DNA of 64,000 nt from Kineosporia succinea (lineage in GTDB: Bacteria > Actinomycetota > Actinomycetes > Actinomycetales > Kineosporiaceae). Under the pieces are notes generated by a model that had not been told where the DNA came from, did not search any database, and saw only the letters and a program-made list of their open reading frames with translations. A program made the position numbers and the translations under genes. The stretch is taken from the NCBI RefSeq assembly GCF_030811555.1, contig NZ_JAUSQZ010000001.1, forward strand, positions 6,631,241-6,695,240, read 5' to 3'. Each line of letters begins with the position of its first letter. The first letter of the stretch is position 1. Positions 1 to 64,000 of the stretch are shown here, piece after piece.

Positions 1-2
1 CC

Positions 3-1646
3 TACTGGTTCCTGAAAACGCCTGAGGACGCGTCGGGAGTGTCGGCGCAGGAGTACCGCGAGCGCGTGGAGGCTCACGAGCGGGAAGGGCGCCTGCAGCG
101 CACCTACCTGAAGGTGATCACCTGGGCCGTGAACCGGCGTAAGCGGGTGCTCGCCGGGGCGCTGGTGTTGCTGGTCGCCACGGTCGGTATGGCCGGGGCG
201 CTGAAGACGAGCTTCCTGGGTGACTCCGAGAGCACGAGTATCACGGTGACGCAGCAGCTTCCGGCCGGCACCGACCTGGAGACCACCGACGCCGCGGCCG
301 CTCAGGTCGAGAAGATCGTCGGGGGTATGGACGACGTGGAGACCTACCAGGTCTCGATGGGCTCGTCGGGTGGTGGGCTGTTCGCGGCCGCGTCCGGCTC
401 GAGCACCGCCTCGTACACGCTGACGCTGGCCGAGGGTTCCGACGTGGCCGCCCGGCAGGACGATCTGCGTGAGCGGCTGGGCGCTCTCAGCGACGCGGGC
501 ACCTTCACGGTGAGCGGTGGCGACAGCCTGAGCTCGGACATCGAGGTGGTCGTCACCGGTGACGACACGGTGCTGACCGAGGCCACCCAGCAGGTCCAGG
601 GCGCGCTGACCGGGGTCACGCAGGTGCGCGACGTGCGCAGTGACCTGAGCGAGAGCGCACCGCAGATCTCGATCGCCCTCAAGGGCGCACCGGCGGCCTC
701 GGCCGGTGTCACCGACAGCACCCTCACGCAAGTGCTGACCGCGGCCATCTCCGGGTCGACGGTCAGCCAGGTCACGGTCGGCGGGGTCAGTCAGGACGTG
801 GTGCTCAGGACGTCGGCGAAGGCACCGACCAGTCTGGCCGCGATCCGGGCACTGCCGATCCCGACGGCCACCGGTGTGGTGGAGCTGGGTGATGTCGCCA
901 CGGTCTCGAGTGCCCAGGCCCCGACCGAGCGCACCCGCATCGACGGCGAGCGCACCGTCACGGTCACCGCCACCCCGGTCGGGGACGACACGGGCGCGGC
1001 CACCACGGCGGTGACGAAGGCGCTCGACGGGCTGACGCTGCCCGACGGTGCGTCGTACGAGCTCGGGGGTGTCAGCTCCGACCAGGCCGAGAGTTTCCAG
1101 GCGCTGATCCTGGCGATGGTCGTGGCCGTGGCGCTGGTGTTCCTGGTGGTGGTCGCGGTGTTCCGTAGCATCCGCCAGACGATGATCCTGCTGGTGTCGA
1201 TCCCGTTCGCGTTCGTCGGTGGGTTCTTCCTGTTGCTGGTCACGAACACGCCGCTGGGGATCGCCTCGCTCATCGGCATCCTGATGCTGATCGGCATCGT
1301 GGTTACGAACGCGATCGTGCTGGTCGACCTCATCAACCAGTACCGCGAGCGGGGTCTGCCGGTGGCGGAGGCCGTGATCGAGGGTGGTCTGCGGCGGCTG
1401 CGGCCGATCCTGATGACGGCCCTGGCCACGATCTTCGCGCTGATCCCGATGGCGCTGGGCATCACCGGCTCGGGCGGGTTCATCTCCAAGCCGCTGGCCG
1501 TGGTGGTCATCGGTGGTCTGGTCAGCTCGACGGCCCTGACGCTGGTGCTGATCCCGGTGCTCTACACGATGGTCGAGTCGCGGCGTGACCCGCACCGCCG
1601 GGTCGAGCCCACGCCGGAGAAGGAGAAGGAGCCGGTCGGGGTCTGA
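3..1646 (+). CDS. RND-family (AcrB/HAE1-like) efflux permease, C-terminal part
   Basis: This is the C-terminal portion of an inner-membrane RND exporter that pumps substrates using the proton gradient. The reading frame is open from the first bases, so the true start lies upstream of the window. About 545 codons are visible: one transmembrane helix near the start (VLAGALVLLVATVGMAGAL), a periplasmic porter region rich in Ser, Thr, Gly and Asp, then five or six helices. The block around SIPFAFVGGFFLLL and GIVVTNAIVLVDLINQYRERG is the conserved AcrB-type helix pair, followed by RPILMTALATIFALIPMALG. The hydrophilic tail is rich in Glu and Lys. Full-length members are about 1000-1050 residues, so roughly half is missing because of the window edge, not because of mutation. 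The substrate cannot be told from this part. Confidence 0.93.
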   Translation, partial: YWFLKTPEDASGVSAQEYRERVEAHEREGRLQRTYLKVITWAVNRRKRVLAGALVLLVATVGMAGALKTSFLGDSESTSITVTQQLPAGTDLETTDAAAAQVEKIVGGMDDVETYQVSMGSSGGGLFAAASGSSTASYTLTLAEGSDVAARQDDLRERLGALSDAGTFTVSGGDSLSSDIEVVVTGDDTVLTEATQQVQGALTGVTQVRDVRSDLSESAPQISIALKGAPAASAGVTDSTLTQVLTAAISGSTVSQVTVGGVSQDVVLRTSAKAPTSLAAIRALPIPTATGVVELGDVATVSSAQAPTERTRIDGERTVTVTATPVGDDTGAATTAVTKALDGLTLPDGASYELGGVSSDQAESFQALILAMVVAVALVFLVVVAVFRSIRQTMILLVSIPFAFVGGFFLLLVTNTPLGIASLIGILMLIGIVVTNAIVLVDLINQYRERGLPVAEAVIEGGLRRLRPILMTALATIFALIPMALGITGSGGFISKPLAVVVIGGLVSSTALTLVLIPVLYTMVESRRDPHRRVEPTPEKEKEPVGV

Positions 1647-1691
1647 GAACCTCTCCCGCAACGGCACGACCGCGCACCGGCGTCACGGCCC

Positions 1692-4502
1692 CTACCGTGA
1701 CGCCGGTGCGCTCACGCCCGCCGCCCAGACGGCGATCTCGGTGCGCCGCCCCACACCGAGCTTGGTCAGGATGTGCTCGACGTGCGCCGAGACCGTCTTC
1801 GGGGCGACCACCAGGCGCTCGGCGATCTGGCGGTTGGTCAGGCCGTCGGCGATCAGCCGGGCCACCTCGAACTCGCGGGCCGTCAGGGGGTGCCAGGGCT
1901 GCCCCGGGCGCGGGGAGGCGACCGCGGGGAACACCGTGGCCCCGGTCGCCGCGGCCCGCACCCGGATCTCCTCGCGGTAGCGCGAGGCCTCGGCCCGGCG
2001 ACGCCGGCGGGTCGCGATCTCGGCGAGATCGCCCAGCCCCCAGGTGCTCTCCCAGAAGCGGCGACGTTCCGACCAGGTGCGCACCACGTCCACCATCGGC
2101 TGCTCGGACAGGTCACCGGCGGCCAGCCGCAGCAGCGCCCGGGCGTGCGCGATCGCCGGCAGCGTGCCCGGCACCGATCGTGACAGCAGCACCTCACCGA
2201 CCCGTCCGGCGAAGTCCTCGGCCGCGCCTTCCTGACCGAGGGCCAGATGCGCGCGCGTGCCGGTGAGCAGGAACGGGAACAGGTACGCCGCGTCGTTCAC
2301 CTCGGCCGAGGCCCGGTAGCCCTGCTCGCACAGCTCGACACAGGAAGGCAAAGAGCCCTGGCAGCGCGCCATCTCGGCGAGGCCCCACAGCGGTGGCGAG
2401 AAGCGCTGCAGCTCGGCCATGTCCCGCCCCCTGCTCAGCGCCTCACCCAGGAGGGCCTGCGCCGAGGTCCAGGATCCGCGCCCGAACGCCAGGTACCCCA
2501 GCACGTACTGCGCCGTGATCCGGGTGGTGATGCCGCCGCGCCCGTCGGCCAGGGCCTGCCGGGCCTCCCGCTCGGCCGCGTCCCAGTCACCGGTGGCCCA
2601 GCGCACGTGCGCGAGGTGGGCGGCCAGGTAGTGCCGGTGGTTCCACATCTCGACGGTCTCGGCGTAGGCGATGCCGTCGCGCAGGAACCGGTCGGCGCGG
2701 TCGTACTCGACCACCACGCTCGCCGTGCTGGCGAGCATCCGGTAGCCACGGGCGGTCTCGGCCTCGCGATGGGTGTCCCGCGCCCGGGTGATCGACGACT
2801 CCAGCAGCGGCCAGCCCTCACCCGGGCGTCCCGCGAACACCATGACCGACCCCAGCGTCACGGCGGTGTTCAGCCCCACGTCCCCCTTCGCCGCACGGGC
2901 CCCCGAGCGACTGCACTCGCCCTCGGCGATGGCCTCGTCGAGCCGCCGGTCGAGCATGTACGCGGCGGCCGTGCCCGAGCACAGCGCCGCGCGCTCGGCC
3001 GGTGCCGCGAGACCGGCCTCGTCGAGCCGGCGCTCGGCATCCCGCAGGCGTGCGACGCGTTCGCGCAGAGGCGATCCCAGCAGGTGCCCCACCGCGACCA
3101 GGCGGGGCACGATACCGGCGGCGGCCTGCGGGTCGTCCTGTTCCAGGGCCAGGTGATGGGCCTTCTCGTAAGTGGCGGCCGCCTCGACGTTCTCGTCCAC
3201 GGCGGCAGCCTCGTCGGCCAGCGCCGCGAGCAGGGCGACCCGGTCGGGCCAGTCGGCCGGGGTGTTGCGCACGGCCCGGCGGTACAGTTCCAGGGCCTCG
3301 CGGTGCGCGGACACGGCCGCCGCCTCCCGCGCCGCCGCGAGCGCGAAACGGAAGGTCCGGGGCGGGTTCCCGGCCAGCTCGAAGTGTGCCGAGACGACCG
3401 CGGCGGGCAGGCCGGGCGCGGCCTCGGCCACCCGGGCGTGCAGCAGTCGACGCGCGGGCAGGTCGGTGTCGTCGTAGATCGCGTCGCGGATCAGGGCGTG
3501 GCGGAAGTCGAAGGTCGCGTCGTCGGTCCCGGCCAGCACCAGGTGGGCGGCGCGCAGTTCGCGCAGCGCGGCCGCGACGGCCTGCTCCCCCACCCCGGTG
3601 ACGACCACGAGGAGGTCGAACCCGAACGAGCGGCCGATGACGGACGCGGCCCGCGCCACGTGCCGGGTGGCGGCACTCAGCTGCCGGACCCGGCTCAGGA
3701 CGGCCTCGCCGAGCGTGTCCGGCACCGGGACCCGGTCGATACGATCCGCGGACGAGCCCGCCGCCAGGAGTTCCTCGACGTGCAGCGGGATTCCGTCGCT
3801 GCGCCGGTGCAGGGCCTCCACCAGCAGGGCCGGCACCGGGCCGCCGAGCACCGCGCCGGTGAGGGTCCCGACCTGCGAGCGGTCGAGGCGGGGCAGGCGG
3901 ATCTCCTCGGCCTGGCGCTGGGCCAGCAGCCGCGCACGCAGTTCCCGCAGCGACCTCCGGGACGGCAGCTCGTCGCTGCGGTAGGCCGCCGCGATCAGCA
4001 GCGGCCGGGTGGACAGGCGCGGCGCGAGGCGCCCGAGCACGTCGAGGCTCACGGCGTCGGCCCAGTGCAGGTCGTCGAGCACGATCAGGTGCGGGCCGTC
4101 GGGACGGGGTTCGAGCAGCAGCGCGGTGAGGTCCGCGACCAGCAGGCGGCGGTGGTGGTGGGCGTCTCCCCCGGTCGCCGGTGCTGCGGCCAGGGCCCGG
4201 ATGCGCTCGGTCAGGCGCCGCCCGAGCGAGCGGTCGCCGACCTCGCCGGCCAGGTCGAGCAGGAGCCCGGCCGAGGACTCGGTGTCCGCCGGGAACGCCG
4301 CCGCCCGGGTGACCGCGAACCCCTGGGTGCGGGCCTGCCGGGTGAGGGCGCCGAGCAGGCGGGTCTTGCCGATCCCGGCCTCGCCGGTGACGAACAGCAG
4401 CTCACCGCGCCCCTGCCCGGCCTCGGCGAGGCGGCGCCCGCCCAGGGTCAGGAACTCGTCGCGCCCGACCATGACCGGTGAGGCGACCACCGATCCCGCC
4501 AT
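1692..4502 (-). CDS. LAL-type (large ATP-binding) LuxR-family transcriptional regulator
   Basis: A 936-residue regulator of the LAL/MalT-like class. The N-terminus carries a P-loop (GEAGIGKTRLLG, about residues 41-52) and a Walker B-like stretch (LIVLDDLHWADA, about 138-149), together an AAA_16-type ATPase. A long helical region rich in Ala, Leu and Arg follows, probably TPR-like. The C-terminus is a LuxR helix-turn-helix (LTAREFEVARLIADGLTNRQIAERL...TVSAHVEHILTKLGV). Such proteins bind ATP and a ligand and activate nearby operons. I place the start at the ATG at 4502, preceded by a G-rich ribosome site; the in-frame GTG three bases upstream is possible. It converges with the RND gene, only 45 bp away, and its target is unknown. 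Confidence 0.93.
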   Translation of the reverse strand: MAGSVVASPVMVGRDEFLTLGGRRLAEAGQGRGELLFVTGEAGIGKTRLLGALTRQARTQGFAVTRAAAFPADTESSAGLLLDLAGEVGDRSLGRRLTERIRALAAAPATGGDAHHHRRLLVADLTALLLEPRPDGPHLIVLDDLHWADAVSLDVLGRLAPRLSTRPLLIAAAYRSDELPSRRSLRELRARLLAQRQAEEIRLPRLDRSQVGTLTGAVLGGPVPALLVEALHRRSDGIPLHVEELLAAGSSADRIDRVPVPDTLGEAVLSRVRQLSAATRHVARAASVIGRSFGFDLLVVVTGVGEQAVAAALRELRAAHLVLAGTDDATFDFRHALIRDAIYDDTDLPARRLLHARVAEAAPGLPAAVVSAHFELAGNPPRTFRFALAAAREAAAVSAHREALELYRRAVRNTPADWPDRVALLAALADEAAAVDENVEAAATYEKAHHLALEQDDPQAAAGIVPRLVAVGHLLGSPLRERVARLRDAERRLDEAGLAAPAERAALCSGTAAAYMLDRRLDEAIAEGECSRSGARAAKGDVGLNTAVTLGSVMVFAGRPGEGWPLLESSITRARDTHREAETARGYRMLASTASVVVEYDRADRFLRDGIAYAETVEMWNHRHYLAAHLAHVRWATGDWDAAEREARQALADGRGGITTRITAQYVLGYLAFGRGSWTSAQALLGEALSRGRDMAELQRFSPPLWGLAEMARCQGSLPSCVELCEQGYRASAEVNDAAYLFPFLLTGTRAHLALGQEGAAEDFAGRVGEVLLSRSVPGTLPAIAHARALLRLAAGDLSEQPMVDVVRTWSERRRFWESTWGLGDLAEIATRRRRRAEASRYREEIRVRAAATGATVFPAVASPRPGQPWHPLTAREFEVARLIADGLTNRQIAERLVVAPKTVSAHVEHILTKLGVGRRTEIAVWAAGVSAPASR

Positions 4503-4682
4503 CACGTCCCCCCTCCGCCGACCGCATCGTCCTCAATTCTGCGCCTCAGACTGCCGGGCCCCGCTGGAACCGCGCTGAAACGGCAGTCCCGGCCGCCCGG
4601 GATAGGTCAACCGACTGATTCGGCGCGGACCCCGGGCGGCCACGCTGGTCAGCACCCGGATCACAAGAGAGGACGCAGGACG

Positions 4683-4934
4683 ATGGCGAAGTTCATGGAC
4701 GTGCACGACGGGTTCGTCGGGGTCACGCAGCAGCAGCTCGAGGAGGCGCACCAGCGCGACCTGGACAACGAGAGGGCCGAGGGCGTGCACTTCGAGCGGG
4801 CCTGGCTCGACCCCGAGTCGGGCAAGGTGTTCTGCCTGTCGTCGGGGCCGTCGAAGGAGGCCGTGGCCCGCGTGCACGAGGCCTCCGGGCACCCGACGAC
4901 GCAGATCTACGAGCTGCCGGTCGAGGTGTCCTGA
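4683..4934 (+). CDS. SCO4226-like small protein (DUF4242)
   Basis: An 83-residue protein that begins MAKFMDVHDGFVGVTQQQL and ends in a QIYELPVEV strand. The size, the opening F-M-D-V-H and the VARVHEASGHPTTQIYE segment fit the DUF4242 / SCO4226 family, small ferredoxin-like-fold proteins; the Streptomyces coelicolor member was described as nickel-binding. His and Asp side chains near the N-terminus and the His pair in VHEASGH are plausible metal ligands. A ribosome site (GAGAGGACG) lies just upstream of the ATG. The gene stands alone, divergent from the LAL regulator across a 180-bp gap. The physiological role is not known. Confidence 0.85.
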   Translation: MAKFMDVHDGFVGVTQQQLEEAHQRDLDNERAEGVHFERAWLDPESGKVFCLSSGPSKEAVARVHEASGHPTTQIYELPVEVS

Positions 4935-4949
4935 GCGGGCCGATCACCT

Positions 4950-4996
4950 CTCGGGCCGCTCACTTCTCGGGGCGCTCACTTCTCGGGGCGCTCACG
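4950..4996. repeat. 16-bp tandem repeat across the LysR gene 3' end
   Basis: The unit GGCGCTCACTTCTCGG occurs about two and three-quarter times in direct succession, with one slightly diverged copy at the left. It covers the last codons and the stop codon of the LysR-type gene; read on the minus strand it provides the stop and repeats beyond it. Slippage here would change the C-terminus by a few residues. Confidence 0.7.
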
Positions 4997-5865
4997 GCCA
5001 CGACCAGCCCGCGCAGCCAGGCGTGGGGCTGGTCGTCGTCGTGGCGGCGGTGCCAGTACAGCCGCAGGGGCACCGGTGGCAGGGCCACCGGCGCGGGCCG
5101 GGTCACCAGACCCCGGGCGATGACGGACGACGCGGTCACCCGCCGCGGCACGACGGCCAGCAGGTCGGTGGTCGCCACCAGGTCCAGGGCGGCCGCGCTC
5201 CCGGGCACGGCCACGGTCACGTCGCGGGTGACGCCGTGCTTCTCGAGGACGTCGTCGACCGGGTCACGCAGACGCCCGCGCCGCGACACGGACAGGTGAT
5301 CGGCCCGCGCGTACCGCTGCAGGGTCAGGTTCTTCGCGGCCAGCGGATGCCCGGCCCGCATCACCACGACCAGCTCGTCGTGCCCGAGCAACACACTGTT
5401 CAGGTCGGGCAGGGCGGGCACGGAACTGCCCGCGAGCAGGTCGATCCGGGTGTGGCGCACGTCGTCGGTGTCGGCCGCGGGCTCGGCCAGGAACCGTAAC
5501 CGCGCGCCCGGCGCCGCCTCCCGCACCCGGGCGACCAGGGCCGGGCCCAGCGCGGTGACCAGCGACTCGTGCCAGCGCAGGGTGAAGGTGCGTTCCAGCC
5601 GGGCCAGGTCGAGCTCCGGCGCCGGGGTGAGCAGGTCACGGGCCTGCTGCAGCACCGGGCCGATCCCGTCGCGCAGCGCCAGGGCCCGGGGCGTCAGGGT
5701 CATGCCGCGGCCCGAGCGCACGAGCAGCTCGTCGCCCGTGACGCGACGCAACCGGGCCAGGGTGCGGCTCATGCTCGGCACCGACACCCGAGAGCGCTCG
5801 GCTGCGGCGCTCACGCTGCCCTCGCTCAGCAGCGCGTCGAGGGCGGTGAGGAGATTCAGGTCCAT
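4960..5865 (-). CDS. LysR-family transcriptional regulator
   Basis: A 301-residue LysR-type regulator. The N-terminal winged helix-turn-helix is clear (MDLNLLTALDALLSEGSVSAAAERSRVSVPSMSRTLARLRRVTGDELLVRSGRGMTLT, residues 1-58), followed by the linker helix and a substrate-binding-like effector domain (about 90-295). The ATG at 5865 is the usual family start. It is transcribed away from the inositol-monophosphatase-like gene with about 110 bp between them. This divergent layout is typical of LysR regulators that control their neighbour, so the phosphatase/oxidoreductase pair is the likely target. The effector cannot be inferred. Confidence 0.93.
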   Translation of the reverse strand: MDLNLLTALDALLSEGSVSAAAERSRVSVPSMSRTLARLRRVTGDELLVRSGRGMTLTPRALALRDGIGPVLQQARDLLTPAPELDLARLERTFTLRWHESLVTALGPALVARVREAAPGARLRFLAEPAADTDDVRHTRIDLLAGSSVPALPDLNSVLLGHDELVVVMRAGHPLAAKNLTLQRYARADHLSVSRRGRLRDPVDDVLEKHGVTRDVTVAVPGSAAALDLVATTDLLAVVPRRVTASSVIARGLVTRPAPVALPPVPLRLYWHRRHDDDQPHAWLRGLVVAVSAPRSERPEK

Positions 5866-5976
5866 GACTTAACTCCGAAGGTAACTACCGCTTGCTGAAC
5901 CTAGCATTGCTGATAATCGGCAGGATTCCTAGTCTCGGTGCCAGCTCACCGACCCCGGGAAAGGGAACCTTCGACG
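5866..5976. promoter_or_regulatory. Divergent promoter region between LysR gene and phosphatase-like gene
   Basis: This 111-bp gap separates two divergent starts and is more AT-rich than its surroundings (AACCTAGCATTGCTGATAAT). It contains a ribosome site of the type GGGAAAGGGAACC before the ATG at 5977. A LysR-type binding site is expected here, but no single dyad stands out strongly enough for me to mark it. Confidence 0.45.
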
Positions 5977-6765
5977 ATGGACAGTCAGATGCTCGAGCAG
6001 GTCACCGCCGAGGTGCGCCGGGCCGGCGCCCGCATGGCCGAGACCTTCACCGGCACACACCTTCTCACCACCCGGCAGGACTTCGTCGAGGCGATCGCCG
6101 CGGCCGACGCGCGAGTGCTGGAGGTGCTGCGCGAACCGCTGCTGGCGCTGCGCCCGCAGGCCGGATGGGTGGAGGACGAGCTCGACGACGGGCCGCTGCC
6201 CGCCGGCGAGTGGTGGGTCGTCGACCCGGTCGAGGGCGCGATCAACTACGTGCACGGCATCGACGAGTGGGCCGTCACCGCCACCCTGGTGCGCGACGGC
6301 GAACCGCTGCTGACGGTGGTGCACCTGCCCCTGACGCAGACCACGTACACGGCCGTGCGCGGTGGCGGGGCCCATCAGGACGGGCGGCGGCTGTCGGCGT
6401 CAGGCAAGACCGAGCTGCAGGGGGCGCTGGTCGGCACCGGTCAGGCCAGCCCTCGCGAGACCGCCTCGACGTGGCAGCTCATCGGCCGCACCCTCACCGC
6501 GATGATGGGCGCCAGTGGTGTCACGCGGGTCTCGGTGCCCCCGACGCTGCAGCTCATCCACGTGGCGGCCGGGCGTTCGGACGTGTTCTGGCAGCACAGC
6601 GCCGTGCGCTCCGGACTGCTCGCCGGGGCGCTGCTGGTCTCCGAGGCGGGCGGCACGATCACCGACCTGCACGGCGGGCCGTGGACGCTCGACAGCTCCG
6701 ACTTCCTCGCCGCCGCGCCCGGGGTGCACGGCGAGGCCGTGTCCGTGCTGTCCGCGGCCGTCTGA
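5977..6765 (+). CDS. Inositol monophosphatase-family protein
   Basis: A 262-residue protein of the inositol-monophosphatase / fructose-1,6-bisphosphatase superfamily, soluble Mg2+-dependent phosphatases. The metal-binding signatures are partly changed. The first-motif Glu is in GWVEDELDD (about residues 65-73), and the usual DPxDGT loop reads WVVDPVEGAINYVHG (about 79-93), with E in place of the second Asp. The late motif is retained only loosely (SGLLAGALLVSEAGG). Function as a phosphatase is therefore likely but not certain. I chose the ATG at 5977, which has a ribosome site, over an in-frame GTG at 5938 that would add 13 residues unlike the family. It is followed after 11 bp by the oxidoreductase gene. 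Confidence 0.85.
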   Translation: MDSQMLEQVTAEVRRAGARMAETFTGTHLLTTRQDFVEAIAAADARVLEVLREPLLALRPQAGWVEDELDDGPLPAGEWWVVDPVEGAINYVHGIDEWAVTATLVRDGEPLLTVVHLPLTQTTYTAVRGGGAHQDGRRLSASGKTELQGALVGTGQASPRETASTWQLIGRTLTAMMGASGVTRVSVPPTLQLIHVAAGRSDVFWQHSAVRSGLLAGALLVSEAGGTITDLHGGPWTLDSSDFLAAAPGVHGEAVSVLSAAV

Positions 6766-6776
6766 GGGAGACCGTC

Positions 6777-7490
6777 ATGCGTATCGCCGTTCTCGCCGCC
6801 ACCGGCCGCACCGGACGTCACCTCACCGCGCAGGCCCTGGCCCGCGGTCACCAGGTCGTGGCCCTGGCCCGCACCCCGGCCGACGTCCCCGGACCGGCCG
6901 ACTGGGCCGCTTCGGCCACTTCGGCCACTTCGGCTGCTTCGGATGCTTCGGGCACTTCGGGCGCTTCGGCTGCTTCGGATGCTTCGGATGCTTCGGCGGA
7001 GGGCCGGTTGATCCGGGTCGCCGCCGACGTTCGGGACCTCGCCTCCCTGACCGCCGCCCTCCAGGACGCCGACGTCGTGGTCTCCGGCCTCGGCCAGACG
7101 AAGAACAGCCCGGACGACCTGCTCGCGAGCGCCGCCGGTCACCTCACCGACCTGATGGGACCCCGCGTCGTCTGGCTGGGCGCGTTCGGCACCGGCCCCT
7201 CTGCCGGCGCCGCCGGGCCCCTGACCCGCGGGATCCTGCGCGTGGCCCTGGGCAGTGAGATTCCCGACCGGGTGCGCGCCGACGCCCGGGTGCTGGAGGC
7301 GGGCGGCACTGTCTTCCACGCCGGCCCCCTCACCGACGGGCCGCTGGGCGCGAGCCGCCGCGTCGTCCCCCTGTCGCAGGCACCCCGGAACCTGTTCCCG
7401 CGAACCGTTTCCCGCGCCACGGTGGCGGCCGGCATGCTCGACGTCGCCGAGCGCGCCGGCGAGGGCGGCGTGTTCCTGCCCCTGCCGTAG
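6777..7490 (+). CDS. NAD(P)-binding oxidoreductase (atypical SDR / NmrA-like)
   Basis: A 237-residue Rossmann-fold protein starting MRIAVLAATGRTGRHLTAQALARGHQVVALAR, whose GATGxxG-type loop (AATGRTG) binds NAD(P). It matches the NAD(P)H-binding family of atypical short-chain dehydrogenases, which lack the Tyr-Lys catalytic pair. The substrate is unknown. After about residue 40 the protein carries an unusual low-complexity stretch of Ala, Ser, Thr and Asp encoded by a 9-bp tandem repeat; without it the domain is normal length. The gene lies 11 bp behind the phosphatase-like gene, so the two are probably cotranscribed and possibly under the LysR regulator. Confidence 0.85.
   Translation: MRIAVLAATGRTGRHLTAQALARGHQVVALARTPADVPGPADWAASATSATSAASDASGTSGASAASDASDASAEGRLIRVAADVRDLASLTAALQDADVVVSGLGQTKNSPDDLLASAAGHLTDLMGPRVVWLGAFGTGPSAGAAGPLTRGILRVALGSEIPDRVRADARVLEAGGTVFHAGPLTDGPLGASRRVVPLSQAPRNLFPRTVSRATVAAGMLDVAERAGEGGVFLPLP
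6907..7000 (+). repeat. 9-bp in-frame tandem repeat (GCTTCGGxx) inside the oxidoreductase gene
   Basis: About ten imperfect copies of a nonamer built on CTTCGG (GCTTCGGAT, GCTTCGGGC, ACTTCGGGC and so on) run in frame. They encode a chain of Ala-Ser, Thr-Ser and Asp-Ala-Ser tripeptides between the first and second strands of the Rossmann fold. Copy-number change would keep the frame. Confidence 0.85.
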
Positions 7491-7857
7491 ATCCTCGCCG
7501 CAGAGCCGGGCTCACCGGGTCAGGTCAGCACCCGCCGCGAGCTCCGGCAGGTCGCCGATGCCCACGATCAGGCGGAACCGGGGCGGCCCTGGCCCGGACG
7601 CGCCGATGCGGGCCTGCGGCACGACGAAACCACAGCCAGGCGCACCGGCCCTCGGGCGTCGCCCAGTTCAGCGAGACCGTCTCGGCCTTCAGCGATGTCG
7701 CGCGTTTCCCGGGCCGGCGGTGGCGCCCAGTGCCTGGGCCGGGACGTCGACGACCATCATGTTCAGATCTGATGGTGAATATCTATTCTTTATTGACTAG
7801 GCATTATTCAACGCTCAGGGTAGAGGGACAGCCCGTCACTCAGGAACGGATATCCCG
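7491..7857. promoter_or_regulatory. Intergenic region with operator-like dyad and promoter of the sugar operon
   Basis: The first 240 bp are GC-rich and hold no convincing gene; a minus-strand frame gives a short gene-like stretch that may be a decayed remnant. The last 110 bp are AT-rich. An inverted repeat ACCATCA-N10-TGATGGT lies at 7753-7776, with the palindrome TCAGATCTGA overlapping it, and is a plausible operator. A TTGACT -35-like hexamer is at 7793-7798. A ribosome site (AGGAACGG) precedes the ATG at 7858. The regulator gene is not adjacent. Confidence 0.5.
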
Positions 7858-8730
7858 ATGCTCGCACCGGATCTCGAACAAGCGGCGCGCTGGCGTCACG
7901 TGACGGCCATCAGCGACCCGCAGGTGCTCACCGAATCGCTGCGCCGGGCGGCGAACGCCTCGCGCGCCACCACGCTGCAGATGGTCTCGGCCGCGAGACT
8001 CGGTCACCTGGGCGGTGACATGTCGGTGCTCGACGTGCTGACCACGCTCTACGGCTCGGTGTTGCGCGTCGACCCGGAGAACCCGGAGTGGCCCGAGCGC
8101 GACCGGCTGATCATGAGCAAGGGCCACTGCTCGGAGGCGCTCTACGCGACGCTGGCCTGGGCCGGCTTCTTCTCCCCGGACGAGCTGCGCACGTTCGACC
8201 GCCCGGGCTCTGCGCTGAACGGTCACCCCAACCGCACCTACGTCCCGGGCGTGGAGACCAACACCGGCGCGCTCGGTCACGGCCTGCCGGTCGGGGTCGG
8301 CGTGGCCGTCGGTGCGAAGCTGCAGCAGCTGCCTTCGCGCGTTTTCGTCGTGCTCGGCGACGGGGAGCTGCAGGAGGGCAGCAACTGGGAGGCGGCCATG
8401 ACCGCCGCTCACCGCGGCCTCGACAACCTCACCGCGATCGTCGACCGCAACCGCCTGCAGCAGGGCGCCCGCACCGAGGACACCGCGAGCCTGGACCCGC
8501 TGGCCGAGAAGTGGCGGGCGTTCGGCTGGAACGTCGTCGAGGTGGACGGCCACGACCACCTCGGACTGCGTGACGCCCTCATCGCGGTCGCCGCGGGAAG
8601 GCCCACCTGTCTCATTGCCGAAACGGTCAAGGGCAAGGGAATCTCCTTCATGGAAGACCGCGTCGAGTGGCACCACAAGGTCCCCACCGCCGACCAGCTG
8701 GCCACCGCCCTCGAGGAGCTGTCGCGATGA
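7858..8730 (+). CDS. Transketolase, N-terminal (TPP-binding) subunit
   Basis: A 290-residue N-terminal half of a split transketolase. It has the pyrophosphate/Mg2+-binding TPP motif GDGELQEGSNWEAAMTAAHRGLDNLTAIVDRN (about residues 167-198, GDGE...N) and the GHCSEALYA and NTGALGHGLPVGVGVA blocks of this family. It needs the partner encoded immediately downstream (4-bp ATGA overlap) to form the active site, where a ketol group is moved between sugar phosphates. The gene heads an operon with an FGGY kinase and a TIM-barrel isomerase. In characterised bacteria that combination serves D-apiose use, with AptA being the matching subunit. The housekeeping transketolase is normally a single chain, so this is a dedicated catabolic enzyme. 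Confidence 0.93.
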   Translation: MLAPDLEQAARWRHVTAISDPQVLTESLRRAANASRATTLQMVSAARLGHLGGDMSVLDVLTTLYGSVLRVDPENPEWPERDRLIMSKGHCSEALYATLAWAGFFSPDELRTFDRPGSALNGHPNRTYVPGVETNTGALGHGLPVGVGVAVGAKLQQLPSRVFVVLGDGELQEGSNWEAAMTAAHRGLDNLTAIVDRNRLQQGARTEDTASLDPLAEKWRAFGWNVVEVDGHDHLGLRDALIAVAAGRPTCLIAETVKGKGISFMEDRVEWHHKVPTADQLATALEELSR

Positions 8731-9674
8731 CCACCACCCTCGAACCCCAGACGTTCGACTGCCGGCAGGCCTTCGCCGAGACCCTCATCGACCTGGCCCG
8801 CGCCGACGACCGGATCGTCGCCGTCTGCAACGACTCCGTCGGTTCGTCGAACCTGGTGGCCTTCCGCGAGGAGTTCCCCGACCGCCTGGTCAACGTCGGC
8901 ATCGCCGAGCAGAACATGGTCGGCGTCGGGGCGGGCCTGGCCAACGCCGGGCTGGTGCCGTTCGTCTGCGCGGCCGGGCCCTTCCTCACCGGGCGAGCCA
9001 CTGAGCAGATCAAGACCGACGTGGCCTACAGCGACCGGGCCGTGGTGCTGTGCGCGATGAGCCCGGGCATGGCCTACGGCGAGCTCGGCCCCACCCATCA
9101 CTCGATCGAAGACCTGGCCTGGATGCGGGCCGTGGCCAACCTCGACATCCTCGTCCCGGCCGACCCCGCCCAGACGCGGGCCGCCGTGCGCTGGGCCGCC
9201 GGCTCGAAGCGTCCGGTGTTCATGCGCGTGGGCCGCCACAAGGTGCCCGGCGTGAGCGACCCGGCCGACCCGTTCGTGTTCGGGCGCGCCGACGTGCTGA
9301 GCGACGGCAGCGACGTGACGATCTTCGCCACCGGCACCCCGGTCAGCCGGGCCCTGGGCGCGGCCGGCCTGCTGGCCCGCCAGGGGGTCGGCGCCCGGGT
9401 TGTGAACGTCTCCACGATCAGCCCGCTCGACGAGGCGACCGTGCTGGCCGCCGCCCGCGAGACCGGGTTCGTGCTCACGGTCGAGGAGGCCACCACCACC
9501 GGCGGGCTCGGCGCGGCGATCGGCGAGATCGTGCTGCGGCACCACCCGGTGCCGCTGCGGATGCTCGGCGTCCCGCGGGTGTTCGCGCCCACCGGCGACA
9601 ACGACTACCTGCTCGAGACGTTCGGCCTGACGGCCGAGGGCATCGCCGCCGCGGTGCTGGACCTGCGGAACTGA
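8727..9674 (+). CDS. Transketolase, C-terminal (pyrimidine-binding) subunit
   Basis: A 315-residue second half of the split transketolase. The Pyr domain includes the glutamate that activates TPP (RLVNVGIAEQNMVGVGAGLANAG, about residues 54-76), and a transketolase C-terminal domain follows (ATGTPVSRALGAAGLLARQGVGARVVNVSTISPLD). The start is set by the ATGA overlap with the N-terminal subunit at 8727; an in-frame GTG upstream lies inside that gene and would add unrelated residues. Tight overlap indicates translational coupling of equal amounts. It corresponds to AptB if the pathway is apiose. Confidence 0.93.
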   Translation: MTTTLEPQTFDCRQAFAETLIDLARADDRIVAVCNDSVGSSNLVAFREEFPDRLVNVGIAEQNMVGVGAGLANAGLVPFVCAAGPFLTGRATEQIKTDVAYSDRAVVLCAMSPGMAYGELGPTHHSIEDLAWMRAVANLDILVPADPAQTRAAVRWAAGSKRPVFMRVGRHKVPGVSDPADPFVFGRADVLSDGSDVTIFATGTPVSRALGAAGLLARQGVGARVVNVSTISPLDEATVLAAARETGFVLTVEEATTTGGLGAAIGEIVLRHHPVPLRMLGVPRVFAPTGDNDYLLETFGLTAEGIAAAVLDLRN

Positions 9675-9713
9675 GCGGAACTGACCGGCACTGACCCGCA
9701 CGGAGGGGGATCC

Positions 9714-11132
9714 ATGGCCGACATCGTCGTCGCCGTCGACCAGGGCACGTCGTCCACCAAGGCGGTCGCCGTGAGCGTGTCCGGTGAGGTGGTCGCGGAT
9801 GTCACGGTGCCCGTCGGCATCGCGCATCCCTCCCCCGGCCGGGTCGAGCAGGACGCCGAGGAACTGGTGACGTCCGTGGTCACCGCCCTGGGCCGGCTCG
9901 GTCAGCTGGACGGGCGGGTCGCCGCGGTCGGGCTCAGCACCCAGCGGGAGTCGGCGCTGGTGTGGGAACGCTCGACCGGCAAGCCGCTCGGCCCGATGCT
10001 GGGCTGGCAGGACCGGCGCACGGCCGGGCGGGCGCGGGCTCTCTCGGGTGAGGCCGGGAGGGTGCGCTCGGTGACCGGTCTGCCGCTCGACCCGATGTTC
10101 TCGGCGCTGAAGATCGGCTGGCTGCTCGACGAGATCGACCCGGACCGGCGGCGCTCCCGCGCGGGTGAACTGGCTGTGGGCACGGTGGATTCGTGGCTGC
10201 TGGCCCGGCTGACCGGTGAGCACCGCATCGAGCTCGGCAACGCGGCCCGCACCCAGCTGCTCTCGCTCGACGCGGGCGACTGGGACGCCGGGCTGCTGGA
10301 GCTGTTCGGCATCCCCGAGGCGGTGCTGCCCCGGCTGACCGCGTCCGACGAACCCACCGCGCTCGTCGACGGCCTGGGGGTCCCGGTCACCGGCGTGCTC
10401 GGTGACTCACACGCCGCGCTCTACGGGCACGGCATCCGCGAGGCCGGGTCGGTCAAGGTCACGCTGGGCACCGGTTCGTCGGTGATGGGCCTGGGCGACG
10501 TGGTGCCCGGGGCGATGGCGCGGACCATTGCCTGGGCCGCACCCGACGTCGCGCTGGCGTTCGAGGGCAACATCCTGTCCTCGGGCTCCACGCTGGTCTG
10601 GCTCTCGCACGTGCTGGGCCTGAGCACCGGCGAGCTGATCGCGCTGGGGCTCGACTCCCCCGACAGTCCGGTCGATCTCGTGCCCGCCGTCGCCGGGCTC
10701 GGCGCCCCCTGGTGGGACCCGGGGGCACAGGCCATCATCACCGGTTTCGACCTCGGCACCGGGCGCTCGGCGCTGGCCCGGGCCGCGGTCGACGCCGTGG
10801 TGCTGCAGATCGAGGACGTGCTCGAGGCCGCGGACACCGCGACCGGCGAGCGCGTCGGCACCGTGCACGTCGACGGCGGCCCGGCCGGGAACGACCGGCT
10901 GGTGCAGCATCTGGCCGATCTGACCGGCCGCACCGTGGTGCGGCCGGCCGCCACCGGCCTGTCGGCGCTGGGCGCCGCGTCGCTGGCCGGGGCGCGGGCC
11001 GGTCTGTGGGAGTCCCTGCCCGGCGGGGCGACCCGCACGTTCGGGCCGACCACCACGTCCACCATCGTGAAGGCCCGTCGTGACCGCTGGCGCGGCGCGG
11101 TGGAACGGGCCCGCTACCAGACTGTTTCATGA
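9714..11132 (+). CDS. FGGY-family carbohydrate kinase
   Basis: A 472-residue sugar kinase. The N-terminal FGGY domain opens IVVAVDQGTSSTKAVAVSVSGEV with the DxGTSS phosphate-binding loop (residues 7-12), and the C-terminal domain has the second ATP-binding block VHVDGGPAGNDRLVQHLADLTGRTV and the GLSALGAASLAG segment. It phosphorylates a ketose or polyol in the cytoplasm; sequence alone does not fix which. Its place between the split transketolase and the isomerase fits D-apulose kinase (AplK), which makes the 4-phosphate consumed by the transketolase. A ribosome site (GGAGGGGG) sits 5 bp before the ATG. Xylulose, erythrulose or glycerol kinase activity is the alternative. Confidence 0.9.
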   Translation: MADIVVAVDQGTSSTKAVAVSVSGEVVADVTVPVGIAHPSPGRVEQDAEELVTSVVTALGRLGQLDGRVAAVGLSTQRESALVWERSTGKPLGPMLGWQDRRTAGRARALSGEAGRVRSVTGLPLDPMFSALKIGWLLDEIDPDRRRSRAGELAVGTVDSWLLARLTGEHRIELGNAARTQLLSLDAGDWDAGLLELFGIPEAVLPRLTASDEPTALVDGLGVPVTGVLGDSHAALYGHGIREAGSVKVTLGTGSSVMGLGDVVPGAMARTIAWAAPDVALAFEGNILSSGSTLVWLSHVLGLSTGELIALGLDSPDSPVDLVPAVAGLGAPWWDPGAQAIITGFDLGTGRSALARAAVDAVVLQIEDVLEAADTATGERVGTVHVDGGPAGNDRLVQHLADLTGRTVVRPAATGLSALGAASLAGARAGLWESLPGGATRTFGPTTTSTIVKARRDRWRGAVERARYQTVS

Positions 11133-11150
11133 ACACTCAAGGGAGAGATC

Positions 11151-12128
11151 GTGAGCGAACAGCGTTTCGGGGCCGGCATCTGGCACTTCGCCACCTACGT
11201 CGACCGGTACGCGACCGACGGCTACGGTGAACCGCGCACCATTCTCGACGCGATCGAGCTGGCCGGGCAGGTCGACGACCTGTCCGTGGTCGACCTGAAC
11301 TGGCCGTTCTTCGGTGGCGACATCAGCGACGACGACGTGTCGAAGGCCCTGGACAAGGCCGGGCTGGGTGTCATCGGCATCACGCCCGAGATATACACGC
11401 GTCAGTTCAGCAAGGGCAGCTTCACCAACCCGGACCCGGGGGTGCGCCGCCTGGCCCATGAATTCGTCACCCGGTCCTGCGACGTGGTGCGAAAATTCGG
11501 TGCCGACTACGTGAAACTGTGGCCGGGTCAGGACGGCTGGGACTACCCGTTCCAGGTCGACCACGGCACACTGTGGCAGCACTCGATCGAGGGTGTGGGG
11601 CAGCTGGCGGCCGAGAACCCCGACCTGACGTTCGTCATCGAGTACAAGCCGCGCGAGCCGCGGGTGCACATGAGCTACTCGTCCGTGGCCCGCACGCTGC
11701 TCGGCATCGAGAAGATCGGCCTGCCCAACGTCGGCATCCTGCTCGACTTCGGCCACGCCCTGTTCGGCGGCGAGAGCCCGGCCGACTCCGCGCAGCTCGC
11801 GATCGATCACGGCCGCCTGTTCGGCATGGACGTGAACGACAACCTGCGCGGCTGGGACGACGACATGATCGCCGGAACGGTGCACCCGATCGAGCTGTTC
11901 GAGTTCTTCTGGACGCTGCACAAGAACAACTGGGAGGGCGTCTGGCAGCTCGACCAGTTCCCGTTCCGGGAGGACAGCGTGGCCGCGGCGAACCTGGCCA
12001 TCGACTTCCTCAAGCGGGTGCAGAAGGGCCTGGCGGTGCTCGACGTCGAAGGGCTGAAGCAGGCGCAGGCCGCGCACGACGCCGTGGCCGCGCAGCGGAT
12101 CGCACAGAACGCGCTCTTCGGGTCGTGA
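11151..12128 (+). CDS. TIM-barrel sugar isomerase/epimerase (AP endonuclease 2-like fold)
   Basis: A 325-residue xylose-isomerase-like TIM barrel starting GTG with ribosome site GGGAGAG. Likely metal ligands are the Glu in [14 protein letters not shown] (about residue 164), Asp/His in [14 protein letters not shown] (about 201-204), Asp in GMDVNDN and Glu near the C-terminus. These enzymes interconvert aldoses and ketoses using a divalent metal. As the last gene of the transketolase-kinase operon it is the expected first step, and the best match of pathway is D-apiose isomerase (ApsI), giving D-apulose. L-rhamnose- or xylose-type isomerisation is possible. No sugar transporter is in the operon. 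Confidence 0.85.
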
Positions 12129-12207
12129 CAGTCCCGCCGTGAGCCGGGGCCGGCCTGCCGACCGCGACGACGGCCACGCTCGCAAGCACGTGCACTCCGG
12201 TCGGCCG

Positions 12208-12300
12208 ACCGCGACGACCCCGACGACCTCGCGACCCCGACAACCTCGCGACCCCGACAACCTCGCGACCCCGACAACCTCGACGACGATCTCGACGACC
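12208..12300. repeat. 17-bp tandem repeat downstream of the isomerase gene
   Basis: The unit AACCTCGCGACCCCGAC is present in about three near-identical head-to-tail copies, flanked by shorter CTCGACGAC-type variants on both sides. It is non-coding as far as can be seen and lies between the isomerase stop and a strong hairpin. Confidence 0.8.
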
Positions 12301-12315
12301 TCGCGGCTGAGCACA

Positions 12316-12354
12316 GGGACACCCGCTATACCGATCAGGTATAGCGGGTGTCCC
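12316..12354 (+). terminator. Perfect 17-bp inverted repeat, terminator of the sugar operon
   Basis: Arms GGGACACCCGCTATACC and GGTATAGCGGGTGTCCC are exact complements around the 5-base loop GATCA, with TCCTCT following. The stem ends the transketolase-kinase-isomerase transcript 190 bp past its stop. There is no long T-tract, as is usual in high-GC actinomycetes. Confidence 0.85.
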
Positions 12355-12483
12355 TCCTCTCCGGCGACGGCAGAACGTTCGTCATCCGAGTCCCGGCCGC
12401 AGCGGTCCCGCCGGCACCCGACGTGAGCCGCGTGCGGGACCCGTCCACCACGTCCTCCATGCCGGTCGCTCAGCAAGAAGCTC

Positions 12484-12500
12484 GTGACCGGCCCGGTCAC
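12484..12500. promoter_or_regulatory. Short palindrome GTGACCGG-C-CCGGTCAC upstream of the ABC operon
   Basis: Exact 8-bp arms around one base, 55 bp before the iron box. It may be a protein-binding dyad or a small hairpin; nothing else indicates its role. Confidence 0.35.
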
Positions 12501-12554
12501 CTGCCCGGCCGATGAACGGACCCGTGAGCGGGCACGACCCACCCGGTCACAGCC

Positions 12555-12573
12555 GTAAGTTAGGGTCACCTAC
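12555..12573 (+). promoter_or_regulatory. DmdR/IdeR-type iron box in front of the ABC transporter pair
   Basis: The 19 bases GTAAGTTAGGGTCACCTAC match the actinomycete iron-box consensus TTAGGTTAGGCTCACCTAA at 15 positions. The box ends only 3 bp before the GTG start at 12577, so the promoter overlaps it and the mRNA is leaderless or nearly so (TAAGTT at 12556-12561 would serve as the -10). Binding of an iron-loaded DtxR-family repressor would shut the operon when iron is plentiful. Confidence 0.75.
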
Positions 12574-12576
12574 ATT

Positions 12577-14268
12577 GTGAGTAATCCTGACCCCCGGGCC
12601 GGCCGTCTGCTGCTGCGCCGCACCGTGCTGACCGAACGCCGGTCGCTGATCCTGGCCTCCGCCCTGCAGATCGGCCACCAGGCCGGCGAGGCCGCCGTCC
12701 CCCTGCTGATCGGCGTGATCATCGACCGGGCCGTCGGCACCGGTGACACCGGTGCCCTGTTCCTGTGGCTGGGCGTGCTGTTGGCGACGTTCGCGTTCCT
12801 GTCCACCAGCGGGCGCTTCGGCATCCGGGTCGGCATCGGGGCGAGCGTCGAGGCCACCCGCAAGCTGCGCGTCGAGGTGGCCCGCCGGGCCCTCGACAGC
12901 CGCGGCAACAGCGAGGGCCAGCTGCCCGGCGCGACGGTCAGCATCGCGACCGGTGACGTGCGCATCCTCACCGCCGTGCTCTACCAGCTCGTGCAGGGCC
13001 TGGCCGCCGCGGTCGGCGCGATGGTCGCGGCCGCCGTGCTGCTGTCGGTGTCCGTGCCCCTGGGTGGGCTGATCCTGGTCGGCACCCCGCTCCTGCTGCT
13101 GGCCGTACGCGCCATCAGCTCCCCCATCGAGCACCGCAGCGCCGCCCAGCGGGAGCAGGCCGCCCGCGCCGCCGGCGTGGCGACCGACCTGGTGCGCGGG
13201 GTGCGGGTGATCAAGGGACTGCGCGCCGAGCGGGCCGGCAGCGCCCGCTACCGGCAGATCAGCCGGGTCGCGATGGACGCCAGCGTGCACAGCGCCCGCA
13301 CCGAGGCCGGCTTCTCGGCGGCCGTGATCGCGCTCAACGGAGGCTTTCTCGCACTCGTCGCGCTGCTCGGCGGGCACCTGGCCGTGAACGGCGACATCAC
13401 CGTGGGCCAGCTGGTCTCGGCCGTCGGCCTGGCCCAGTTCCTGCTCGAGCCGCTGGGCACGTTCGGCACCGTGATCGCGGTGGTCGCGTCCGGGCGGGCC
13501 TCGGCGACGCGGGTGGCGGCCCTGCTCGACGCTCCCCCGGCGGTGACCGGGGGCTCGTCGCGGCCCAGTTCTGCCCTGGGCGGGCTGTCACTTGAGGACG
13601 TGCACGGCCCGGGGCTCGAGGGGGTCTCGCTGGAGGTCAAACCCGGTGAGCTGCTGGGGATTCTGACCACCTCGCCCGAGGCGGGGACTACGTTGAGGCG
13701 TTATCTGGGGAGGGAACTCGACCCGGTACAGGGCTCTCTGCATCTCGACGGCCTGCGTCTGAGCGACCTGGAACCCGAAGCCCTGCGCGAGGTCGTCCTG
13801 GTCTGCCCGCACGAGCCCGACCTGTTCACCGGCACACTGGCCGGGAACGTGCTCGCCGGGTCCCCCGCCGGCGCCGCCCTGGACCGGGTGCTGGCCGCCG
13901 CCAACGCCGACCAGGTCGCCGAAACCCTTCCCGACGGCCTGGAATCGGCCGTGGCCGAACGCGGCCGGTCACTGTCCGGAGGTCAGCGTCAGCGGGTGGC
14001 GCTGGCGCGCGCCCTGCTGCGCGACCCGTCCGTGCTCGTGCTGCACGACCCCACCACCGCCGTGGACACGGTCACCGAGTCGTCGATCGCCACCGGCCTG
14101 CGCGAGCTGCGCGCCGGGCGCACGACCGTCCTGATCACCTCGAGCCCGGCCCTGCTCGCGGGCGCCGACCGGGTGGTGCTGGTGCACGACGGCACGATCG
14201 CCGCCGAGGGTCCGCACACCCGGCTCATGGCCGAGCACGACCTCTACTCCGGAACGGTTCTGGCATGA
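12577..14268 (+). CDS. ABC half-transporter with degenerate ATPase site (subunit 1 of iron-regulated pair)
   Basis: A 563-residue fusion of a six-helix exporter-type membrane domain (about residues 20-310) and a nucleotide-binding domain. The NBD is selectively degenerate. Its Walker A reads TSPEAGTTL (about 364-372) with no Lys. Walker B ends LVLHDPTT (about 487-494), where the catalytic Glu is replaced by Pro, and the switch His is replaced by Ser (LITSSP). Its signature LSGGQRQR (about 466-473) is intact. It pairs with the next gene (4-bp overlap), which has the opposite pattern. The preceding iron box suggests siderophore or iron handling in the cytoplasmic membrane, as in IrtAB/YbtPQ-like heterodimers. 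The direction of transport is uncertain. Confidence 0.9.
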   Translation: MSNPDPRAGRLLLRRTVLTERRSLILASALQIGHQAGEAAVPLLIGVIIDRAVGTGDTGALFLWLGVLLATFAFLSTSGRFGIRVGIGASVEATRKLRVEVARRALDSRGNSEGQLPGATVSIATGDVRILTAVLYQLVQGLAAAVGAMVAAAVLLSVSVPLGGLILVGTPLLLLAVRAISSPIEHRSAAQREQAARAAGVATDLVRGVRVIKGLRAERAGSARYRQISRVAMDASVHSARTEAGFSAAVIALNGGFLALVALLGGHLAVNGDITVGQLVSAVGLAQFLLEPLGTFGTVIAVVASGRASATRVAALLDAPPAVTGGSSRPSSALGGLSLEDVHGPGLEGVSLEVKPGELLGILTTSPEAGTTLRRYLGRELDPVQGSLHLDGLRLSDLEPEALREVVLVCPHEPDLFTGTLAGNVLAGSPAGAALDRVLAAANADQVAETLPDGLESAVAERGRSLSGGQRQRVALARALLRDPSVLVLHDPTTAVDTVTESSIATGLRELRAGRTTVLITSSPALLAGADRVVLVHDGTIAAEGPHTRLMAEHDLYSGTVLA

Positions 14269-15998
14269 GCACCATCCTTCCCGTCAGTTCCCCGAAGCGC
14301 AGTCGCCGGACGGTACTGGCCGAGCTGCGTCACCACCGGGCCCACGCGTTCTTCGGCCTGGGCTGCCTGATCGCGGCCGCGGCCACCAGCCTGCTCACCG
14401 CTCCCCTGCTCGGCAGCATCGTCGACCTGGCCGCGGCCGGGCGCCCGGGCCCGATCGGCTCCCGCGTGCTCGCGCTGCTCGCCGCCGCGCTCGTGCAGGC
14501 GGCGCTCGCGTTCCTCGGCCTGGCCGCGGTCGCCCGGGTCGGCGAGCAGGTGCTGGCCGGCCTGCGCGAGCGGTTCGTCGAGCACTCGCTGGGCATGCCG
14601 CTGGAACGCATCGAGCGCGGCGGTTCCGGCGACCTGACCTCCCGCGTCACCGAGGACGTCTCCATCGTCAGCGACGCGGTGCGCTCGGCGGTGCCCGAGT
14701 TCACGCAGTCGGCGCTGGTCATCGCGCTGACCGTGTTCGGCCTGCTCGCCCTGGACTGGCGGTTCGCCGCCGCCGCTCTGGTCGCCGTGCCGATCCAGGC
14801 CTACACCACGTTCTGGTACATGAAGCGGTCCGCGCCGCTGTACGCGGTCAGCCGGGCCGGGGCCGCCGGTGAGCAGCAGCAGCTGCTCGAGAGCATCGGC
14901 GGCGCGCCGACCGTGCGGGCCTACGGCCTGGCCGAGCAGCACCTGGGCCTGGTCCGCGAGCGCGTGGCGTTCAGCATGGACCGGATCAACGACGTGGTGA
15001 AGCTGCACACCCGCTTCTTCGGGCGGCTGAACCTGGCGGAGGCGCTGGGGTTGTCGTCGGTCCTGATCGCGGGTTTCCTGCTGGTGCGCGGGGGTTCGGT
15101 GACGATCGGTACGGCGAGTGCGGCGGCGCTGTACTTCGCGAACCTGTTCGGGCCGATCAACGCGATGCTGTTCCTCCTCGACACGTTGCAGTCGGCGACG
15201 GCGTCGCTGGCGCGCATCGTGGGGGTGACCGAGGTCGAGCCGGAGGCTTCCGGATCTTCCGCGGTGGCGGACGGTTCGATCGAGGCCCGCGGGCTGCGGC
15301 ACGCGTATGTCGCGGGGCACGACGTGCTGCACGGCCTGGACGTGTCGGTGCCGGCGGGCGGCACGATCGCGCTGGTCGGTGGTAGTGGTGGCGGGAAGAG
15401 CACGCTGGCGGCGATTCTCGCGGGCATCCGCGCTCCCGACCACGGGTCGGTGACGATCGGCGGGGTGCCGTTGCCCTCCTCGTCAGGGTCGGTGGTGCTG
15501 GTGACCCAGGAGGTGCACGTGTTCGCCGGCCCGTTGGCCGACGACCTGCGGCTGGCGGCTCCTTCGGCTACTGACAACCAGCTTTTGGACGCGTTGGTCG
15601 CCGTCGGCGCGGACGGCTGGGTGGGTGCCCTCCCGGACGGCATCGCGACGGTCGTCGGTGAGGGCGGGCACACGCTGAGCCCGGAGCAGGCGCAGCAGCT
15701 GGCGCTGGCGCGGGTGCTGCTGAGTGATCCACCGGTGGCGATCCTGGACGAGGCGACGGCGGAGGCGGGCAGTGCCGGGTCGCGAGCCCTGGAGACGGCG
15801 GCGGCGCGGGTACTGGAGGGTCGCACGGGAGTGCTGGTGGCGCACCGGTTCTCGCAGGCCGCGATGGCCGACCGGGTGCTGGTGATGGACGCCGGCCGGG
15901 TCGTCGAGTCGGGGCGGCACGAGGAGCTGGTGGCCGCGGGCGGGCGGTACGCGCAGTTGTGGGAGGCGTGGTCGGCGGGGCGCTCGGCGGCGTCGTAG
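14265..15998 (+). CDS. ABC half-transporter with intact Walker motifs (subunit 2 of iron-regulated pair)
   Basis: A 577-residue half-transporter: a six-helix membrane domain (about residues 28-310) and an NBD with a canonical Walker A (LVGGSGGGKSTLAAIL, about 370-385), Walker B with catalytic Glu (VAILDEAT, about 491-498) and switch His (VLVAHRFS). Its own signature is broken: LSPEQAQQ instead of LSGGQ (about 471-478). In the heterodimer this NBD supplies Walker A/B and the partner supplies the signature, giving one competent and one dead ATP site. The ATGA overlap with the first subunit suggests a fixed 1:1 ratio. Substrate is inferred from the iron box only. Confidence 0.9.
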   Translation: MSTILPVSSPKRSRRTVLAELRHHRAHAFFGLGCLIAAAATSLLTAPLLGSIVDLAAAGRPGPIGSRVLALLAAALVQAALAFLGLAAVARVGEQVLAGLRERFVEHSLGMPLERIERGGSGDLTSRVTEDVSIVSDAVRSAVPEFTQSALVIALTVFGLLALDWRFAAAALVAVPIQAYTTFWYMKRSAPLYAVSRAGAAGEQQQLLESIGGAPTVRAYGLAEQHLGLVRERVAFSMDRINDVVKLHTRFFGRLNLAEALGLSSVLIAGFLLVRGGSVTIGTASAAALYFANLFGPINAMLFLLDTLQSATASLARIVGVTEVEPEASGSSAVADGSIEARGLRHAYVAGHDVLHGLDVSVPAGGTIALVGGSGGGKSTLAAILAGIRAPDHGSVTIGGVPLPSSSGSVVLVTQEVHVFAGPLADDLRLAAPSATDNQLLDALVAVGADGWVGALPDGIATVVGEGGHTLSPEQAQQLALARVLLSDPPVAILDEATAEAGSAGSRALETAAARVLEGRTGVLVAHRFSQAAMADRVLVMDAGRVVESGRHEELVAAGGRYAQLWEAWSAGRSAAS

Positions 15999-16200
15999 AC
16001 GACGGCCCGCGCGGGCGTTCGGCAGCCGCGCGTTCGCCGGCGACGTGCAGGGCGGCGGCTTGGTGCGGGAGCTGAGATGCGGGGCTGGCCCGCACCTTCT
16101 CGTCCCGCATAAATCTCTTTTAAGCTCGTTACCACGGATCTGGGATCGCGCATTTCCGCTGTTACCTTCGACCGGCAACCGCCGCCGAAGGGGAGCAACG

Positions 16201-17445
<1,245 letters not shown>

Positions 17446-17615
17446 CCGTCGCACCGCCCGCCCGATGCACCACGGCTGATGTCAGAGAGCAGTCAGGGCC
17501 CATGACATCGGCCGAGGTGCGGTCATAGCGTGGGACTTCCGCAACCGGGGCGCCAAGGAGGCCGCCGTCGCGGACAGTCAGGTACGACGCGTTGTGTCTG
17601 AAGGTGGGGTCACGG

Positions 17616-17942
17616 ATGACTGGCAGGGCGGCGAACGACGCACACGCCGGGAGCATGCGGGAGGGCCGGCTCCTGTTCGTGCCGACCCGGGTCGGGCCGA
17701 CCGGCCTGCACGTGGTGCGGGTCCTGCGCTCGGCCGGGGGCGGGCGCACCGCGATCGCCTTCACCGATCCCGGCCTCCTGCTCGAGGTGATGGGGCCCGG
17801 CCACACCTGGACCACCCTCAGCCGCGCGGCCCTGCTGAGTCTGGTCGAGCCGCTGGGCGTGGTGGACCTGGCACTCGACCCGCAGCTGGTCGCCGGCCCG
17901 AACCGGCCCGACGGCACCCCCGTCGCGATTCCCGTCCCCTGA
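17616..17942 (+). CDS. SAV_915-like small protein
   Basis: A 108-residue protein with an LLFVPTRVGPTGLHVVRVLRSAGGGRTAIAFTDPGLLLEVMGPGHTW core. This fits the actinomycete SAV_915 family, whose function is unknown; the family is related to SseB-like proteins (LFVPV... then AFTD/S). I place the start at the ATG at 17616, which has ribosome site AAGGTGGGG; a TTG 24 bp upstream is less likely. It lies 84 bp before the DinB-like gene, in the same direction. No catalytic residues can be named. Confidence 0.7.
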   Translation: MTGRAANDAHAGSMREGRLLFVPTRVGPTGLHVVRVLRSAGGGRTAIAFTDPGLLLEVMGPGHTWTTLSRAALLSLVEPLGVVDLALDPQLVAGPNRPDGTPVAIPVP

Positions 17943-18025
17943 CCGGACAGCCGGGCGAGATCCCGCATCACGAAACCGGTCCGGGACGGCCACGGGGACG
18001 GGCCCACTGAGCCAGAATCGTCGCC

Positions 18026-18754
18026 ATGCCCGAGTTCAAGCACCTCGACCTGGCCGACGCCCGCTTCCACGACCTCGAACTGCGCCGCGCCAGCTTCTGG
18101 AAGATCCGGGCCCGCGGGGTGTGGATCGGCGAGGTGGAGCTCGACGGCCAGATCGAGGGGCTGCGGATCAACGGGGTGGACGTCGGCCCGCTCATCGAGG
18201 CCGAGCTCGACCGGATCCATCCCCAGCGGGGGCTGATGCGCCCGACCGATGTCGAGGGGTTCCGGGAGGCATGGTCCGTTTTGGGGACGCTGTGGGCGGG
18301 GACGCTGGAACGGGCCCGGTCCCTGCCCGCGGAGAAGCTGCACGAGCGCGTCGACGGCGAGTGGTCGTTCATCCAGACGCTGCGGCACCTGCTGTTCGCG
18401 ACGGACATCTGGATCAGCCGGGCCGTGCTCGGTGATCCCCGGCCGTGGCACGCGCTGAGCCTGCCGTTCGACGAGATGTCGCCCGACGACGAGGTGCCCT
18501 GGGACCGGGACGCCCAGCCGTCGTTGGACGAGCTGCTGCAACTGCGGGCGAAACGGGCGGCGACGGTCCGTTCGGTGCTCGACAACCTCACCCCGCAGCA
18601 CCTGGGCAGCCTGACCGAGCCGGTCGCCGGGCCCGGCTATCCCCCGGCCGACCGGTACCCGGTCTCCGAATGCCTTCTGACCGTCCTGAACGAGGAATGG
18701 CAGCACCGGCTGTACGCCGAACGGGACCTTGACCGGCTCGGATCCAGCGCTTAA
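18026..18754 (+). CDS. DinB-like metal-binding protein
   Basis: A 242-residue protein. The N-terminal 60 residues form beta-rich repeats resembling pentapeptide-type strands (FKHLDLADARFHDLELRRASF). The rest is a DinB four-helix bundle (about 75-235). Candidate metal-binding His residues are in LRHLLFATDIW (about 122) and in NEEWQHRLYAERDL (about 228-235). Actinomycete members of this superfamily include mycothiol-dependent enzymes, but the substrate of this one cannot be read from the sequence. It is preceded by an 84-bp gap after the SAV_915-like gene and could be cotranscribed with it. Confidence 0.82.
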   Translation: MPEFKHLDLADARFHDLELRRASFWKIRARGVWIGEVELDGQIEGLRINGVDVGPLIEAELDRIHPQRGLMRPTDVEGFREAWSVLGTLWAGTLERARSLPAEKLHERVDGEWSFIQTLRHLLFATDIWISRAVLGDPRPWHALSLPFDEMSPDDEVPWDRDAQPSLDELLQLRAKRAATVRSVLDNLTPQHLGSLTEPVAGPGYPPADRYPVSECLLTVLNEEWQHRLYAERDLDRLGSSA

Positions 18755-18858
18755 TAGGGCGCTGCTGCGTTCGGGGGGCACTGCGCGGCGGTCGTGAAAG
18801 GTTCATGGACACGGCCGAGAGGTGCGGGCGAAGCTGCCGGCCACTCGGGAATGGACGC

Positions 18859-19947
18859 ATGACCACCTCCACGCTGCGGTACGCGCTCGTGAGCGCACTG
18901 GTGACGTTGGGTCTGATCGTGGGCACCGCCTCGAGCGGCTCCGCCGCGACCTCGCCCACCCTGACCGCGAAGAAGACCAAGGCCGCCGTCGTCTTCGGCT
19001 CCGGCCTGAAGGCCGCCTCGACCGAGCAGCCGTGCCAGAGTGGCTCGGCCGCCTGTGCGAGCAGCAAGCCGCAGCTGAGCCTGGCCTGGTCCAGCGCCGC
19101 CAGCACGGCCGGCTGCAGGTTCCGCCTCGACGTGGACTGGGGCGACGGCAAGGCCGTGCAGAGCGTGAAGCTGTCCGGCTCCGAGCAGGCCAAGGTCTGG
19201 ACGGTCACGCACAACTACGCGGGCAACGTCGCGGCCCGCCGGGCGTACGCGATCGGCGCGACCGCGACCGTGCTGGCGGACCCGCAGGCCCGCGGCTGCA
19301 GCATCGAGTCGGCCGGCCTCACCTTCACCCTGATGTGCACCCCGACCCAGCTGGTCAGCACCGCCTGGGGCGCGAAGTTCCCCGGCGGCGACAGCGACAT
19401 CAGCCACCTCAACGACACGTTCCGCCCGGGGGTGGAGAAGTTCGTCGCCGCGATGACCAAGGCCGGCATCACCGTCTCGCCGCAGTCGACGCTGCGCTCG
19501 CCCCAGCGGTCGTACCTGATGCACTACTCGTACAAGGTCGCGAAGAAGCAGATCACCCCGGCGCAGGTGCCCGCCTACACCCCCGTCGCCGGGGAGAAGG
19601 CGCCCAAGGTCTGCTGGGTGTTCCGCAGCACCACGGGTGCCCTCGACAACACGACCGCCGTGAGGGCCGCGTCCACCCTGCTCAGCTCGATGGGTGTCGA
19701 CCCGAGCCTGAAGACGCCACCGGCTCTTCGCAGCCGTCACAACACCGGTGACGCCATCGACATGCGCACGACCTGGACCGCGTCCACCATCAAGATCAAG
19801 ACGGCGGACGGCAAGACCGTGACGATCAGCTCCGGCCCCAAGGACGGCACCAACGCACGGCTGATGGCCGTGGGAGCCAGCTACGGCGTCAACCATTTCG
19901 CCCCGGCCGCCGTGGACCGCAACCACTGGTCGAGCGACGGGCGCTGA
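18859..19947 (+). CDS. Secreted M15-like peptidase (D-Ala-D-Ala carboxypeptidase-like)
   Basis: A 362-residue exported protein. The signal peptide is TLRYALVSALVTLGLIVGTASSGSAAT. Residues 30-150 look like a beta-sandwich, PKD-like region (LDVDWGDGKAVQSVKL). The C-terminal part carries the zinc ligands of the M15/VanY-like fold: SRHNTGDAID (His about 294, Asp about 301, spaced H-x6-D) and the final NHWS (His about 356). It probably trims peptidoglycan stem peptides in the cell wall, though the overall similarity is distant and the Glu base is not identified. I chose the ATG at 18859, right before the signal peptide, over one 54 bp upstream. Confidence 0.78.
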   Translation: MTTSTLRYALVSALVTLGLIVGTASSGSAATSPTLTAKKTKAAVVFGSGLKAASTEQPCQSGSAACASSKPQLSLAWSSAASTAGCRFRLDVDWGDGKAVQSVKLSGSEQAKVWTVTHNYAGNVAARRAYAIGATATVLADPQARGCSIESAGLTFTLMCTPTQLVSTAWGAKFPGGDSDISHLNDTFRPGVEKFVAAMTKAGITVSPQSTLRSPQRSYLMHYSYKVAKKQITPAQVPAYTPVAGEKAPKVCWVFRSTTGALDNTTAVRAASTLLSSMGVDPSLKTPPALRSRHNTGDAIDMRTTWTASTIKIKTADGKTVTISSGPKDGTNARLMAVGASYGVNHFAPAAVDRNHWSSDGR

Positions 19948-19963
19948 GCCCGCCCGACGACGT

Positions 19964-19993
19964 GGCGACAGCCCGCAGGTGCGGGCTGTCGCC
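19964..19993 (+). terminator. Hairpin terminator after the M15-like peptidase gene
   Basis: Exact 13-bp complementary arms (GGCGACAGCCCGC and GCGGGCTGTCGCC) around loop AGGT, 16 bp beyond the stop codon. It separates this gene from the PhzF-like gene. Confidence 0.85.
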
Positions 19994-20036
19994 GGATGCT
20001 TGACGGCCGAAATGGCCGGATTGCAGACTGCTTCGC

Positions 20037-20870
20037 ATGCAGGTACAGCGGATCAGCGCCTTCACCCGTGATCCCGGGGGCGGCAACCCGGCCGGCGTGG
20101 TGATCTCCGACCAGCTCCCCGACGAGGCCACCATGCAACGTGTGGCCGCCGAGGTGGGTTACTCCGAGACCGCTTTCGTCGCGGTGCGGCCGGGCACCAC
20201 CGCGGCCGACGTGCGTTACTTCAGCCCCGAGCGCGAGGTCGAGTTCTGCGGCCACGCCACGATCGCCAGTGCGGTCGCTCTGGCCGAGATCCACGGCCCG
20301 GCCACGTTCGAGTTCCACACCCGGGCCGGGCTGGTCCCCGTCAGCACCGCCGTCGACGACGGGCACCCGCTCGCCACGCTGACGTCGGTCAGCCCACAGG
20401 TGCACCCGGTGCCCGACGACCTGCTCGCCCGGCTGCTGCCCCTGCTCGGCTGGAGCGAGGACGACCTCGATCCCGACCTGTCCCCGGCCCTGAGTTATGC
20501 CGGCGCCTGGCATTTCGTGGCCGGGCTGCGCGAGCTGCCGCGGTTGGAGGCGCTGGAGTACGACTTCGCCGGGGTGCGCGAGCTGATGCTCAAGCACGGC
20601 CTCACCACTCTGCAGCTGGTGCACCGCACCGGGCCCTCCCGGTTCCGGGCCCGCAACCCGTTCCCGGTCGGCGGGGTCGTCGAAGACCCGGCCACCGGTG
20701 CCGCCGCGGCCGCGCTCGGCGCCTATCTGCGGCACTTCGGGCTCCTCGAGCTCCCGGCGCGGCTCACGATCACCCAGGGCGTCGAGATGGGACGCCCCAG
20801 CACCCTTCACGTGGACGTCCCGGTGGACGGGGGCATCCGGGTGAGCGGGAACGCCCGCCGGATCGACTGA
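20037..20870 (+). CDS. PhzF-family isomerase
   Basis: A 277-residue member of the PhzF / diaminopimelate-epimerase fold. The catalytic Glu is in VGYSETAFV (about residues 38-46, E42). EFCGHATIASA (about 71-81) and VEDPATGAAAAALGAYL (about 218-234) are the two conserved glycine-rich blocks. The prototype isomerises trans-2,3-dihydro-3-hydroxyanthranilate in phenazine synthesis, but most genomic copies, this one included, have no phenazine genes around them and an unknown substrate. It stands alone behind the 19.96-kb hairpin. Confidence 0.9.
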   Translation: MQVQRISAFTRDPGGGNPAGVVISDQLPDEATMQRVAAEVGYSETAFVAVRPGTTAADVRYFSPEREVEFCGHATIASAVALAEIHGPATFEFHTRAGLVPVSTAVDDGHPLATLTSVSPQVHPVPDDLLARLLPLLGWSEDDLDPDLSPALSYAGAWHFVAGLRELPRLEALEYDFAGVRELMLKHGLTTLQLVHRTGPSRFRARNPFPVGGVVEDPATGAAAAALGAYLRHFGLLELPARLTITQGVEMGRPSTLHVDVPVDGGIRVSGNARRID

Positions 20871-20937
20871 GCCGGGCGCCCCTTCGGTGACCGAGGCCGC
20901 CCCCGGTGCACGGGAACGGCCCCGGTGACCAGAAGCG

Positions 20938-21909
20938 TCACGCGAGCGGTCGCGCGTCCTCGATCCCGGGCTCGTCGTTCTGATCGCCGCCCTGCTGACC
21001 GCGGGTGCTGCGCAGGCTCCAGACGATGGAGACGGTGATCGTGACCACGATGACGCCGAGGGTGAGCGGGATCGGGAGCTTGCCCACCGGCGTCTCGGAC
21101 AGGATGAGCTTGAGCCCGGCGAAGGCCAGCAGCACCGCGAGGCCGTAGTGCAGGTGCACGAAGCGCCGCAGCAGGCCGGCCAGGCAGAAGTACAGGCTGC
21201 GCAGGCCCAGGATGGCGAAGGCGTTGGCGCTCCAGACGATGAAGGTGCTGGTGGTGATGGCCAGGATCGCGGCGACCGAGTCGATCGCGAAGATGATGTC
21301 GGTGGCCTCGATCGCGATCAGCACCACAAACAGCAGGGTGGCGACGCGCTTTCCGTTCCGGCGCACGAAGAACTTCTCGCCGTGGTACTCCGGGCTGGTC
21401 GGGATGACGCGGCGCACCAGGCGCACGACCGGGTTCTTGTCGGGCGCGGCCTGCTCACCGTGGCTGAACGCCATCTTGTAGCCGGTCCAGATCAGGAACG
21501 CGCCGAAGACGTAGGCGGTCCAGAAGAACGTCTCGAGCAGGCCGGCGCCGACGAAGATGAAGGCCAGGCGCAGCACCAGCGCGCTGATCACGCCCCAGAA
21601 GAGCACCTTGTGCTGGTAGGCGTCGGGCACCGCGAAATGCGTGAAGATCAGCGCGAAAACGAACACGTTGTCGATCGACAGCGCCTTCTCGATCAGGTAG
21701 CCGGCGTAGTAGGTGCCGGCGACGTCGCCGCCCTGCCAGAGCCAGAGCACCACGCCGAACAGCAGACCGGCGGCGACCCAGATCGCCGACCAGATCGCGG
21801 CCTCACGGAAGCCGATGACGTGGTTGTCGCGGTGCAGGAACAGGTCGACGGCCAGCATGGCACCGACAGCCAGCATGAGAGCGGCCCAGACCCACAGGGA
21901 CACGTCCAA
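20938..21909 (-). CDS. TerC-family integral membrane protein (probable Mn2+ exporter)
   Basis: A 323-residue protein of the TerC/Alx family. It has about nine hydrophobic helices and the hallmark acidic motifs EKALSIDNVFVFALIF (about residues 75-90) and EATDIIFAIDSVAAILAI (about 205-222). Members export Mn2+ or protect metal-loading in the envelope; the older tellurite-resistance name is historical. A yybP-ykoY riboswitch directly upstream ties its expression to manganese, which supports the Mn2+ role. I prefer the TTG at 21909 (protein begins MDVSLWVWAALM, with AGAGGTG upstream) over the GTG at 21930, which lacks a properly spaced ribosome site. Confidence 0.92.
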   Translation of the reverse strand: MDVSLWVWAALMLAVGAMLAVDLFLHRDNHVIGFREAAIWSAIWVAAGLLFGVVLWLWQGGDVAGTYYAGYLIEKALSIDNVFVFALIFTHFAVPDAYQHKVLFWGVISALVLRLAFIFVGAGLLETFFWTAYVFGAFLIWTGYKMAFSHGEQAAPDKNPVVRLVRRVIPTSPEYHGEKFFVRRNGKRVATLLFVVLIAIEATDIIFAIDSVAAILAITTSTFIVWSANAFAILGLRSLYFCLAGLLRRFVHLHYGLAVLLAFAGLKLILSETPVGKLPIPLTLGVIVVTITVSIVWSLRSTRGQQGGDQNDEPGIEDARPLA

Positions 21910-21957
21910 CGGTGAACACCTCTCGTCCACACCCCGTTTCGACGAGGTGATGCTGGA

Positions 21958-22062
21958 CGAAGGTCTCCCCGGGCCGCCTTTCGGACGGCTCGCACCACCG
22001 GGGCCCGGATGGCCAGGCCCGTAGTGACGACGGTGCGCCGGAACGTCGGGTACTCCCCTTCG
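21958..22062 (-). ncRNA. yybP-ykoY (manganese-sensing) riboswitch
   Basis: On the minus strand, 28-50 bp ahead of the TerC starts, the leader carries both conserved loops of this class: GGGGAGTA near its 5' end and GGGGAGACC near its 3' end. The closing P1 helix is CGAAGG with CCTTCG, exact over six pairs. GC-rich arms lie between them (TGGCC-AT-CCGGGCC-type and GCCGTCC-GAAA-GGCGGC). The two loops dock to bind Mn2+ in the characterised RNAs and switch on exporters, as in alx and mntP of E. coli. The TerC gene is the expected target. Confidence 0.87.
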
Positions 22063-22130
22063 AACTGCTACTGAGGATTCCTGACGTCCGGCGTCCCGTC
22101 AACCGGTGATGTCCTTGGCTTTTGGTTCGC

Positions 22131-22703
22131 TCAGCGAACCACGCGGAGGCCGTCGAGGATGAAACCGAGGCGGCGCTCGTACTGCTCGCGGGTCTGCTGG
22201 TCGCAGGCCCGGATCACCACGCCGCGTTCGAGGATCAAGGTGTTGAGGTCGTCGGGGGTGAGGTCCGGGCGCACGACACCGGCCCGCTGCGCCTCCTCCA
22301 GGACCTCGGCCGCGAAATCCTGTGCCTTGCAGCAGAGTTGGCTCAGGGGCTCGGAATCGGGCAGGCTCCGCATGAGCACGTCGTTGGCCGCGGGCTCGTC
22401 GAACTGCAGCAGCCAGATGCCGGTGAGGTAGTGCGCGAACCGCTCCCACGCGTCGCCCATTGTGCCTGCGGTGGTGACGATTCCGGCGATTCGCTCGGCG
22501 ACCAGGTCGTCCACCACCGCGTCGATCAGGCCGCGCCGACCCCCGAAGCGGTGATAGATGGTTCCCTTGCTCACCCCGGCGGCCCGGGCCACCTCGTCGA
22601 GCGGGGTGGTCAGGCCGCCGGCGCGGAAGACGTCCAGGGCGGCGCGGCGGATGCCCTCGGTGTTGCGGCGGGCGTCCGCGCGCTGTCCTTGCGGCGCACT
22701 CAT
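22131..22703 (-). CDS. TetR-family transcriptional repressor
   Basis: A 190-residue TetR-family regulator with a clear N-terminal helix-turn-helix (IRRAALDVFRAGGLTTPLDEVARAAGVSKGTIYHRFGGRRGLIDAVV, about residues 17-62) and a helical ligand domain with the TetR_C-like tail. The ATG at 22703 overlaps the DsbA-like gene stop (ATGA), so the pair is cotranscribed and probably autoregulated. The likely operator is the set of GTCAAG/CTTGAC half-sites at 23.48-23.53 kb. The in-frame start seven codons upstream would lie inside the neighbour. Confidence 0.9.
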   Translation of the reverse strand: MSAPQGQRADARRNTEGIRRAALDVFRAGGLTTPLDEVARAAGVSKGTIYHRFGGRRGLIDAVVDDLVAERIAGIVTTAGTMGDAWERFAHYLTGIWLLQFDEPAANDVLMRSLPDSEPLSQLCCKAQDFAAEVLEEAQRAGVVRPDLTPDDLNTLILERGVVIRACDQQTREQYERRLGFILDGLRVVR

Positions 22704-23371
22704 CCCGCGGCGCGGTCCTGCCACGACAGGTCGAGGGCGCGGCGGAACAGCTCGACCGGCTGGGCGCCGGAAACCGCACGCTTGCCGTCGAACACGAAGA
22801 ACGGGACGCCGCTGATGCCCAGCGCCTGGGCCTGCTCGATGTCGGCCCGGAAGTCGCTCTCGTAGGCGTCACTCCCCAGGACCTCGAGCGCCTTGGCCCG
22901 GTCGAGCCCGGCCTCCTCGGCCAGGTTCGCGAGCAGGTCGTGGTCGGAGACGTCGGCGCCCTCGGTGAACTCGGCCCGGAAGAGCCGCATGACCATGTCG
23001 TGCTCACGGCCCTGCGCCTTGGCGAAGTGGATGAGGCGGTGGGCGTCGCGGGTGTTCGTGACCAGCTGGTGCTCGAAGTGGTAATCGAGGCCGAGTTCGG
23101 CACCGCGGGCGGCGATCTGGGACTGCGAGGCCTGCAGCTGCTCGAGCGGGACGCCGACCTTGGTCTTGAGGTAGTCGCCGACCGGCATCGTCTTCAGGGC
23201 GTCAGGGTGGAGCTGGAAGCTGTGGTAGCGGATCTGGACGGAGGACGCCTGGGGGAAGTCCTTGAGGGCCTCCTTCAGATGGGCGTCGCCCAGGTAGCAG
23301 AACGGGCACACGACGTCGCTCCAGACGTCGACGACAACGGGCTCGGCGGCCGAGCCGAAGGCACTGGCCAT
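22700..23371 (-). CDS. DsbA-family (FrnE-like) thiol oxidoreductase
   Basis: A 223-residue thioredoxin-fold protein with the active-site dithiol CPFC in VVVDVWSDVVCPFCYLGDAHLK (about residues 21-24) and the long helical insertion of the DsbA/FrnE branch. There is no signal peptide, so it acts in the cytoplasm, as FrnE-like isomerases do. It is the middle gene of a three-gene unit: its ATG shares a base with the stop of a 39-codon ORF (TGATG), and its stop overlaps the TetR gene. A two-cysteine partner peptide plus a dithiol enzyme is suggestive of a functional pair. Confidence 0.9.
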   Translation of the reverse strand: MASAFGSAAEPVVVDVWSDVVCPFCYLGDAHLKEALKDFPQASSVQIRYHSFQLHPDALKTMPVGDYLKTKVGVPLEQLQASQSQIAARGAELGLDYHFEHQLVTNTRDAHRLIHFAKAQGREHDMVMRLFRAEFTEGADVSDHDLLANLAEEAGLDRAKALEVLGSDAYESDFRADIEQAQALGISGVPFFVFDGKRAVSGAQPVELFRRALDLSWQDRAAG

Positions 23372-23490
23372 CAGGCGCACACCCCGTCCACGTCGCAGAC
23401 GTCCTGGGTGTTGTCGGACCCGAGCATGGTCAGGGTGGCGATCACCGGGCGGGTCGGCGTCCCGACCTTGTCCTCAGAACTTGACTCCAT
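23371..23490 (-). CDS. Short cysteine peptide coupled to the DsbA-like gene
   Basis: A 39-codon ORF whose TGA overlaps the DsbA-like ATG by one base (TGATG). The product has a hydrophilic leader (MESSSEDKVG), a hydrophobic middle (TRPVIATLTMLG) and the C-terminal DNTQDVCDVDGVCA with two Cys six residues apart. No clear ribosome site precedes the ATG, so translation might start leaderless or at the in-frame GTG 48 bp downstream of it. I do not recognise the family. Precise coupling to the thiol enzyme and a biased composition argue that it is real; it could be a thiol-redox partner or a modified peptide. No peptide-maturation enzyme is nearby. Confidence 0.5.
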   Translation of the reverse strand: MESSSEDKVGTPTRPVIATLTMLGSDNTQDVCDVDGVCA

Positions 23491-23533
23491 GGTCAAGAAG
23501 ATTGCGCCTAATCTGACGGTGGCGTCAAGTTCT
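23476..23533. promoter_or_regulatory. GTCAAG/CTTGAC dyads: likely operator of the peptide-DsbA-TetR unit
   Basis: Three half-sites occur within 58 bp: AGAACTTGAC (23476-23485), GGTCAAG just after it (exact CTTGAC-N6-GTCAAG palindrome) and GTCAAGTTCT (23524-23533), the exact complement of the first. A minus-strand TTGACG at 23529-23524 could be the -35. The layout suits autorepression by the TetR protein. Confidence 0.55.
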
Positions 23534-23702
23534 TCGCGTCACGTGCGGGCCTGCGGCATCTGGCGGCTCGCTGCATCGAAGGGCTTGCGGCATCACTGAA
23601 GCGCCCTGGTGGTGCGTTCACACCAGGACGTGCGTGAGCTGCCTCGGGGACATGCTAATGTTTTCCTCGTTCCCAGGGCAGCCCCTGGGGGCAAACACCT
23701 GA
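23534..23702. other. Non-coding gap before tRNA-Leu with two hairpins
   Basis: No gene is seen. A hairpin CCTGGTG/CACCAGG with a 9-base loop lies at 23605-23627 and another, CCCAGGG-CAGC-CCCTGGG, at 23672-23689, ending 13 bp before the tRNA. An AT-rich TGCTAATGTTTTCC between them is the probable tRNA promoter. Confidence 0.5.
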
Positions 23703-23787
23703 GTCCGGGTGGCGGAATGGCAGACGCGCTAGCTTGAGGTGCTAGTGCCCTTTATCGGGCGTGGGGGTTCAAGTCCCCCCTCGGACA
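23703..23787 (+). tRNA. tRNA-Leu(GAG)
   Basis: An 85-base class II tRNA. Acceptor arms GTCCGGG and CTCGGAC pair with one G-U. The anticodon stem CTAGC/GCTAG encloses loop TTGAGGT, giving anticodon GAG for CUC/CUU leucine codons. A variable arm GTGCCCTTTATCGGGCGT and T arm GGGGG-TTCAAGT-CCCCC follow, with discriminator A and no encoded CCA. Its last 19 bases are also the minus-strand end of the recombinase gene, which marks it as the island's integration target. Confidence 0.95.
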
Positions 23788-25442
23788 CTTACTCTGGTAC
23801 ACGTCCTGGCATCCACAGATGCCAGGATCAACCGGTTCTCGTCCTCGTAACTGAGGTGAAGGCCGAGCTGCACGTAGAGATCGCAACGGTCTTGTGGCTC
23901 GGCCTTTTTCAGCATCTGGGACACGGTTGAGAGCTGTTCCACCGCTTTCAGCAGATCGCTCCGGGTAACCCGAGTCGACGGATCTAGATCCACCAGCGCG
24001 AGTTCCAGCCCCGCCCGCTCCGCGGTGATCTCCCGGGTCCACTCGGCGATCATCACTGGATCTGTGCCCGCCTCCAGGGCCTCGCGATAGCGACGCAGCT
24101 TTCCCTCGCACACGGTCACCTGCTCGCGGAGAGCCTGCCGACGAGCCTCCAGCGCAGGATCCTCAGCTGCGGCCAGCAGCAGATCGACCGTCTTCTGACG
24201 TCGCGACGGAGAGAACAGGTCGTCGAGCCAGGCATCCAGGTGAGGAAGGATCTTGTCTTCGCGGACGTACACCGTTCGCGGATGTCCCGTCCTCGCAAGG
24301 TCGGTGTCGGCCGCCTTCAGCTTGCACCGGTAGTGCGACCGATGGTGATTCCAGCTCCCCTCCATGATCCGCCCGCAGCGTCCGCACGACAGCACGCCAC
24401 GAAGGGCGTAATGACGCTGAGAACGACGTTCGGCTCGAGGACCGGTCATGGCCGAGTAGGTGGCTCTGTGCCGCCGTGCCTGCATCGCGATCTGGGTCTG
24501 CTTGAACAGGTCTTCATCCACGATGGCTTCGTGCATCTGCTTCGGTGAGATGATCCAGCTGTCCCGCGTATTCCAGCGCAGGCGCGTCTGGTGCCCCAGA
24601 GCGACGTCATTCACGTCGATCAGGACTTCCTCCTTGCGCTGCTTGTTCCACGCTTCGAAGCCCGTGTAGCGAGGATTCCTCAAGATGGCCTCGACGGTCG
24701 GTGCAACCCACGCTTCACCGCTGCGGTGCGCATTGCGGGAGCGATCGTGAGCCGACGGGCATGGAATCCGCTCGCGGTTGAGCTGGTTCGCGATCATGGT
24801 CATTCCCTGGCCGGACAGGTAGTCGCGAAAGATGCGGTTCACCACCGCCGCGGTCGCCGCATCGACGACCAGGCGGTGAGCCCTCAACCCGAGTGCGGCC
24901 TTACCCGGGTTGCGATGAGGCCCGGCATCTTCGAGCCGGTACCCGTACGGCGGCCGGCCTCCGAGATAGCGCCCCTCGTTGGTCGCCTGAGCGGTCATCG
25001 AGGTGCGCACGCGGATCTTGATGCGATTGCGCTCTCCTTTGGACATGCCTCCGTAGAGCGTCATGATCATCTCGTGCGCCTCGCTCCCCGGGTCTACGCG
25101 ACCACCGATCTCGGGGACCCACAGCTCCACGTCGTAGTGGACGAAAAGCGGGAAGGTGAGACCAAACTGATTGCCGTAGAACGCGCGGGCGGGCTCACCG
25201 ATCACGACCGCCTCGAATCCACGGGCGGAGTCCTGGAAGGTGTCCAGGAGCGCGGAGGCCTGCTTGCGGCGCCGCCAGGGCAATGCCCGCGTCTGGCCGA
25301 TGTCGAAGAACTCCGCGACGATCTCCCCGCCCTGCGGCTCGATCAGGCTGCGTGAGCGCGACAGTTGCCACTGCCGTGAGGAGGCTGGATCCTGCTGGTC
25401 CTCCGTGGAGACCCTGCCGTAAAACGCGAAGCGCTTGCTCAT
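23769..25442 (-). CDS. Large serine recombinase (site-specific integrase)
   Basis: A 557-residue serine recombinase. The resolvase domain opens FAFYGRVSTEDQQDPASSRQWQL, with the nucleophile Ser in GRVSTEDQ (about residue 12) and the usual Arg-containing GERNRIKIRVRTSM helix (about 155-168). The recombinase domain (about 180-310) and a zinc-ribbon (LSCGRCGRIMEG...YRCK, about 352-375) follow, then a coiled coil rich in Glu, Leu and Arg. The last six codons and the stop lie inside the tRNA-Leu gene on the opposite strand. It probably integrates and excises the island at that tRNA. Large serine integrases use tRNA genes less often than tyrosine integrases do. Confidence 0.92.
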   Translation of the reverse strand: MSKRFAFYGRVSTEDQQDPASSRQWQLSRSRSLIEPQGGEIVAEFFDIGQTRALPWRRRKQASALLDTFQDSARGFEAVVIGEPARAFYGNQFGLTFPLFVHYDVELWVPEIGGRVDPGSEAHEMIMTLYGGMSKGERNRIKIRVRTSMTAQATNEGRYLGGRPPYGYRLEDAGPHRNPGKAALGLRAHRLVVDAATAAVVNRIFRDYLSGQGMTMIANQLNRERIPCPSAHDRSRNAHRSGEAWVAPTVEAILRNPRYTGFEAWNKQRKEEVLIDVNDVALGHQTRLRWNTRDSWIISPKQMHEAIVDEDLFKQTQIAMQARRHRATYSAMTGPRAERRSQRHYALRGVLSCGRCGRIMEGSWNHHRSHYRCKLKAADTDLARTGHPRTVYVREDKILPHLDAWLDDLFSPSRRQKTVDLLLAAAEDPALEARRQALREQVTVCEGKLRRYREALEAGTDPVMIAEWTREITAERAGLELALVDLDPSTRVTRSDLLKAVEQLSTVSQMLKKAEPQDRCDLYVQLGLHLSYEDENRLILASVDARTCTRVSVRGGT

Positions 25443-25720
25443 TCCATTCTCTCCCCACAGTCGAACGTTTCGTCGACTGTGCCATGAGGCTCGGGCGGGG
25501 AGCCATCACCAACGGACGACCTGTGGATATCCCGCGCACCGTGGATACTCGGAGGCAGCGAGGAATCATCACTCAGCTCTCGCTCCATCCTGGACGAAAG
25601 CAGTATCTGAAGAAGAACCCTGGCTGACGCTGGCGTCAGCGTGGGCGCTTCCGTGGGCGGGACGAAGACGATGACCACTTTTGACCGTGGTTCTGATCCC
25701 TTTTCCGAGGGTCCAGACAT
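25439..25720 (-). CDS. Small protein coupled to the serine recombinase
   Basis: A 93-codon ORF whose stop overlaps the recombinase start (ATGA). The product has a VVIVFVPPTEAPTLTPASARVLLQILLSSRM core, a proline/threonine segment leading into a short amphipathic helix. Similar small ORFs sit just ahead of recombinase genes in actinomycete elements, which I take from memory of the layout rather than a search. The start used is the ATG at 25720 with GGAGGGAAGAG upstream; an in-frame GTG at 25789 is possible. It may be a directionality or DNA-binding accessory, but no domain is recognised. Confidence 0.5.
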   Translation of the reverse strand: MSGPSEKGSEPRSKVVIVFVPPTEAPTLTPASARVLLQILLSSRMERELSDDSSLPPSIHGARDIHRSSVGDGSPPEPHGTVDETFDCGERME

Positions 25721-26060
25721 TTCGTGGGCTCTTCCCTCCAGCAGGAAGACAGCGACCCTCACGAATCCGATCAGACCGCCCTGGGTCACCCACTATATGG
25801 AGCGATCTTGTTTCGCTAGGGTCGCCCCGAACCCGCACGAAAGGATCATTCATTCTGTCTCTGGATGGCCCCAATGCAACGAGAGGGAAATCAGTCGCTC
25901 CGGTCGCGAGACGTTCACAAAGTCTGTCGACGCTCAGGTAATTGGCCATCTCCGACACGATCGAGCCCATGACGGGGGCTCAGAGATCCACGAGTAGCGA
26001 TAATCAGAAGCATGTTCGGGTGATGCAGGTGAGATCATCGGGCCATCCCTGCCTGGTGGG
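25721..26060. other. Gene-poor stretch between recombinase and IS256 remnant
   Basis: This stretch is lower in GC than the surrounding chromosome, with only short overlapping frames of no convincing composition on either strand. It probably contains the promoter of the recombinase pair and the left end of the decayed insertion sequence, whose inverted repeat I could not pin down. Confidence 0.4.
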
Positions 26061-27293
26061 GAACAACAGCGTCTGGCCGTGGACCTGGTCGCCCAGCCGA
26101 AGGCCACCGGAGCGGAACTGGTCGGTCCGGAGGGCCTGCTGGCCCAGCTGACCAAGCGGGTTCTGGAGGTCGCGCTCGAGGCCGAGATGAGCGAGCGCTT
26201 CGGCTACGAGGCCCATGACCCCGGGGGCCGTAGTGGCCGTAACTCGCGCAATGGCCGGCGGGCCAAGACGGTCCTGACCGGTGTCGGGCCGGTCGAGATC
26301 AACGTCCCCGGACCGGGCTGCCTCGTTCGAGCCGGTGGTCGTGAAGAAGCGTCAGCGGCGTCTGGACTCGATCGGCCAGATCGTGTCGTCCCTCATGGCA
26401 AAAGGTTTGACCACCGGTGGAGGTCTCGGCGCACTTCGCCGAGATCTACGGCGCCAGTGCCGGCAAGGACCAGGTGTCGCGGATCACTGACGCGGTGATC
26501 GCTGAGATGGTCGAATGGCAGAACCAGCCCCTGGACCGCGTCTATCCGGTGGTCTTTGTCGATGCCCTGATGGTCAAGATCCGGGACGGAAAGGTCATCA
26601 ACAGGCCGATTTACGTTGCGATTGGTGTCACGGTCAAGGGGGAACGCGACATCCTGGGGCTCTGGGCCGGAGAGGACTCCCAGGCCGGCGAAGGAGCGAA
26701 GTTCTGGCAGCAGGTCCTGACCGAGATCAGGAACCGGGGAGTCGAGGACATCCTCATGCTCGTGTGTGACGGACTGAAAGGATTGCCCGCATCCGTCAGC
26801 AACGTCTGGCCGAACACGATCGTCCAGACCTGCGTCGTTCATCTGCTGCGCAACAGTTTTCGTTACGCGCCCCGTCAGGTCTGGGACAAGTCGCCAAGGA
26901 CCTGCGGCCCATTTACAGCGCCGCGACCGAGGCGGCGGCCGAGCGACTGGAGGACTTCGACGAGGCCTGGGGCCACCGCTACCCGGCCATCACCCGGCTC
27001 TGGCGCTCAGTGTGGGCCGAGTTCGTTCCGTTCCTGCAGTTCGACGTCGAGATCCGCAGGATCATCTGCACGATCAACGCGATCGAGTCGCTGAACTCCC
27101 GCTACCGGCGCGCGGTGAACGCCCGTGGGCATTTCCCGACCGAGCAGGCTGCGATGAAGTGCTGTACTTGGTGACTCGTTCCTTGGACCCGACCGGCCGG
27201 GGTAGGGCAAAGTGGGTCGTCAGGTGGAAGCCCGCCCTCGACGCCTTCGCGAACATCTTTGAAGGCCGCCTCACCCCGGCCAGCGCCAACTAA
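26061..27293 (+). pseudogene. IS256-family transposase, broken by several frameshifts
   Basis: The pieces line up in order with an IS256-type (mutator) transposase but sit in different frames. They are GLLAQLTKRVLEVALEAEMSERFGYEAHDP through VGPVEINVPG, then FEPVVVKKRQRRLDSIG and ISRITDAVIAEMVEWQNQPL...VVFVDALMVKIRDG (the first catalytic Asp). DILMLVCDGLKGLP (second Asp), KDLRPIYSAATEAAAERLEDF, IICTINAIESLNSRYRRAVNARGHFP (catalytic Glu) and a final KPALDAFANIFEGRL follow. At least four frame changes occur, near 26330, 26410, 26890 and 27165. The catalytic residues survive but no full protein can be made. An ISL3-family element lies just past its 3' end. Confidence 0.9.
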
Positions 27294-27324
27294 TCAACGC
27301 TGGGTCGCGATCCACCGTTACTCG

Positions 27325-29006
27325 GGCTCTGGCGCAAACGCGGTGGTCGATTTCAGGTGAATTGCGTTCTATGTGATCTTGACCTGTGGGCGGTGTTGAT
27401 CTTGGGCGTGTGCTGTTTCCAGAGCTGGCGGTTGGGGTTGAAGGTGTTCTTGAGGACGGCGATGGGTTACGGATCCAGCTGGTCTCCGCGGCCGCGGAGG
27501 CGTTCTGCCCCTCGTGCAGCGCTCTGTCGCGCGGGACGCATGGCTGGTGCCGCCGCCGGCTGAAAGATGTCGCCATATTGGGTAGAAGCGACTTGCTGGA
27601 GCTACGTTTTTGCAGGTTCGTCTGCATCGAGAACGACTGCTCGCGCAGGACGTTCCGGGAACAGATCCCGGGTCTGGCTCGCCGCTGGGCTCGACGGACC
27701 GAGCGGGTCACGTCCATGATCGCCGGGTTCGGTTTCCTGGCCGCCAGACGTGCGGGTTCCCGGCTGCTGGAATCAGCGGGGATCAGGATCTCACGCGATA
27801 CCGTGCTGCGAGTCGTTATGAGCCTGGCGCTGCCGTTCGAGCAGGCCCAGGCTGTTGGGGAGCCGGTCCCGGCCGTGCTCGGCGTCGATGACGTCGCGAT
27901 CCGCAAGGGCCACAGCTACGCCACGATCATCATCGACGCCACCACCCATCGTCCCTTGGATCTTCTACCTGACCGGCTCTCCGAGCCCCTGGCCACCTGG
28001 CTCCGGGCCCACCCTGGGGTTGCGATTGCCTGCCGCGGCGGATCGAACGCCTGCGCTGAGGCCATCCGGGACGATGCACCTGAGGCAGTCCAGGTGAACG
28101 ATCGCTGGCACCTGTGGCGCGGGCTGGGTGAAGCGGTCGAGAAGGTCGTGACCGCGCACGCCGCATGCTGGCGGTCCGCCGCAGGGCAGACGCTGAAAGC
28201 GCCTCCGAAGAATAAGGTCTGCGCTGCCACTGTGTTGGCGGAACGGACGGCCGAGCGGCACCGGATGGCTCATGACCTTCTCGCGCAGGGCCTGAGCATG
28301 ATGGAATGCCGGCGAAGACTTGGCTGGGGCCTGAACACGGTGAACAGGTATGCCCGGGCGGCCACGGCCCAGGAACTGCAGAAGCCACCGCGCTACCGGG
28401 CCACCCTCGTCGATCCCTATCGTGATCACCTACGCCGGCGCCTGATCGAGGAGCCGACGGTTGCTCTCACGCATCTGCTGGCCGAAATCCGCGAGCAGCG
28501 ATACCCCGGCAGCGCGAACCTTCTGTTTCGCTACATCAATCAGGGCAGGCTGGATCTGGAGCACCCACCGGCCAGACCCCGCAAGGTCACCTCCTGGATG
28601 ATGACCGATCCCACCAACCTCGGCGCACACGACGCGCTTCGCCTGAAGGAAGTTCTGGACCTCTGTCCCGATCTGAACCAATCAGCCTTTCTGATAGCCC
28701 AGTTCGCGCACATGATGATGAACCGAACCAGCGAGAAGCTCACGGCCTGGATGGATGCGGCTGAAGCTCTCGGGCAGTCCGCCCTGAAAAGTTTCGTCAC
28801 CGGGCTGCGTCAGGACCAGGGCGCGGTTACCGCCGCTCTGAGCCTGGAGCACAGTAACGGCCCGACCGAGGGCACGAACACGAAGATCAAGCTTCTGAAA
28901 CGTCAAATTTATGGCAGGGCGGGCTTTCCGCTGCTCCGCCAACGCATCCTACTGAACTGAGGTGCCCTTCACCGTCCCCGGGCACCACCGTTTGTGCGCC
29001 AGAGCC
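27325..29006 (+). mobile_element. ISL3-family insertion sequence, apparently complete
   Basis: About 1.68 kb bounded by inverted repeats. The left end reads GGCTCTGGCGCAAACGCGGT and the right end, on the other strand, GGCTCTGGCGCACAAACGGT. The flanking octamers are GTTACTCG and GGTACTCG, an 8-bp target duplication with one mismatch, the size expected for ISL3. It contains one transposase gene and has inserted in the 3' flank of the broken IS256-family element. Confidence 0.88.
27386..28960 (+). CDS. ISL3-family transposase
   Basis: A 524-residue transposase. The N-terminal zinc-binding segment has paired Cys (AFCPSCSALSRGTHGWCRRRL and RFVCIENDCSRRTF, residues about 40-95). The DDE core begins AVLGVDDVAIRKGHSYATIIIDATTHRPLDLL (first Asp about 162) and continues through NDRWHLWRGL (second Asp) to the LSLEHSNGPTEGTNTKIKLLKRQIYGRAGFPLLRQRIL end with the catalytic Glu. 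The reading frame is intact, so the element may still be active. The start codon at 27386 is probably the GTG preceding GGVDLGRVLF. Confidence 0.93.
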   Translation: MGGVDLGRVLFPELAVGVEGVLEDGDGLRIQLVSAAAEAFCPSCSALSRGTHGWCRRRLKDVAILGRSDLLELRFCRFVCIENDCSRRTFREQIPGLARRWARRTERVTSMIAGFGFLAARRAGSRLLESAGIRISRDTVLRVVMSLALPFEQAQAVGEPVPAVLGVDDVAIRKGHSYATIIIDATTHRPLDLLPDRLSEPLATWLRAHPGVAIACRGGSNACAEAIRDDAPEAVQVNDRWHLWRGLGEAVEKVVTAHAACWRSAAGQTLKAPPKNKVCAATVLAERTAERHRMAHDLLAQGLSMMECRRRLGWGLNTVNRYARAATAQELQKPPRYRATLVDPYRDHLRRRLIEEPTVALTHLLAEIREQRYPGSANLLFRYINQGRLDLEHPPARPRKVTSWMMTDPTNLGAHDALRLKEVLDLCPDLNQSAFLIAQFAHMMMNRTSEKLTAWMDAAEALGQSALKSFVTGLRQDQGAVTAALSLEHSNGPTEGTNTKIKLLKRQIYGRAGFPLLRQRILLN

Positions 29007-29156
29007 GGTACTCGGACAGTCCCCACGAGATCTCATAATCACCATCATCTGATCATGCAAACCGCACCGTATCGTTACAAGACTTAGGAATTTGGACCAG
29101 ACGCACATCACCGGCATGTCCGCAGTCAGCTACCGAAAGGGGCTCCTGATGCCTGG

Positions 29157-32100
29157 TCACGGGAGGTACCGGGTCAGGGTCTCGCCCACGACACGTGAAC
29201 TCAGGTAGCGATTCACTGCGTGGTGCGAGTTGCCGTTGTCCACGGTGAACTCGTCGATACCGAACCAGATGCTGCGCAGGTCGGATCCGCCGCTGGTGAC
29301 CGGGTCGGCGGGGTCGCGCACGTTGACCCAGCGTCCGACGTTTGGCGGTATGCCCTCGGCAATTCCGAATGTGGGTTCGGGCAGCTTTTCACGCACAAGG
29401 GGGTGGCCGAGGATCGACCCTGTGGTCAGGAGCAGCCCGATGTGGCGGTGCGGGTGCTGGCGGAGGTACTCAAGGGCCAGGACTGATCCGAGTCCGTGGC
29501 CGATGAGGATCTCGGGCCCGTACGAGAGCGACTGGGCGAGGTGAGCGTCGGTCTCGCGCTTGATCAGGCTGTCGCTGAGATACCAGCCGACCTGATCGAG
29601 AGTTGTTGTGGTCAGTGAGTTCCGGCGCTGGTCCTTACTTCGCTGCAGTCGATCGTAGGTCACCAGCCGAATCCGTGGTGGACGGTTGCTGGCGCCGGCC
29701 CGGACCAAACCGTCGGCCGTGGCCTGCTCCAGGTCTGCACGTAGGACCGCCGCGCCTGTCTGGTCGTGATCGGCGCCCGGCAGGATCGTGATCGGGGGCA
29801 ACGCCTCGCGGAGTGCCTTGATGTCCGCCTCGGTCCCGCCCGGCACGGTGCCCCAGGCCGGAAGCCGCAGCCCGTTGCGGGCGGTGACGAAGTACCTGAC
29901 GAACGCGTCCCTCTCCAGGTTACCCAGCCGTGCGTGCACGTTCTCGTCGATCAGGAGGACCAGAGAGGCTGAGCTGGACAACTGCGAGATCAGGCGGGCC
30001 TGAGGTGAGTCCGCCAGTCGTCGGGCCCGGCTGAACGCGGGACCCCCCAGTCTGGCGTCGGTCCTGTTTTCCCAGACCTCGCCCATGGTGATGGCCAGGC
30101 GGCCTGGGGGTAGGACGCTACCTTCTGGCTGCTGTCGCAGTTTGCGGGCGTAGTTCCGTGCCCAGGACAAGATCAGGCCCGGCGCCATGACGTGCTGAGG
30201 CCAGATCGCCACGTACCAGTCATCCAGTAGCAACGTCTCGCGTTTTGCTGGTGGGAGGCCCGTTTCGGAGGAGGCCGCAAGCAGCCAGCCACGGAGATCC
30301 TGGCCCGCCCGGGAACGCTCGGCCGGATTCAGGCCAGGCGTGGGCCCAGACGTGGTGAAGGCGACCAGCTGCTCGGGCACTTCACTGATGCCGGAGCCGA
30401 CCTCGTCGTGATGACGGGGGTCATCCCCGACCGGCTGATGGTCGATGTATCCGGCATCCAGACCAATCAGGAAGTCCTGATCAGCGGGATCCACGACGCG
30501 GGCGTAGTCGGCTAGGAACAAGACGAGTCCCCGGGCGCGAGCGAGATCTGCTCGCGTCACCGCGAGGACCGCACGCACCAACCTTCGGGCCAGGGGCAGG
30601 TCGTCGAGGTACGGCGAGGTCTCGGACGCGGTGAGCAGATCCGTCAAATAGGCGACGGTCACAGTGTCCGATTCCACCTGCTCGTCGACGTCCAGGACAA
30701 CGGCGCCCAGGCGCTGCAATCTGCTGGCCGCGGGGTGGCTGGAACGGGAAACGGCTACGACATGGGTGCCCGGTACCCGACTCAACAGTGCGAGGGTCTC
30801 CACCGTTTCCTGAAAGCCGTGAGTGAGCATGTCGTCCAGTGCGTCCACGACAATGCGGGTCTTCCCTGTCGCGTGGCCACGCTGGGCCAGAGCTACTTCG
30901 ATGGCCCCTGGATCATCATGACCGGACTCCAGGCCCAGCGCCTGCCCGATGCGATGCAGCACTCCATCGCTGTCCAGTCCGTTGGCATAGACGGCGATAT
31001 CGGCCCACCCGATCGGCGGGCGCAACGATCGAGGAATCTCACGCAACGAGGCCCGGTGCTGGTCGGCGAACTCGCGGTCGCCGAAGGCCACCAGGTAGTC
31101 GATCAGCACGGACTTCCCGCTCCAGGCGCTGCCGGTGAGCAGGATCAGGTCTGCGACGGGTGGCTCCCTGAGCAGGTCCTGGATGATCCGGGAGCGGGCG
31201 ATCACGCGCCATGGCTGCTCCGATGTGCGATCTCCGGGAGCCCAGTGCTCGAGCAGCCCTTGCCTCGGCGGGAGCGGGCCATGGCTGGGATTGGGCAGAC
31301 ATGGATGCGGCGCGAGAAGGTCCCCCACGGCGTGGACGTCCCACTCGTCGTGCCCCAGGCTCCGTTCCAGCGCATCATTCAGATCGCGGACGGAAAAGTA
31401 GGGTTTCGCGGGATCGTACTGCTCGAGCTGCCTCCGCAGCGGCGAGATAAACCCTTGACGGTTCGGCGATTCCCGAACGGCCCCGGTCGCGGTCACCACG
31501 ATCCATCCGGGCGGAAGACCCAACACACTCGGATCCCTCAGTACCGTGCCGGCCCGCTCGGTGTCGAGCAGCAGCAACAGTCGCCCGACCCGGCTCTCCC
31601 GGAGCAGCTGAATGAGATCAGCCAGCTGGATGCCAGGCCTGCCTTGGGCATCCAGCAGGACCGGGCCGTGGGTGCCTTGTCGGGTCGAGACGGCCAGATG
31701 GATCACGACCGCGTCCGCGGATGTCCAGGCCCGGCTGGCATCGCTGAGAAATGTGAGTAGTTCGGACACATCGTTGGCCGTGTTCCGACTGAAAGTCCGG
31801 AATGCTCGCGTGCCGAGCACACCGGGGGTTGCCAGCCACGACTCCAGCTCGGCACTTTCCACTGCAGCCATGGCTTGCAGGGCAACGTTTTTCAGCGTGA
31901 TAGAGATGACTTGCCGCGGACGGTGCCGGGGTTGACGGCCTGCATCGACACTGACCACGTAGCGCCGCCCGGCCAGGGTGCGCAGCCGCACCTCACGTCC
32001 GAGGCGCGGCAAGGCGACGCTGGTTCCGGGGGAAGCCTCGACGACTTGGCTGGCGTCCCCCCAGCGCACCTCGAGTACCGGAGGGTCGGTGTCCGGCAGC

Positions 32101-32777
32101 TCTATTCGCTGTTCCATCGGGTCGGAAGGTGACGGTGAATCGAAGGTGAGCCCTGCATCATCCATCGAGATCTTCAGGCTCAGTTGTGACGCGGCGGCGC
32201 TGAACGTGGCAGCGCCCAGCCCAAAGGTGCGGCTTCCGATCAGGCCGGGCGGAATGCGGCGTTCCAGAACGATGGTCGCGAGCCGGAGAGTCTCTTGGGC
32301 TGCGTCGGTGGCCAGTGCCCTGGCCGGCAGCCGCCGTGCTGCCTGCCGGAACCAGCGCAGCAGGTCAGGCCCATCGGGCCCAGTCACGCTGGCCAGGACG
32401 GTAGCCATAGCGTCACCGACTGCGCGCGTGTCACCCGTGATCGCAGCCCAGATCACCTTTTCTTCAAGGCGGATCAGAGCGGAGTGCTCTTGGTGTAGGT
32501 CCAGCACGATCGAGCGTGCGGCCGGGGCTTGAGGGTGATCGGTCAGCTGGGCTCTGAGCTGTTCACTCACCTCGGGGCGCAACGTAATGCCGGAGGTCGA
32601 CGCCGAGGCCACCAGCGGCCCGAACCATAATTCTGACTCCGCACCCGCGTCCAACTTCGGTAGCAACCGTAGCCGCACTCTTCGCAGCAGTGCCGGCTCG
32701 ACGATCGTGGCCACCGAGACCAGCCGGGCCAGATCGAGGATCGGTTCCGGGACCTCGTCCAATTCAGGATCAGCCAT
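29157..32777 (-). CDS. VMAP-like multi-domain STAND ATPase with degenerate effector domains
   Basis: A 1206-residue protein, last gene of a four-gene unit. Residues 30-80 (RLRLLPKLDAGAESELWFGPLV...LRAQL) resemble the conserved segment of vWA-MoxR-associated proteins. Residues 305-430 look caspase-like, but the His-Gly site reads VVIHLAVST and the Cys site LLLLDTERAG, so both catalytic residues seem lost. A P-loop (GSAWSGKS, 549-556) and Walker B (RIVVDALDD, 641-649) form a NACHT-like ATPase. Residues 891-975 resemble a class III cyclase fold. The C-terminus is alpha/beta-hydrolase-like: GHGLGS (1093-1098) lacks the nucleophile Ser, while Asp and SHHAVNRYL remain. I start it at the ATG at 32777, which overlaps the vWA-like gene by 8 bp. 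It is probably a signalling hub in cell defence. Confidence 0.75.
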   Translation of the reverse strand: MADPELDEVPEPILDLARLVSVATIVEPALLRRVRLRLLPKLDAGAESELWFGPLVASASTSGITLRPEVSEQLRAQLTDHPQAPAARSIVLDLHQEHSALIRLEEKVIWAAITGDTRAVGDAMATVLASVTGPDGPDLLRWFRQAARRLPARALATDAAQETLRLATIVLERRIPPGLIGSRTFGLGAATFSAAASQLSLKISMDDAGLTFDSPSPSDPMEQRIELPDTDPPVLEVRWGDASQVVEASPGTSVALPRLGREVRLRTLAGRRYVVSVDAGRQPRHRPRQVISITLKNVALQAMAAVESAELESWLATPGVLGTRAFRTFSRNTANDVSELLTFLSDASRAWTSADAVVIHLAVSTRQGTHGPVLLDAQGRPGIQLADLIQLLRESRVGRLLLLLDTERAGTVLRDPSVLGLPPGWIVVTATGAVRESPNRQGFISPLRRQLEQYDPAKPYFSVRDLNDALERSLGHDEWDVHAVGDLLAPHPCLPNPSHGPLPPRQGLLEHWAPGDRTSEQPWRVIARSRIIQDLLREPPVADLILLTGSAWSGKSVLIDYLVAFGDREFADQHRASLREIPRSLRPPIGWADIAVYANGLDSDGVLHRIGQALGLESGHDDPGAIEVALAQRGHATGKTRIVVDALDDMLTHGFQETVETLALLSRVPGTHVVAVSRSSHPAASRLQRLGAVVLDVDEQVESDTVTVAYLTDLLTASETSPYLDDLPLARRLVRAVLAVTRADLARARGLVLFLADYARVVDPADQDFLIGLDAGYIDHQPVGDDPRHHDEVGSGISEVPEQLVAFTTSGPTPGLNPAERSRAGQDLRGWLLAASSETGLPPAKRETLLLDDWYVAIWPQHVMAPGLILSWARNYARKLRQQPEGSVLPPGRLAITMGEVWENRTDARLGGPAFSRARRLADSPQARLISQLSSSASLVLLIDENVHARLGNLERDAFVRYFVTARNGLRLPAWGTVPGGTEADIKALREALPPITILPGADHDQTGAAVLRADLEQATADGLVRAGASNRPPRIRLVTYDRLQRSKDQRRNSLTTTTLDQVGWYLSDSLIKRETDAHLAQSLSYGPEILIGHGLGSVLALEYLRQHPHRHIGLLLTTGSILGHPLVREKLPEPTFGIAEGIPPNVGRWVNVRDPADPVTSGGSDLRSIWFGIDEFTVDNGNSHHAVNRYLSSRVVGETLTRYLP

Positions 32778-33597
32778 GTCGGCGAACCACCTTCGGCAAG
32801 TCGTCCCAGGCGACCGTGAGAGCAGCCCCCGGGAGTCCCATACCCCTCTGCGGGACCAGCGCGACAACCTCTGCTGGCAGGGCACGCAGCCAGCGTGCCT
32901 TGCGTCTGGTGCCGAGGCTGGTGATCACGAGAACCGGTCGCTCTCTCGGTAGCTCGAGGGGAACGGGGTCATCGTCGATCCAACGGACAGCCGTGCTGGA
33001 CATGCCAACAGTGTTCTGGATCTGCTCGAGCAGGAAGTCGACGTCGGCCAGGTACGGGATCATGGCCGGGCCGATGTCAGCGACCACTGTCACGCCCTGG
33101 CTCAGCGAGCGTTCGTGCTCGTAGGGGATGCACCGGAGTGGAGAACAGCGGGCCACGGCGCGGATCAGGCGCGGTAAGTCTGGCCGGGTACTGCGCCGCG
33201 GTCTGGCCAGGAGGGCGGTGACGGCCGGTCGGATCCGCGAGGGTGAAAGTGGTGGCTCGTAGGGCAGTTCGGGTGTTGGCTGATCGTGCGCACGCAGTAT
33301 CGTCTCGGGTACGTCGATCTGCACAGGTGCCGGATCTGAGGCGATCTCAAGCACGGTGACCGCTGAACGGTGAGGTGCTGGCCCCGTCCAAGCTGGCGGT
33401 TTCGAAGGAGCGGGTACATGCTGCACCTGTGCCGACGCGGGCGCGCTCTGCGCCGGGGCATGGTCGGATGGGGGCAGAGCCTGCGTGGCCCGGAGTCCCA
33501 GAAGGGCTGTCACGGCTTGGACACCTGCTTGGTCGTGGATGCCAAGGATGGCGGCAGCCGTCAGGGCATCGGCCATGCCGATCGGCGGGCGGCTCAT
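32770..33597 (-). CDS. vWA-like component of the MoxR-VMAP unit
   Basis: A 275-residue protein. The first 115 residues are flexible and rich in Pro, Ala and Gln. The remainder folds like a von Willebrand A domain: LSQGVTVVADIGPAMIPYLADVDFLLEQI (about 165-193), where the metal site DxSxS is reduced to DIGPAM, then RPVLVITSLG (about 220-229). This matches the degenerate vWA partners of VMAP systems. The ATG at 33597 overlaps the MoxR stop (ATGA), and its own end overlaps the STAND gene, so all are translated from one message. It is expected to bridge the MoxR ATPase and the VMAP protein. Confidence 0.65.
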   Translation of the reverse strand: MSRPPIGMADALTAAAILGIHDQAGVQAVTALLGLRATQALPPSDHAPAQSAPASAQVQHVPAPSKPPAWTGPAPHRSAVTVLEIASDPAPVQIDVPETILRAHDQPTPELPYEPPLSPSRIRPAVTALLARPRRSTRPDLPRLIRAVARCSPLRCIPYEHERSLSQGVTVVADIGPAMIPYLADVDFLLEQIQNTVGMSSTAVRWIDDDPVPLELPRERPVLVITSLGTRRKARWLRALPAEVVALVPQRGMGLPGAALTVAWDDLPKVVRRHG

Positions 33598-34472
33598 CGG
33601 TTGTCGGTCTTCACCAATGTGGTCTGCGCAATCGCCTCCCACAGGTCCGATCCGGGCTGCTGATCGAACCGGATGCAGGCCCGCACGGTATCGAGGAACT
33701 CGGCGGTGGACGGCATTCTTCGGTTGGCTGCCTCGGCCGAGTTCTGCGCAGTCGTGAGCTCTTTGGCCACGTTCAGGTACAGGTCGTCATCACGTTCCCC
33801 CAGATGCGAGCGGGCCACTTCGACCAGGAACTCCTCGTCCTGCTCCTTGATGTCCAGCACGACACAACGACGCACGAAGGCCGGCGGCATCTCACGTTCA
33901 CCGTTGCTGGTGATCACCACGAGCACCTGGTGATGCTCGGGCCTGACCCGGCCCACCGAGGCGATGGTGAGTTCCAGGTGGTCGAGCGGGATCAACAGGT
34001 CGTTGGGCAGATCCGGCTCGGCCTTGTCGATCTCGTCGAGCAGAACGACCACATCACGCTCGTTGTCGTCACGCAGCCCCGGCGGCCGTACGGCCAGCTT
34101 CCGGGCCGCAGCGCTGGAAGGGGACACGGCCCACCACAGCGCACCCGGGATCTGATAGTCAGCTTCACCACCGATTTTCCGGGACGACTGCGCGTCATTC
34201 AGCCGCCGGACCAGGTCAACGTCGACGATCAGGTCCTCCACCCGGGTGCGCGAAGTAAAGACATGGCTGATGTAGCCCCAGCCCAGGACATCGGCCACGG
34301 CCTTCGCCAGAGAAGACTTACCCGATCCCGGCAGTCCGGTCACGAGCAGCGGCCGCTTCGTCGCCAGCGCGATGTTCACGGCCAGAGCGACCTGCTTCTG
34401 ACGGAAGACGTAGCCCTGCGAGTTGGCAGCGACCACCTCCGGGGCGGGGAAAAGTGCGTTGGGGAAACTCAT
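33594..34472 (-). CDS. MoxR-like AAA+ ATPase of the VMAP unit
   Basis: A 292-residue AAA+ ATPase. Walker A is GLPGSGKSSLAKAVA (46-60), Walker B VVVLLDEIDKAEPDLPNDLL (141-160), sensor 1 VVITSNGEREMP (about 186-197) and the arginine finger PAFVRRCVVLDI (about 197-208). It is of the MoxR/McrB-like branch that remodels partner proteins with vWA domains. The ATG at 34472 has ribosome site AGGAGCGG and lies 7 bp past the TIR gene stop; an in-frame extension of 54 codons would overlap the TIR gene and looks unlike the family. It is the second of four cotranscribed genes. Confidence 0.88.
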   Translation of the reverse strand: MSFPNALFPAPEVVAANSQGYVFRQKQVALAVNIALATKRPLLVTGLPGSGKSSLAKAVADVLGWGYISHVFTSRTRVEDLIVDVDLVRRLNDAQSSRKIGGEADYQIPGALWWAVSPSSAAARKLAVRPPGLRDDNERDVVVLLDEIDKAEPDLPNDLLIPLDHLELTIASVGRVRPEHHQVLVVITSNGEREMPPAFVRRCVVLDIKEQDEEFLVEVARSHLGERDDDLYLNVAKELTTAQNSAEAANRRMPSTAEFLDTVRACIRFDQQPGSDLWEAIAQTTLVKTDNR

Positions 34473-34479
34473 GCCGCTC

Positions 34480-35694
34480 CTAAATAGAGGCCATCGCCTG
34501 AACGTAGTCGTCGTAGATCTGGTTCTCCCGCTCGGCATCGAGAGGCGGGAGGATCCGGCGGACTCCAGCCGGGGGCACACACTCCTCGTGCTGTGGGTGG
34601 TGGAGGATGAAACCCATCCGCGGGAAAAGGCCACTCAGCTCAGCGATCACGTCCGCGTCGATCGGCGGGGTGCAGACGTACAGGGGCATCCGCCGCAGGT
34701 GCTCTTCCACTTCGGTCTCCGTCATCGAGCGCCCCAGCATCTTTTCGAAGCGCAAATAGAGCGTGCCCCTCGCCTCCCGGATGATTTCCTGCCGCAGCGT
34801 CGCCAGATTCGCGTGCAGGGCCTGGAGCATGAGGACCTTGACCGGGGTATCAGGCAGGTAGGCACAGTCGAGGTACAGACGAACGGTAAACGAGGCCTTC
34901 CCGGTCTGCAGAAGACTATGCCCCGACCCCTCGGGCAGACCGGCAAGAAGGGTTGCCGCACTGTGAGGTTCGATCGGTAGCGATTTGAGCCGCTCAAGGA
35001 TCGGCTCGGCGTACTGGCTGTCGAAGGAGGGCCCGAAGGGACGTAGCATGTCGCGCGCCCTGACCAGGTCAGGGGCTCGAATCATGGCGCGGGCCAAGAC
35101 CAGCGCAGCCCGTACATGATCGGCCTGATTGCCATAGGGCACCTCGTCCCCGAGTCGTTCGGCCAGTGCGCGCAACGCCTGCGGAGGCGCCTGCTCCAGG
35201 TGCCTGGAGATCTGATCGGCCAGCATCTCGATAGGGCTGTGTCCCGGCCCCCGAGCAGCGGCCTCCTCGAAGGCCTTGACGACCGTCACGGCCAGGTCGT
35301 CGAAGGTCGCCGGAACCATCTGCTTGTGCAGCAGCGGGACAGGCGCCCAGTCAGGGTCGCCGAGTCGTCGCTGAACCACTTCGGCCGGGGCCAGCCGGAC
35401 CGGGACCGTCAGAAAGTCTTTGTCACGGCAGCGCGCGAGCAGCAGGAACGTCGACTCGGCCAGAACCCATTTCGAGTCCAGGGCCGGTTCGTCGAGCAGA
35501 ATTGCCGCGCCGTCGCAGGCGTGCAGCAGATCGACGATCCTCGCCCGCCAGTCGTCGCCGCCGCTGATCTGTCCCCCGTCCCAGAGGACCTTCATCTTGC
35601 CGTCGGACTGGGTCTCGATGTCCTGGGCGATCCGCGCGAGCCGCGTCCGGTCCGGCTGGGCCGTGCTGTGACTCAGGAACAGGCGGAACCGCAT
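34480..35694 (-). CDS. TIR-domain protein, first gene of the MoxR-vWA-VMAP unit
   Basis: A 404-residue protein beginning with a TIR domain (RFRLFLSHSTAQPD..., residues 1-130). The candidate catalytic Glu is in DSKWVLAESTFLLLA (E80), as in NAD-cleaving TIR domains. The rest (about 140-404) is largely helical with no recognised fold; PLYVCTPPIDADVIAELSGLF lies near its end. The ATG at 35694 is preceded by an excellent ribosome site (AAGGAGG). Acting with the downstream ATPases, it may deplete NAD+ when the hub senses infection; this is inference from families. Confidence 0.82.
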   Translation of the reverse strand: MRFRLFLSHSTAQPDRTRLARIAQDIETQSDGKMKVLWDGGQISGGDDWRARIVDLLHACDGAAILLDEPALDSKWVLAESTFLLLARCRDKDFLTVPVRLAPAEVVQRRLGDPDWAPVPLLHKQMVPATFDDLAVTVVKAFEEAAARGPGHSPIEMLADQISRHLEQAPPQALRALAERLGDEVPYGNQADHVRAALVLARAMIRAPDLVRARDMLRPFGPSFDSQYAEPILERLKSLPIEPHSAATLLAGLPEGSGHSLLQTGKASFTVRLYLDCAYLPDTPVKVLMLQALHANLATLRQEIIREARGTLYLRFEKMLGRSMTETEVEEHLRRMPLYVCTPPIDADVIAELSGLFPRMGFILHHPQHEECVPPAGVRRILPPLDAERENQIYDDYVQAMASI

Positions 35695-35949
35695 CAACCC
35701 CTCCTTGACCACATGTTCCGCGCATCCTATTCGTCGCCGAAGCTCGTCCGGTACGTCTCGGCTCGGCGCTCTTACGGATCATCGATCGCGCCGCTCGTCC
35801 GGCCGCGCCGGCTGGCACCTCGACCACTTCTTTTCGCCCGCGCATCCGGCGTTCGTGGATCGTCGTGGGAGACAGCCGTTGGTCGTGCCCGAGCGACTGA
35901 ACCTGCCCCCGAACAGAGGGGATGAGCCTTTCAGCAGGTACCGGCCGGG
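35695..35949. other. Gap upstream of the TIR operon
   Basis: It contains the TIR ribosome site and presumably the operon promoter. No gene, strong dyad or repeat is evident. Confidence 0.4.
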
Positions 35950-36070
35950 TCACGGGGCCTTATCGACCGACACCTTGATGGCCATCAGGAGGTCCGGGGC
36001 TTTTTGGATCTCGTCGCACACCAGAAGGTCGTCCTGAGCGTCAGCGAAAGGCTGAAGGCATCCGGCTGGA
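35950..36070 (-). pseudogene. Fragment of a DUF4143/AAA_14-type ATPase
   Basis: About 33 codons ending in a stop read FADAQDDLLVCDEIQKAPDLLMAIKVSVDKAP in two overlapping pieces. This matches the Walker B and following helix of AAA_14/DUF4143 ATPases (DEIQ/DEVQRAPELLLAIKxxVD). Neither the P-loop nor the C-terminal domain is nearby, so it is a relic left by rearrangement between the two TIR loci. Confidence 0.6.
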
Positions 36071-36095
36071 CCCGTGGAGAGTAACAACGCGAAAC

Positions 36096-36761
36096 CTAGG
36101 TCCCGAGCAGGACATCGACGTCCCGGACCCCGGCCAGCTGCCCCAGCCCCCGCACGTACTCCAGCAGACCGGCCTGCATCTGCAGCAGCTCGTCCCGGCA
36201 CCGCTCGTTGTCCGGCCAGGCCGTCTCCGGCTCGCCGGGATGCGCCTGCTCCCACTCCAGGAGCCGCGGGTGCCACTTCGCCATGAACGGGCGTAACTGC
36301 TTGTTCAGCATGGCGATCGCCAGGTGCTCGACGGTCTGCGTGCAGTTGGTGTGCGGGCTCGGGCGCGCCTCCAGCAGGATCCCTCGGACCTCCTGAAACA
36401 GCGTGTAGAGCGAGTTCAGCGCCTCCCGCACCCGACCAGCCTCCGGGTCCAGCGGCTGTACCGAGACCCGGGTCGCAGCCTGCACGAACACTTTCCATGC
36501 CACGCCCTCGTTGGACGGTGTGACGGCAAAGGTGAGATCGCTGAACTGCGGGATCGACACCCGCAGTTCAGTCAGCCGGAACGTGAGCGTGTAGGTGTAG
36601 TAGACGAAGGCCGCCACTCCCCCGGCCACAGTGCCGCACAGCACGAACAGCGCAGCCCCCGACAGCTGACTGCCCGCGTAAACCACGAGCCCCAGTAACG
36701 CCCCGGCCGCCAGACCCACGACCAAGGCGAACCAACGGGTGTACAACCAGGGCCTACGCAT
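36096..36761 (-). CDS. Two-helix membrane protein of unknown function
   Basis: A 221-residue protein with two transmembrane helices near the N-terminus (WFALVVGLAAGALLGLVVYAG and AALFVLCGTVAGGVAAFVYYTY, about residues 10-55) and a soluble, mainly helical C-terminal domain (QPLDPEAGRVREALNSLYTLFQEVRGILL...MLNKQLRPFMAKWHPRLLEWEQ). I recognise no family. It is divergent from the TIR-WD40 gene, with starts about 115 bp apart. It could be a membrane anchor or sensor for either TIR system. The ATG at 36761 is my choice; starts up to 48 bp upstream in frame are possible. Confidence 0.6.
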   Translation of the reverse strand: MRRPWLYTRWFALVVGLAAGALLGLVVYAGSQLSGAALFVLCGTVAGGVAAFVYYTYTLTFRLTELRVSIPQFSDLTFAVTPSNEGVAWKVFVQAATRVSVQPLDPEAGRVREALNSLYTLFQEVRGILLEARPSPHTNCTQTVEHLAIAMLNKQLRPFMAKWHPRLLEWEQAHPGEPETAWPDNERCRDELLQMQAGLLEYVRGLGQLAGVRDVDVLLGT

Positions 36762-36877
36762 GCCCCATAGCCTGACAGATCGGTACTGGTACGGCACCCA
36801 GTGTCTCACCGAGGAGGCGCCCGAAAGGGAAGTGCGAAAACGTCTCGGGTTCGACCAGTAAAGGTCACACTTTGTGA

Positions 36878-39787
36878 GTGGCCAGTCACAGTCAGCTCGA
36901 CTTCTTCCCGGAGTACTCGGCCTTCATCTCTTACCACGTCGAGAGCGGCCGCACCCTAGCCGCGACACTGCAGACCCAGCTGGAGACGTTCGACTCGCGC
37001 TGGTATCAGGTTCGCCGCCGTCGGGTCTTCCGTGACGCGTCCAACCTGGCCGCGCACCCGGACCTGTGGGCGGGCATCGAGCGCGAGATGCTGTCGTGCG
37101 AGTGGCTGATCCTGCTGGCGTCCCCCGCGGCAGCGAAATCGCAATGGGTGCAGAAGGAAGTGTCCACCTGGCTGCGTCACCGCCCCGCCCACCGGGTGCT
37201 CATTGTTCTGGCCGAGGGCCGGATCGCCTGGGCACCCGAGGGGCCGAGCAGCGACGCCTTCCCGCCCGCCCTACTGCACGCCTTCAGCCGGGAACCGCGC
37301 TGGCTCGATCTCACCTGGACCCGCGGCGTCGAGACCCTGGAACCCCGAGATCCCCGGTTTGAGGACGTGGTGGCCGACCTGGTCTCCACGCTCAGTGGGC
37401 GTCCCAAGGACGAACTGATCGGTGCCGCGGTCCGCGGAGGCCGGACCCGGAGGCGCCTGCTCGCCTCGGTGATCGTGGTCCTGCTGACCCTGCTGGGCCT
37501 GAGCGGATGGCAGTGGCGCGCCGCGACCGCAGCCGGCAACAAGGCCCTGGCCCGCCAGTTGGCCACCCAGTCAGCCACTCTCGCCGAGAACGACCCGGAA
37601 CTGGCCGGTCTGCTGGCGGTGGCCGCCTACCGGGTCTCACCGGTCGAGCAGGCCCGCCGCACCGTGGGCACGACCGCGCTGCGGCCCCTGAAACGGGCGT
37701 GGCTGGGGCACACCAGCGCGCTCGACCAGATCTCCTTCAACGAGTCCGGCACCCGTGTGCTCACGACGGACGACCTCGACACGGCTCTGCTGCGGGACGC
37801 CGCCACCGGCCGCACCCTGCTCACCACCCCAGCCTTCGGCGCCTTCTTCGTTGCCGGCTCCGAGCAGGTCGTCACCGTAAGCAGGAACCAGCTGAACCTC
37901 TGGAGCAGTGACACCGGCCGGGTCGTTAAGACCTTCACCATCGATGCAAAGGAGCCCACCGCCGTCGCGGCCGACCGGTCCGGCCGGCTGGTCGCCGCCA
38001 GCCTCGGCCAGCAGGTACGGATCTGGGACACCCGCTCCGGCCGACTACTGCGCCAGATCAAGAGCATTGACGAAGGTTATTTCTTCGACCTGGCCTGGTC
38101 GCCGAACGGAAGCCGCCTGGCCACGGTGAACGGCGACGAGGTCAGGCTGTGGACCCCGGGGACGGGCCACCTGATTGCCGTCCTACAGCACCTTGATTCT
38201 GTCAGCGTCCTGGGAGTCTCCGCCGACGGAACCGAACTGCTTACCGGGGACACAGCCGGGCGCACCCGGCTGTGGGACGCCCACGACGGAAGCCCGATCA
38301 CGTCGCTCAGCCTTCATCAGGCGCGCGTCACCGCGATCGCCTTGAGCCCTGACGGGAACCTGGTGGCCAGCGGCAGCGAGGACGGCGAGGTGACGGTGCA
38401 GGACATCCGAGCCGGGCGCGGCCTGGTGCTCGAGGGGCGTCACACGGCCGGGGTCAGAACGATGATGTTCAGTCAGGACAGCAGTCGCCTCGCCACCGGC
38501 GGGGACGACGGCACAGCCCGGGTCTGGAACGTCGGGCTCCATGGCTCCGCCGGTCTTTTCGGGACCAACGGCGAGGAGCCGGTGACGGCATTGAGTTACG
38601 ATCCGGAAAGCAGCCGTCTGGTCACGGGAGGCGCGAGCGGCCGGATCCGGATCTGGGACGCCGCATCGAACCCCCCAGTGACTGAGTTGGCCGGCGATGT
38701 CCTCGCCGGTCACGACCAAGCCCTGTACAGCCCGGACGGTAACCGGGAGTACTTAGGAGGACCCGACGGCAGCGCAGCCGCCTGGGACTCCACCGGACAG
38801 CACGTGCTCTCCTTCTTGCCTAACGACGACGGGTCCGGCATTTCGTCGGCCGGCTCGATCGCCCTGAGCCCGGACGGAAGGCGGCTCGCCACTGCTTCCG
38901 TCAATACCGGCGTCGTCTATCTCTGGGACACCTCGACCGGGTTGCTCCTCGGCTCCTCCGAACCGGGCACCGGCGGAATCGGACCACCAATGTTCGGCCC
39001 CGACGGCAGGTCCCTGATCGCGCTCGGAACCGAGGGCGAAGTCGCGCTCCTCGCCCCTCAGACCGCCGCGCGTCAGCAGCACCTGGGCAAGAATCTCAGC
39101 AGTGCCGTCCTGAGCCCTGACGGCCGCCAGATCGTCACCGCAGACACCAACGGCACAGTCCAGCTGTGGGACATCGCCACCAAGGCGGCCAGCACCCTGG
39201 TTACCTCCCCGGCAGGCCCCATCGTCCTCGCCTACAACACCAGCGGGAACCGGTTGACCGTCGCTGGCCCGGACGGCCGCGTGAGCATCTGGGACCCGGA
39301 CAACCGTCAATCCCTCGGATCGGTTCGTGTGGGCACTGCCCCGGTGTCCCGGGCTCTGCTCAGCCCGGACGGCCGGCGCCTGGTCACATCGGGCGGCGGG
39401 AGCGGCGTACAGCTCTGGAATGCCGAGACCGGCACCGTACTGTCATATCTGACCCTGGCCTCCGCCAACACAATGACCTTCAGCCCGGACGGTAGCCAGC
39501 TGGCCACCTCGGGCAAGGCACTGGTGCAGATCTGGGACCCCGAGACCGGTCAGCAGATCGCTACCCTGGGCGAGTCGGACTCCGACGCAACGGCTCTGGA
39601 GTTCTCACCCGACGGACAGAAGCTGCTCGTCGTCGGCCTGGACACAGCCATCTATCGCTCAGCCCCATCTGGCGACTCAGCCGTGCAGCGAATCTGCGCC
39701 AGCGTCAACCGCGATCTCAGCGACTCCGAACGCCGCACCTACCTCCCCGACGACCGCAAGCTCACAGTCTGCCCGAAGCCGGCCTGA
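36878..39787 (+). CDS. TIR-transmembrane-WD40 protein
   Basis: A 969-residue protein. A TIR domain at residues 10-170 begins YSAFISYHVESGRTLAATLQTQL, with the catalytic Glu position in SQWVQKEVSTWL (E94). One transmembrane helix spans about 194-213 (LLASVIVVLLTLLGLSGWQW). The ARQLATQSATLAENDPELAGLLAVAAYRV segment typical of these membrane-tethered sensors comes next. At least twelve WD40 blades run to the C-terminus (for example VRIWDTRSGRLL, VQLWDIATKA, VSIWDPDNRQ, VQIWDPETGQ). The TIR lies inside the cell and the propeller outside or in the periphery, if the helix is a simple anchor. It starts GTG and is followed 26 bp later by the MoxR gene, so it likely belongs to the 37-47 kb unit. Confidence 0.88.
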   Translation: MASHSQLDFFPEYSAFISYHVESGRTLAATLQTQLETFDSRWYQVRRRRVFRDASNLAAHPDLWAGIEREMLSCEWLILLASPAAAKSQWVQKEVSTWLRHRPAHRVLIVLAEGRIAWAPEGPSSDAFPPALLHAFSREPRWLDLTWTRGVETLEPRDPRFEDVVADLVSTLSGRPKDELIGAAVRGGRTRRRLLASVIVVLLTLLGLSGWQWRAATAAGNKALARQLATQSATLAENDPELAGLLAVAAYRVSPVEQARRTVGTTALRPLKRAWLGHTSALDQISFNESGTRVLTTDDLDTALLRDAATGRTLLTTPAFGAFFVAGSEQVVTVSRNQLNLWSSDTGRVVKTFTIDAKEPTAVAADRSGRLVAASLGQQVRIWDTRSGRLLRQIKSIDEGYFFDLAWSPNGSRLATVNGDEVRLWTPGTGHLIAVLQHLDSVSVLGVSADGTELLTGDTAGRTRLWDAHDGSPITSLSLHQARVTAIALSPDGNLVASGSEDGEVTVQDIRAGRGLVLEGRHTAGVRTMMFSQDSSRLATGGDDGTARVWNVGLHGSAGLFGTNGEEPVTALSYDPESSRLVTGGASGRIRIWDAASNPPVTELAGDVLAGHDQALYSPDGNREYLGGPDGSAAAWDSTGQHVLSFLPNDDGSGISSAGSIALSPDGRRLATASVNTGVVYLWDTSTGLLLGSSEPGTGGIGPPMFGPDGRSLIALGTEGEVALLAPQTAARQQHLGKNLSSAVLSPDGRQIVTADTNGTVQLWDIATKAASTLVTSPAGPIVLAYNTSGNRLTVAGPDGRVSIWDPDNRQSLGSVRVGTAPVSRALLSPDGRRLVTSGGGSGVQLWNAETGTVLSYLTLASANTMTFSPDGSQLATSGKALVQIWDPETGQQIATLGESDSDATALEFSPDGQKLLVVGLDTAIYRSAPSGDSAVQRICASVNRDLSDSERRTYLPDDRKLTVCPKPA

Positions 39788-39813
39788 CCGAAACACCGAG
39801 GAGGTAGAACCCG

Positions 39814-40779
39814 ATGAGCCTGGATGCCGAGGAGTTCCAGACCCGTTTCGAAACTCTGGCCGCAAACGTCGACACGTACGTGCGAGGCAAGCCCGACACC
39901 GTCCGCACCGCTCTGGTCTGTCTGCTGGCCGAGGGCCACCTGCTCATCGAGGACTATCCGGGCCTGGCGAAAACTTCGCTCGCCCGGGCCATCGCACAGT
40001 CGGTCGAGGCAGGCTTCCAGCGCATCCAGTTCACCCCCGACCTCCTCCCCGCCGACGTGACGGGCACTCAGGTCTACCGCCCCGGCCAGACCGAACCGCA
40101 ATTCCGCCAGGGCCCCGTCTTCACCAACATCCTGCTCGGCGACGAGATCAACCGCGCCTCACCCAAAACCCAGTCCGCCCTCCTGGAAGTCATGGCTGAA
40201 CGCCAGGTCACGACAGACGGCATGACCCGCCCCGTCCCGCGTCCGTTCCTGTGCATCGCCACTCAGAACCCGGTCGAGCACCAGGGCACCTACCCGTTAC
40301 CCGAAGCCCAGCTCGACCGCTTCGCCATGCGCATCAGCATCGGCTACCCCGAACCCGCCGACGAGGTCGAGGTCGTCGAACAGGGGCTCGCCCGGCGTAC
40401 ACCCGAGCAACTCCCCCACGTCCTCACCCTCGCCCAGCTGACGGAGATGATCGAGACCGTCCCCGACGTCCACGTTGCCCCGGCCCTGCAGCAGTACATC
40501 GTCGCCATCACCCGGGCCACCCGCACCGCCACCGGCGTCCGGCTCGGCGTCAGCCCTCGCGGCAGCGTCACCCTGGCCCTCTGCGCACAGGCCCGGGCCG
40601 CATCCCGAGGACGCCGCCTCACCGACCCGGACGATGTGAAGGCCGTCGCAATACCGGTTCTCGCGCACCGGATGATCATGGCCTCCTCCGCCCTCGCCGA
40701 CCGGGCCCGTCCCGAAGACGTCATCGCGAAGATCCTCACCGACATCCCGATTCCACCTCCACGTAACGGCTGGACCTGA
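39814..40779 (+). CDS. MoxR-family AAA+ ATPase (second copy)
   Basis: A 321-residue MoxR ATPase. Walker A is EDYPGLAKTSLARAIA (about 46-61, the GLAKT variant common in this group), Walker B FTNILLGDEINRASPKTQSALLEVMAERQV (about 104-133), sensor 1 FLCIATQNPVEHQGTYPLPEAQLDRF (about 146-171), and a lid domain follows. Such chaperones act with DUF58 and vWA partners to load or remodel proteins. A GAGGAGG ribosome site precedes the ATG. It belongs to the MoxR-DUF58-transglutaminase core common in actinobacteria; it is not closely similar to the MoxR of the VMAP operon. Confidence 0.93.
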   Translation: MSLDAEEFQTRFETLAANVDTYVRGKPDTVRTALVCLLAEGHLLIEDYPGLAKTSLARAIAQSVEAGFQRIQFTPDLLPADVTGTQVYRPGQTEPQFRQGPVFTNILLGDEINRASPKTQSALLEVMAERQVTTDGMTRPVPRPFLCIATQNPVEHQGTYPLPEAQLDRFAMRISIGYPEPADEVEVVEQGLARRTPEQLPHVLTLAQLTEMIETVPDVHVAPALQQYIVAITRATRTATGVRLGVSPRGSVTLALCAQARAASRGRRLTDPDDVKAVAIPVLAHRMIMASSALADRARPEDVIAKILTDIPIPPPRNGWT

Positions 40780-40785
40780 GTCCCC

Positions 40786-41925
40786 ATGACGCGATCCGGC
40801 TACGCGGTGCTGACCACCTCGGCGATCCTGACCGCTCTCGGCCTGACCCTCGGCTACCCCGAGCTGACCCTGGCCGGGCTCGCGGGCGCGGGCACTCTCG
40901 CCACGGCCCTGATCTGGATGCTCGCCCGCCCCGGCCTCAGCGCCGAACGGGTTCTCGAACCTGAACGGGTCTTCGAGGGCGAAACGGTGGTCTCGCGGCT
41001 CACCATCCGTAATCAAAAGCCATTACGGACGCCTCCACTCACCGGCCGTCAGGAGCTCGTCGGACAGCTGGTGCCCATCACTGTTCCAGCGCTCCCGCCG
41101 TACGGAAGTGTGGTGGAGACCCGGACCTTGCATCCCGTCCGCCGCGGCGTCTACCCGATTCCCCCAGTCCGACTGGGGCATTCGGACCCGTTCCGGCTCA
41201 TCGCCTCGACCGGACTCACCGGCACACCGGTCACCCTGCGGGTCTACCCCGTGCCCTACCCCGTCGCCCCGCTGCCGAATCCCCACCTTCAAGACGCGGA
41301 CGGTCTCACCTCCGACCCCGTGCTCGGCGGGGTCACCTTCCACAGCCTGCGCGACTACCACGAGGGCGACGACTGGCGCCTCGTGCACTGGGCCTCCAGC
41401 GCCCGCGCCGGCCGCCTCATCGTGCGCCACAACGTCCTCGCCGACGAGGTCCACCACTGCATCGTCCTCGACACCAGCAGCGCCGCCTATCCCGACCCAC
41501 AAGCCTTCGACGACGCCGTCCGGCTGGCCGCCTCCTGGTGCCTGGCCGGATTCGAGGCCGGGGCCAACGTTCTCGTGAAAACCACCGCCGGGGACGAAGC
41601 CACTACCGTCCCTCACGGGCGGCCTCCCAGCCGCCCGACCGCCGTCCTCGACCTCTTGGCCTCCGTCGCCCCGCACCATCAATCGCCAGGCATCGAGAGC
41701 GTCAACGCGATCCTGTCCGCCCACCGGGGCCGGGCACTCGGGGTGATCACCGGCCACACGGCCGCCGACAAGCTCGCCGCTCTCGCATCCCCCGCCCGGC
41801 CCGTCAGCGTCGTGCAGATTGGCGTCACCGACGGGCCCGGACCGGTACTCCCGGGGATGAGACTGGTCCGGGCCCTCGACGGCGAACGGGCCGTCGTCCG
41901 CTGGAACCGGCTGGTCCCAGCATGA
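40786..41925 (+). CDS. DUF58-domain membrane protein
   Basis: A 379-residue protein with two N-terminal transmembrane helices (GYAVLTTSAILTALGLTLGY and LAGLAGAGTLATALIWML). A beta-sandwich and the DUF58 signature, DSLRDYHEGDDWRLVHWASSARAGRLIVRHN-type (here SLRDYHEGDDWRLVHWAS, about residues 187-204), precede a vWA-like C-terminal domain (HHCIVLDTSSAAYP, about 225-238). It is the usual partner of MoxR ATPases. It starts 6 bp after the MoxR stop and overlaps the transglutaminase-like gene by ATGA. Confidence 0.92.
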   Translation: MTRSGYAVLTTSAILTALGLTLGYPELTLAGLAGAGTLATALIWMLARPGLSAERVLEPERVFEGETVVSRLTIRNQKPLRTPPLTGRQELVGQLVPITVPALPPYGSVVETRTLHPVRRGVYPIPPVRLGHSDPFRLIASTGLTGTPVTLRVYPVPYPVAPLPNPHLQDADGLTSDPVLGGVTFHSLRDYHEGDDWRLVHWASSARAGRLIVRHNVLADEVHHCIVLDTSSAAYPDPQAFDDAVRLAASWCLAGFEAGANVLVKTTAGDEATTVPHGRPPSRPTAVLDLLASVAPHHQSPGIESVNAILSAHRGRALGVITGHTAADKLAALASPARPVSVVQIGVTDGPGPVLPGMRLVRALDGERAVVRWNRLVPA

Positions 41926-44162
41926 ACCGCGCCATCGAGACCCTGCTGGGCACCACCCTCATCCTGAGCACGACGCTGCTCTACCAGGTCTACTTCGCCG
42001 ACCCCTGGTTCCTCGTGGTGCTGTCCATTGCCGCGCTGAGCGCCACCGCACTTGGCACCGCCCTGGCCCTACTGCAACGCCCTCTGGTGACCACCGCAGC
42101 GTCCCTCATCGGTTTCGTGGTCCTCACGATCGCCACGTTGCTGGCCGGCACCACGGCCTCCGGATTCCCCACCACCCGCACGTTCCGGATCCTCACGCAC
42201 CAGGTCGCCGAGGCCTGGGGAAACTCGCTGAGCGTCACCCTTCCTGCCGATGCGAGGCCGGAAGTGCTCATGCTGCCCCTCGCCGCCACCTGGTTCTCCG
42301 CGCTGGGCCTCACCCTGCTGTGCCACTGCTCCAGAGTTCCCCTCCTACCTCTGATTCCAGCCCTAGCCGCCTACCTGCTGGCCCTCCTGGTCACCGCGGC
42401 AACCCACACCTCGCAACTACGGGTCGCCTGTCTCTTCATCGTCGCGGCCGCCCTGCTCGGCCTCACCAGAGCCAGAACGTCCGATCGCCCCGCAGATCTC
42501 CCCCGCACGGGTACCTTCCGGATCGGCCCGGACGCACATCAGGTCTCAGGCCCCACGGTCTCGATCTGGGCCAGGGGTACATCGGCCGTGGCCGGCGCGC
42601 TGCTGCTCAGTGTGCCGATCGTCATGGCGCTCGGCCTCACTCTTGTTCTTCCCCGGACGGCACCCCGCTTCGATCCCCGCCCAATCGACCCGCCCCCCGT
42701 ACACATCGACCAGACCGTCTCTCCGCTGGCCACGCTCAAGCGCTCGCTCACCACTTCGCCACCCCGCGCCCTGTTCAGCCTGAGGATCAGCGACCCGGCC
42801 GTTGACCGGGTGCGCATCGCAGCACTCACCGACTACGACGGCTCGACCTGGACCACCGCCGGAAAGTTCCTCAAGGCGGGCACTCGCCTGCGGGCCGCCG
42901 AAACGGCACTCCAAGGCACACCCGTCACCATCTCCGTGCAGATCACAGATCTCCCCGGTCCCTTCCTACCTACAATCGGTGCCCCTTCCGGCGTACAGAT
43001 CATCGAATCCACCCATTCCGAGTTTGGTTACGACGCCTCGACCGGAACTCTCGCCGACAGCGGCCCGATGCTCCGCGACGTCATCTACCGCACTACCGGC
43101 CTGGTGCCACCTAGGGCGAAAACCCTCAAGAACGTCCCCGCCGTCCGCGTCGCCGACCCTCTGCCTCAACAACCACCACAACAATTGAAGGACGCCGTGG
43201 TCACCTCGAGCGGCTCCGACTACGACCGGTTGTCCCGGCTCGAAACACTGGTGCGATCGACGCCCTACAGCCTCGACGCGTCGCCCGGCCACTCCTACGG
43301 AACCCTGACCCGCCTCGTGAAGGACAAGAAGGCGGGCTACGCGGAACAACACGCGGCCGCCTTCGCGGTCCTGGCCCGTGCCGAGGGCTTCGCCACCCGG
43401 GTGGCCGTCGGGTACCGCCTCCACGATCCGGTCAAGGGTGTCTACGTCGTCGGTACCGATGACGTACACGCCTGGCCCGAGGTACTTTTCCCGGACGCCG
43501 GCTGGGTGATGTTCGAGCCGACCGACCCACGCAAGCACGCCCAGAAGGACCACGACAGCAGCCCGCGGGTGGACCGTGCCGATCCTCCGCCACCCGTCCC
43601 CGTCTCCGTGCCCCAGGGAAATCCGGCCTCCGGTGAGCAGAACGACGAACCGGCCCGCAGCGACTCCGGCGGCCTGCTGCGCGCGACGCTGCTGGGCTGG
43701 ATCATCGTGCTGGTCACCATGGCCGTGGGCCTCCTGACCGTGGTGGTGGCCAAAGCCCTGCGCAGACAAGGACGACGCAACGCCCGCACGAACTCGGCCC
43801 GGGTCAACGGAGCATGGCTGGAAATGCTCGACCGTCTCACCGAACGCGGTACCCGGCCGCCTCTGTCGGCCACTCCGTTGGAGGTGGCCGCGACACTGGC
43901 CGACCGCGCCCCCGAGGCCGCGTTGATCCTGAGGGATCTGGCCCCGAGGATCTCCGAAGCGCGCTACGGCCCCGAGGACGTGCTGCCCGCCGATGCGGAC
44001 CGTGCCTGGCGGCTGGAGCGACGCTTCGCCCAGTTCCTCGACCGAGGTCGCCTACGCCCGCTCCAGCGGATCCGGGCGGCGATCGATCCGCGGCCGCTGA
44101 GCAAACCACCGCAGGACCGCGCATTGCGTCGGGAGTTCAGCAGCTCAAGGAGGCAACCATGA
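41922..44162 (+). CDS. TgpA-like transglutaminase-fold membrane protein, catalytic Cys absent
   Basis: A 746-residue protein of the DUF3488/TgpA type. Six or seven transmembrane helices occupy about 1-215, an extracytoplasmic transglutaminase-like domain lies at about 420-545, another helix follows (about 580-605), and a DUF4129-like cytosolic tail ends it. The core reads KAGYAEQHAAAFAVLARAEG: the residue at the nucleophile position is Ala (about 474) instead of Cys. The His (DVHAWPEV, about 516) and the acidic position in MFEPTDP remain. It is therefore probably not an active protease or transglutaminase and may only bind. The same change may be common in this actinomycete branch. It overlaps both neighbours by ATGA. 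Confidence 0.88.
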   Translation: MNRAIETLLGTTLILSTTLLYQVYFADPWFLVVLSIAALSATALGTALALLQRPLVTTAASLIGFVVLTIATLLAGTTASGFPTTRTFRILTHQVAEAWGNSLSVTLPADARPEVLMLPLAATWFSALGLTLLCHCSRVPLLPLIPALAAYLLALLVTAATHTSQLRVACLFIVAAALLGLTRARTSDRPADLPRTGTFRIGPDAHQVSGPTVSIWARGTSAVAGALLLSVPIVMALGLTLVLPRTAPRFDPRPIDPPPVHIDQTVSPLATLKRSLTTSPPRALFSLRISDPAVDRVRIAALTDYDGSTWTTAGKFLKAGTRLRAAETALQGTPVTISVQITDLPGPFLPTIGAPSGVQIIESTHSEFGYDASTGTLADSGPMLRDVIYRTTGLVPPRAKTLKNVPAVRVADPLPQQPPQQLKDAVVTSSGSDYDRLSRLETLVRSTPYSLDASPGHSYGTLTRLVKDKKAGYAEQHAAAFAVLARAEGFATRVAVGYRLHDPVKGVYVVGTDDVHAWPEVLFPDAGWVMFEPTDPRKHAQKDHDSSPRVDRADPPPPVPVSVPQGNPASGEQNDEPARSDSGGLLRATLLGWIIVLVTMAVGLLTVVVAKALRRQGRRNARTNSARVNGAWLEMLDRLTERGTRPPLSATPLEVAATLADRAPEAALILRDLAPRISEARYGPEDVLPADADRAWRLERRFAQFLDRGRLRPLQRIRAAIDPRPLSKPPQDRALRREFSSSRRQP

Positions 44163-46849
44163 CCGGCAACCGACGTCCGACCGCGATCCTGGCCTTCGCC
44201 GGGGTGCTGGTCCTGCTCGTCATCGGCCTGGAGGTGCTGCGCGACACCGGTTTCCCGCAACAGCAGGTGCAGATGCCCTATTCCGCGGCCTGGCTGTCGT
44301 CGAACCAGATCGGCTCGGTCACCCTGCTCGACGGCGACTCGGCCGACGTGGTCACGCAGGTGCCCGTGGGCAAGAACGGCGACGAGCTGAGCACGTCACA
44401 GCAGGGCGCCGATGCGTACACCGTCAACCGGACCCGGGGCACGTTCGCGCGCATCGACGGCGCCACCTTCACCACGCACGACCGCCCGGCCCCCTCGACC
44501 GAGCCGCTGCAGATCATCCCGGCCAGCACCACGGTGTTCGGGGTGGATGCGGCCGGAACCGTGATCACCCCGATGGATCCCGAGACCCTGACCGGCGACG
44601 AGTCCTCCCTACTACCCCTTAGCCCGAGCTCAGACGTGCAGTCGGCCGTCGACTCCGACGGAAGTTTGTGGATGCTTGACCGGAGCACCGGAACAGTCGC
44701 GCGGATGCACGACGATCGGCAAGGCCCGGCCCGGCGATTGCTCCCGCCCGCCACGGGCTTCCTGACTCTCTCGCAGGGACGCGCCGCCCTGCTCGACGCC
44801 GCGACCGGCAAGGTGTGGCGGTTGGACACCACCGACCAGATGACCAACTCCGCCCGCGAGATCGACTTCACCGGCGCGTCCACCATCGTGCTTTCAGGCG
44901 GCGACGACGACCGTCTGCGCCTCGTGGACCCGGAACGCGCGCTGCTGACCAGCTGCCCGACCGACGGATCCAGCTGCTCCCAGGTCTTTCTCGGTTCAGG
45001 GGCACGCGATCTGGGCGCCGCCTTGCCCGTTCGAGGCCGCTTGTTCGTCCCCGACTTCACCGCCGGTCTGGTCTGGATCGTGAACGAACTCGACTTCAAG
45101 ATCGTGGCCCGTGCCCCGGTACTGCCGCCTGCGACAGAGTTCGAACTGGTGGAGCGAGGCGGTTTTGTCTTCTTCAACGACCCGCAGTCGGCGGCAGCCG
45201 GTGTCGTCGATCTCGACGGAACCGTACGTCGGACGCGAAAATACGAGAGCCGCGTCAAGCCCGTGACCCCGGCGACACCTCAACCGGCGGCGACTCCCAG
45301 CCGCCCACCCTCTCCGAACCCCAGCCGTCAACCGACCCCCCATAGTCCGCCGCCCCCTAGCCATCCACAGACCCCTACCCGTTCGCCGAGCCCGGGGCGT
45401 CCGCCGATCCCACACCCGAGCTTGACGGCAACTCCCACATCTGCGGCCCCAACCCCGAGCCGGACCCGGCGGTTCCCAACCGTCAGCGCCACCACGCGCC
45501 CGCCGAAACCGTCCCTCACCTCGGATCCGAGGCCTACCCCCACCATCAGTGCCGGGCCGATCGGCGGAACCGGGACCGGCAGCGCCACTACTCCACCCCG
45601 GAGCACCCTCCGGATCGAGGTCCATCCCGGCACCGAAGGCCTGATCGGGACCGACTTCCATTTCAGAGCGCAGGTTTCCGGCGGAGATCAGATGGGACAA
45701 GTGAGATGGAACTTCGGCGACGGTGTGATCGGTGAGGGGCTGAACGCGACACACGCCTACACCGAGGCTGGCCGTTGGTCGGTCCAGGCCAGCGCGACGG
45801 TGCCTGGGAGCAATCAGGTGCTCACGGAGCCCGTTCTGATCACCACCACAGAGCCAAAGACGGTTCAGGGAATCGCGTGTGGTCAGACGGTTACTGAAAA
45901 TGTGGTTCTGACTGAAGATCTGGACTGCGGAAGAGGCCCCGGCATCACTGTCGGGAAGGACGGCGTGACGGTCGATCTTAACGACCATTCCATCACCGGG
46001 GCCGAGGGAAATCTTCTTCTCGATTTCGACTCGCGAGCAGAGGTAACGCTCAGGAACGGGACCTTGCGCAAGGGCGTTGTCTCGCGCACTCGGGCACATG
46101 CCGTTCTGCTAACGGACTTAACCTTGGACCACGTCGATTTACCCAGCACTCAAGCGTCGCCTACACTCCGCAACCTTCACATGAGCGGCGGCAAAATCTC
46201 CATGCTGAAGGTTTCTCTAACTCTTACGGACAGCACCTTGACCGATATTGATATGAAGACAGGCTTCGGCACTCTGGACACGCACGCCAATACTTTTATC
46301 AATAGCAGTATTGAAGTAGCTATAGGTGAAATGTTTGCCGATAACACACTCATCAACACTATGCTCAAGTTGTCCGCCACTCCACCACCTGTACGCGGGA
46401 ACACATTCAGAGGAGGAGCATCCGGAATCCTACTTGAACACCCGAACGCGCCCGAGATTTCGGGCAATCATTTCTTCGGGACCGACGTGGGAATCCGGAT
46501 TCTCGCCGACAGTAACTACAGATTTTCTATTCGCGGCAATGACTTCCACGACGCTGGGAGTGCAGCAGTTCTGCTCGACACTAAACCTCACTCAGAAGAA
46601 GGTGTTGCCATCATAAGCGACAACACTATCGAGGGGTCCGGTACTAGCGGCACTGAACTGGACAGCGACGGCCACAGAATTGACGATGGAATCCACATTA
46701 ACAATCCGGCCTCGCCTGTAGAGATTGCCCGCAACACCATCACAGACAGCGCCGACCACGCGATCGAGGCGTACGGCAACATCACGGACGGCGGCGGCAA
46801 CACCTCGTCCGGGAGCCCTCAGGGATGCCTCGGCGTCGCCTGCCCCTGA
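44159..46849 (+). CDS. Membrane-anchored PKD / beta-helix surface protein
   Basis: An 896-residue protein. An N-terminal anchor helix (AILAFAGVLVLLVIGLEVL, residues 9-27) leads to an extracytoplasmic part. Residues 40-360 form a propeller-like region (VTLLDGDSADVVTQVPVGKNG, GSLWMLDRSTGTVARM). A long Pro/Ser/Thr-rich linker (about 360-480) and a PKD domain (GQVRWNFGDGVIGEGLNATHAYTEAGRWSV, about 515-545) follow, then a right-handed beta-helix (VTVDLNDHSITG, repeating IxxNTI-type turns) to the end. It is the last gene of the MoxR-DUF58-TgpA unit and overlaps it by ATGA. Codons from about 46150 on are distinctly less GC-rich, suggesting the beta-helix was acquired from elsewhere. Polysaccharide binding is plausible but unproven. 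Confidence 0.75.
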   Translation: MTGNRRPTAILAFAGVLVLLVIGLEVLRDTGFPQQQVQMPYSAAWLSSNQIGSVTLLDGDSADVVTQVPVGKNGDELSTSQQGADAYTVNRTRGTFARIDGATFTTHDRPAPSTEPLQIIPASTTVFGVDAAGTVITPMDPETLTGDESSLLPLSPSSDVQSAVDSDGSLWMLDRSTGTVARMHDDRQGPARRLLPPATGFLTLSQGRAALLDAATGKVWRLDTTDQMTNSAREIDFTGASTIVLSGGDDDRLRLVDPERALLTSCPTDGSSCSQVFLGSGARDLGAALPVRGRLFVPDFTAGLVWIVNELDFKIVARAPVLPPATEFELVERGGFVFFNDPQSAAAGVVDLDGTVRRTRKYESRVKPVTPATPQPAATPSRPPSPNPSRQPTPHSPPPPSHPQTPTRSPSPGRPPIPHPSLTATPTSAAPTPSRTRRFPTVSATTRPPKPSLTSDPRPTPTISAGPIGGTGTGSATTPPRSTLRIEVHPGTEGLIGTDFHFRAQVSGGDQMGQVRWNFGDGVIGEGLNATHAYTEAGRWSVQASATVPGSNQVLTEPVLITTTEPKTVQGIACGQTVTENVVLTEDLDCGRGPGITVGKDGVTVDLNDHSITGAEGNLLLDFDSRAEVTLRNGTLRKGVVSRTRAHAVLLTDLTLDHVDLPSTQASPTLRNLHMSGGKISMLKVSLTLTDSTLTDIDMKTGFGTLDTHANTFINSSIEVAIGEMFADNTLINTMLKLSATPPPVRGNTFRGGASGILLEHPNAPEISGNHFFGTDVGIRILADSNYRFSIRGNDFHDAGSAAVLLDTKPHSEEGVAIISDNTIEGSGTSGTELDSDGHRIDDGIHINNPASPVEIARNTITDSADHAIEAYGNITDGGGNTSSGSPQGCLGVACP

Positions 46850-46895
46850 TCCAAGTCAGACGACGCCAGCAACTCCTCACGTGCACCTGCACCCC

Positions 46896-47270
46896 CTACT
46901 GCGGTCGATGTGTACAGAACCGCAGCAGGGAAGTCCAGCGCTCGATCCATTCATCAAAACGACAGGTCAGCCCCCACAACGCATTCCAGTTCACCTCGTC
47001 ATTGACGAGACGCGCAAATACCACCCGAGCAGCCCATTTCATGGGCTCAGGAGTGTCTTCCGCCATCGTGAACTCATCGGGCTCACCTGGATCTGCACAA
47101 AGATCAACCCAAGTCAGCACCACCATGTCCATGACCTTGGGATCGAAGTCCTGAACGAATCGTTCGACCAGATCGCGCGGTTGAGCATCCCCCTGCGCCG
47201 CCCTATAGAGCGTCGCCACAGCCGGGACGTACCACGGTGGCGCAGGAGCAGGACGGGACGGCAATGCCAT
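46896..47270 (-). CDS. Hypothetical protein
   Basis: A 124-residue soluble protein, mainly helical (PPWYVPAVATLYRAAQGDAQPRDLVERFVQDFDPKVMDMVVLTWVDLCADPGEPD... DEWIERWTSLLRFC). I do not recognise it. The ATG at 47270 has a strong ribosome site (GGAGGAG) 5 bp upstream, which supports the gene. It runs toward the beta-helix protein gene, with the stops 46 bp apart. Confidence 0.6.
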   Translation of the reverse strand: MALPSRPAPAPPWYVPAVATLYRAAQGDAQPRDLVERFVQDFDPKVMDMVVLTWVDLCADPGEPDEFTMAEDTPEPMKWAARVVFARLVNDEVNWNALWGLTCRFDEWIERWTSLLRFCTHRPQ

Positions 47271-47290
47271 GGCACTCCTCCAAGTCAAGA

Positions 47291-47509
47291 TCACGCTCTT
47301 GGAGCATGCAGGTAGAGCAATACGGAGGCCATCGGTTGGTCGGTGGACTCCGATCCCATCCGGTCAACGCGATTCACCAGCAACATCAGGTTGTAAAGGC
47401 ACGACTTCGCTGGAGCAACAGCAGCATGCTCAAGGTCACCGAGGTCAGCAGTTACATTGAACGCTTCGGGCCCAGCTACACGATCACGGTGGGCCGCACG
47501 GCCGCCCAC
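47291..47509 (-). CDS. Possible short ORF upstream of the hypothetical gene
   Basis: A 72-codon frame whose stop lies 21 bp before the next gene's start. Its centre (VTADLGDLEHAAVAPAKSCLYNLMLLVNRVDRM) has a protein-like pattern, but the GTG start has only a weak ribosome site. An overlapping plus-strand frame exists, so this is a tentative call. Confidence 0.3.
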   Translation of the reverse strand: MGGRAAHRDRVAGPEAFNVTADLGDLEHAAVAPAKSCLYNLMLLVNRVDRMGSESTDQPMASVLLYLHAPRA

Positions 47510-47576
47510 CGGGTTCTGCCCACCCTTACCTGATCACCTTCCGGTGAACATCCTTCGGCAACACGCACCCGTTCCG

Positions 47577-47591
47577 TAGACTCGCGGACTG
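47577..47591 (+). promoter_or_regulatory. -10-like element giving a leaderless start for the defence operon
   Basis: TAGACT at 47577-47582 is followed by the GTG start at 47591, the distance at which transcription normally begins. No ribosome site is seen, so the helicase mRNA is probably leaderless. The -35 region is weak. Confidence 0.4.
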
Positions 47592-50494
47592 TGACGGCGA
47601 CGGACGAGGTAGGGGGTCAGACCGCGTCCGCGAGCACGGTCGCGGCGGCTCCGGGCAGCATCGTGGTGATCCGGGACGAAGAGTGGCTGGTCACCGCGGT
47701 GGAGCAGACCCCGCAAGGGCAGTTGCTCACCGTTCAGGGCCTGTCGGAGTTGGTGCGTGAGACCACGGCGACCTTCTACGAGGCGCTGGAGGACAACGTT
47801 CTCGTCCTCGATCCGGCCGACGCCCAGCTAACCGCCGATGAGTCCCCCCACTACCGACGTAGCCGCCTGTGGGTCGAGGCCACGCTCCGCAAGACTGCCG
47901 TGCCTCTCGACAACCCCGGCCTGGCCGTTGCCACGCGCATGCTGGCCCGCGCCCTGGACTACCAGCAGAGCGCGGTTCGGCAGGCTCTGGATCCGGCGAA
48001 CCTGCGTCCGCGGATCCTGCTGGCGGATGCGGTGGGACTGGGCAAGACGCTGGAGATCGGGATGATCCTTAGCGAGCTGGCGCGGCGTGGACGCGGCGAA
48101 CGGATCCTGATCGTGTCCCCCCGGCATGTTCTGGAGCAGATGCAGCAGGAGATGTGGAACCGCTTCGGGCTACCGTTCGTGCGCCTGGACTCGGTCGGCA
48201 TCCAGCGAGTGCGTCAGAAGCTGCCGGCTACCCGTAACCCGTTCACTTACTACAAGCGGGTCATCATCTCGATCGACACGCTGAAGAGTGACCGGTACCT
48301 GGCTCACCTGCGTAAACAGCGGTGGGACGCGGTGGTGATCGACGAGTCGCACAACCTCACCAACTCCAGCACCCAGAACAACCGGCTGGCTCGTGTCCTC
48401 GCGCCGAACGCCGATGCCCTGATCCTGGCCTCGGCCACACCGCACAACGGCCGCTACGAGTCGTTCGCCGAGCTGGTCCGGCTGCTGGAGCCCACCGCTG
48501 TTCGTCCTGATGGCACGTTGATTGAGGACGAGGTCAAGCGGCTGGTCATTCGGCGTCACCGGCACAGTGCGGAGGTGGCGCGCACGGTGGGAACGGACTG
48601 GGCCGAGCGCAAGGAACCGCAGAACTTCCTGGTGCCCGCCTCCCCGGCCGAGAACGCGATCGCCCGTGAGCTGGACGAGGTGTGGCTGCACCCCAAGTCG
48701 GGCACCTCGCCGTACAGCGGCGCGGCCAGCCGCTTGTTCCCGTGGACGCTGGCCAAGGCGTTCCTGTCCTCACCGGCTGCACTGACCGAGACCGTCTCCG
48801 AGCGGATCAAGCGGCTCAGCCCGGCCGCCACCGACAGCCAGCAGCGCGAGATCGACGCCCTGGAGCACCTGCGGGATCTCAGCGCTCAGCAGAGCACCGA
48901 TACCTCGGGCAAGTACGGGCGTCTGCTGGAGTACCTGAAGCAGATCAAGGTCGGCCCACGCAGCAGCGAACGGGCGGTGGTGTTCGCCGAGCGGCTGAGC
49001 ACCCTGGACTGGCTGACCGACCGATTGCGGCAGGACCTGAAGCTGGCCGATGGCCAGGTCCGCCAGCTGCACGGCGGTCTCAGCGACACCGAGCAGCAGG
49101 AGATCATCGACAGCTTCAAGCTGGAGTCCAGCCCGATCCGGGTCCTGGTGGCTGGCGACATCGCCTCCGAGGGCGTCAACCTGCATTCCTACTGTCACGA
49201 GCTGATCCACTTCGACATTCCGTGGAGCCTGATCCGGATCGAACAGCGCAACGGGCGCATCGACCGGTTCGGGCAACGGCATGCCCCGCAGATCACCACC
49301 TTGCTGCTCGATCCCGACAGCGAGACATTCGCCGGCGACCTGCGGGTGCTGCGCAGGTTGTTGGAGCGTGAGCGGGAGGCGCACACGGCACTGGGCGATG
49401 TGGCGTCGCTGATGGGTAAGTACGACGTCGGTGAAGAAGAGGACGAGATCCGGCGGGTGCTGGCGGGCCAGAAACAGTTGGACGAGGTCATGGCACCCAG
49501 CAACGACACCTCGGCCTTCGACCCGGTCGCCGCCCTCCTGGCGCAGATCAGCGGGCTCCCCCAGCCCCCCGCCCCGCAGCCGGTGAAGAAAGCAGGCTCC
49601 ACGGCGTCGCTGTACGAGGCGGACCTGGACTTCCTACGGGACGCTCTGGAAGAGGTCTACGAGACCCCGGGGGCGTCGGTGAATGCCGGTGGGGTGAACT
49701 GGCGCGAGTACCCCGGCAGCGACATCGTCGAGTTCGCACCCCCGCCAGATCTACGACGGCGCCTGGAAGTGCTGCCGCAGAGCTACCTGGCCCAGCGGCG
49801 GGTGCTGGAGTCGATAAAGCTGGCCACCTCCAGCGCCCGAGGTCAGGCGCTGCTGGCCGAGGCATTGAAGGGCGACAGCAAAATCACCTGGCCAGAGGCA
49901 CATTTCCTCGGGCCGCTGCATCCGGTGCTGGAATGGGCTTCAGACCGGGCCCTGGCCCGGCTGGGTCGTAACCAGGTCTTTGCAGTGCGCGGTGACGTCG
50001 AAGAACCGACGGTGCTGCTGATCGGCACACTGACCAACCGGCGCGGTCAGGTGGTCGCCTCCTGCTTCCTGCACGTCGCATTCCCCAACCCCGACAACCT
50101 GCGTTTCGCCCTCGTCACGGCCCAACCAGACGCCGAGACCATGATCGAGTCCGTCGGCCTGCGCAAGCCCCAGGGCAATCCTGGACCGGCAGATCTGGAA
50201 GGGCTGGAGGGACTGGTGCGAACGGCGGTTCACGCCGGGGACGAGCAGTTGGCCCAGGTCTTCGCCGCTGCAGCGGCCAACGCCCAGCAGCGGGTGACGT
50301 CATGGTCGGCCCGGGCAGGCACCTGGGACGAGGAAGCCGACGCCCTGATCCAGCGCTCAGCATTGAAGGAACGACGCATCGACATGGGCGAGGAGCACCG
50401 CCTGGCCGCTGCCATGAGCCCCGACCGGCGCCTCGTACGTCCTCTGCTCCTCGTTCTCCCGACCGACCACCCCACCACCGGAGCGACACGATGA
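47591..50494 (+). CDS. SNF2/RapA-like helicase (DrmD-like)
   Basis: A 967-residue superfamily 2 helicase, first gene of a four-gene operon. A small N-terminal beta-barrel (PGSIVVIRDEEWLVTAVEQ, residues 21-39) precedes Walker A LLADAVGLGKTLEIGMIL (about 143-160), DEAH-box VVIDESHNLTNSS (about 248-260), SAT motif ILASATPHNG and helicase motif VI LIRIEQRNGRIDRFGQ (about 550-566). A long C-terminal domain follows (to 967). The N-terminal layout and the following adenine methylase resemble DISARM DrmD. It probably translocates on or remodels DNA to recognise foreign molecules. Its stop overlaps the methylase start by ATGA. Confidence 0.88.
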   Translation: MTATDEVGGQTASASTVAAAPGSIVVIRDEEWLVTAVEQTPQGQLLTVQGLSELVRETTATFYEALEDNVLVLDPADAQLTADESPHYRRSRLWVEATLRKTAVPLDNPGLAVATRMLARALDYQQSAVRQALDPANLRPRILLADAVGLGKTLEIGMILSELARRGRGERILIVSPRHVLEQMQQEMWNRFGLPFVRLDSVGIQRVRQKLPATRNPFTYYKRVIISIDTLKSDRYLAHLRKQRWDAVVIDESHNLTNSSTQNNRLARVLAPNADALILASATPHNGRYESFAELVRLLEPTAVRPDGTLIEDEVKRLVIRRHRHSAEVARTVGTDWAERKEPQNFLVPASPAENAIARELDEVWLHPKSGTSPYSGAASRLFPWTLAKAFLSSPAALTETVSERIKRLSPAATDSQQREIDALEHLRDLSAQQSTDTSGKYGRLLEYLKQIKVGPRSSERAVVFAERLSTLDWLTDRLRQDLKLADGQVRQLHGGLSDTEQQEIIDSFKLESSPIRVLVAGDIASEGVNLHSYCHELIHFDIPWSLIRIEQRNGRIDRFGQRHAPQITTLLLDPDSETFAGDLRVLRRLLEREREAHTALGDVASLMGKYDVGEEEDEIRRVLAGQKQLDEVMAPSNDTSAFDPVAALLAQISGLPQPPAPQPVKKAGSTASLYEADLDFLRDALEEVYETPGASVNAGGVNWREYPGSDIVEFAPPPDLRRRLEVLPQSYLAQRRVLESIKLATSSARGQALLAEALKGDSKITWPEAHFLGPLHPVLEWASDRALARLGRNQVFAVRGDVEEPTVLLIGTLTNRRGQVVASCFLHVAFPNPDNLRFALVTAQPDAETMIESVGLRKPQGNPGPADLEGLEGLVRTAVHAGDEQLAQVFAAAAANAQQRVTSWSARAGTWDEEADALIQRSALKERRIDMGEEHRLAAAMSPDRRLVRPLLLVLPTDHPTTGATR

Positions 50495-53400
50495 GCACCA
50501 GCGGCGCCCTCCTGATCGGTGAGGACTGGATCAGCGAGCACTACTTCACCACCGACGCCAAGTCACAGTCGTTCCTGGCCAAAACCCTGGAACAACGCAA
50601 ACAATGGGACGACGCAGACGTCGCCACCGTGCGAACCCGATTCACTGCCGCGCGGTCCGGCCTGGAGAAACAACTCGCGGCCGTCACCCTGGAACAGGAC
50701 GACGAAAACCTGGCGGGCCTGTACGAGCAGCTACGGCAGATCCTCGGCTACGGCGAGGGCCTCACCCTGCACCGCACCGGACCAGTCCTGCTGGTGGCCA
50801 CCCCCGGCATCACCGGAGCACCCCTGGCCATCATCGAGGCCAAGGCTGTCAGCGACGTGGCGGACCTGCTGGACAAGGAAGCCAAGAGCCTCCTGACCTC
50901 CTACGACGTGGACGACAAAGAGCAGATCCACTCCGTCGCCCGCCTACTGTCCGCTCTGTTCAACAGCACCGACGCCCCAACCTTCGCCCTGGTCATGGCC
51001 GGGCCCTGGCTGATGATCACCGACGCCGAGCGCTGGCCCGAAGGCCGCTACCTGGCGGTGAATCTGCAATTGGTCTGCGAGCGCAATCACGACCGCCGCG
51101 GCGGCGAGATCGATCGCGCTCTTGCCTGCCTGAGCGCCGACTCCCTCGCCCCCGACGCGGACGGCGAGATCTGGTGGACGGGCGTGCTGGCCGATTCGGT
51201 CAAGCACACCGTCGGCGTCTCGCAGGACCTGCGCGAAGGTGTTCGCCTGTCCATCGAGATCATCGCCAACGAGGTCGTCCGCCGCCGCGCCGCCCAAGGA
51301 CTGGAGCCCCTGCCGAAGGACCAGGCCCAGGTCCTGGCCGTGCAGTCCCTGCGCTTCCTCTACCGGATCCTGTTCCTGCTGTGGGCCGAGGCCTCACCCG
51401 AGCTCGGCGTCCTGCCCGTCGGCGCCGCCGAGTACGAGCAGGGCTACGGCGTCGACCGCCTGCGCGAACTGGTCCTGGTCGACCTGGCCACCCCGCACGC
51501 TCAGCAGGGCACCCACCTCTACAGCTCCCTCGGTGTCCTTTTCCGCCTCGTCGATCAAGGCTCCGCCAGTCGCACCCAGCCCATGGACGACGAACCCGGA
51601 TCCTCCGATGGCCTGACCTTCCGCAGCCTGCGCGCCGACCTCTTCAGCCCGAAAGCTACCGCCCACATCGACCAGGTCGGCCTGGGCAACAACGCCGTCC
51701 AGGACGTCCTTCGTCACCTGCTCCTGAGCAAGGAAACCCGCGGACGCGACAGAGGATTCATCTCCTACGCCCAACTGGGCATCAATCAGCTCGGCGCCGT
51801 CTACGAAGGCCTGATGTCCTACACCGGCTTCTTCGCCGAGGAAGACCTCTTCGAGGTCGCCAAGAATGGCGATGCCGGCAAGGGCTCCTGGGTAGTCCCC
51901 GTCGCCCGTGCCGACGGCATATCCCAGAACGATTTCGTCAGGATGACTGACCCGGTCACCGGGGAGTCCACGCCAGTACGCCACAACCGCGGCACCTTCG
52001 TGTATCGGCTGGCCGGCCGCGACCGCCAGCAGTCGGCTTCCTACTACACACCCGAAGTCCTTACCCGATTCACCGTCGGCCAAGCCCTCGCCGAACTGCT
52101 CGACCAGAACGGCGAAACCACCCCGGCCTGCGACATTCTTAACCTCACCGTCTGCGAACCAGCCCTCGGGTCAGGTGCGTTCGCCATCGAAGCCGTCAGC
52201 CAACTCGCCGACGAGTACCTCAAACGCCGCCAGAACGAACTAGGCACCCGCATCGACCCTGACGAGTACCCGCGCCGTTTGCAGGAAGTCAAGGCCTATC
52301 TGGCGCTGCACCAGGTCTACGGCGTCGACCTCAACGCCACTGCCGTCGAACTCGCCGAGATCTCTCTCTGGCTCGGCACAATGACCCCCGCCCTCGACGC
52401 CCCTTGGTTCGGCCTGCACCTACGCCGCGGCAACTCTCTCATCGGCGTCCGACGCGCTGTCTTCCACCGCTCTCAGATCACCGACAAGTCCTGCCTGAAA
52501 GACGTTCCCGGAGACGTACCACTCGCCGACCTTGACGCCGGAATCAACGGACGTGTGCACCACTTCCTGCTCCCCGCCGAGGGCTGGGGAGCAGCCATCG
52601 ACGCTAAGGAAGCCAAACCCCTCGCCCCCGAAGCCCTCCAGCGCCTACGCGAATGGCGCCGCAGCATCCTGTCCAAGCCAACCAAGGTCCAGACCAACGC
52701 CCTCATCGACCTCGCCGAACGCGTCGAGAGCCTCTGGGGCATCACCCTGAGCCGCCTGCAGATCGCCGAAGCCGAGATCCGCCGCTCGATCCCGGTCTGG
52801 GGCGCCGACAACCTGGCCGTCGGCGGACACATCCAGCGCGAAGAGATCGAACGGACGCTCGCCGAACCCAAGGGCGCCTACCAACGCCTCCGTCGAATCA
52901 TGGACGCCTGGTGCGCCCTCTGGTTCTGGCCCCTCACCGACACCCTCACCACCGCTGAAGACGGCACACGCATCCACCCGCCCACCCTCGCCGAGTGGAT
53001 CGAGGCCGGACAGATGCTGCTCGGCCGGCACGCCGGCAAGAAGAAGACCGCCACCGGGCAGGACCGACTCGACACGGGCAATACCTGGGCCGAACTTGGC
53101 ACCACAGAAGACCTCGACCTCGGCCTGGCCAGTGCCGCCACCATCGAGGCAACGCTCGCCAAACACTCGTGGTTGAAGGTCTGCGAACAGATCGCCTCCC
53201 AACAAGGCTTCTTCCACTGGGAACTGGACTTCGCACCCGTCTTCGCTCGCGGCGGATTCGACCTGCAACTGGGTAACCCGCCCTGGGTGCGACCGCGATC
53301 TGATGTCGATGCGCTGCTTGCCGAAGGTGACCCCTGGTGGCAGCTGGAGAATAAGCCAAGTGAAGAAGCGCGCAAGGAACGCAGACCAGGCACCCTCGCC

Positions 53401-55152
53401 CTCAACGGCATCCAGAACCTCGTCATCGATGGAACCGCCGACGTTGCAGCCACCGCAGCCTTCGTGGGCTCGGTGCAGCACTTCCCGCATCTGGCCGGGC
53501 TTCAGCCTGACCTCTACCGGTGCTTCATGGAGCAGACCTGGCGACATGTATCAGCCCGCGGAGCCATCGTCCTGATCAGCCTGGAATCACACTTCACCGA
53601 CGAAAAGGCAGGAGGTCTACGTGCCGCCACGTATGAACGCCTGCGCCGCCACTGGCACTTCGTCAACGAACTTCGACTGTTCGACATCGAGGATCACAAG
53701 CATTACGGCATCGCGGTCTACGGGCCACCATCTGAGGTGCGCTTCACCCAAGCCTCCTGGCTCTACCACCCGGACACAGCCGTTCGTTCTTTCGCCCATG
53801 ACGGCAGCGGCCCCGAGCCAGGTCTGAAGGATCCTGACGGCAACTGGGACCTCCGTCCGCACCGCAACCGCCTCGTCATCGTCACCCCCGAGGTGCTGAA
53901 GACCTGGCACGAGGTCCTCGAAGTACCAGAAGTGCCGGTGCTCCGCTCCCGCATGGTGTACGCGGTGAACCGAGCAACCTCCGACGTGCTAGGGAAACTG
54001 TCTGAGGCGGAACGCGTCGGAGCGCTTGGGCTTCAGTTCTCGTCAGGTTGGCACGAGAAGAACGATCGTACCAAGGGCTACTTCGTCTCCGAGTGGGGCA
54101 GGCCTCTGTCATGGGATGACGTAATCCTCCAAGGACCGCACCTCTTTGTGTCCACGCCCATGTACAAGTCCCCCAACGAGACCATGCTCCACAATCAGGA
54201 CTGGTCAGCTACCGACTTTGAGGCCCTCGCCTCGGACGCGATCCCGGTGACCTCGTACAAGCCCGCCGGAGACCGCGCCGCGTACGACGCCCGCTACACC
54301 CACTGGACCCTCCCAGACGGCGACACCACCCCCGCCCGCGACCACTACCGCGTTGCCTGGCGGTACATGGCGCCAAACACGGGCGAGAGAACATTGGCCC
54401 CCTGTCTGCTACCTCCTGGTCCCGCGCACATCCACGGGGTGGCCACCGCTGGTAACGGAAGCATCGAATTGGCCACGCTTGCAACAACTCAAGGCGTGCT
54501 CTCCTCCCTTCTTGCTGACTTCTCGATCAGGACCGCACCTAAAGCAACCATCTCCGCGCCAAGCATTAACAGGCTTAGTTTGCCAGCCGACATACCTCCG
54601 AATTTGGCTGATTGGATTACCCACCGTTCACTCCGTCTCAATTGCGTCACCGAGGCTTTTGGCGAGATGTGGGAGGCGAGTGCGAACTCGACGTTCTCAG
54701 CGGACGCTTGGACGGCGCCAGCTAGTTACGGCTTGACCGCCGATCTGGCTGACGTTCCCACAACTTGGACACCTAACGTTCCTCTCCGCATCGCCGCCGA
54801 CCGTCGTCAAGCCCAGCTCGAGATCGACGCCCTCGTAGCTCTGATGCTCGGTGTCACGGCAGATGAGCTCTGCACCATCTATCGCACCCAGTTCCCAGTT
54901 CTGTACGGTTACGACCGCAATCGCGACCACTACGACGCCAACGGGCGCCTGGTGCCGAACAGCGTTTTGGCACTCTGGCGGAAGAAGGGCGATGCGATCA
55001 GTCTCGATGGGTGCACGGCGACGAATCAGGCGGGTAACACGTACGTGTATGAGTTGCCGTTCGTGACACTGGATCGGGAGCATGACATGCGGGTGGCGTA
55101 TGTGGAGTTCGAACGACGGTTGGCGGAGCCGGGGGCGGGCGCGGGGGCGTGA
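50491..55152 (+). CDS. Eco57I-type N6-adenine DNA methylase (DrmMI/PglX-like)
   Basis: A 1553-residue protein with the adenine-methylase motifs: motif I EPALGSGAFAIEAVSQL (about residues 556-572, SAM binding) and motif IV LQLGNPPWVRPR (about 926-937, NPPW). These are separated by some 370 residues, a large insertion. Residues 1-500 form a nuclease-like or scaffold region (LLVATPGITGAPLAIIEAKAVSDVADLL, about 108-135, with a possible D/E-x-K core), and the C-terminal 450 residues are a target-recognition-like domain. It likely marks host DNA to protect it from the rest of the system. The ATG at 50491 overlaps the helicase stop. Size and context fit class 1 DISARM DrmMI or BREX PglX, more so the first. 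Confidence 0.88.
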   Translation: MSTSGALLIGEDWISEHYFTTDAKSQSFLAKTLEQRKQWDDADVATVRTRFTAARSGLEKQLAAVTLEQDDENLAGLYEQLRQILGYGEGLTLHRTGPVLLVATPGITGAPLAIIEAKAVSDVADLLDKEAKSLLTSYDVDDKEQIHSVARLLSALFNSTDAPTFALVMAGPWLMITDAERWPEGRYLAVNLQLVCERNHDRRGGEIDRALACLSADSLAPDADGEIWWTGVLADSVKHTVGVSQDLREGVRLSIEIIANEVVRRRAAQGLEPLPKDQAQVLAVQSLRFLYRILFLLWAEASPELGVLPVGAAEYEQGYGVDRLRELVLVDLATPHAQQGTHLYSSLGVLFRLVDQGSASRTQPMDDEPGSSDGLTFRSLRADLFSPKATAHIDQVGLGNNAVQDVLRHLLLSKETRGRDRGFISYAQLGINQLGAVYEGLMSYTGFFAEEDLFEVAKNGDAGKGSWVVPVARADGISQNDFVRMTDPVTGESTPVRHNRGTFVYRLAGRDRQQSASYYTPEVLTRFTVGQALAELLDQNGETTPACDILNLTVCEPALGSGAFAIEAVSQLADEYLKRRQNELGTRIDPDEYPRRLQEVKAYLALHQVYGVDLNATAVELAEISLWLGTMTPALDAPWFGLHLRRGNSLIGVRRAVFHRSQITDKSCLKDVPGDVPLADLDAGINGRVHHFLLPAEGWGAAIDAKEAKPLAPEALQRLREWRRSILSKPTKVQTNALIDLAERVESLWGITLSRLQIAEAEIRRSIPVWGADNLAVGGHIQREEIERTLAEPKGAYQRLRRIMDAWCALWFWPLTDTLTTAEDGTRIHPPTLAEWIEAGQMLLGRHAGKKKTATGQDRLDTGNTWAELGTTEDLDLGLASAATIEATLAKHSWLKVCEQIASQQGFFHWELDFAPVFARGGFDLQLGNPPWVRPRSDVDALLAEGDPWWQLENKPSEEARKERRPGTLALNGIQNLVIDGTADVAATAAFVGSVQHFPHLAGLQPDLYRCFMEQTWRHVSARGAIVLISLESHFTDEKAGGLRAATYERLRRHWHFVNELRLFDIEDHKHYGIAVYGPPSEVRFTQASWLYHPDTAVRSFAHDGSGPEPGLKDPDGNWDLRPHRNRLVIVTPEVLKTWHEVLEVPEVPVLRSRMVYAVNRATSDVLGKLSEAERVGALGLQFSSGWHEKNDRTKGYFVSEWGRPLSWDDVILQGPHLFVSTPMYKSPNETMLHNQDWSATDFEALASDAIPVTSYKPAGDRAAYDARYTHWTLPDGDTTPARDHYRVAWRYMAPNTGERTLAPCLLPPGPAHIHGVATAGNGSIELATLATTQGVLSSLLADFSIRTAPKATISAPSINRLSLPADIPPNLADWITHRSLRLNCVTEAFGEMWEASANSTFSADAWTAPASYGLTADLADVPTTWTPNVPLRIAADRRQAQLEIDALVALMLGVTADELCTIYRTQFPVLYGYDRNRDHYDANGRLVPNSVLALWRKKGDAISLDGCTATNQAGNTYVYELPFVTLDREHDMRVAYVEFERRLAEPGAGAGA

Positions 55153-58100
55153 GTGAACTTCTTCCTTCTCTTCAGGCGGATGACGTTCAGCGGGGGTTGC
55201 TGGACTACCTGACCACGACGTTTGCGCTGGCTGATCAGGATGCGCGGCTGGCGTTGTCAGAATTCCTGACCGACTCGACGGACGGCATTTTCAAGGGTCC
55301 GTACGTGCGGTTGCGGCTGCCGTTCCGGCCGGCCGCGGATGGGTGGCAGTCGAGTTTGGGATGGTCGGGCGGGTTCACGCCGTACGGGCATCAGGCACAG
55401 GCGTGGGCTCGGCTGAGTTCGGCTGATCTGAGCGAGCAGAAACCTCGTCCGTTGCCGACCTTGGTGACGACGGGGACCGGTTCGGGTAAGACGGAGGCGT
55501 TCCTCTACCCGATTCTGGATCACGTGCTGCGGGAGCGGCGAGCTGGGCGCCGGGGCGTGAAGTCGCTGATCCTGTATCCGATGAATGCGCTGGCTAACGA
55601 CCAGGCGGGGCGGTTGGCGCGGATCATCACTGCGCATGAGGAGCTGGCTGGTGTGACGGCTGCCCTGTACACGGGGCAGGGTGGCACGCAGCGCACAATG
55701 GTGACGGCGGAAGGGCTGATCACAGATCGGGCGGTGATCCGGAGTGAGCCACCGGACATTCTGCTGACGAACTACAAGATGCTCGACCAGTTGCTGCTGC
55801 GCGCTGACGATCAGTCGTTGTGGCGGGAAAGTGCGCTCAGTCTGCGGTATCTGGTGCTGGATGAGTTCCATACCTATGACGGCGCGCAGGGCACTGATGT
55901 GGCCATGTTGCTGCGCCGGCTGGGTTTGGCGTTGAAGGCGTACTGGCCTCAGGACTCGTCCGAGGTCACTCAGGAGGACTGGGCGCGTCCGCTGGGGCGT
56001 ATGACCCCCGTCGCGACCTCCGCCACTTTGGGAGACCGCGGTGATCCGGCCGCGATGGTGACGTTCGCGCACACCGTGTTCGGTGAGGAGTTCCGCCTGG
56101 AGGGCGTGGTCACCGAGTCTCGGCTGACCCGCGAGGAGTGGCTCGGTACGGCCGCTGCCGAGGTGGTCCAATGGGGACTAGAAGCGCCCGACACCGCAGA
56201 TCTGGAGCCGCAGGCCGTGGCCGCTCTTGGGGGTGTTGATGCGGCGGCGTCACGGGAGCTGGCCCTGCAGGTGCTGGCGGTTCTGTACCAGGTGCAGCCG
56301 GCCAAGATCGTCGATGTGTTGGCCGGGGACGATACGCGGTTGCTGACGCTGGCCAAGGCGGTTCCGCTAGTGCAGAGCCTGATTGGCGAGGCGGCGGACG
56401 CAGTGTCGGTAGACGAACTGGCCGGGCGATTGACGCCGTCGGCGTTGATGCCGGTGAGCGGCCCGGCGCTGCTGGCGGTGATCGCCATGCTGAGCCACGT
56501 GAGGGCGGTGTCGGGGCGTTCGGCGCCGACGGTTGAGACGCACTTGTGGGTGCGGGAGCTGACCCGGGTCGATCGGTTCGCGTCGGCGAGCGTGCGGTAC
56601 CGGTGGAGTGACGACGGCCCTTTGGCGGGCGGTGGCGTGGGGGACGCGTTCGCGGAGGACGAGCGTCCTGCGTTCCCGGCGGTGTACTGCCGGCATTGCG
56701 GACGTTCGGGCTGGGGTATCGAACTGGGCCCCACCGGCTTGAGTTTGGGCACGGACGACACGGTCATCCGCCGGAATCACGCGGCGCGGGAGGGTCGGTT
56801 CCGGGCGTTGTTGTCGGCGCCGTTGGAAGCCGAGCACACCGGTGACGTTCCGGGCGAGAAGGTCGAAGGGCTGCACTGGTTCGCGGTCCGCCGCCGGGAG
56901 ATCGTGGCATCGGCGCCGCAGTCCGATGACCGGGATTTCCGCGATGGCTGGGTGCTGCCCGTCCTGATGCTGACTGGCCCGGACGTGGAGGACGAGTCCC
57001 GGGACGACACCTGCCCGTCCTGTCTGCAGAAGGACGGGATCCGCTTCCTGGGTAGCGCTATCGCCACTCTGCTGTCGGTGACGTTGTCGACGATGTTCGG
57101 TTCGGCGGATCTGGATCAGGAGGAGAAAAAGGCGCTGGTCTTCACCGACAGCGTTCAGGATGCCGCTCATCGGGCTGGGTTCGTGCAGAGCCGTTCTCAT
57201 ACGCTGACCTTGCGGTCGGTGCTGCGAGCTGCCGCTGAAGACGGTCCGGTGGGGCTGGACGTGCTGGTGGACGAGGCGATCCGGCGGGCTGGGCATGATC
57301 GTTTTGCTCGGTACCGGCTGCTGCCGCCGGAATTGGCGTCCCGTCCGTACTTCCGGTCGTTCTGGCAGGCCGAGAAGCCGAGCGCGCAGTCGCGGACGCG
57401 GGTACGACGCCGGTTGCTGTTCGATGCGGTGATGGAGTTCGGCCTCGCCTCGCGAATCGGCCGCACACTGGAGCAGACCGGCAGCGTGGTCGCTGCCGTA
57501 GAAGGGTTGCCGGCATCGCGGTTGGCGACCATCGCTCGCTCGGTGCTGAAGGACGCGGACGGCCAGCAGAGCCTGGATGAGGCTATGGGCATCGTCACCG
57601 AGCAGTGGCTGGTGGCGTGGGTCCGTGGAACTCTCGAGCATCTGCGTGAGCGCGGCGCCGTGACGCATCCATGGTTCGATCTGTACCAGCGCGAAGACGG
57701 CAGCAGGTACCGGATCTGGTACGGCCGCAAGCGCGAGGAGGGTATGCCCGCGTTTCCTCCGGGGCGTGCTGCTCCGGCGTTTGCTCGGGTTGGCCCGGCG
57801 TTGGCTGTGAAGGATCCTTTGCTGGATCCGGTGACCTCGGCGCAGAGTTGGTATGCCCGGTGGACCGCGCGCACTCTGGTTGTCTCGCCGCAGCACGGTG
57901 CACGTCTGGCCCGGGGGTTGTTCGATCGGCTGGCCCGGGCGGATCTGCTGGTTGCCAGCACGACGCAGACCAAGGGCATCAGCTACGCGATCCCGGCCAG
58001 CGCGATCCTGGTGCAGCCGACCACGGAGCAGGAACTGGCCAATGGGCAGTGCCTGCTGGAGTGCTCGGTCTGCCGCACGACCTACCCCTCCACCCCGGAG

Positions 58101-61100
58101 GTCACCGATCAGCTCGACGGCGCGCCGTGCATGCTGGTGCGATGCCCCGGCGCCTTGCATCGAGTGGCCCGGCCGGACAACTACTACCGGCGCCTGTATG
58201 CCTCAGCCAGCCCGCGGCGGATCGTGGCGCGAGAGCACTCCAGCCTGCTGGAGGACGAGGTCCGGCTGGAATACGAGACGGCATTCAAGACCGGCCGCGA
58301 CGATCCGGAAGCTCCCAATGTGCTGGTGGCGACGCCCACACTTGAGATGGGTATCGACATCGGTGACCTGTCCACGGTCATGCTGGCCTCGCTCCCCCGC
58401 ACCGTGGCGTCCTACTTGCAACGCGTCGGCCGGGCCGGCCGCCTGACGGGCAACGCCCTGAACCTGGCCTTCGTCACCGGTCGCGGCGAGAACCTGCCCC
58501 GCCTCGGCGAGCCGCTATCCGTAATCAACGGGCAGGTACGCCCACCGGCCACCTACCTGAACGCCGAGGAGATCCTGCAGCGCCAGTACGTCGCCCACTT
58601 GGTCGATACTCTCGCGCGGGATTCGAAAGGCCCCCGGCCACAACGGGCAGCAGCTGCTCTGGGCAAGGCCGATGACGGCAGCTTCCTGGACTGCCTGGTC
58701 GTCGAGGCCGAAGCCGACGCCACCACTCACCTCGACCGTTTCCTGGACACCTTTCACGGCCAGTCTGAATCCACTGTCCAGGCGCTGCGGCATTGGGCCA
58801 GCCCTGCTGACGGCGCGGGAACCAGCGGACTGGCGCGTCACCTGTTCGAGGCATCTCATCGTTGGACCAAGACCCAGGATGAGCTGGGACATCGTCAGGC
58901 AACCGTGCAGGCGGCCCTGCCTGGCCTGGACGCAGCGGCCCAACTACCAGCCGCAACCGAGGACGACAAGAGGGCGGCCAACTCCGCGCGTGCCGCGCTG
59001 AAGCTGACCCGGGCCCAGATCGCTGGTCGGCGTAGCCAGCCGTGGATCCAGTCGCTGGAAGAGGCCGGGATCCTGCCCAACTACACCCTCGTGGACGACG
59101 ATGTGAGCCTGGACGTGGCGCTCACCTGGATCGATCACGACACCGGCGAGTTCCACAGCGAACCCGTCAGCTACCGGCGCTCCCGAGCGAATGCGCTGCG
59201 AGAATTCGCACCCGGTGCGGTGTTCTATGCCCGGGGTCTAGAGGTGCAGATTGACTCCATCGATCTGGGAGTGGACGGTACCGCCATCCGGTCCTGGGGC
59301 TTCTGCCCGGCCTGCGGTTATGCCCGTGACCGCGAACCAGGTGGCGCTCCCGTGCAGGCGAGCCCCTGCCCGCGGTGCGGAAGCTCAGGAATCCTCGATT
59401 CGGCCCAGCATTTCGACACGGTCGAGCTGAGCCGGGTGACGGCGGAGATGCGCCGGGACGAAGCGACGATCACCGACCGGCGTGACGAGCGCCAGCGTGA
59501 GCGTTTCACCATCGTCGTGGCCGCTGACGTCAACCCGGCCAGCGTGATCCGGCAGTGGTACGTCGACGGGTACGACTTCGGTGTGAAGTACCTACGCAGC
59601 ATCGACATCCGCTGGGTCAACCTCGGTCGCGGCGCCGGGTACGGCCCGCAACGCGAGATCGCCGGCGAGACACGGATGGCGAACCTGTTCCGGGTCTGCG
59701 AGGGCTGCGGCAAACTCGATCGGGCCACCCAGCGCAACCGTCCCGAGGAGCATCGTCCCTGGTGCCGTTACCGGTCCTCGGCGCAGGAACACACCCGCAG
59801 CCTGGCGCTGACCCGCAGCCTCACCACGCAGGGCATCGTCCTGCGGCTTCCGCCGTCGGTGACCATCGGCGACAGCTTCGCCGTCCCCAGCCTGGCCACC
59901 AGCGTCCTGCTGGGTCTGCATGAGCAGCTCGGCGGTTCGCCTGACCACATCGCCATCGCCTCCATCGCCGACCCGACCCTGGAGTCCGATGGCGGAGGCC
60001 GTACCGATCCGGCGTTGCTGCTGCACGATGTCGTGCCTGGCGGTACCGGGTACCTGGCCGAACTGGCTGACCCGGAACGGTTGTGGGACCTGCTGCACAG
60101 GGCCTGGGTGATCGTGCGTGACTGCCCATGTCGTGATGAGGCGCGGCTGGCCTGTCACCGGTGCCTGCTGCCCTACACCGGAGCCCACCTACCCGCGGAG
60201 CTGGTCTCCCGGCAGGCCGCCGAACGGCACCTTCGGGCCATTCTCACCTCCGGCGCCGTCTCCGGCAGCCGCGAGGTCCCTGATGCCCTGGACTGGCTGC
60301 TCACTGACGTTCCCGCGCAGGCTGCGAGCACCGAATCGCATCTGGAGCAATACTTCCGGATGGTCATCGGCCGACGGATGCGTGCCCTAGGCGCCACGGT
60401 CAAGGACGTACCGGGACCGACCGGCAACAGCATGCATGTCTCCTTCCCGCACAGCCCGTGGCAGTGGAAACTGCAGCCGCAAGTCAAGCTGCCCGGCGTC
60501 GTCCCCGATTTCGTCCTTCAGTGCAACGACCCGGGAGTGCCGCCGGTGGCAGTGTTCACCGACGGCTGGCTCTACCACGCCTCACCGTCGCACAACCGGC
60601 TGGCCGACGACGCCCGTAAACGCGCCGATCTGCGCGACCAGGGGTATGTGGTGCTGGGAGTGACCGCGCGCGACGTCGACCAGGCCGACAATCCCTCGAC
60701 GCCATCATGGTTCGATGCCGGTGTGGTGTCGGCGCTGATGCAGTCGGGCAGCTACCAATTCGGGCACCGGGCGTCCGAGGCCATCGCCGAGGGGCCCATC
60801 TCCTGGCTGCTGAGCTGGCTGCAGTTCACCGAAACCGCGCAACTGCGGTCCTTGGCCGAGGCCGTTCCGTTCTTCTTCGCCCGTACCCCCTCCCAGCCCG
60901 GAGGCGTTCTGTTCGACAGCGCGGTGCGGGCCCTCGACGAGAACGACGATGCGAACGTACAGCAGTGGTGGTGGGCCAGTGGCGCCTGCGGCGTCCTGGC
61001 CCGCACATCGGCAGCGACGCCAGGGTCGGTCGCGGTCGCACTGGTGCTCGACGATCGGGACCAGGCGCTCCACGAAGACGATCACCGGCAGTCCTGGGCA

Positions 61101-61502
61101 CAGTGGTTGAGCATCGCCAACGCTCTCGCCCAGCGCGAGCAGCCCACCCAGATCACCACCGTCACCGAAATCCTGGCCGGTCACACCACCCGGCCCGCCG
61201 CCGGCGCAGCCGGCCCCGAGGCCGGCGTTCTGGAGCCTGAGTGGCAGGAACTGGTGGACGATGCTGTGGACGACGAGCGGACGTTCCTGCTCGCTCTGCT
61301 GGAACCGGGTGCAGCGGGTCTTCCCCTTCCCACCCTGGGATTCGAGACCGCAGCCGGAATCCCCATCGACATCGCCTGGCCGGATCACAAGATTGCGGTC
61401 TCCGTCTCCCCGGAAGACATTCGGGAGGACCTGGAGGCCGACGGCTGGCACGTGTTCGACCCGGACGCGCAAGCGGTTCGCGCCGTGATCGAAGCCATCT
61501 GA
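55149..61502 (+). CDS. Giant helicase-DUF1998-nuclease protein (DrmA/DrmB-like fusion)
   Basis: A 2117-residue protein. It starts with a DEAD-type helicase: Walker A VTTGTGSGKTEAFLYPIL (about 104-121), Walker B VLDEFHTYDGAQGTD (about 236-250), late motifs ATPTLEMGIDIGDLSTVML and YLQRVGRAGRLTGN (about 1059-1100). Cys pairs resembling zinc ribbons lie near residues 512, 621, 972, 1388 and 1517. The DUF1998 block is LLHDVVPGGTGYLAEL...CPCRDEARLACHRCLLPY (about 1620-1675). A PD-(D/E)xK-like nuclease segment follows: VVPDFVL and VAVFTDGWLYHASPSHNRLADDARKRADLRDQGYVVLGVTARD (about 1783-1840). It combines DrmA helicase and DrmB DUF1998 functions, plus a nuclease, in one chain. It begins with a GTG overlapping the methylase stop. 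Confidence 0.85.
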   Translation: MSELLPSLQADDVQRGLLDYLTTTFALADQDARLALSEFLTDSTDGIFKGPYVRLRLPFRPAADGWQSSLGWSGGFTPYGHQAQAWARLSSADLSEQKPRPLPTLVTTGTGSGKTEAFLYPILDHVLRERRAGRRGVKSLILYPMNALANDQAGRLARIITAHEELAGVTAALYTGQGGTQRTMVTAEGLITDRAVIRSEPPDILLTNYKMLDQLLLRADDQSLWRESALSLRYLVLDEFHTYDGAQGTDVAMLLRRLGLALKAYWPQDSSEVTQEDWARPLGRMTPVATSATLGDRGDPAAMVTFAHTVFGEEFRLEGVVTESRLTREEWLGTAAAEVVQWGLEAPDTADLEPQAVAALGGVDAAASRELALQVLAVLYQVQPAKIVDVLAGDDTRLLTLAKAVPLVQSLIGEAADAVSVDELAGRLTPSALMPVSGPALLAVIAMLSHVRAVSGRSAPTVETHLWVRELTRVDRFASASVRYRWSDDGPLAGGGVGDAFAEDERPAFPAVYCRHCGRSGWGIELGPTGLSLGTDDTVIRRNHAAREGRFRALLSAPLEAEHTGDVPGEKVEGLHWFAVRRREIVASAPQSDDRDFRDGWVLPVLMLTGPDVEDESRDDTCPSCLQKDGIRFLGSAIATLLSVTLSTMFGSADLDQEEKKALVFTDSVQDAAHRAGFVQSRSHTLTLRSVLRAAAEDGPVGLDVLVDEAIRRAGHDRFARYRLLPPELASRPYFRSFWQAEKPSAQSRTRVRRRLLFDAVMEFGLASRIGRTLEQTGSVVAAVEGLPASRLATIARSVLKDADGQQSLDEAMGIVTEQWLVAWVRGTLEHLRERGAVTHPWFDLYQREDGSRYRIWYGRKREEGMPAFPPGRAAPAFARVGPALAVKDPLLDPVTSAQSWYARWTARTLVVSPQHGARLARGLFDRLARADLLVASTTQTKGISYAIPASAILVQPTTEQELANGQCLLECSVCRTTYPSTPEVTDQLDGAPCMLVRCPGALHRVARPDNYYRRLYASASPRRIVAREHSSLLEDEVRLEYETAFKTGRDDPEAPNVLVATPTLEMGIDIGDLSTVMLASLPRTVASYLQRVGRAGRLTGNALNLAFVTGRGENLPRLGEPLSVINGQVRPPATYLNAEEILQRQYVAHLVDTLARDSKGPRPQRAAAALGKADDGSFLDCLVVEAEADATTHLDRFLDTFHGQSESTVQALRHWASPADGAGTSGLARHLFEASHRWTKTQDELGHRQATVQAALPGLDAAAQLPAATEDDKRAANSARAALKLTRAQIAGRRSQPWIQSLEEAGILPNYTLVDDDVSLDVALTWIDHDTGEFHSEPVSYRRSRANALREFAPGAVFYARGLEVQIDSIDLGVDGTAIRSWGFCPACGYARDREPGGAPVQASPCPRCGSSGILDSAQHFDTVELSRVTAEMRRDEATITDRRDERQRERFTIVVAADVNPASVIRQWYVDGYDFGVKYLRSIDIRWVNLGRGAGYGPQREIAGETRMANLFRVCEGCGKLDRATQRNRPEEHRPWCRYRSSAQEHTRSLALTRSLTTQGIVLRLPPSVTIGDSFAVPSLATSVLLGLHEQLGGSPDHIAIASIADPTLESDGGGRTDPALLLHDVVPGGTGYLAELADPERLWDLLHRAWVIVRDCPCRDEARLACHRCLLPYTGAHLPAELVSRQAAERHLRAILTSGAVSGSREVPDALDWLLTDVPAQAASTESHLEQYFRMVIGRRMRALGATVKDVPGPTGNSMHVSFPHSPWQWKLQPQVKLPGVVPDFVLQCNDPGVPPVAVFTDGWLYHASPSHNRLADDARKRADLRDQGYVVLGVTARDVDQADNPSTPSWFDAGVVSALMQSGSYQFGHRASEAIAEGPISWLLSWLQFTETAQLRSLAEAVPFFFARTPSQPGGVLFDSAVRALDENDDANVQQWWWASGACGVLARTSAATPGSVAVALVLDDRDQALHEDDHRQSWAQWLSIANALAQREQPTQITTVTEILAGHTTRPAAGAAGPEAGVLEPEWQELVDDAVDDERTFLLALLEPGAAGLPLPTLGFETAAGIPIDIAWPDHKIAVSVSPEDIREDLEADGWHVFDPDAQAVRAVIEAI

Positions 61503-61516
61503 GCACGGAGGAAAAG

Positions 61517-63763
61517 ATGCCGATCATCGTCATGACCAAGCAGGGCTCCAAGCTGGACGCCTCGATCAAGAAGAAGGCCTACTCTTTCCTGGAAAAACTG
61601 GCCGAGGACGACACCACCCTGGGCCTGCACATCGAGCCCATCCAGAACAGCGCCGACCCCAAGGTCCGCACCGGCCGGGTCGACCAGGCCTACCGAGCCG
61701 TCCTGTTCAGGCTGCCCGGCGAGCAGGAGACCACGTACGTCTTCTACGGCATCTGGATGCACGACGATGCCATCGCGATCGCCAAAAAGGTCGTCCTGGA
61801 ACTCAACCCGGTTAACGGCATCACCGAGATCCGCACCGTCGAGCCCGCCGAGATCTCTAAGGTCACGCCCGTGGTCACCGCACGGGTCCCCGACCAGCGG
61901 ACCATCACGCAGCAGCCGGCGCTCCTAGCGGCCCACGGCGTTACGCTGCCCGACCTGCTCGATCTGGGTATCGACCAGAACCTGGCCGAGAACGCCCTGC
62001 AGGTCACCGACGAGGACGGTCTGGAGGCCCTACTCAGCGATGCGGTCGAGTGGCAGGGCATGGCCCTGATCGAACTGGGCGCCGGAACCAGCGTCACCGA
62101 CGTCCGTGACCATTTCAGCCTGACCAAGCATGCCGTCCCGGCGACGTCGACCTCTCCGGTCAGCGCCAGCGCGGCCATCGTGGCGGGCATGAGCCACCCC
62201 GCCGCGCAGATGACCTTCGCCTACGCCGCGAACAACGACGAACTGCGCCGGATCATCGAGGGAGGCGACTTCGGGGCCTGGCGGGTCTGGCTGCACCCCG
62301 AACAGCGCCGCTACGTCGACAAGACCTGGAACGGCCCGTTCCGGCTCTCCGGCGGCGCTGGCACCGGCAAGACCGTCGTCGTCCTGCACCGCGCCGCAGA
62401 GCTGGCCCGACGCCACCCCCACGCCCGGATCATCCTCACCACCTTCACCACCAACCTGGCCACCGCCCTGTCCACCCAGCTCAACCACCTCGACCCCACC
62501 CTGCCCCGAACCCAGAACCTCGCCGAGCCCGGCATCCACATCACCGGCATCGATGCCCTGGCCTCAGCGGTACTGCGGAACGCCGCTCGCGCAGGCCAAG
62601 ACCTCAGTGAGGACATCATCGCGGTCCTGGGCTCTGAGGCCGCAGGGTCGGCCGTCACCGGAAGTAACGCACCTACCCGCATCGGTGGCGTGTCCTGGCG
62701 GGACGCTCTGGACGTGGCCGGCTCAGCGCTGCCACCGGAACTGCAGTCCGAGTCGTTCATGGCCGCCGAGTACGGATCGGTGATCCTGCCCAACCTGATC
62801 ACCACCCGCGAGCAGTACTACCGGGCCCGCCGCCCCGGCCGAGGTGTCGCCCTGGACCGAGGCCGCCGCAAGGCCGTCTGGGAGGTCGTCCAGGCTCGCC
62901 GCGCCCAAGCCCGCATCGACGGCGTCCACGACTTCGCCGAAACTTCCGCCATTGCCGCCGCCCACCTACGCCGCACCGCCGACACCGGCCTGCCCGCCGA
63001 CCACGTCCTCGTCGACGAAGGACAAGACCTCTCAGCCACCCACTGGCAACTACTACGAGCCCTGGTCGCCGAACACCCCGACGACCTCTTCATCGCCGAG
63101 GACTCCCACCAGCGCATCTACGGCCGCCGCATCGTCCTCAGCCAATTCGGGATCCGTATCGTCGGACGATCCCAACGCCTCACCCTGAACTACCGCACCA
63201 CGGCGGAGAACCTAGCCTTCGCCCTGCGGGTGCTCTCCGGTGGCAGCTACACCGATCTCGAAGAAACCGCGGAAGACTCCACCGCCTACCGCTCAGCCCG
63301 CCGTGGCAAGTCGCCCGCGATTGGGGGCCGAGACTCCTTACGTTCCGAACTCGACCACACCGCAACTCTGCTCCAGACATGGAGCGACGCCACGGACGCG
63401 CCCGAAACGCTCGCTGTCTTGGTCCGGGACCGATTCCAGCGCGACCGTGTGGTCAATGGCCTAGCCGAACGCGGGCTCGCCGTTCGGGCGGTGGACCGGG
63501 AAGAGATCAAACCTGGCCAGCCAGTTGTGATGACCATGCACCGGGCCAAAGGCACCGAGTTCTCCAAGGTCCTCCTATTCGGCATCAACGAAGGCTCCAT
63601 CCCAGCCGGGCTGAAGGATGAGAAATACTCCGACGACGCCTGGAACGACGCGCTGCTACGAGAGCGATCTCTGCTCTACGTCGCCGCAACCCGTGCACGC
63701 GACGAACTAGCCGTCACCTGGAGCGGAGACGCAAGCTCTCTACTGTCAGCTGCAACCGAGTAG
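61517..63763 (+). CDS. UvrD-type helicase with RelE/ParE-like N-terminal domain
   Basis: A 748-residue superfamily 1 helicase. Residues 1-110 resemble a RelE/ParE toxin-type fold (LDASIKKKAYSFLEKLAEDD ... VRTGRVDQAYRAVLFRL ... YVFYGIWMHDDAIAIAKKV). After a linker, Walker A is RLSGGAGTGKTVVVLHRAAELARR (about 275-298), Walker B HVLVDEGQDLSATHWQLLRAL (about 496-516), LTLNYRTTAENLAFAL is motif IV-like, and VVMTMHRAKGTEFSKVLLFG and SLLYVAATRARDELAVTWSG (about 720-739) close the helicase core. It follows the giant protein by 14 bp with ribosome site GGAGGAAAA, the only gap in the operon without overlap. Its role may be strand unwinding or translocation in the same defence complex. Confidence 0.88.
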   Translation: MPIIVMTKQGSKLDASIKKKAYSFLEKLAEDDTTLGLHIEPIQNSADPKVRTGRVDQAYRAVLFRLPGEQETTYVFYGIWMHDDAIAIAKKVVLELNPVNGITEIRTVEPAEISKVTPVVTARVPDQRTITQQPALLAAHGVTLPDLLDLGIDQNLAENALQVTDEDGLEALLSDAVEWQGMALIELGAGTSVTDVRDHFSLTKHAVPATSTSPVSASAAIVAGMSHPAAQMTFAYAANNDELRRIIEGGDFGAWRVWLHPEQRRYVDKTWNGPFRLSGGAGTGKTVVVLHRAAELARRHPHARIILTTFTTNLATALSTQLNHLDPTLPRTQNLAEPGIHITGIDALASAVLRNAARAGQDLSEDIIAVLGSEAAGSAVTGSNAPTRIGGVSWRDALDVAGSALPPELQSESFMAAEYGSVILPNLITTREQYYRARRPGRGVALDRGRRKAVWEVVQARRAQARIDGVHDFAETSAIAAAHLRRTADTGLPADHVLVDEGQDLSATHWQLLRALVAEHPDDLFIAEDSHQRIYGRRIVLSQFGIRIVGRSQRLTLNYRTTAENLAFALRVLSGGSYTDLEETAEDSTAYRSARRGKSPAIGGRDSLRSELDHTATLLQTWSDATDAPETLAVLVRDRFQRDRVVNGLAERGLAVRAVDREEIKPGQPVVMTMHRAKGTEFSKVLLFGINEGSIPAGLKDEKYSDDAWNDALLRERSLLYVAATRARDELAVTWSGDASSLLSAATE

Positions 63764-63809
63764 GAACATCGACAGATCCTGGCGGCTTGTAGAGGTTGCC
63801 GAGAAAGAC

Positions 63810-63847
63810 GTCGGCGACGCAACACTCCGGATGTTGTCGTCGCCGAC
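63810..63847 (+). terminator. Hairpin terminator of the defence operon
   Basis: Arms GTCGGCGACG and CGTCGCCGAC are exact complements, and CAACA/TGTTG extends the stem with one bulged T and a 7-base loop (CTCCGGA). It lies 47 bp past the helicase stop. The remaining bases to the window end hold no gene I can support. Confidence 0.8.
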
Positions 63848-64000
63848 GCGGCGGCTGTCCTTTATGGCAGTACGGTCGAGAGGCCCCGGTGCGAGCAGCC
63901 TGCTCGGCGACATCGTGTACCTGACCGCGAGTCTGCAGTACCCCAGACCATTGGCGATAAGCCGGACGGACGGTACTGGTGCTGCGGCCGTGCTGCGTGC

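Follow-up and report, generated by a model that had tools for sequence, protein, structure and literature searches.

A probable ARMADA Type II anti-phage operon of Kineosporia succinea and its candidate carrier element at a tRNA-Leu gene

The DNA analyzed here, referred to as the window, is a stretch of 64,000 nucleotides from the genome of Kineosporia succinea. It contains an operon of four genes, armA to armD, whose frames run in the same direction, have no internal stops, and show coding-type codon usage (Table 1). The armA/armB and armB/armC junctions are 4-base overlaps, in each of which the start codon lies over the preceding stop, and armD starts 14 nucleotides past the armC stop, with GGAGG just ahead of it. 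A sequence-only reading of the window had proposed four overlapping or near-overlapping genes at 47591-63763, and its frames, coordinates, and length for the large helicase (2117 residues) are all right. Its main domain calls also agree with Pfam, which returns SNF2/Helicase_C, Eco57I, DEAD/Helicase_C/MZB, and UvrD for the proteins that it had named as a SNF2 helicase, an Eco57I methylase, a DUF1998-bearing helicase, and a UvrD helicase, respectively.

Table 1. Features of the operon and of the presumed left end of its carrier element, in window positions.
Feature	Position	Strand	Basis
armA, RapA/BrxHII-like SNF2 helicase, 967 aa	47591..50494	+	GTG start; Pfam SNF2-rel_dom, Helicase_C
ArmA SNF2-related ATPase domain, residues 124-302	47960..48496	+	Pfam PF00176
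armB, PglX-like DNA methyltransferase, presumably N6-adenine, 1553 aa	50491..55152	+	ATG start; Pfam Eco57I methylase
ArmB SAM-binding motif EPALGSG, residues 556-562	52156..52176	+	row alignment, E. coli comparison
ArmB catalytic motif NPPW, residues 929-932	53275..53286	+	row alignment, E. coli comparison
armC, YprA-family helicase with DUF1998/MZB and putative C-terminal nuclease, 2117 aa	55149..61502	+	GTG start; Pfam DEAD/Helicase_C/MZB
ArmC MrfA zinc-binding domain (part of DUF1998 module), residues 1585-1673	59901..60167	+	Pfam PF09369
ArmC putative Vsr-type PD-(D/E)xK nuclease domain, about residues 1730-1845	60336..60683	+	conserved residues, sub-threshold matches of relatives
ArmC C-terminal segment, perhaps an inactivated second Vsr-like domain, about residues 2058-2117	61320..61499	+	conserved in relatives; name after PMC12458937
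armD, GajB-like UvrD helicase with N-terminal RelE-type domain, 748 aa	61517..63763	+	ATG start; Pfam UvrD
ArmD RelE-superfamily domain, residues 1-107	61517..61837	+	AlphaFold2 model, Foldseek, conserved arginines
tRNA-Leu (GAG), presumed attachment site of element	23703..23788	+	ARAGORN
Large serine recombinase, presumed integrase, 557 aa	23769..25442	-	Pfam Recombinase, Resolvase, Zn_ribbon_recom
Left attachment core (attL), 17 bp, from tRNA 3' end	23773..23789	.	repeat 60,383 bases downstream, outside window

The four-gene locus is, with high probability, an ARMADA Type II anti-phage system, an architecture described in 2025 (Bell et al., bioRxiv preprint, September 2025, PMC12458937). The name ARMADA denotes a YprA-like helicase together with two more genes that are common with class 1 DISARM. 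In Type II, the order is ArmA, a BrxHII/RapA-like helicase, ArmB, a PglX-like methylase, ArmC, and ArmD; ArmC is a YprA-family helicase with a fused DUF1998 module and a predicted C-terminal Vsr-type nuclease, which inactivated EEP and Vsr domains often follow, and ArmD is a GajB-like UvrD helicase with a RelE-like domain at its N terminus (PMC12458937). In the window operon, the order of BrxHII-like helicase, PglX-like methylase, and YprA helicase is the same, DEAD, Helicase_C, and MZB lie within one 2117-residue frame, fusing the DUF1998 module to the YprA-family core, and a GajB-like UvrD helicase with an N-terminal RelE-like domain comes after armC. The ARMADA system, its architecture, and its occurrence in Actinomycetota are already published, and the locus is a further copy; a named system with the same architecture, which by the terms of the sequence-only reading would refute its proposal, has been found.

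The window proteins are 37.0% (ArmA), 35.2% (ArmB), 33.0% (ArmC), and 35.9% (ArmD) identical over aligned residues to those of Escherichia coli KCTC 2571, which we take to be the same strain as ATCC 8739. The KCTC 2571 locus lies near tRNA-Phe and groEL and comprises Zorya II genes, presumed DruH and DruE genes, and the ARMADA set of four; its content agrees with the surroundings described for ATCC 8739 ARMADA (PMC12458937). The KCTC 2571 proteins also carry the same letters at the same numbers as the residues mutated in that study, and all eight of these are conserved in the window: ArmA K152 and D251 correspond to the tested K136 and D236, ArmB G560 and N929 to G605 and N971, ArmC K114 and D238 to K110 and D234, and ArmD K285 and D500 to K266 and D454. 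The eight retained residues, the four open frames with coding-type codon usage, and the overlapping or close junctions argue against a decayed or silent copy that is a passive passenger of its element, a reading to which the transposase genes also present in the stretch would lend some color and which is very unlikely.

An ArmC tree places the window protein inside a 54-row clade that includes E. coli ArmC, with E. coli DruE and locus L034, which has Type I gene order, outside; the tree was made by a quick method, and these two outer rows sit on long branches, so that their placement is weak. It comprises 56 rows, two loci (L065 and L110) having been omitted beforehand and 37 of the remaining 93 rows omitted thereafter, and was built without reference Type I or DISARM rows. 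The nearest partner of window ArmC is L076 (62% identical), within a starred 18-row clade.

Viewed through its first two proteins, the operon is reminiscent of class 1 DISARM. The best PADLOC match of ArmA is DrmD (325 bits), which NCBIfam also matches (351 bits, under its cut-off of 610), and ArmB matches DrmMI models with 186 bits. Both matches would suit a class 1 DISARM variant with a DrmA-DrmB fusion, loss of DrmC, and an added UvrD gene. ArmC, however, scores far better against Druantia DruE, its best PADLOC model (276 bits), than against DrmA (72 bits), and the ArmC clade lies apart from DrmA in the YprA-family tree of PMC12458937. The four operon proteins and the neighbors scanned include neither a separate DrmB nor a DrmC phospholipase D protein; the sequence-only reading had already pointed out the missing DrmC. 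In addition, all but one of the 80 best-scoring loci have ArmD after ArmC, and the compact order A-B-C-D is seen in 35 of 62 (see below). A DISARM variant is, on these grounds, highly improbable. What stands of the DISARM-like operon proposed from sequence is a DISARM-related defense operon that is not DISARM itself, with the DrmA and DrmB parts in one frame and an ArmC that matches DruE better than DrmA.

ArmB raises a second alternative. Both G560 and the NPPW motif are present in 51 of 51 aligned rows, and the PADLOC model PDLC03611 (REase_MTase_IIG) covers the protein end to end with 1459 bits, a label under which the operon would count as Type IIG restriction-modification accompanied by helicases. 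By pattern, the ArmB N terminus contains one ExK-like motif, E116-x-K118, in which the Glu occurs in 20 of the 51 rows and Lys falls outside the six most frequent residues at position 118. ArmB is thought unlikely to be a Type IIG enzyme because this motif is not conserved, and PDLC03611 was perhaps built on ArmB-family proteins and mislabelled; we give the Type IIG alternative scarcely any credence relative to ARMADA Type II. A likely annotation error is at stake, as PADLOC-DB 2.0.0 would label ArmB a Type IIG restriction enzyme, and ARMADA methylases may be mislabelled.

The C-terminal segment of ArmC is a probable Vsr-type nuclease, as judged from residue conservation. In an alignment from which four of 72 non-redundant rows (L048, L066, L077, and L104) were left out, E1733, D1787, G1806, H1810, and R1825 are each present in 69 of 69 rows, D1821 in 68, D1805 in 67, and D1842 in 65. 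We take this pattern to be similar to that of the Vsr active site. Sub-threshold matches (E up to 0.1) to REase_MTES_1575 occur in 17 of the 69 ArmC relatives and to Vsr in one; of ten relatives scanned singly, one (L075) matches REase_MTES_1575, scoring 22.7 bits where the cut-off is 38.2, over a span that includes the conserved Asp and His. Pfam gives no nuclease match for the window segment and no PLD-type nuclease among the ArmC matches, and a Foldseek search with the whole 428-residue C-terminal model returns no match at an E value of 0.001 or better, perhaps because the model contains several domains. A match of the C-terminal profile to designed repeat proteins was taken for chance of composition. 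The PD-(D/E)xK-like segment of the sequence-only reading is thus borne out by conserved residues and by sub-threshold matches of relatives, and not by Pfam or fold matches of the window protein.

The N-terminal domain of ArmD is modeled with high confidence by AlphaFold2 (pLDDT 92.9) from an alignment of 63 rows, which are the window and 62 non-redundant rows out of 85. The model supports a RelE/YoeB/YafQ fold, and its best PDB matches in Foldseek are Agrobacterium YoeB/ParE (E value of 1.5e-4), YafQ, YoeB, and RelE. R54 and R60 are each present in 62 of the 63 rows, and position 82 is His in 49; with His82 restricted to these rows, the RNase activity of the RelE-type domain may vary among relatives. 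A ParE_like match (E up to 0.1) is seen in 14 of the 63 rows. The window N terminus itself has no RelE/ParE match in Pfam and no RelE match by NCBIfam or PDB sequences; the RelE/ParE-like domain named in the sequence-only reading is supported by the model and the fold match. Single-sequence Pfam and NCBIfam searches likewise give no match for the Vsr domain of window ArmC. Both domains are missed by searches of this kind, and alignments and fold prediction are therefore needed. The best PADLOC model for ArmD is NERD+UvrD (99 bits), with GajB at 77 bits.

At least 582 ArmC relatives were confirmed in the genome collection, and the gene-order counts rest on the best 80 of these, 75 of them from Actinomycetota by record title, and so lean to close relatives. 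Downstream of ArmC, in the same orientation, 79 of the 80 loci carry an ArmD that matches the RelE profile. One of these matches is by construction, as the L029 ArmD was one of the ten sequences that make up this profile and L029 and L076 are the same 16,391-base contig. The distance is within 300 nucleotides in 78 loci and 2.8 kb in L098; in L065, a 4.6 kb contig, ArmD was not found. armA and armB were counted in the 62 loci that have 9 kb or more of upstream DNA, and the other 18 of the 80 were not used. The compact order A-B-C-D, the four-gene order to be sought in other genomes according to the sequence-only reading, is present in 35 of the 62 and not in 27: armB lies 0.7-9.7 kb from armC in 20 and is not found in the upstream DNA examined in 7. 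Frames were taken from stop to stop, so that a broken armB can mimic a gap, and in L064 and L070 there are only short frames there. The gene order is looser than the "strict gene order" of PMC12458937 suggests.

Ten frames between armB and armC were sampled from eight loci (L083, L091, L098, L101, L107, L109, L114, and L118). Seven have Pfam matches, which are GmrSD_N, OLD/AbiEii-like AAA ATPases (two), SLFN_AlbA_2, a caspase plus AAA_11/AAA_12 helicase, Beta_protein, and an HTH-DUF5753 regulator, and three have none. Some of the genes lodged at this junction run in the opposite direction. The armB-armC junction may be a slot into which other defense genes dock.

In L034, a locus of the window's own genus (genome G001), the order is C-A-B-D, that is, the Type I order C-A-B plus an ArmD-like RelE-UvrD gene. 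The RelE-UvrD ArmD is tied to Type II in PMC12458937.

Beyond the genome collection, at least 80% of a plasmid-borne ARMADA copy is present in 513 of 5,426 complete E. coli genomes. ArmC is matched at 1e-30 by 30 of 72,556 plasmid records, seven of these over at least 80% of its length. The phage records contain one partial ArmC relative in 50,697, and IMG/VR contigs contain 8 relatives.

The operon probably arrived on a 60 kb element that the large serine recombinase listed in Table 1 would have placed at the tRNA-Leu(GAG) 3' end. The 163 kb examined contain one further copy of the 17-bp core, and the inverted-repeat arms GAACGTGTACCAGAG and CTCTGGTACACGTCC flank the core, as expected of attP. 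In a comparison genome, G003, which has no match to the element's recombinase, the identical tRNA is directly followed by a hairpin stretch, and a similar stretch is found beyond the right end in the window genome. This arrangement suggests that the element parted tRNA-Leu(GAG) from its terminator. The likeness of the two stretches is short, about 50 nucleotides, with a flank-only score of 38; the four other loci compared score 23-27, and L134, which is one of these four, was read on the wrong strand. Within the same genus, relatives of the recombinase adjoin the corresponding tRNA in G004 (68% identical, full length), G002 (partial), and G001 (partial), and G005 has the tRNA with no recombinase relative beside it. 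Recombinase fragments also come after a second tRNA-Leu-like stretch of the window genome, at 5481007. In 2 kb steps, the G+C content is 0.59-0.70 inside the element and 0.68-0.72 beyond its right end, a slight contrast. The element has presumably moved.

Three probe recombinases have no match at 1e-6 in 86 other loci, and carriage on such elements is therefore not generalized. ARMADA elements have been described with prophage-like integrases, and the main text of PMC12458937 makes no mention of serine recombinases. Neither the serine-recombinase element nor the genes at the armB-armC junction were found in the ARMADA literature examined, the supplements of which may hold them. These are small additions, with hints as to the ways in which such systems spread and acquire extra parts. 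A joint reading would make Actinomycetota ARMADA II a platform carried on serine-recombinase elements, with tRNA-Leu(GAG) as a genus-level hotspot and a junction holding interchangeable extra effectors, namely the GmrSD/DUF262, OLD-like ATPase, Schlafen/AlbA, and caspase plus AAA_11/AAA_12 helicase genes. The reversed direction of some lodged genes and the probe recombinases without a match speak against such a platform, which we regard as conceivable and rather doubtful.

Several other gene groups were noted in the window and beyond it. Upstream of armA, at 36878-46849 on the plus strand, are genes for a WD40 protein, a MoxR ATPase, a DUF58 protein, a TgpA-type transglutaminase, and a PKD/beta-helix protein. 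On the minus strand at 29157-35712 are a TIR-domain protein, an AAA_5 ATPase with a weak bpMoxR match, and frames of 290 and 1242 residues with no Pfam match; the genes of this second group are possibly a MoxR-type conflict system. Outside the window, within the putative element (L035 7144-17235, minus strand), is a gene for a 3363-residue RHS-repeat protein with a pretoxin HINT domain. It lies between two frame pairs of the same lengths (331 and 122 residues) in opposite directions, and one of these frames, when scanned, is an rve-type transposase.

PglX is needed for attack in BREX. ArmB would similarly recognize and methylate a DNA site and would be needed both for attack and for any self-marking, the latter being moderately probable. 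E. coli ARMADA protects against phage in a non-abortive manner that leaves infected cells intact and requires all four genes, ArmB G605A and ArmD D454N cause only partial loss of protection, and cells with the cluster minus armB could be assayed (PMC12458937). Plain restriction-modification would hardly allow such armB-less cells, which suggests that ArmB is needed for attack. ArmA and ArmC would be ATP-driven translocases acting on phage DNA as it enters the cell or replicates, with ArmC loading onto single-stranded or branched DNA like its YprA-family relative DruE, which loads onto 3' single-stranded DNA (PMC13192584). The Vsr-type domain of ArmC would nick or cut DNA, and ArmD would unwind the products, with a RelE-type domain that may cut RNA; DNA cutting by ArmC is somewhat favored, and RNA cutting by ArmD is a tentative proposal of lower probability. 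Druantia III stops phage DNA circularization in Mycolicibacterium and is abortive there, unlike ARMADA (PMC13316683), and a review groups ARMADA with systems that take unmodified DNA for foreign, the means of restriction being unknown (PMC12904381). For the window copy, we infer phage-defense activity and the presence of a modified site; methylation may have a role, such as the self/non-self discrimination with which the sequence-only reading found the methylase and the fused nuclease consistent.

Structural parallels to several other systems can be drawn. Hma follows a helicase plus methylase logic with a gene set different from that of the ARMADA operon; its HmaA model matches ArmA with 172 bits, a weaker match than that of DrmD. 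The GajB helicase of Gabija is a UvrD-type helicase related to ArmD, but the window operon lacks GajA, and ArmD has a RelE-type domain. Druantia III (DruE/DruH) shares a YprA-family helicase with a C-terminal nuclease, which is putative in ArmC. It differs from the window operon, which has Vsr-like residues rather than a phospholipase D-type nuclease, as well as a methylase and two more helicases; DruH has no match in the PADLOC rows shown for the operon and scanned neighbors, and the ten neighboring proteins scanned have no PADLOC match to Zorya or Druantia. Class 1 DISARM has in common a RapA-like helicase, a PglX-like methylase, a YprA-family helicase, and a DUF1998 module, whereas in the window a single protein combines helicase, DUF1998 module, and a fused C-terminal segment, and there is an extra RelE-UvrD gene.

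The closest likeness is to ARMADA Type II of E. coli (NCTC 12900 and ATCC 8739), with which the window operon shares the A-B-C-D order, the domains, the eight tested residues, and an element at a tRNA gene. The main differences are that the window copy is only 33-37% identical to the E. coli copy, that its host is an actinobacterium, and that a serine recombinase lies at the window tRNA whereas a tyrosine recombinase is found at the KCTC 2571 locus. The window operon is a full counterpart, at about one third identity and with catalytic residues conserved, of a system apparently tested only in E. coli, which makes it useful as a second case in which to test the ARMADA mechanism.
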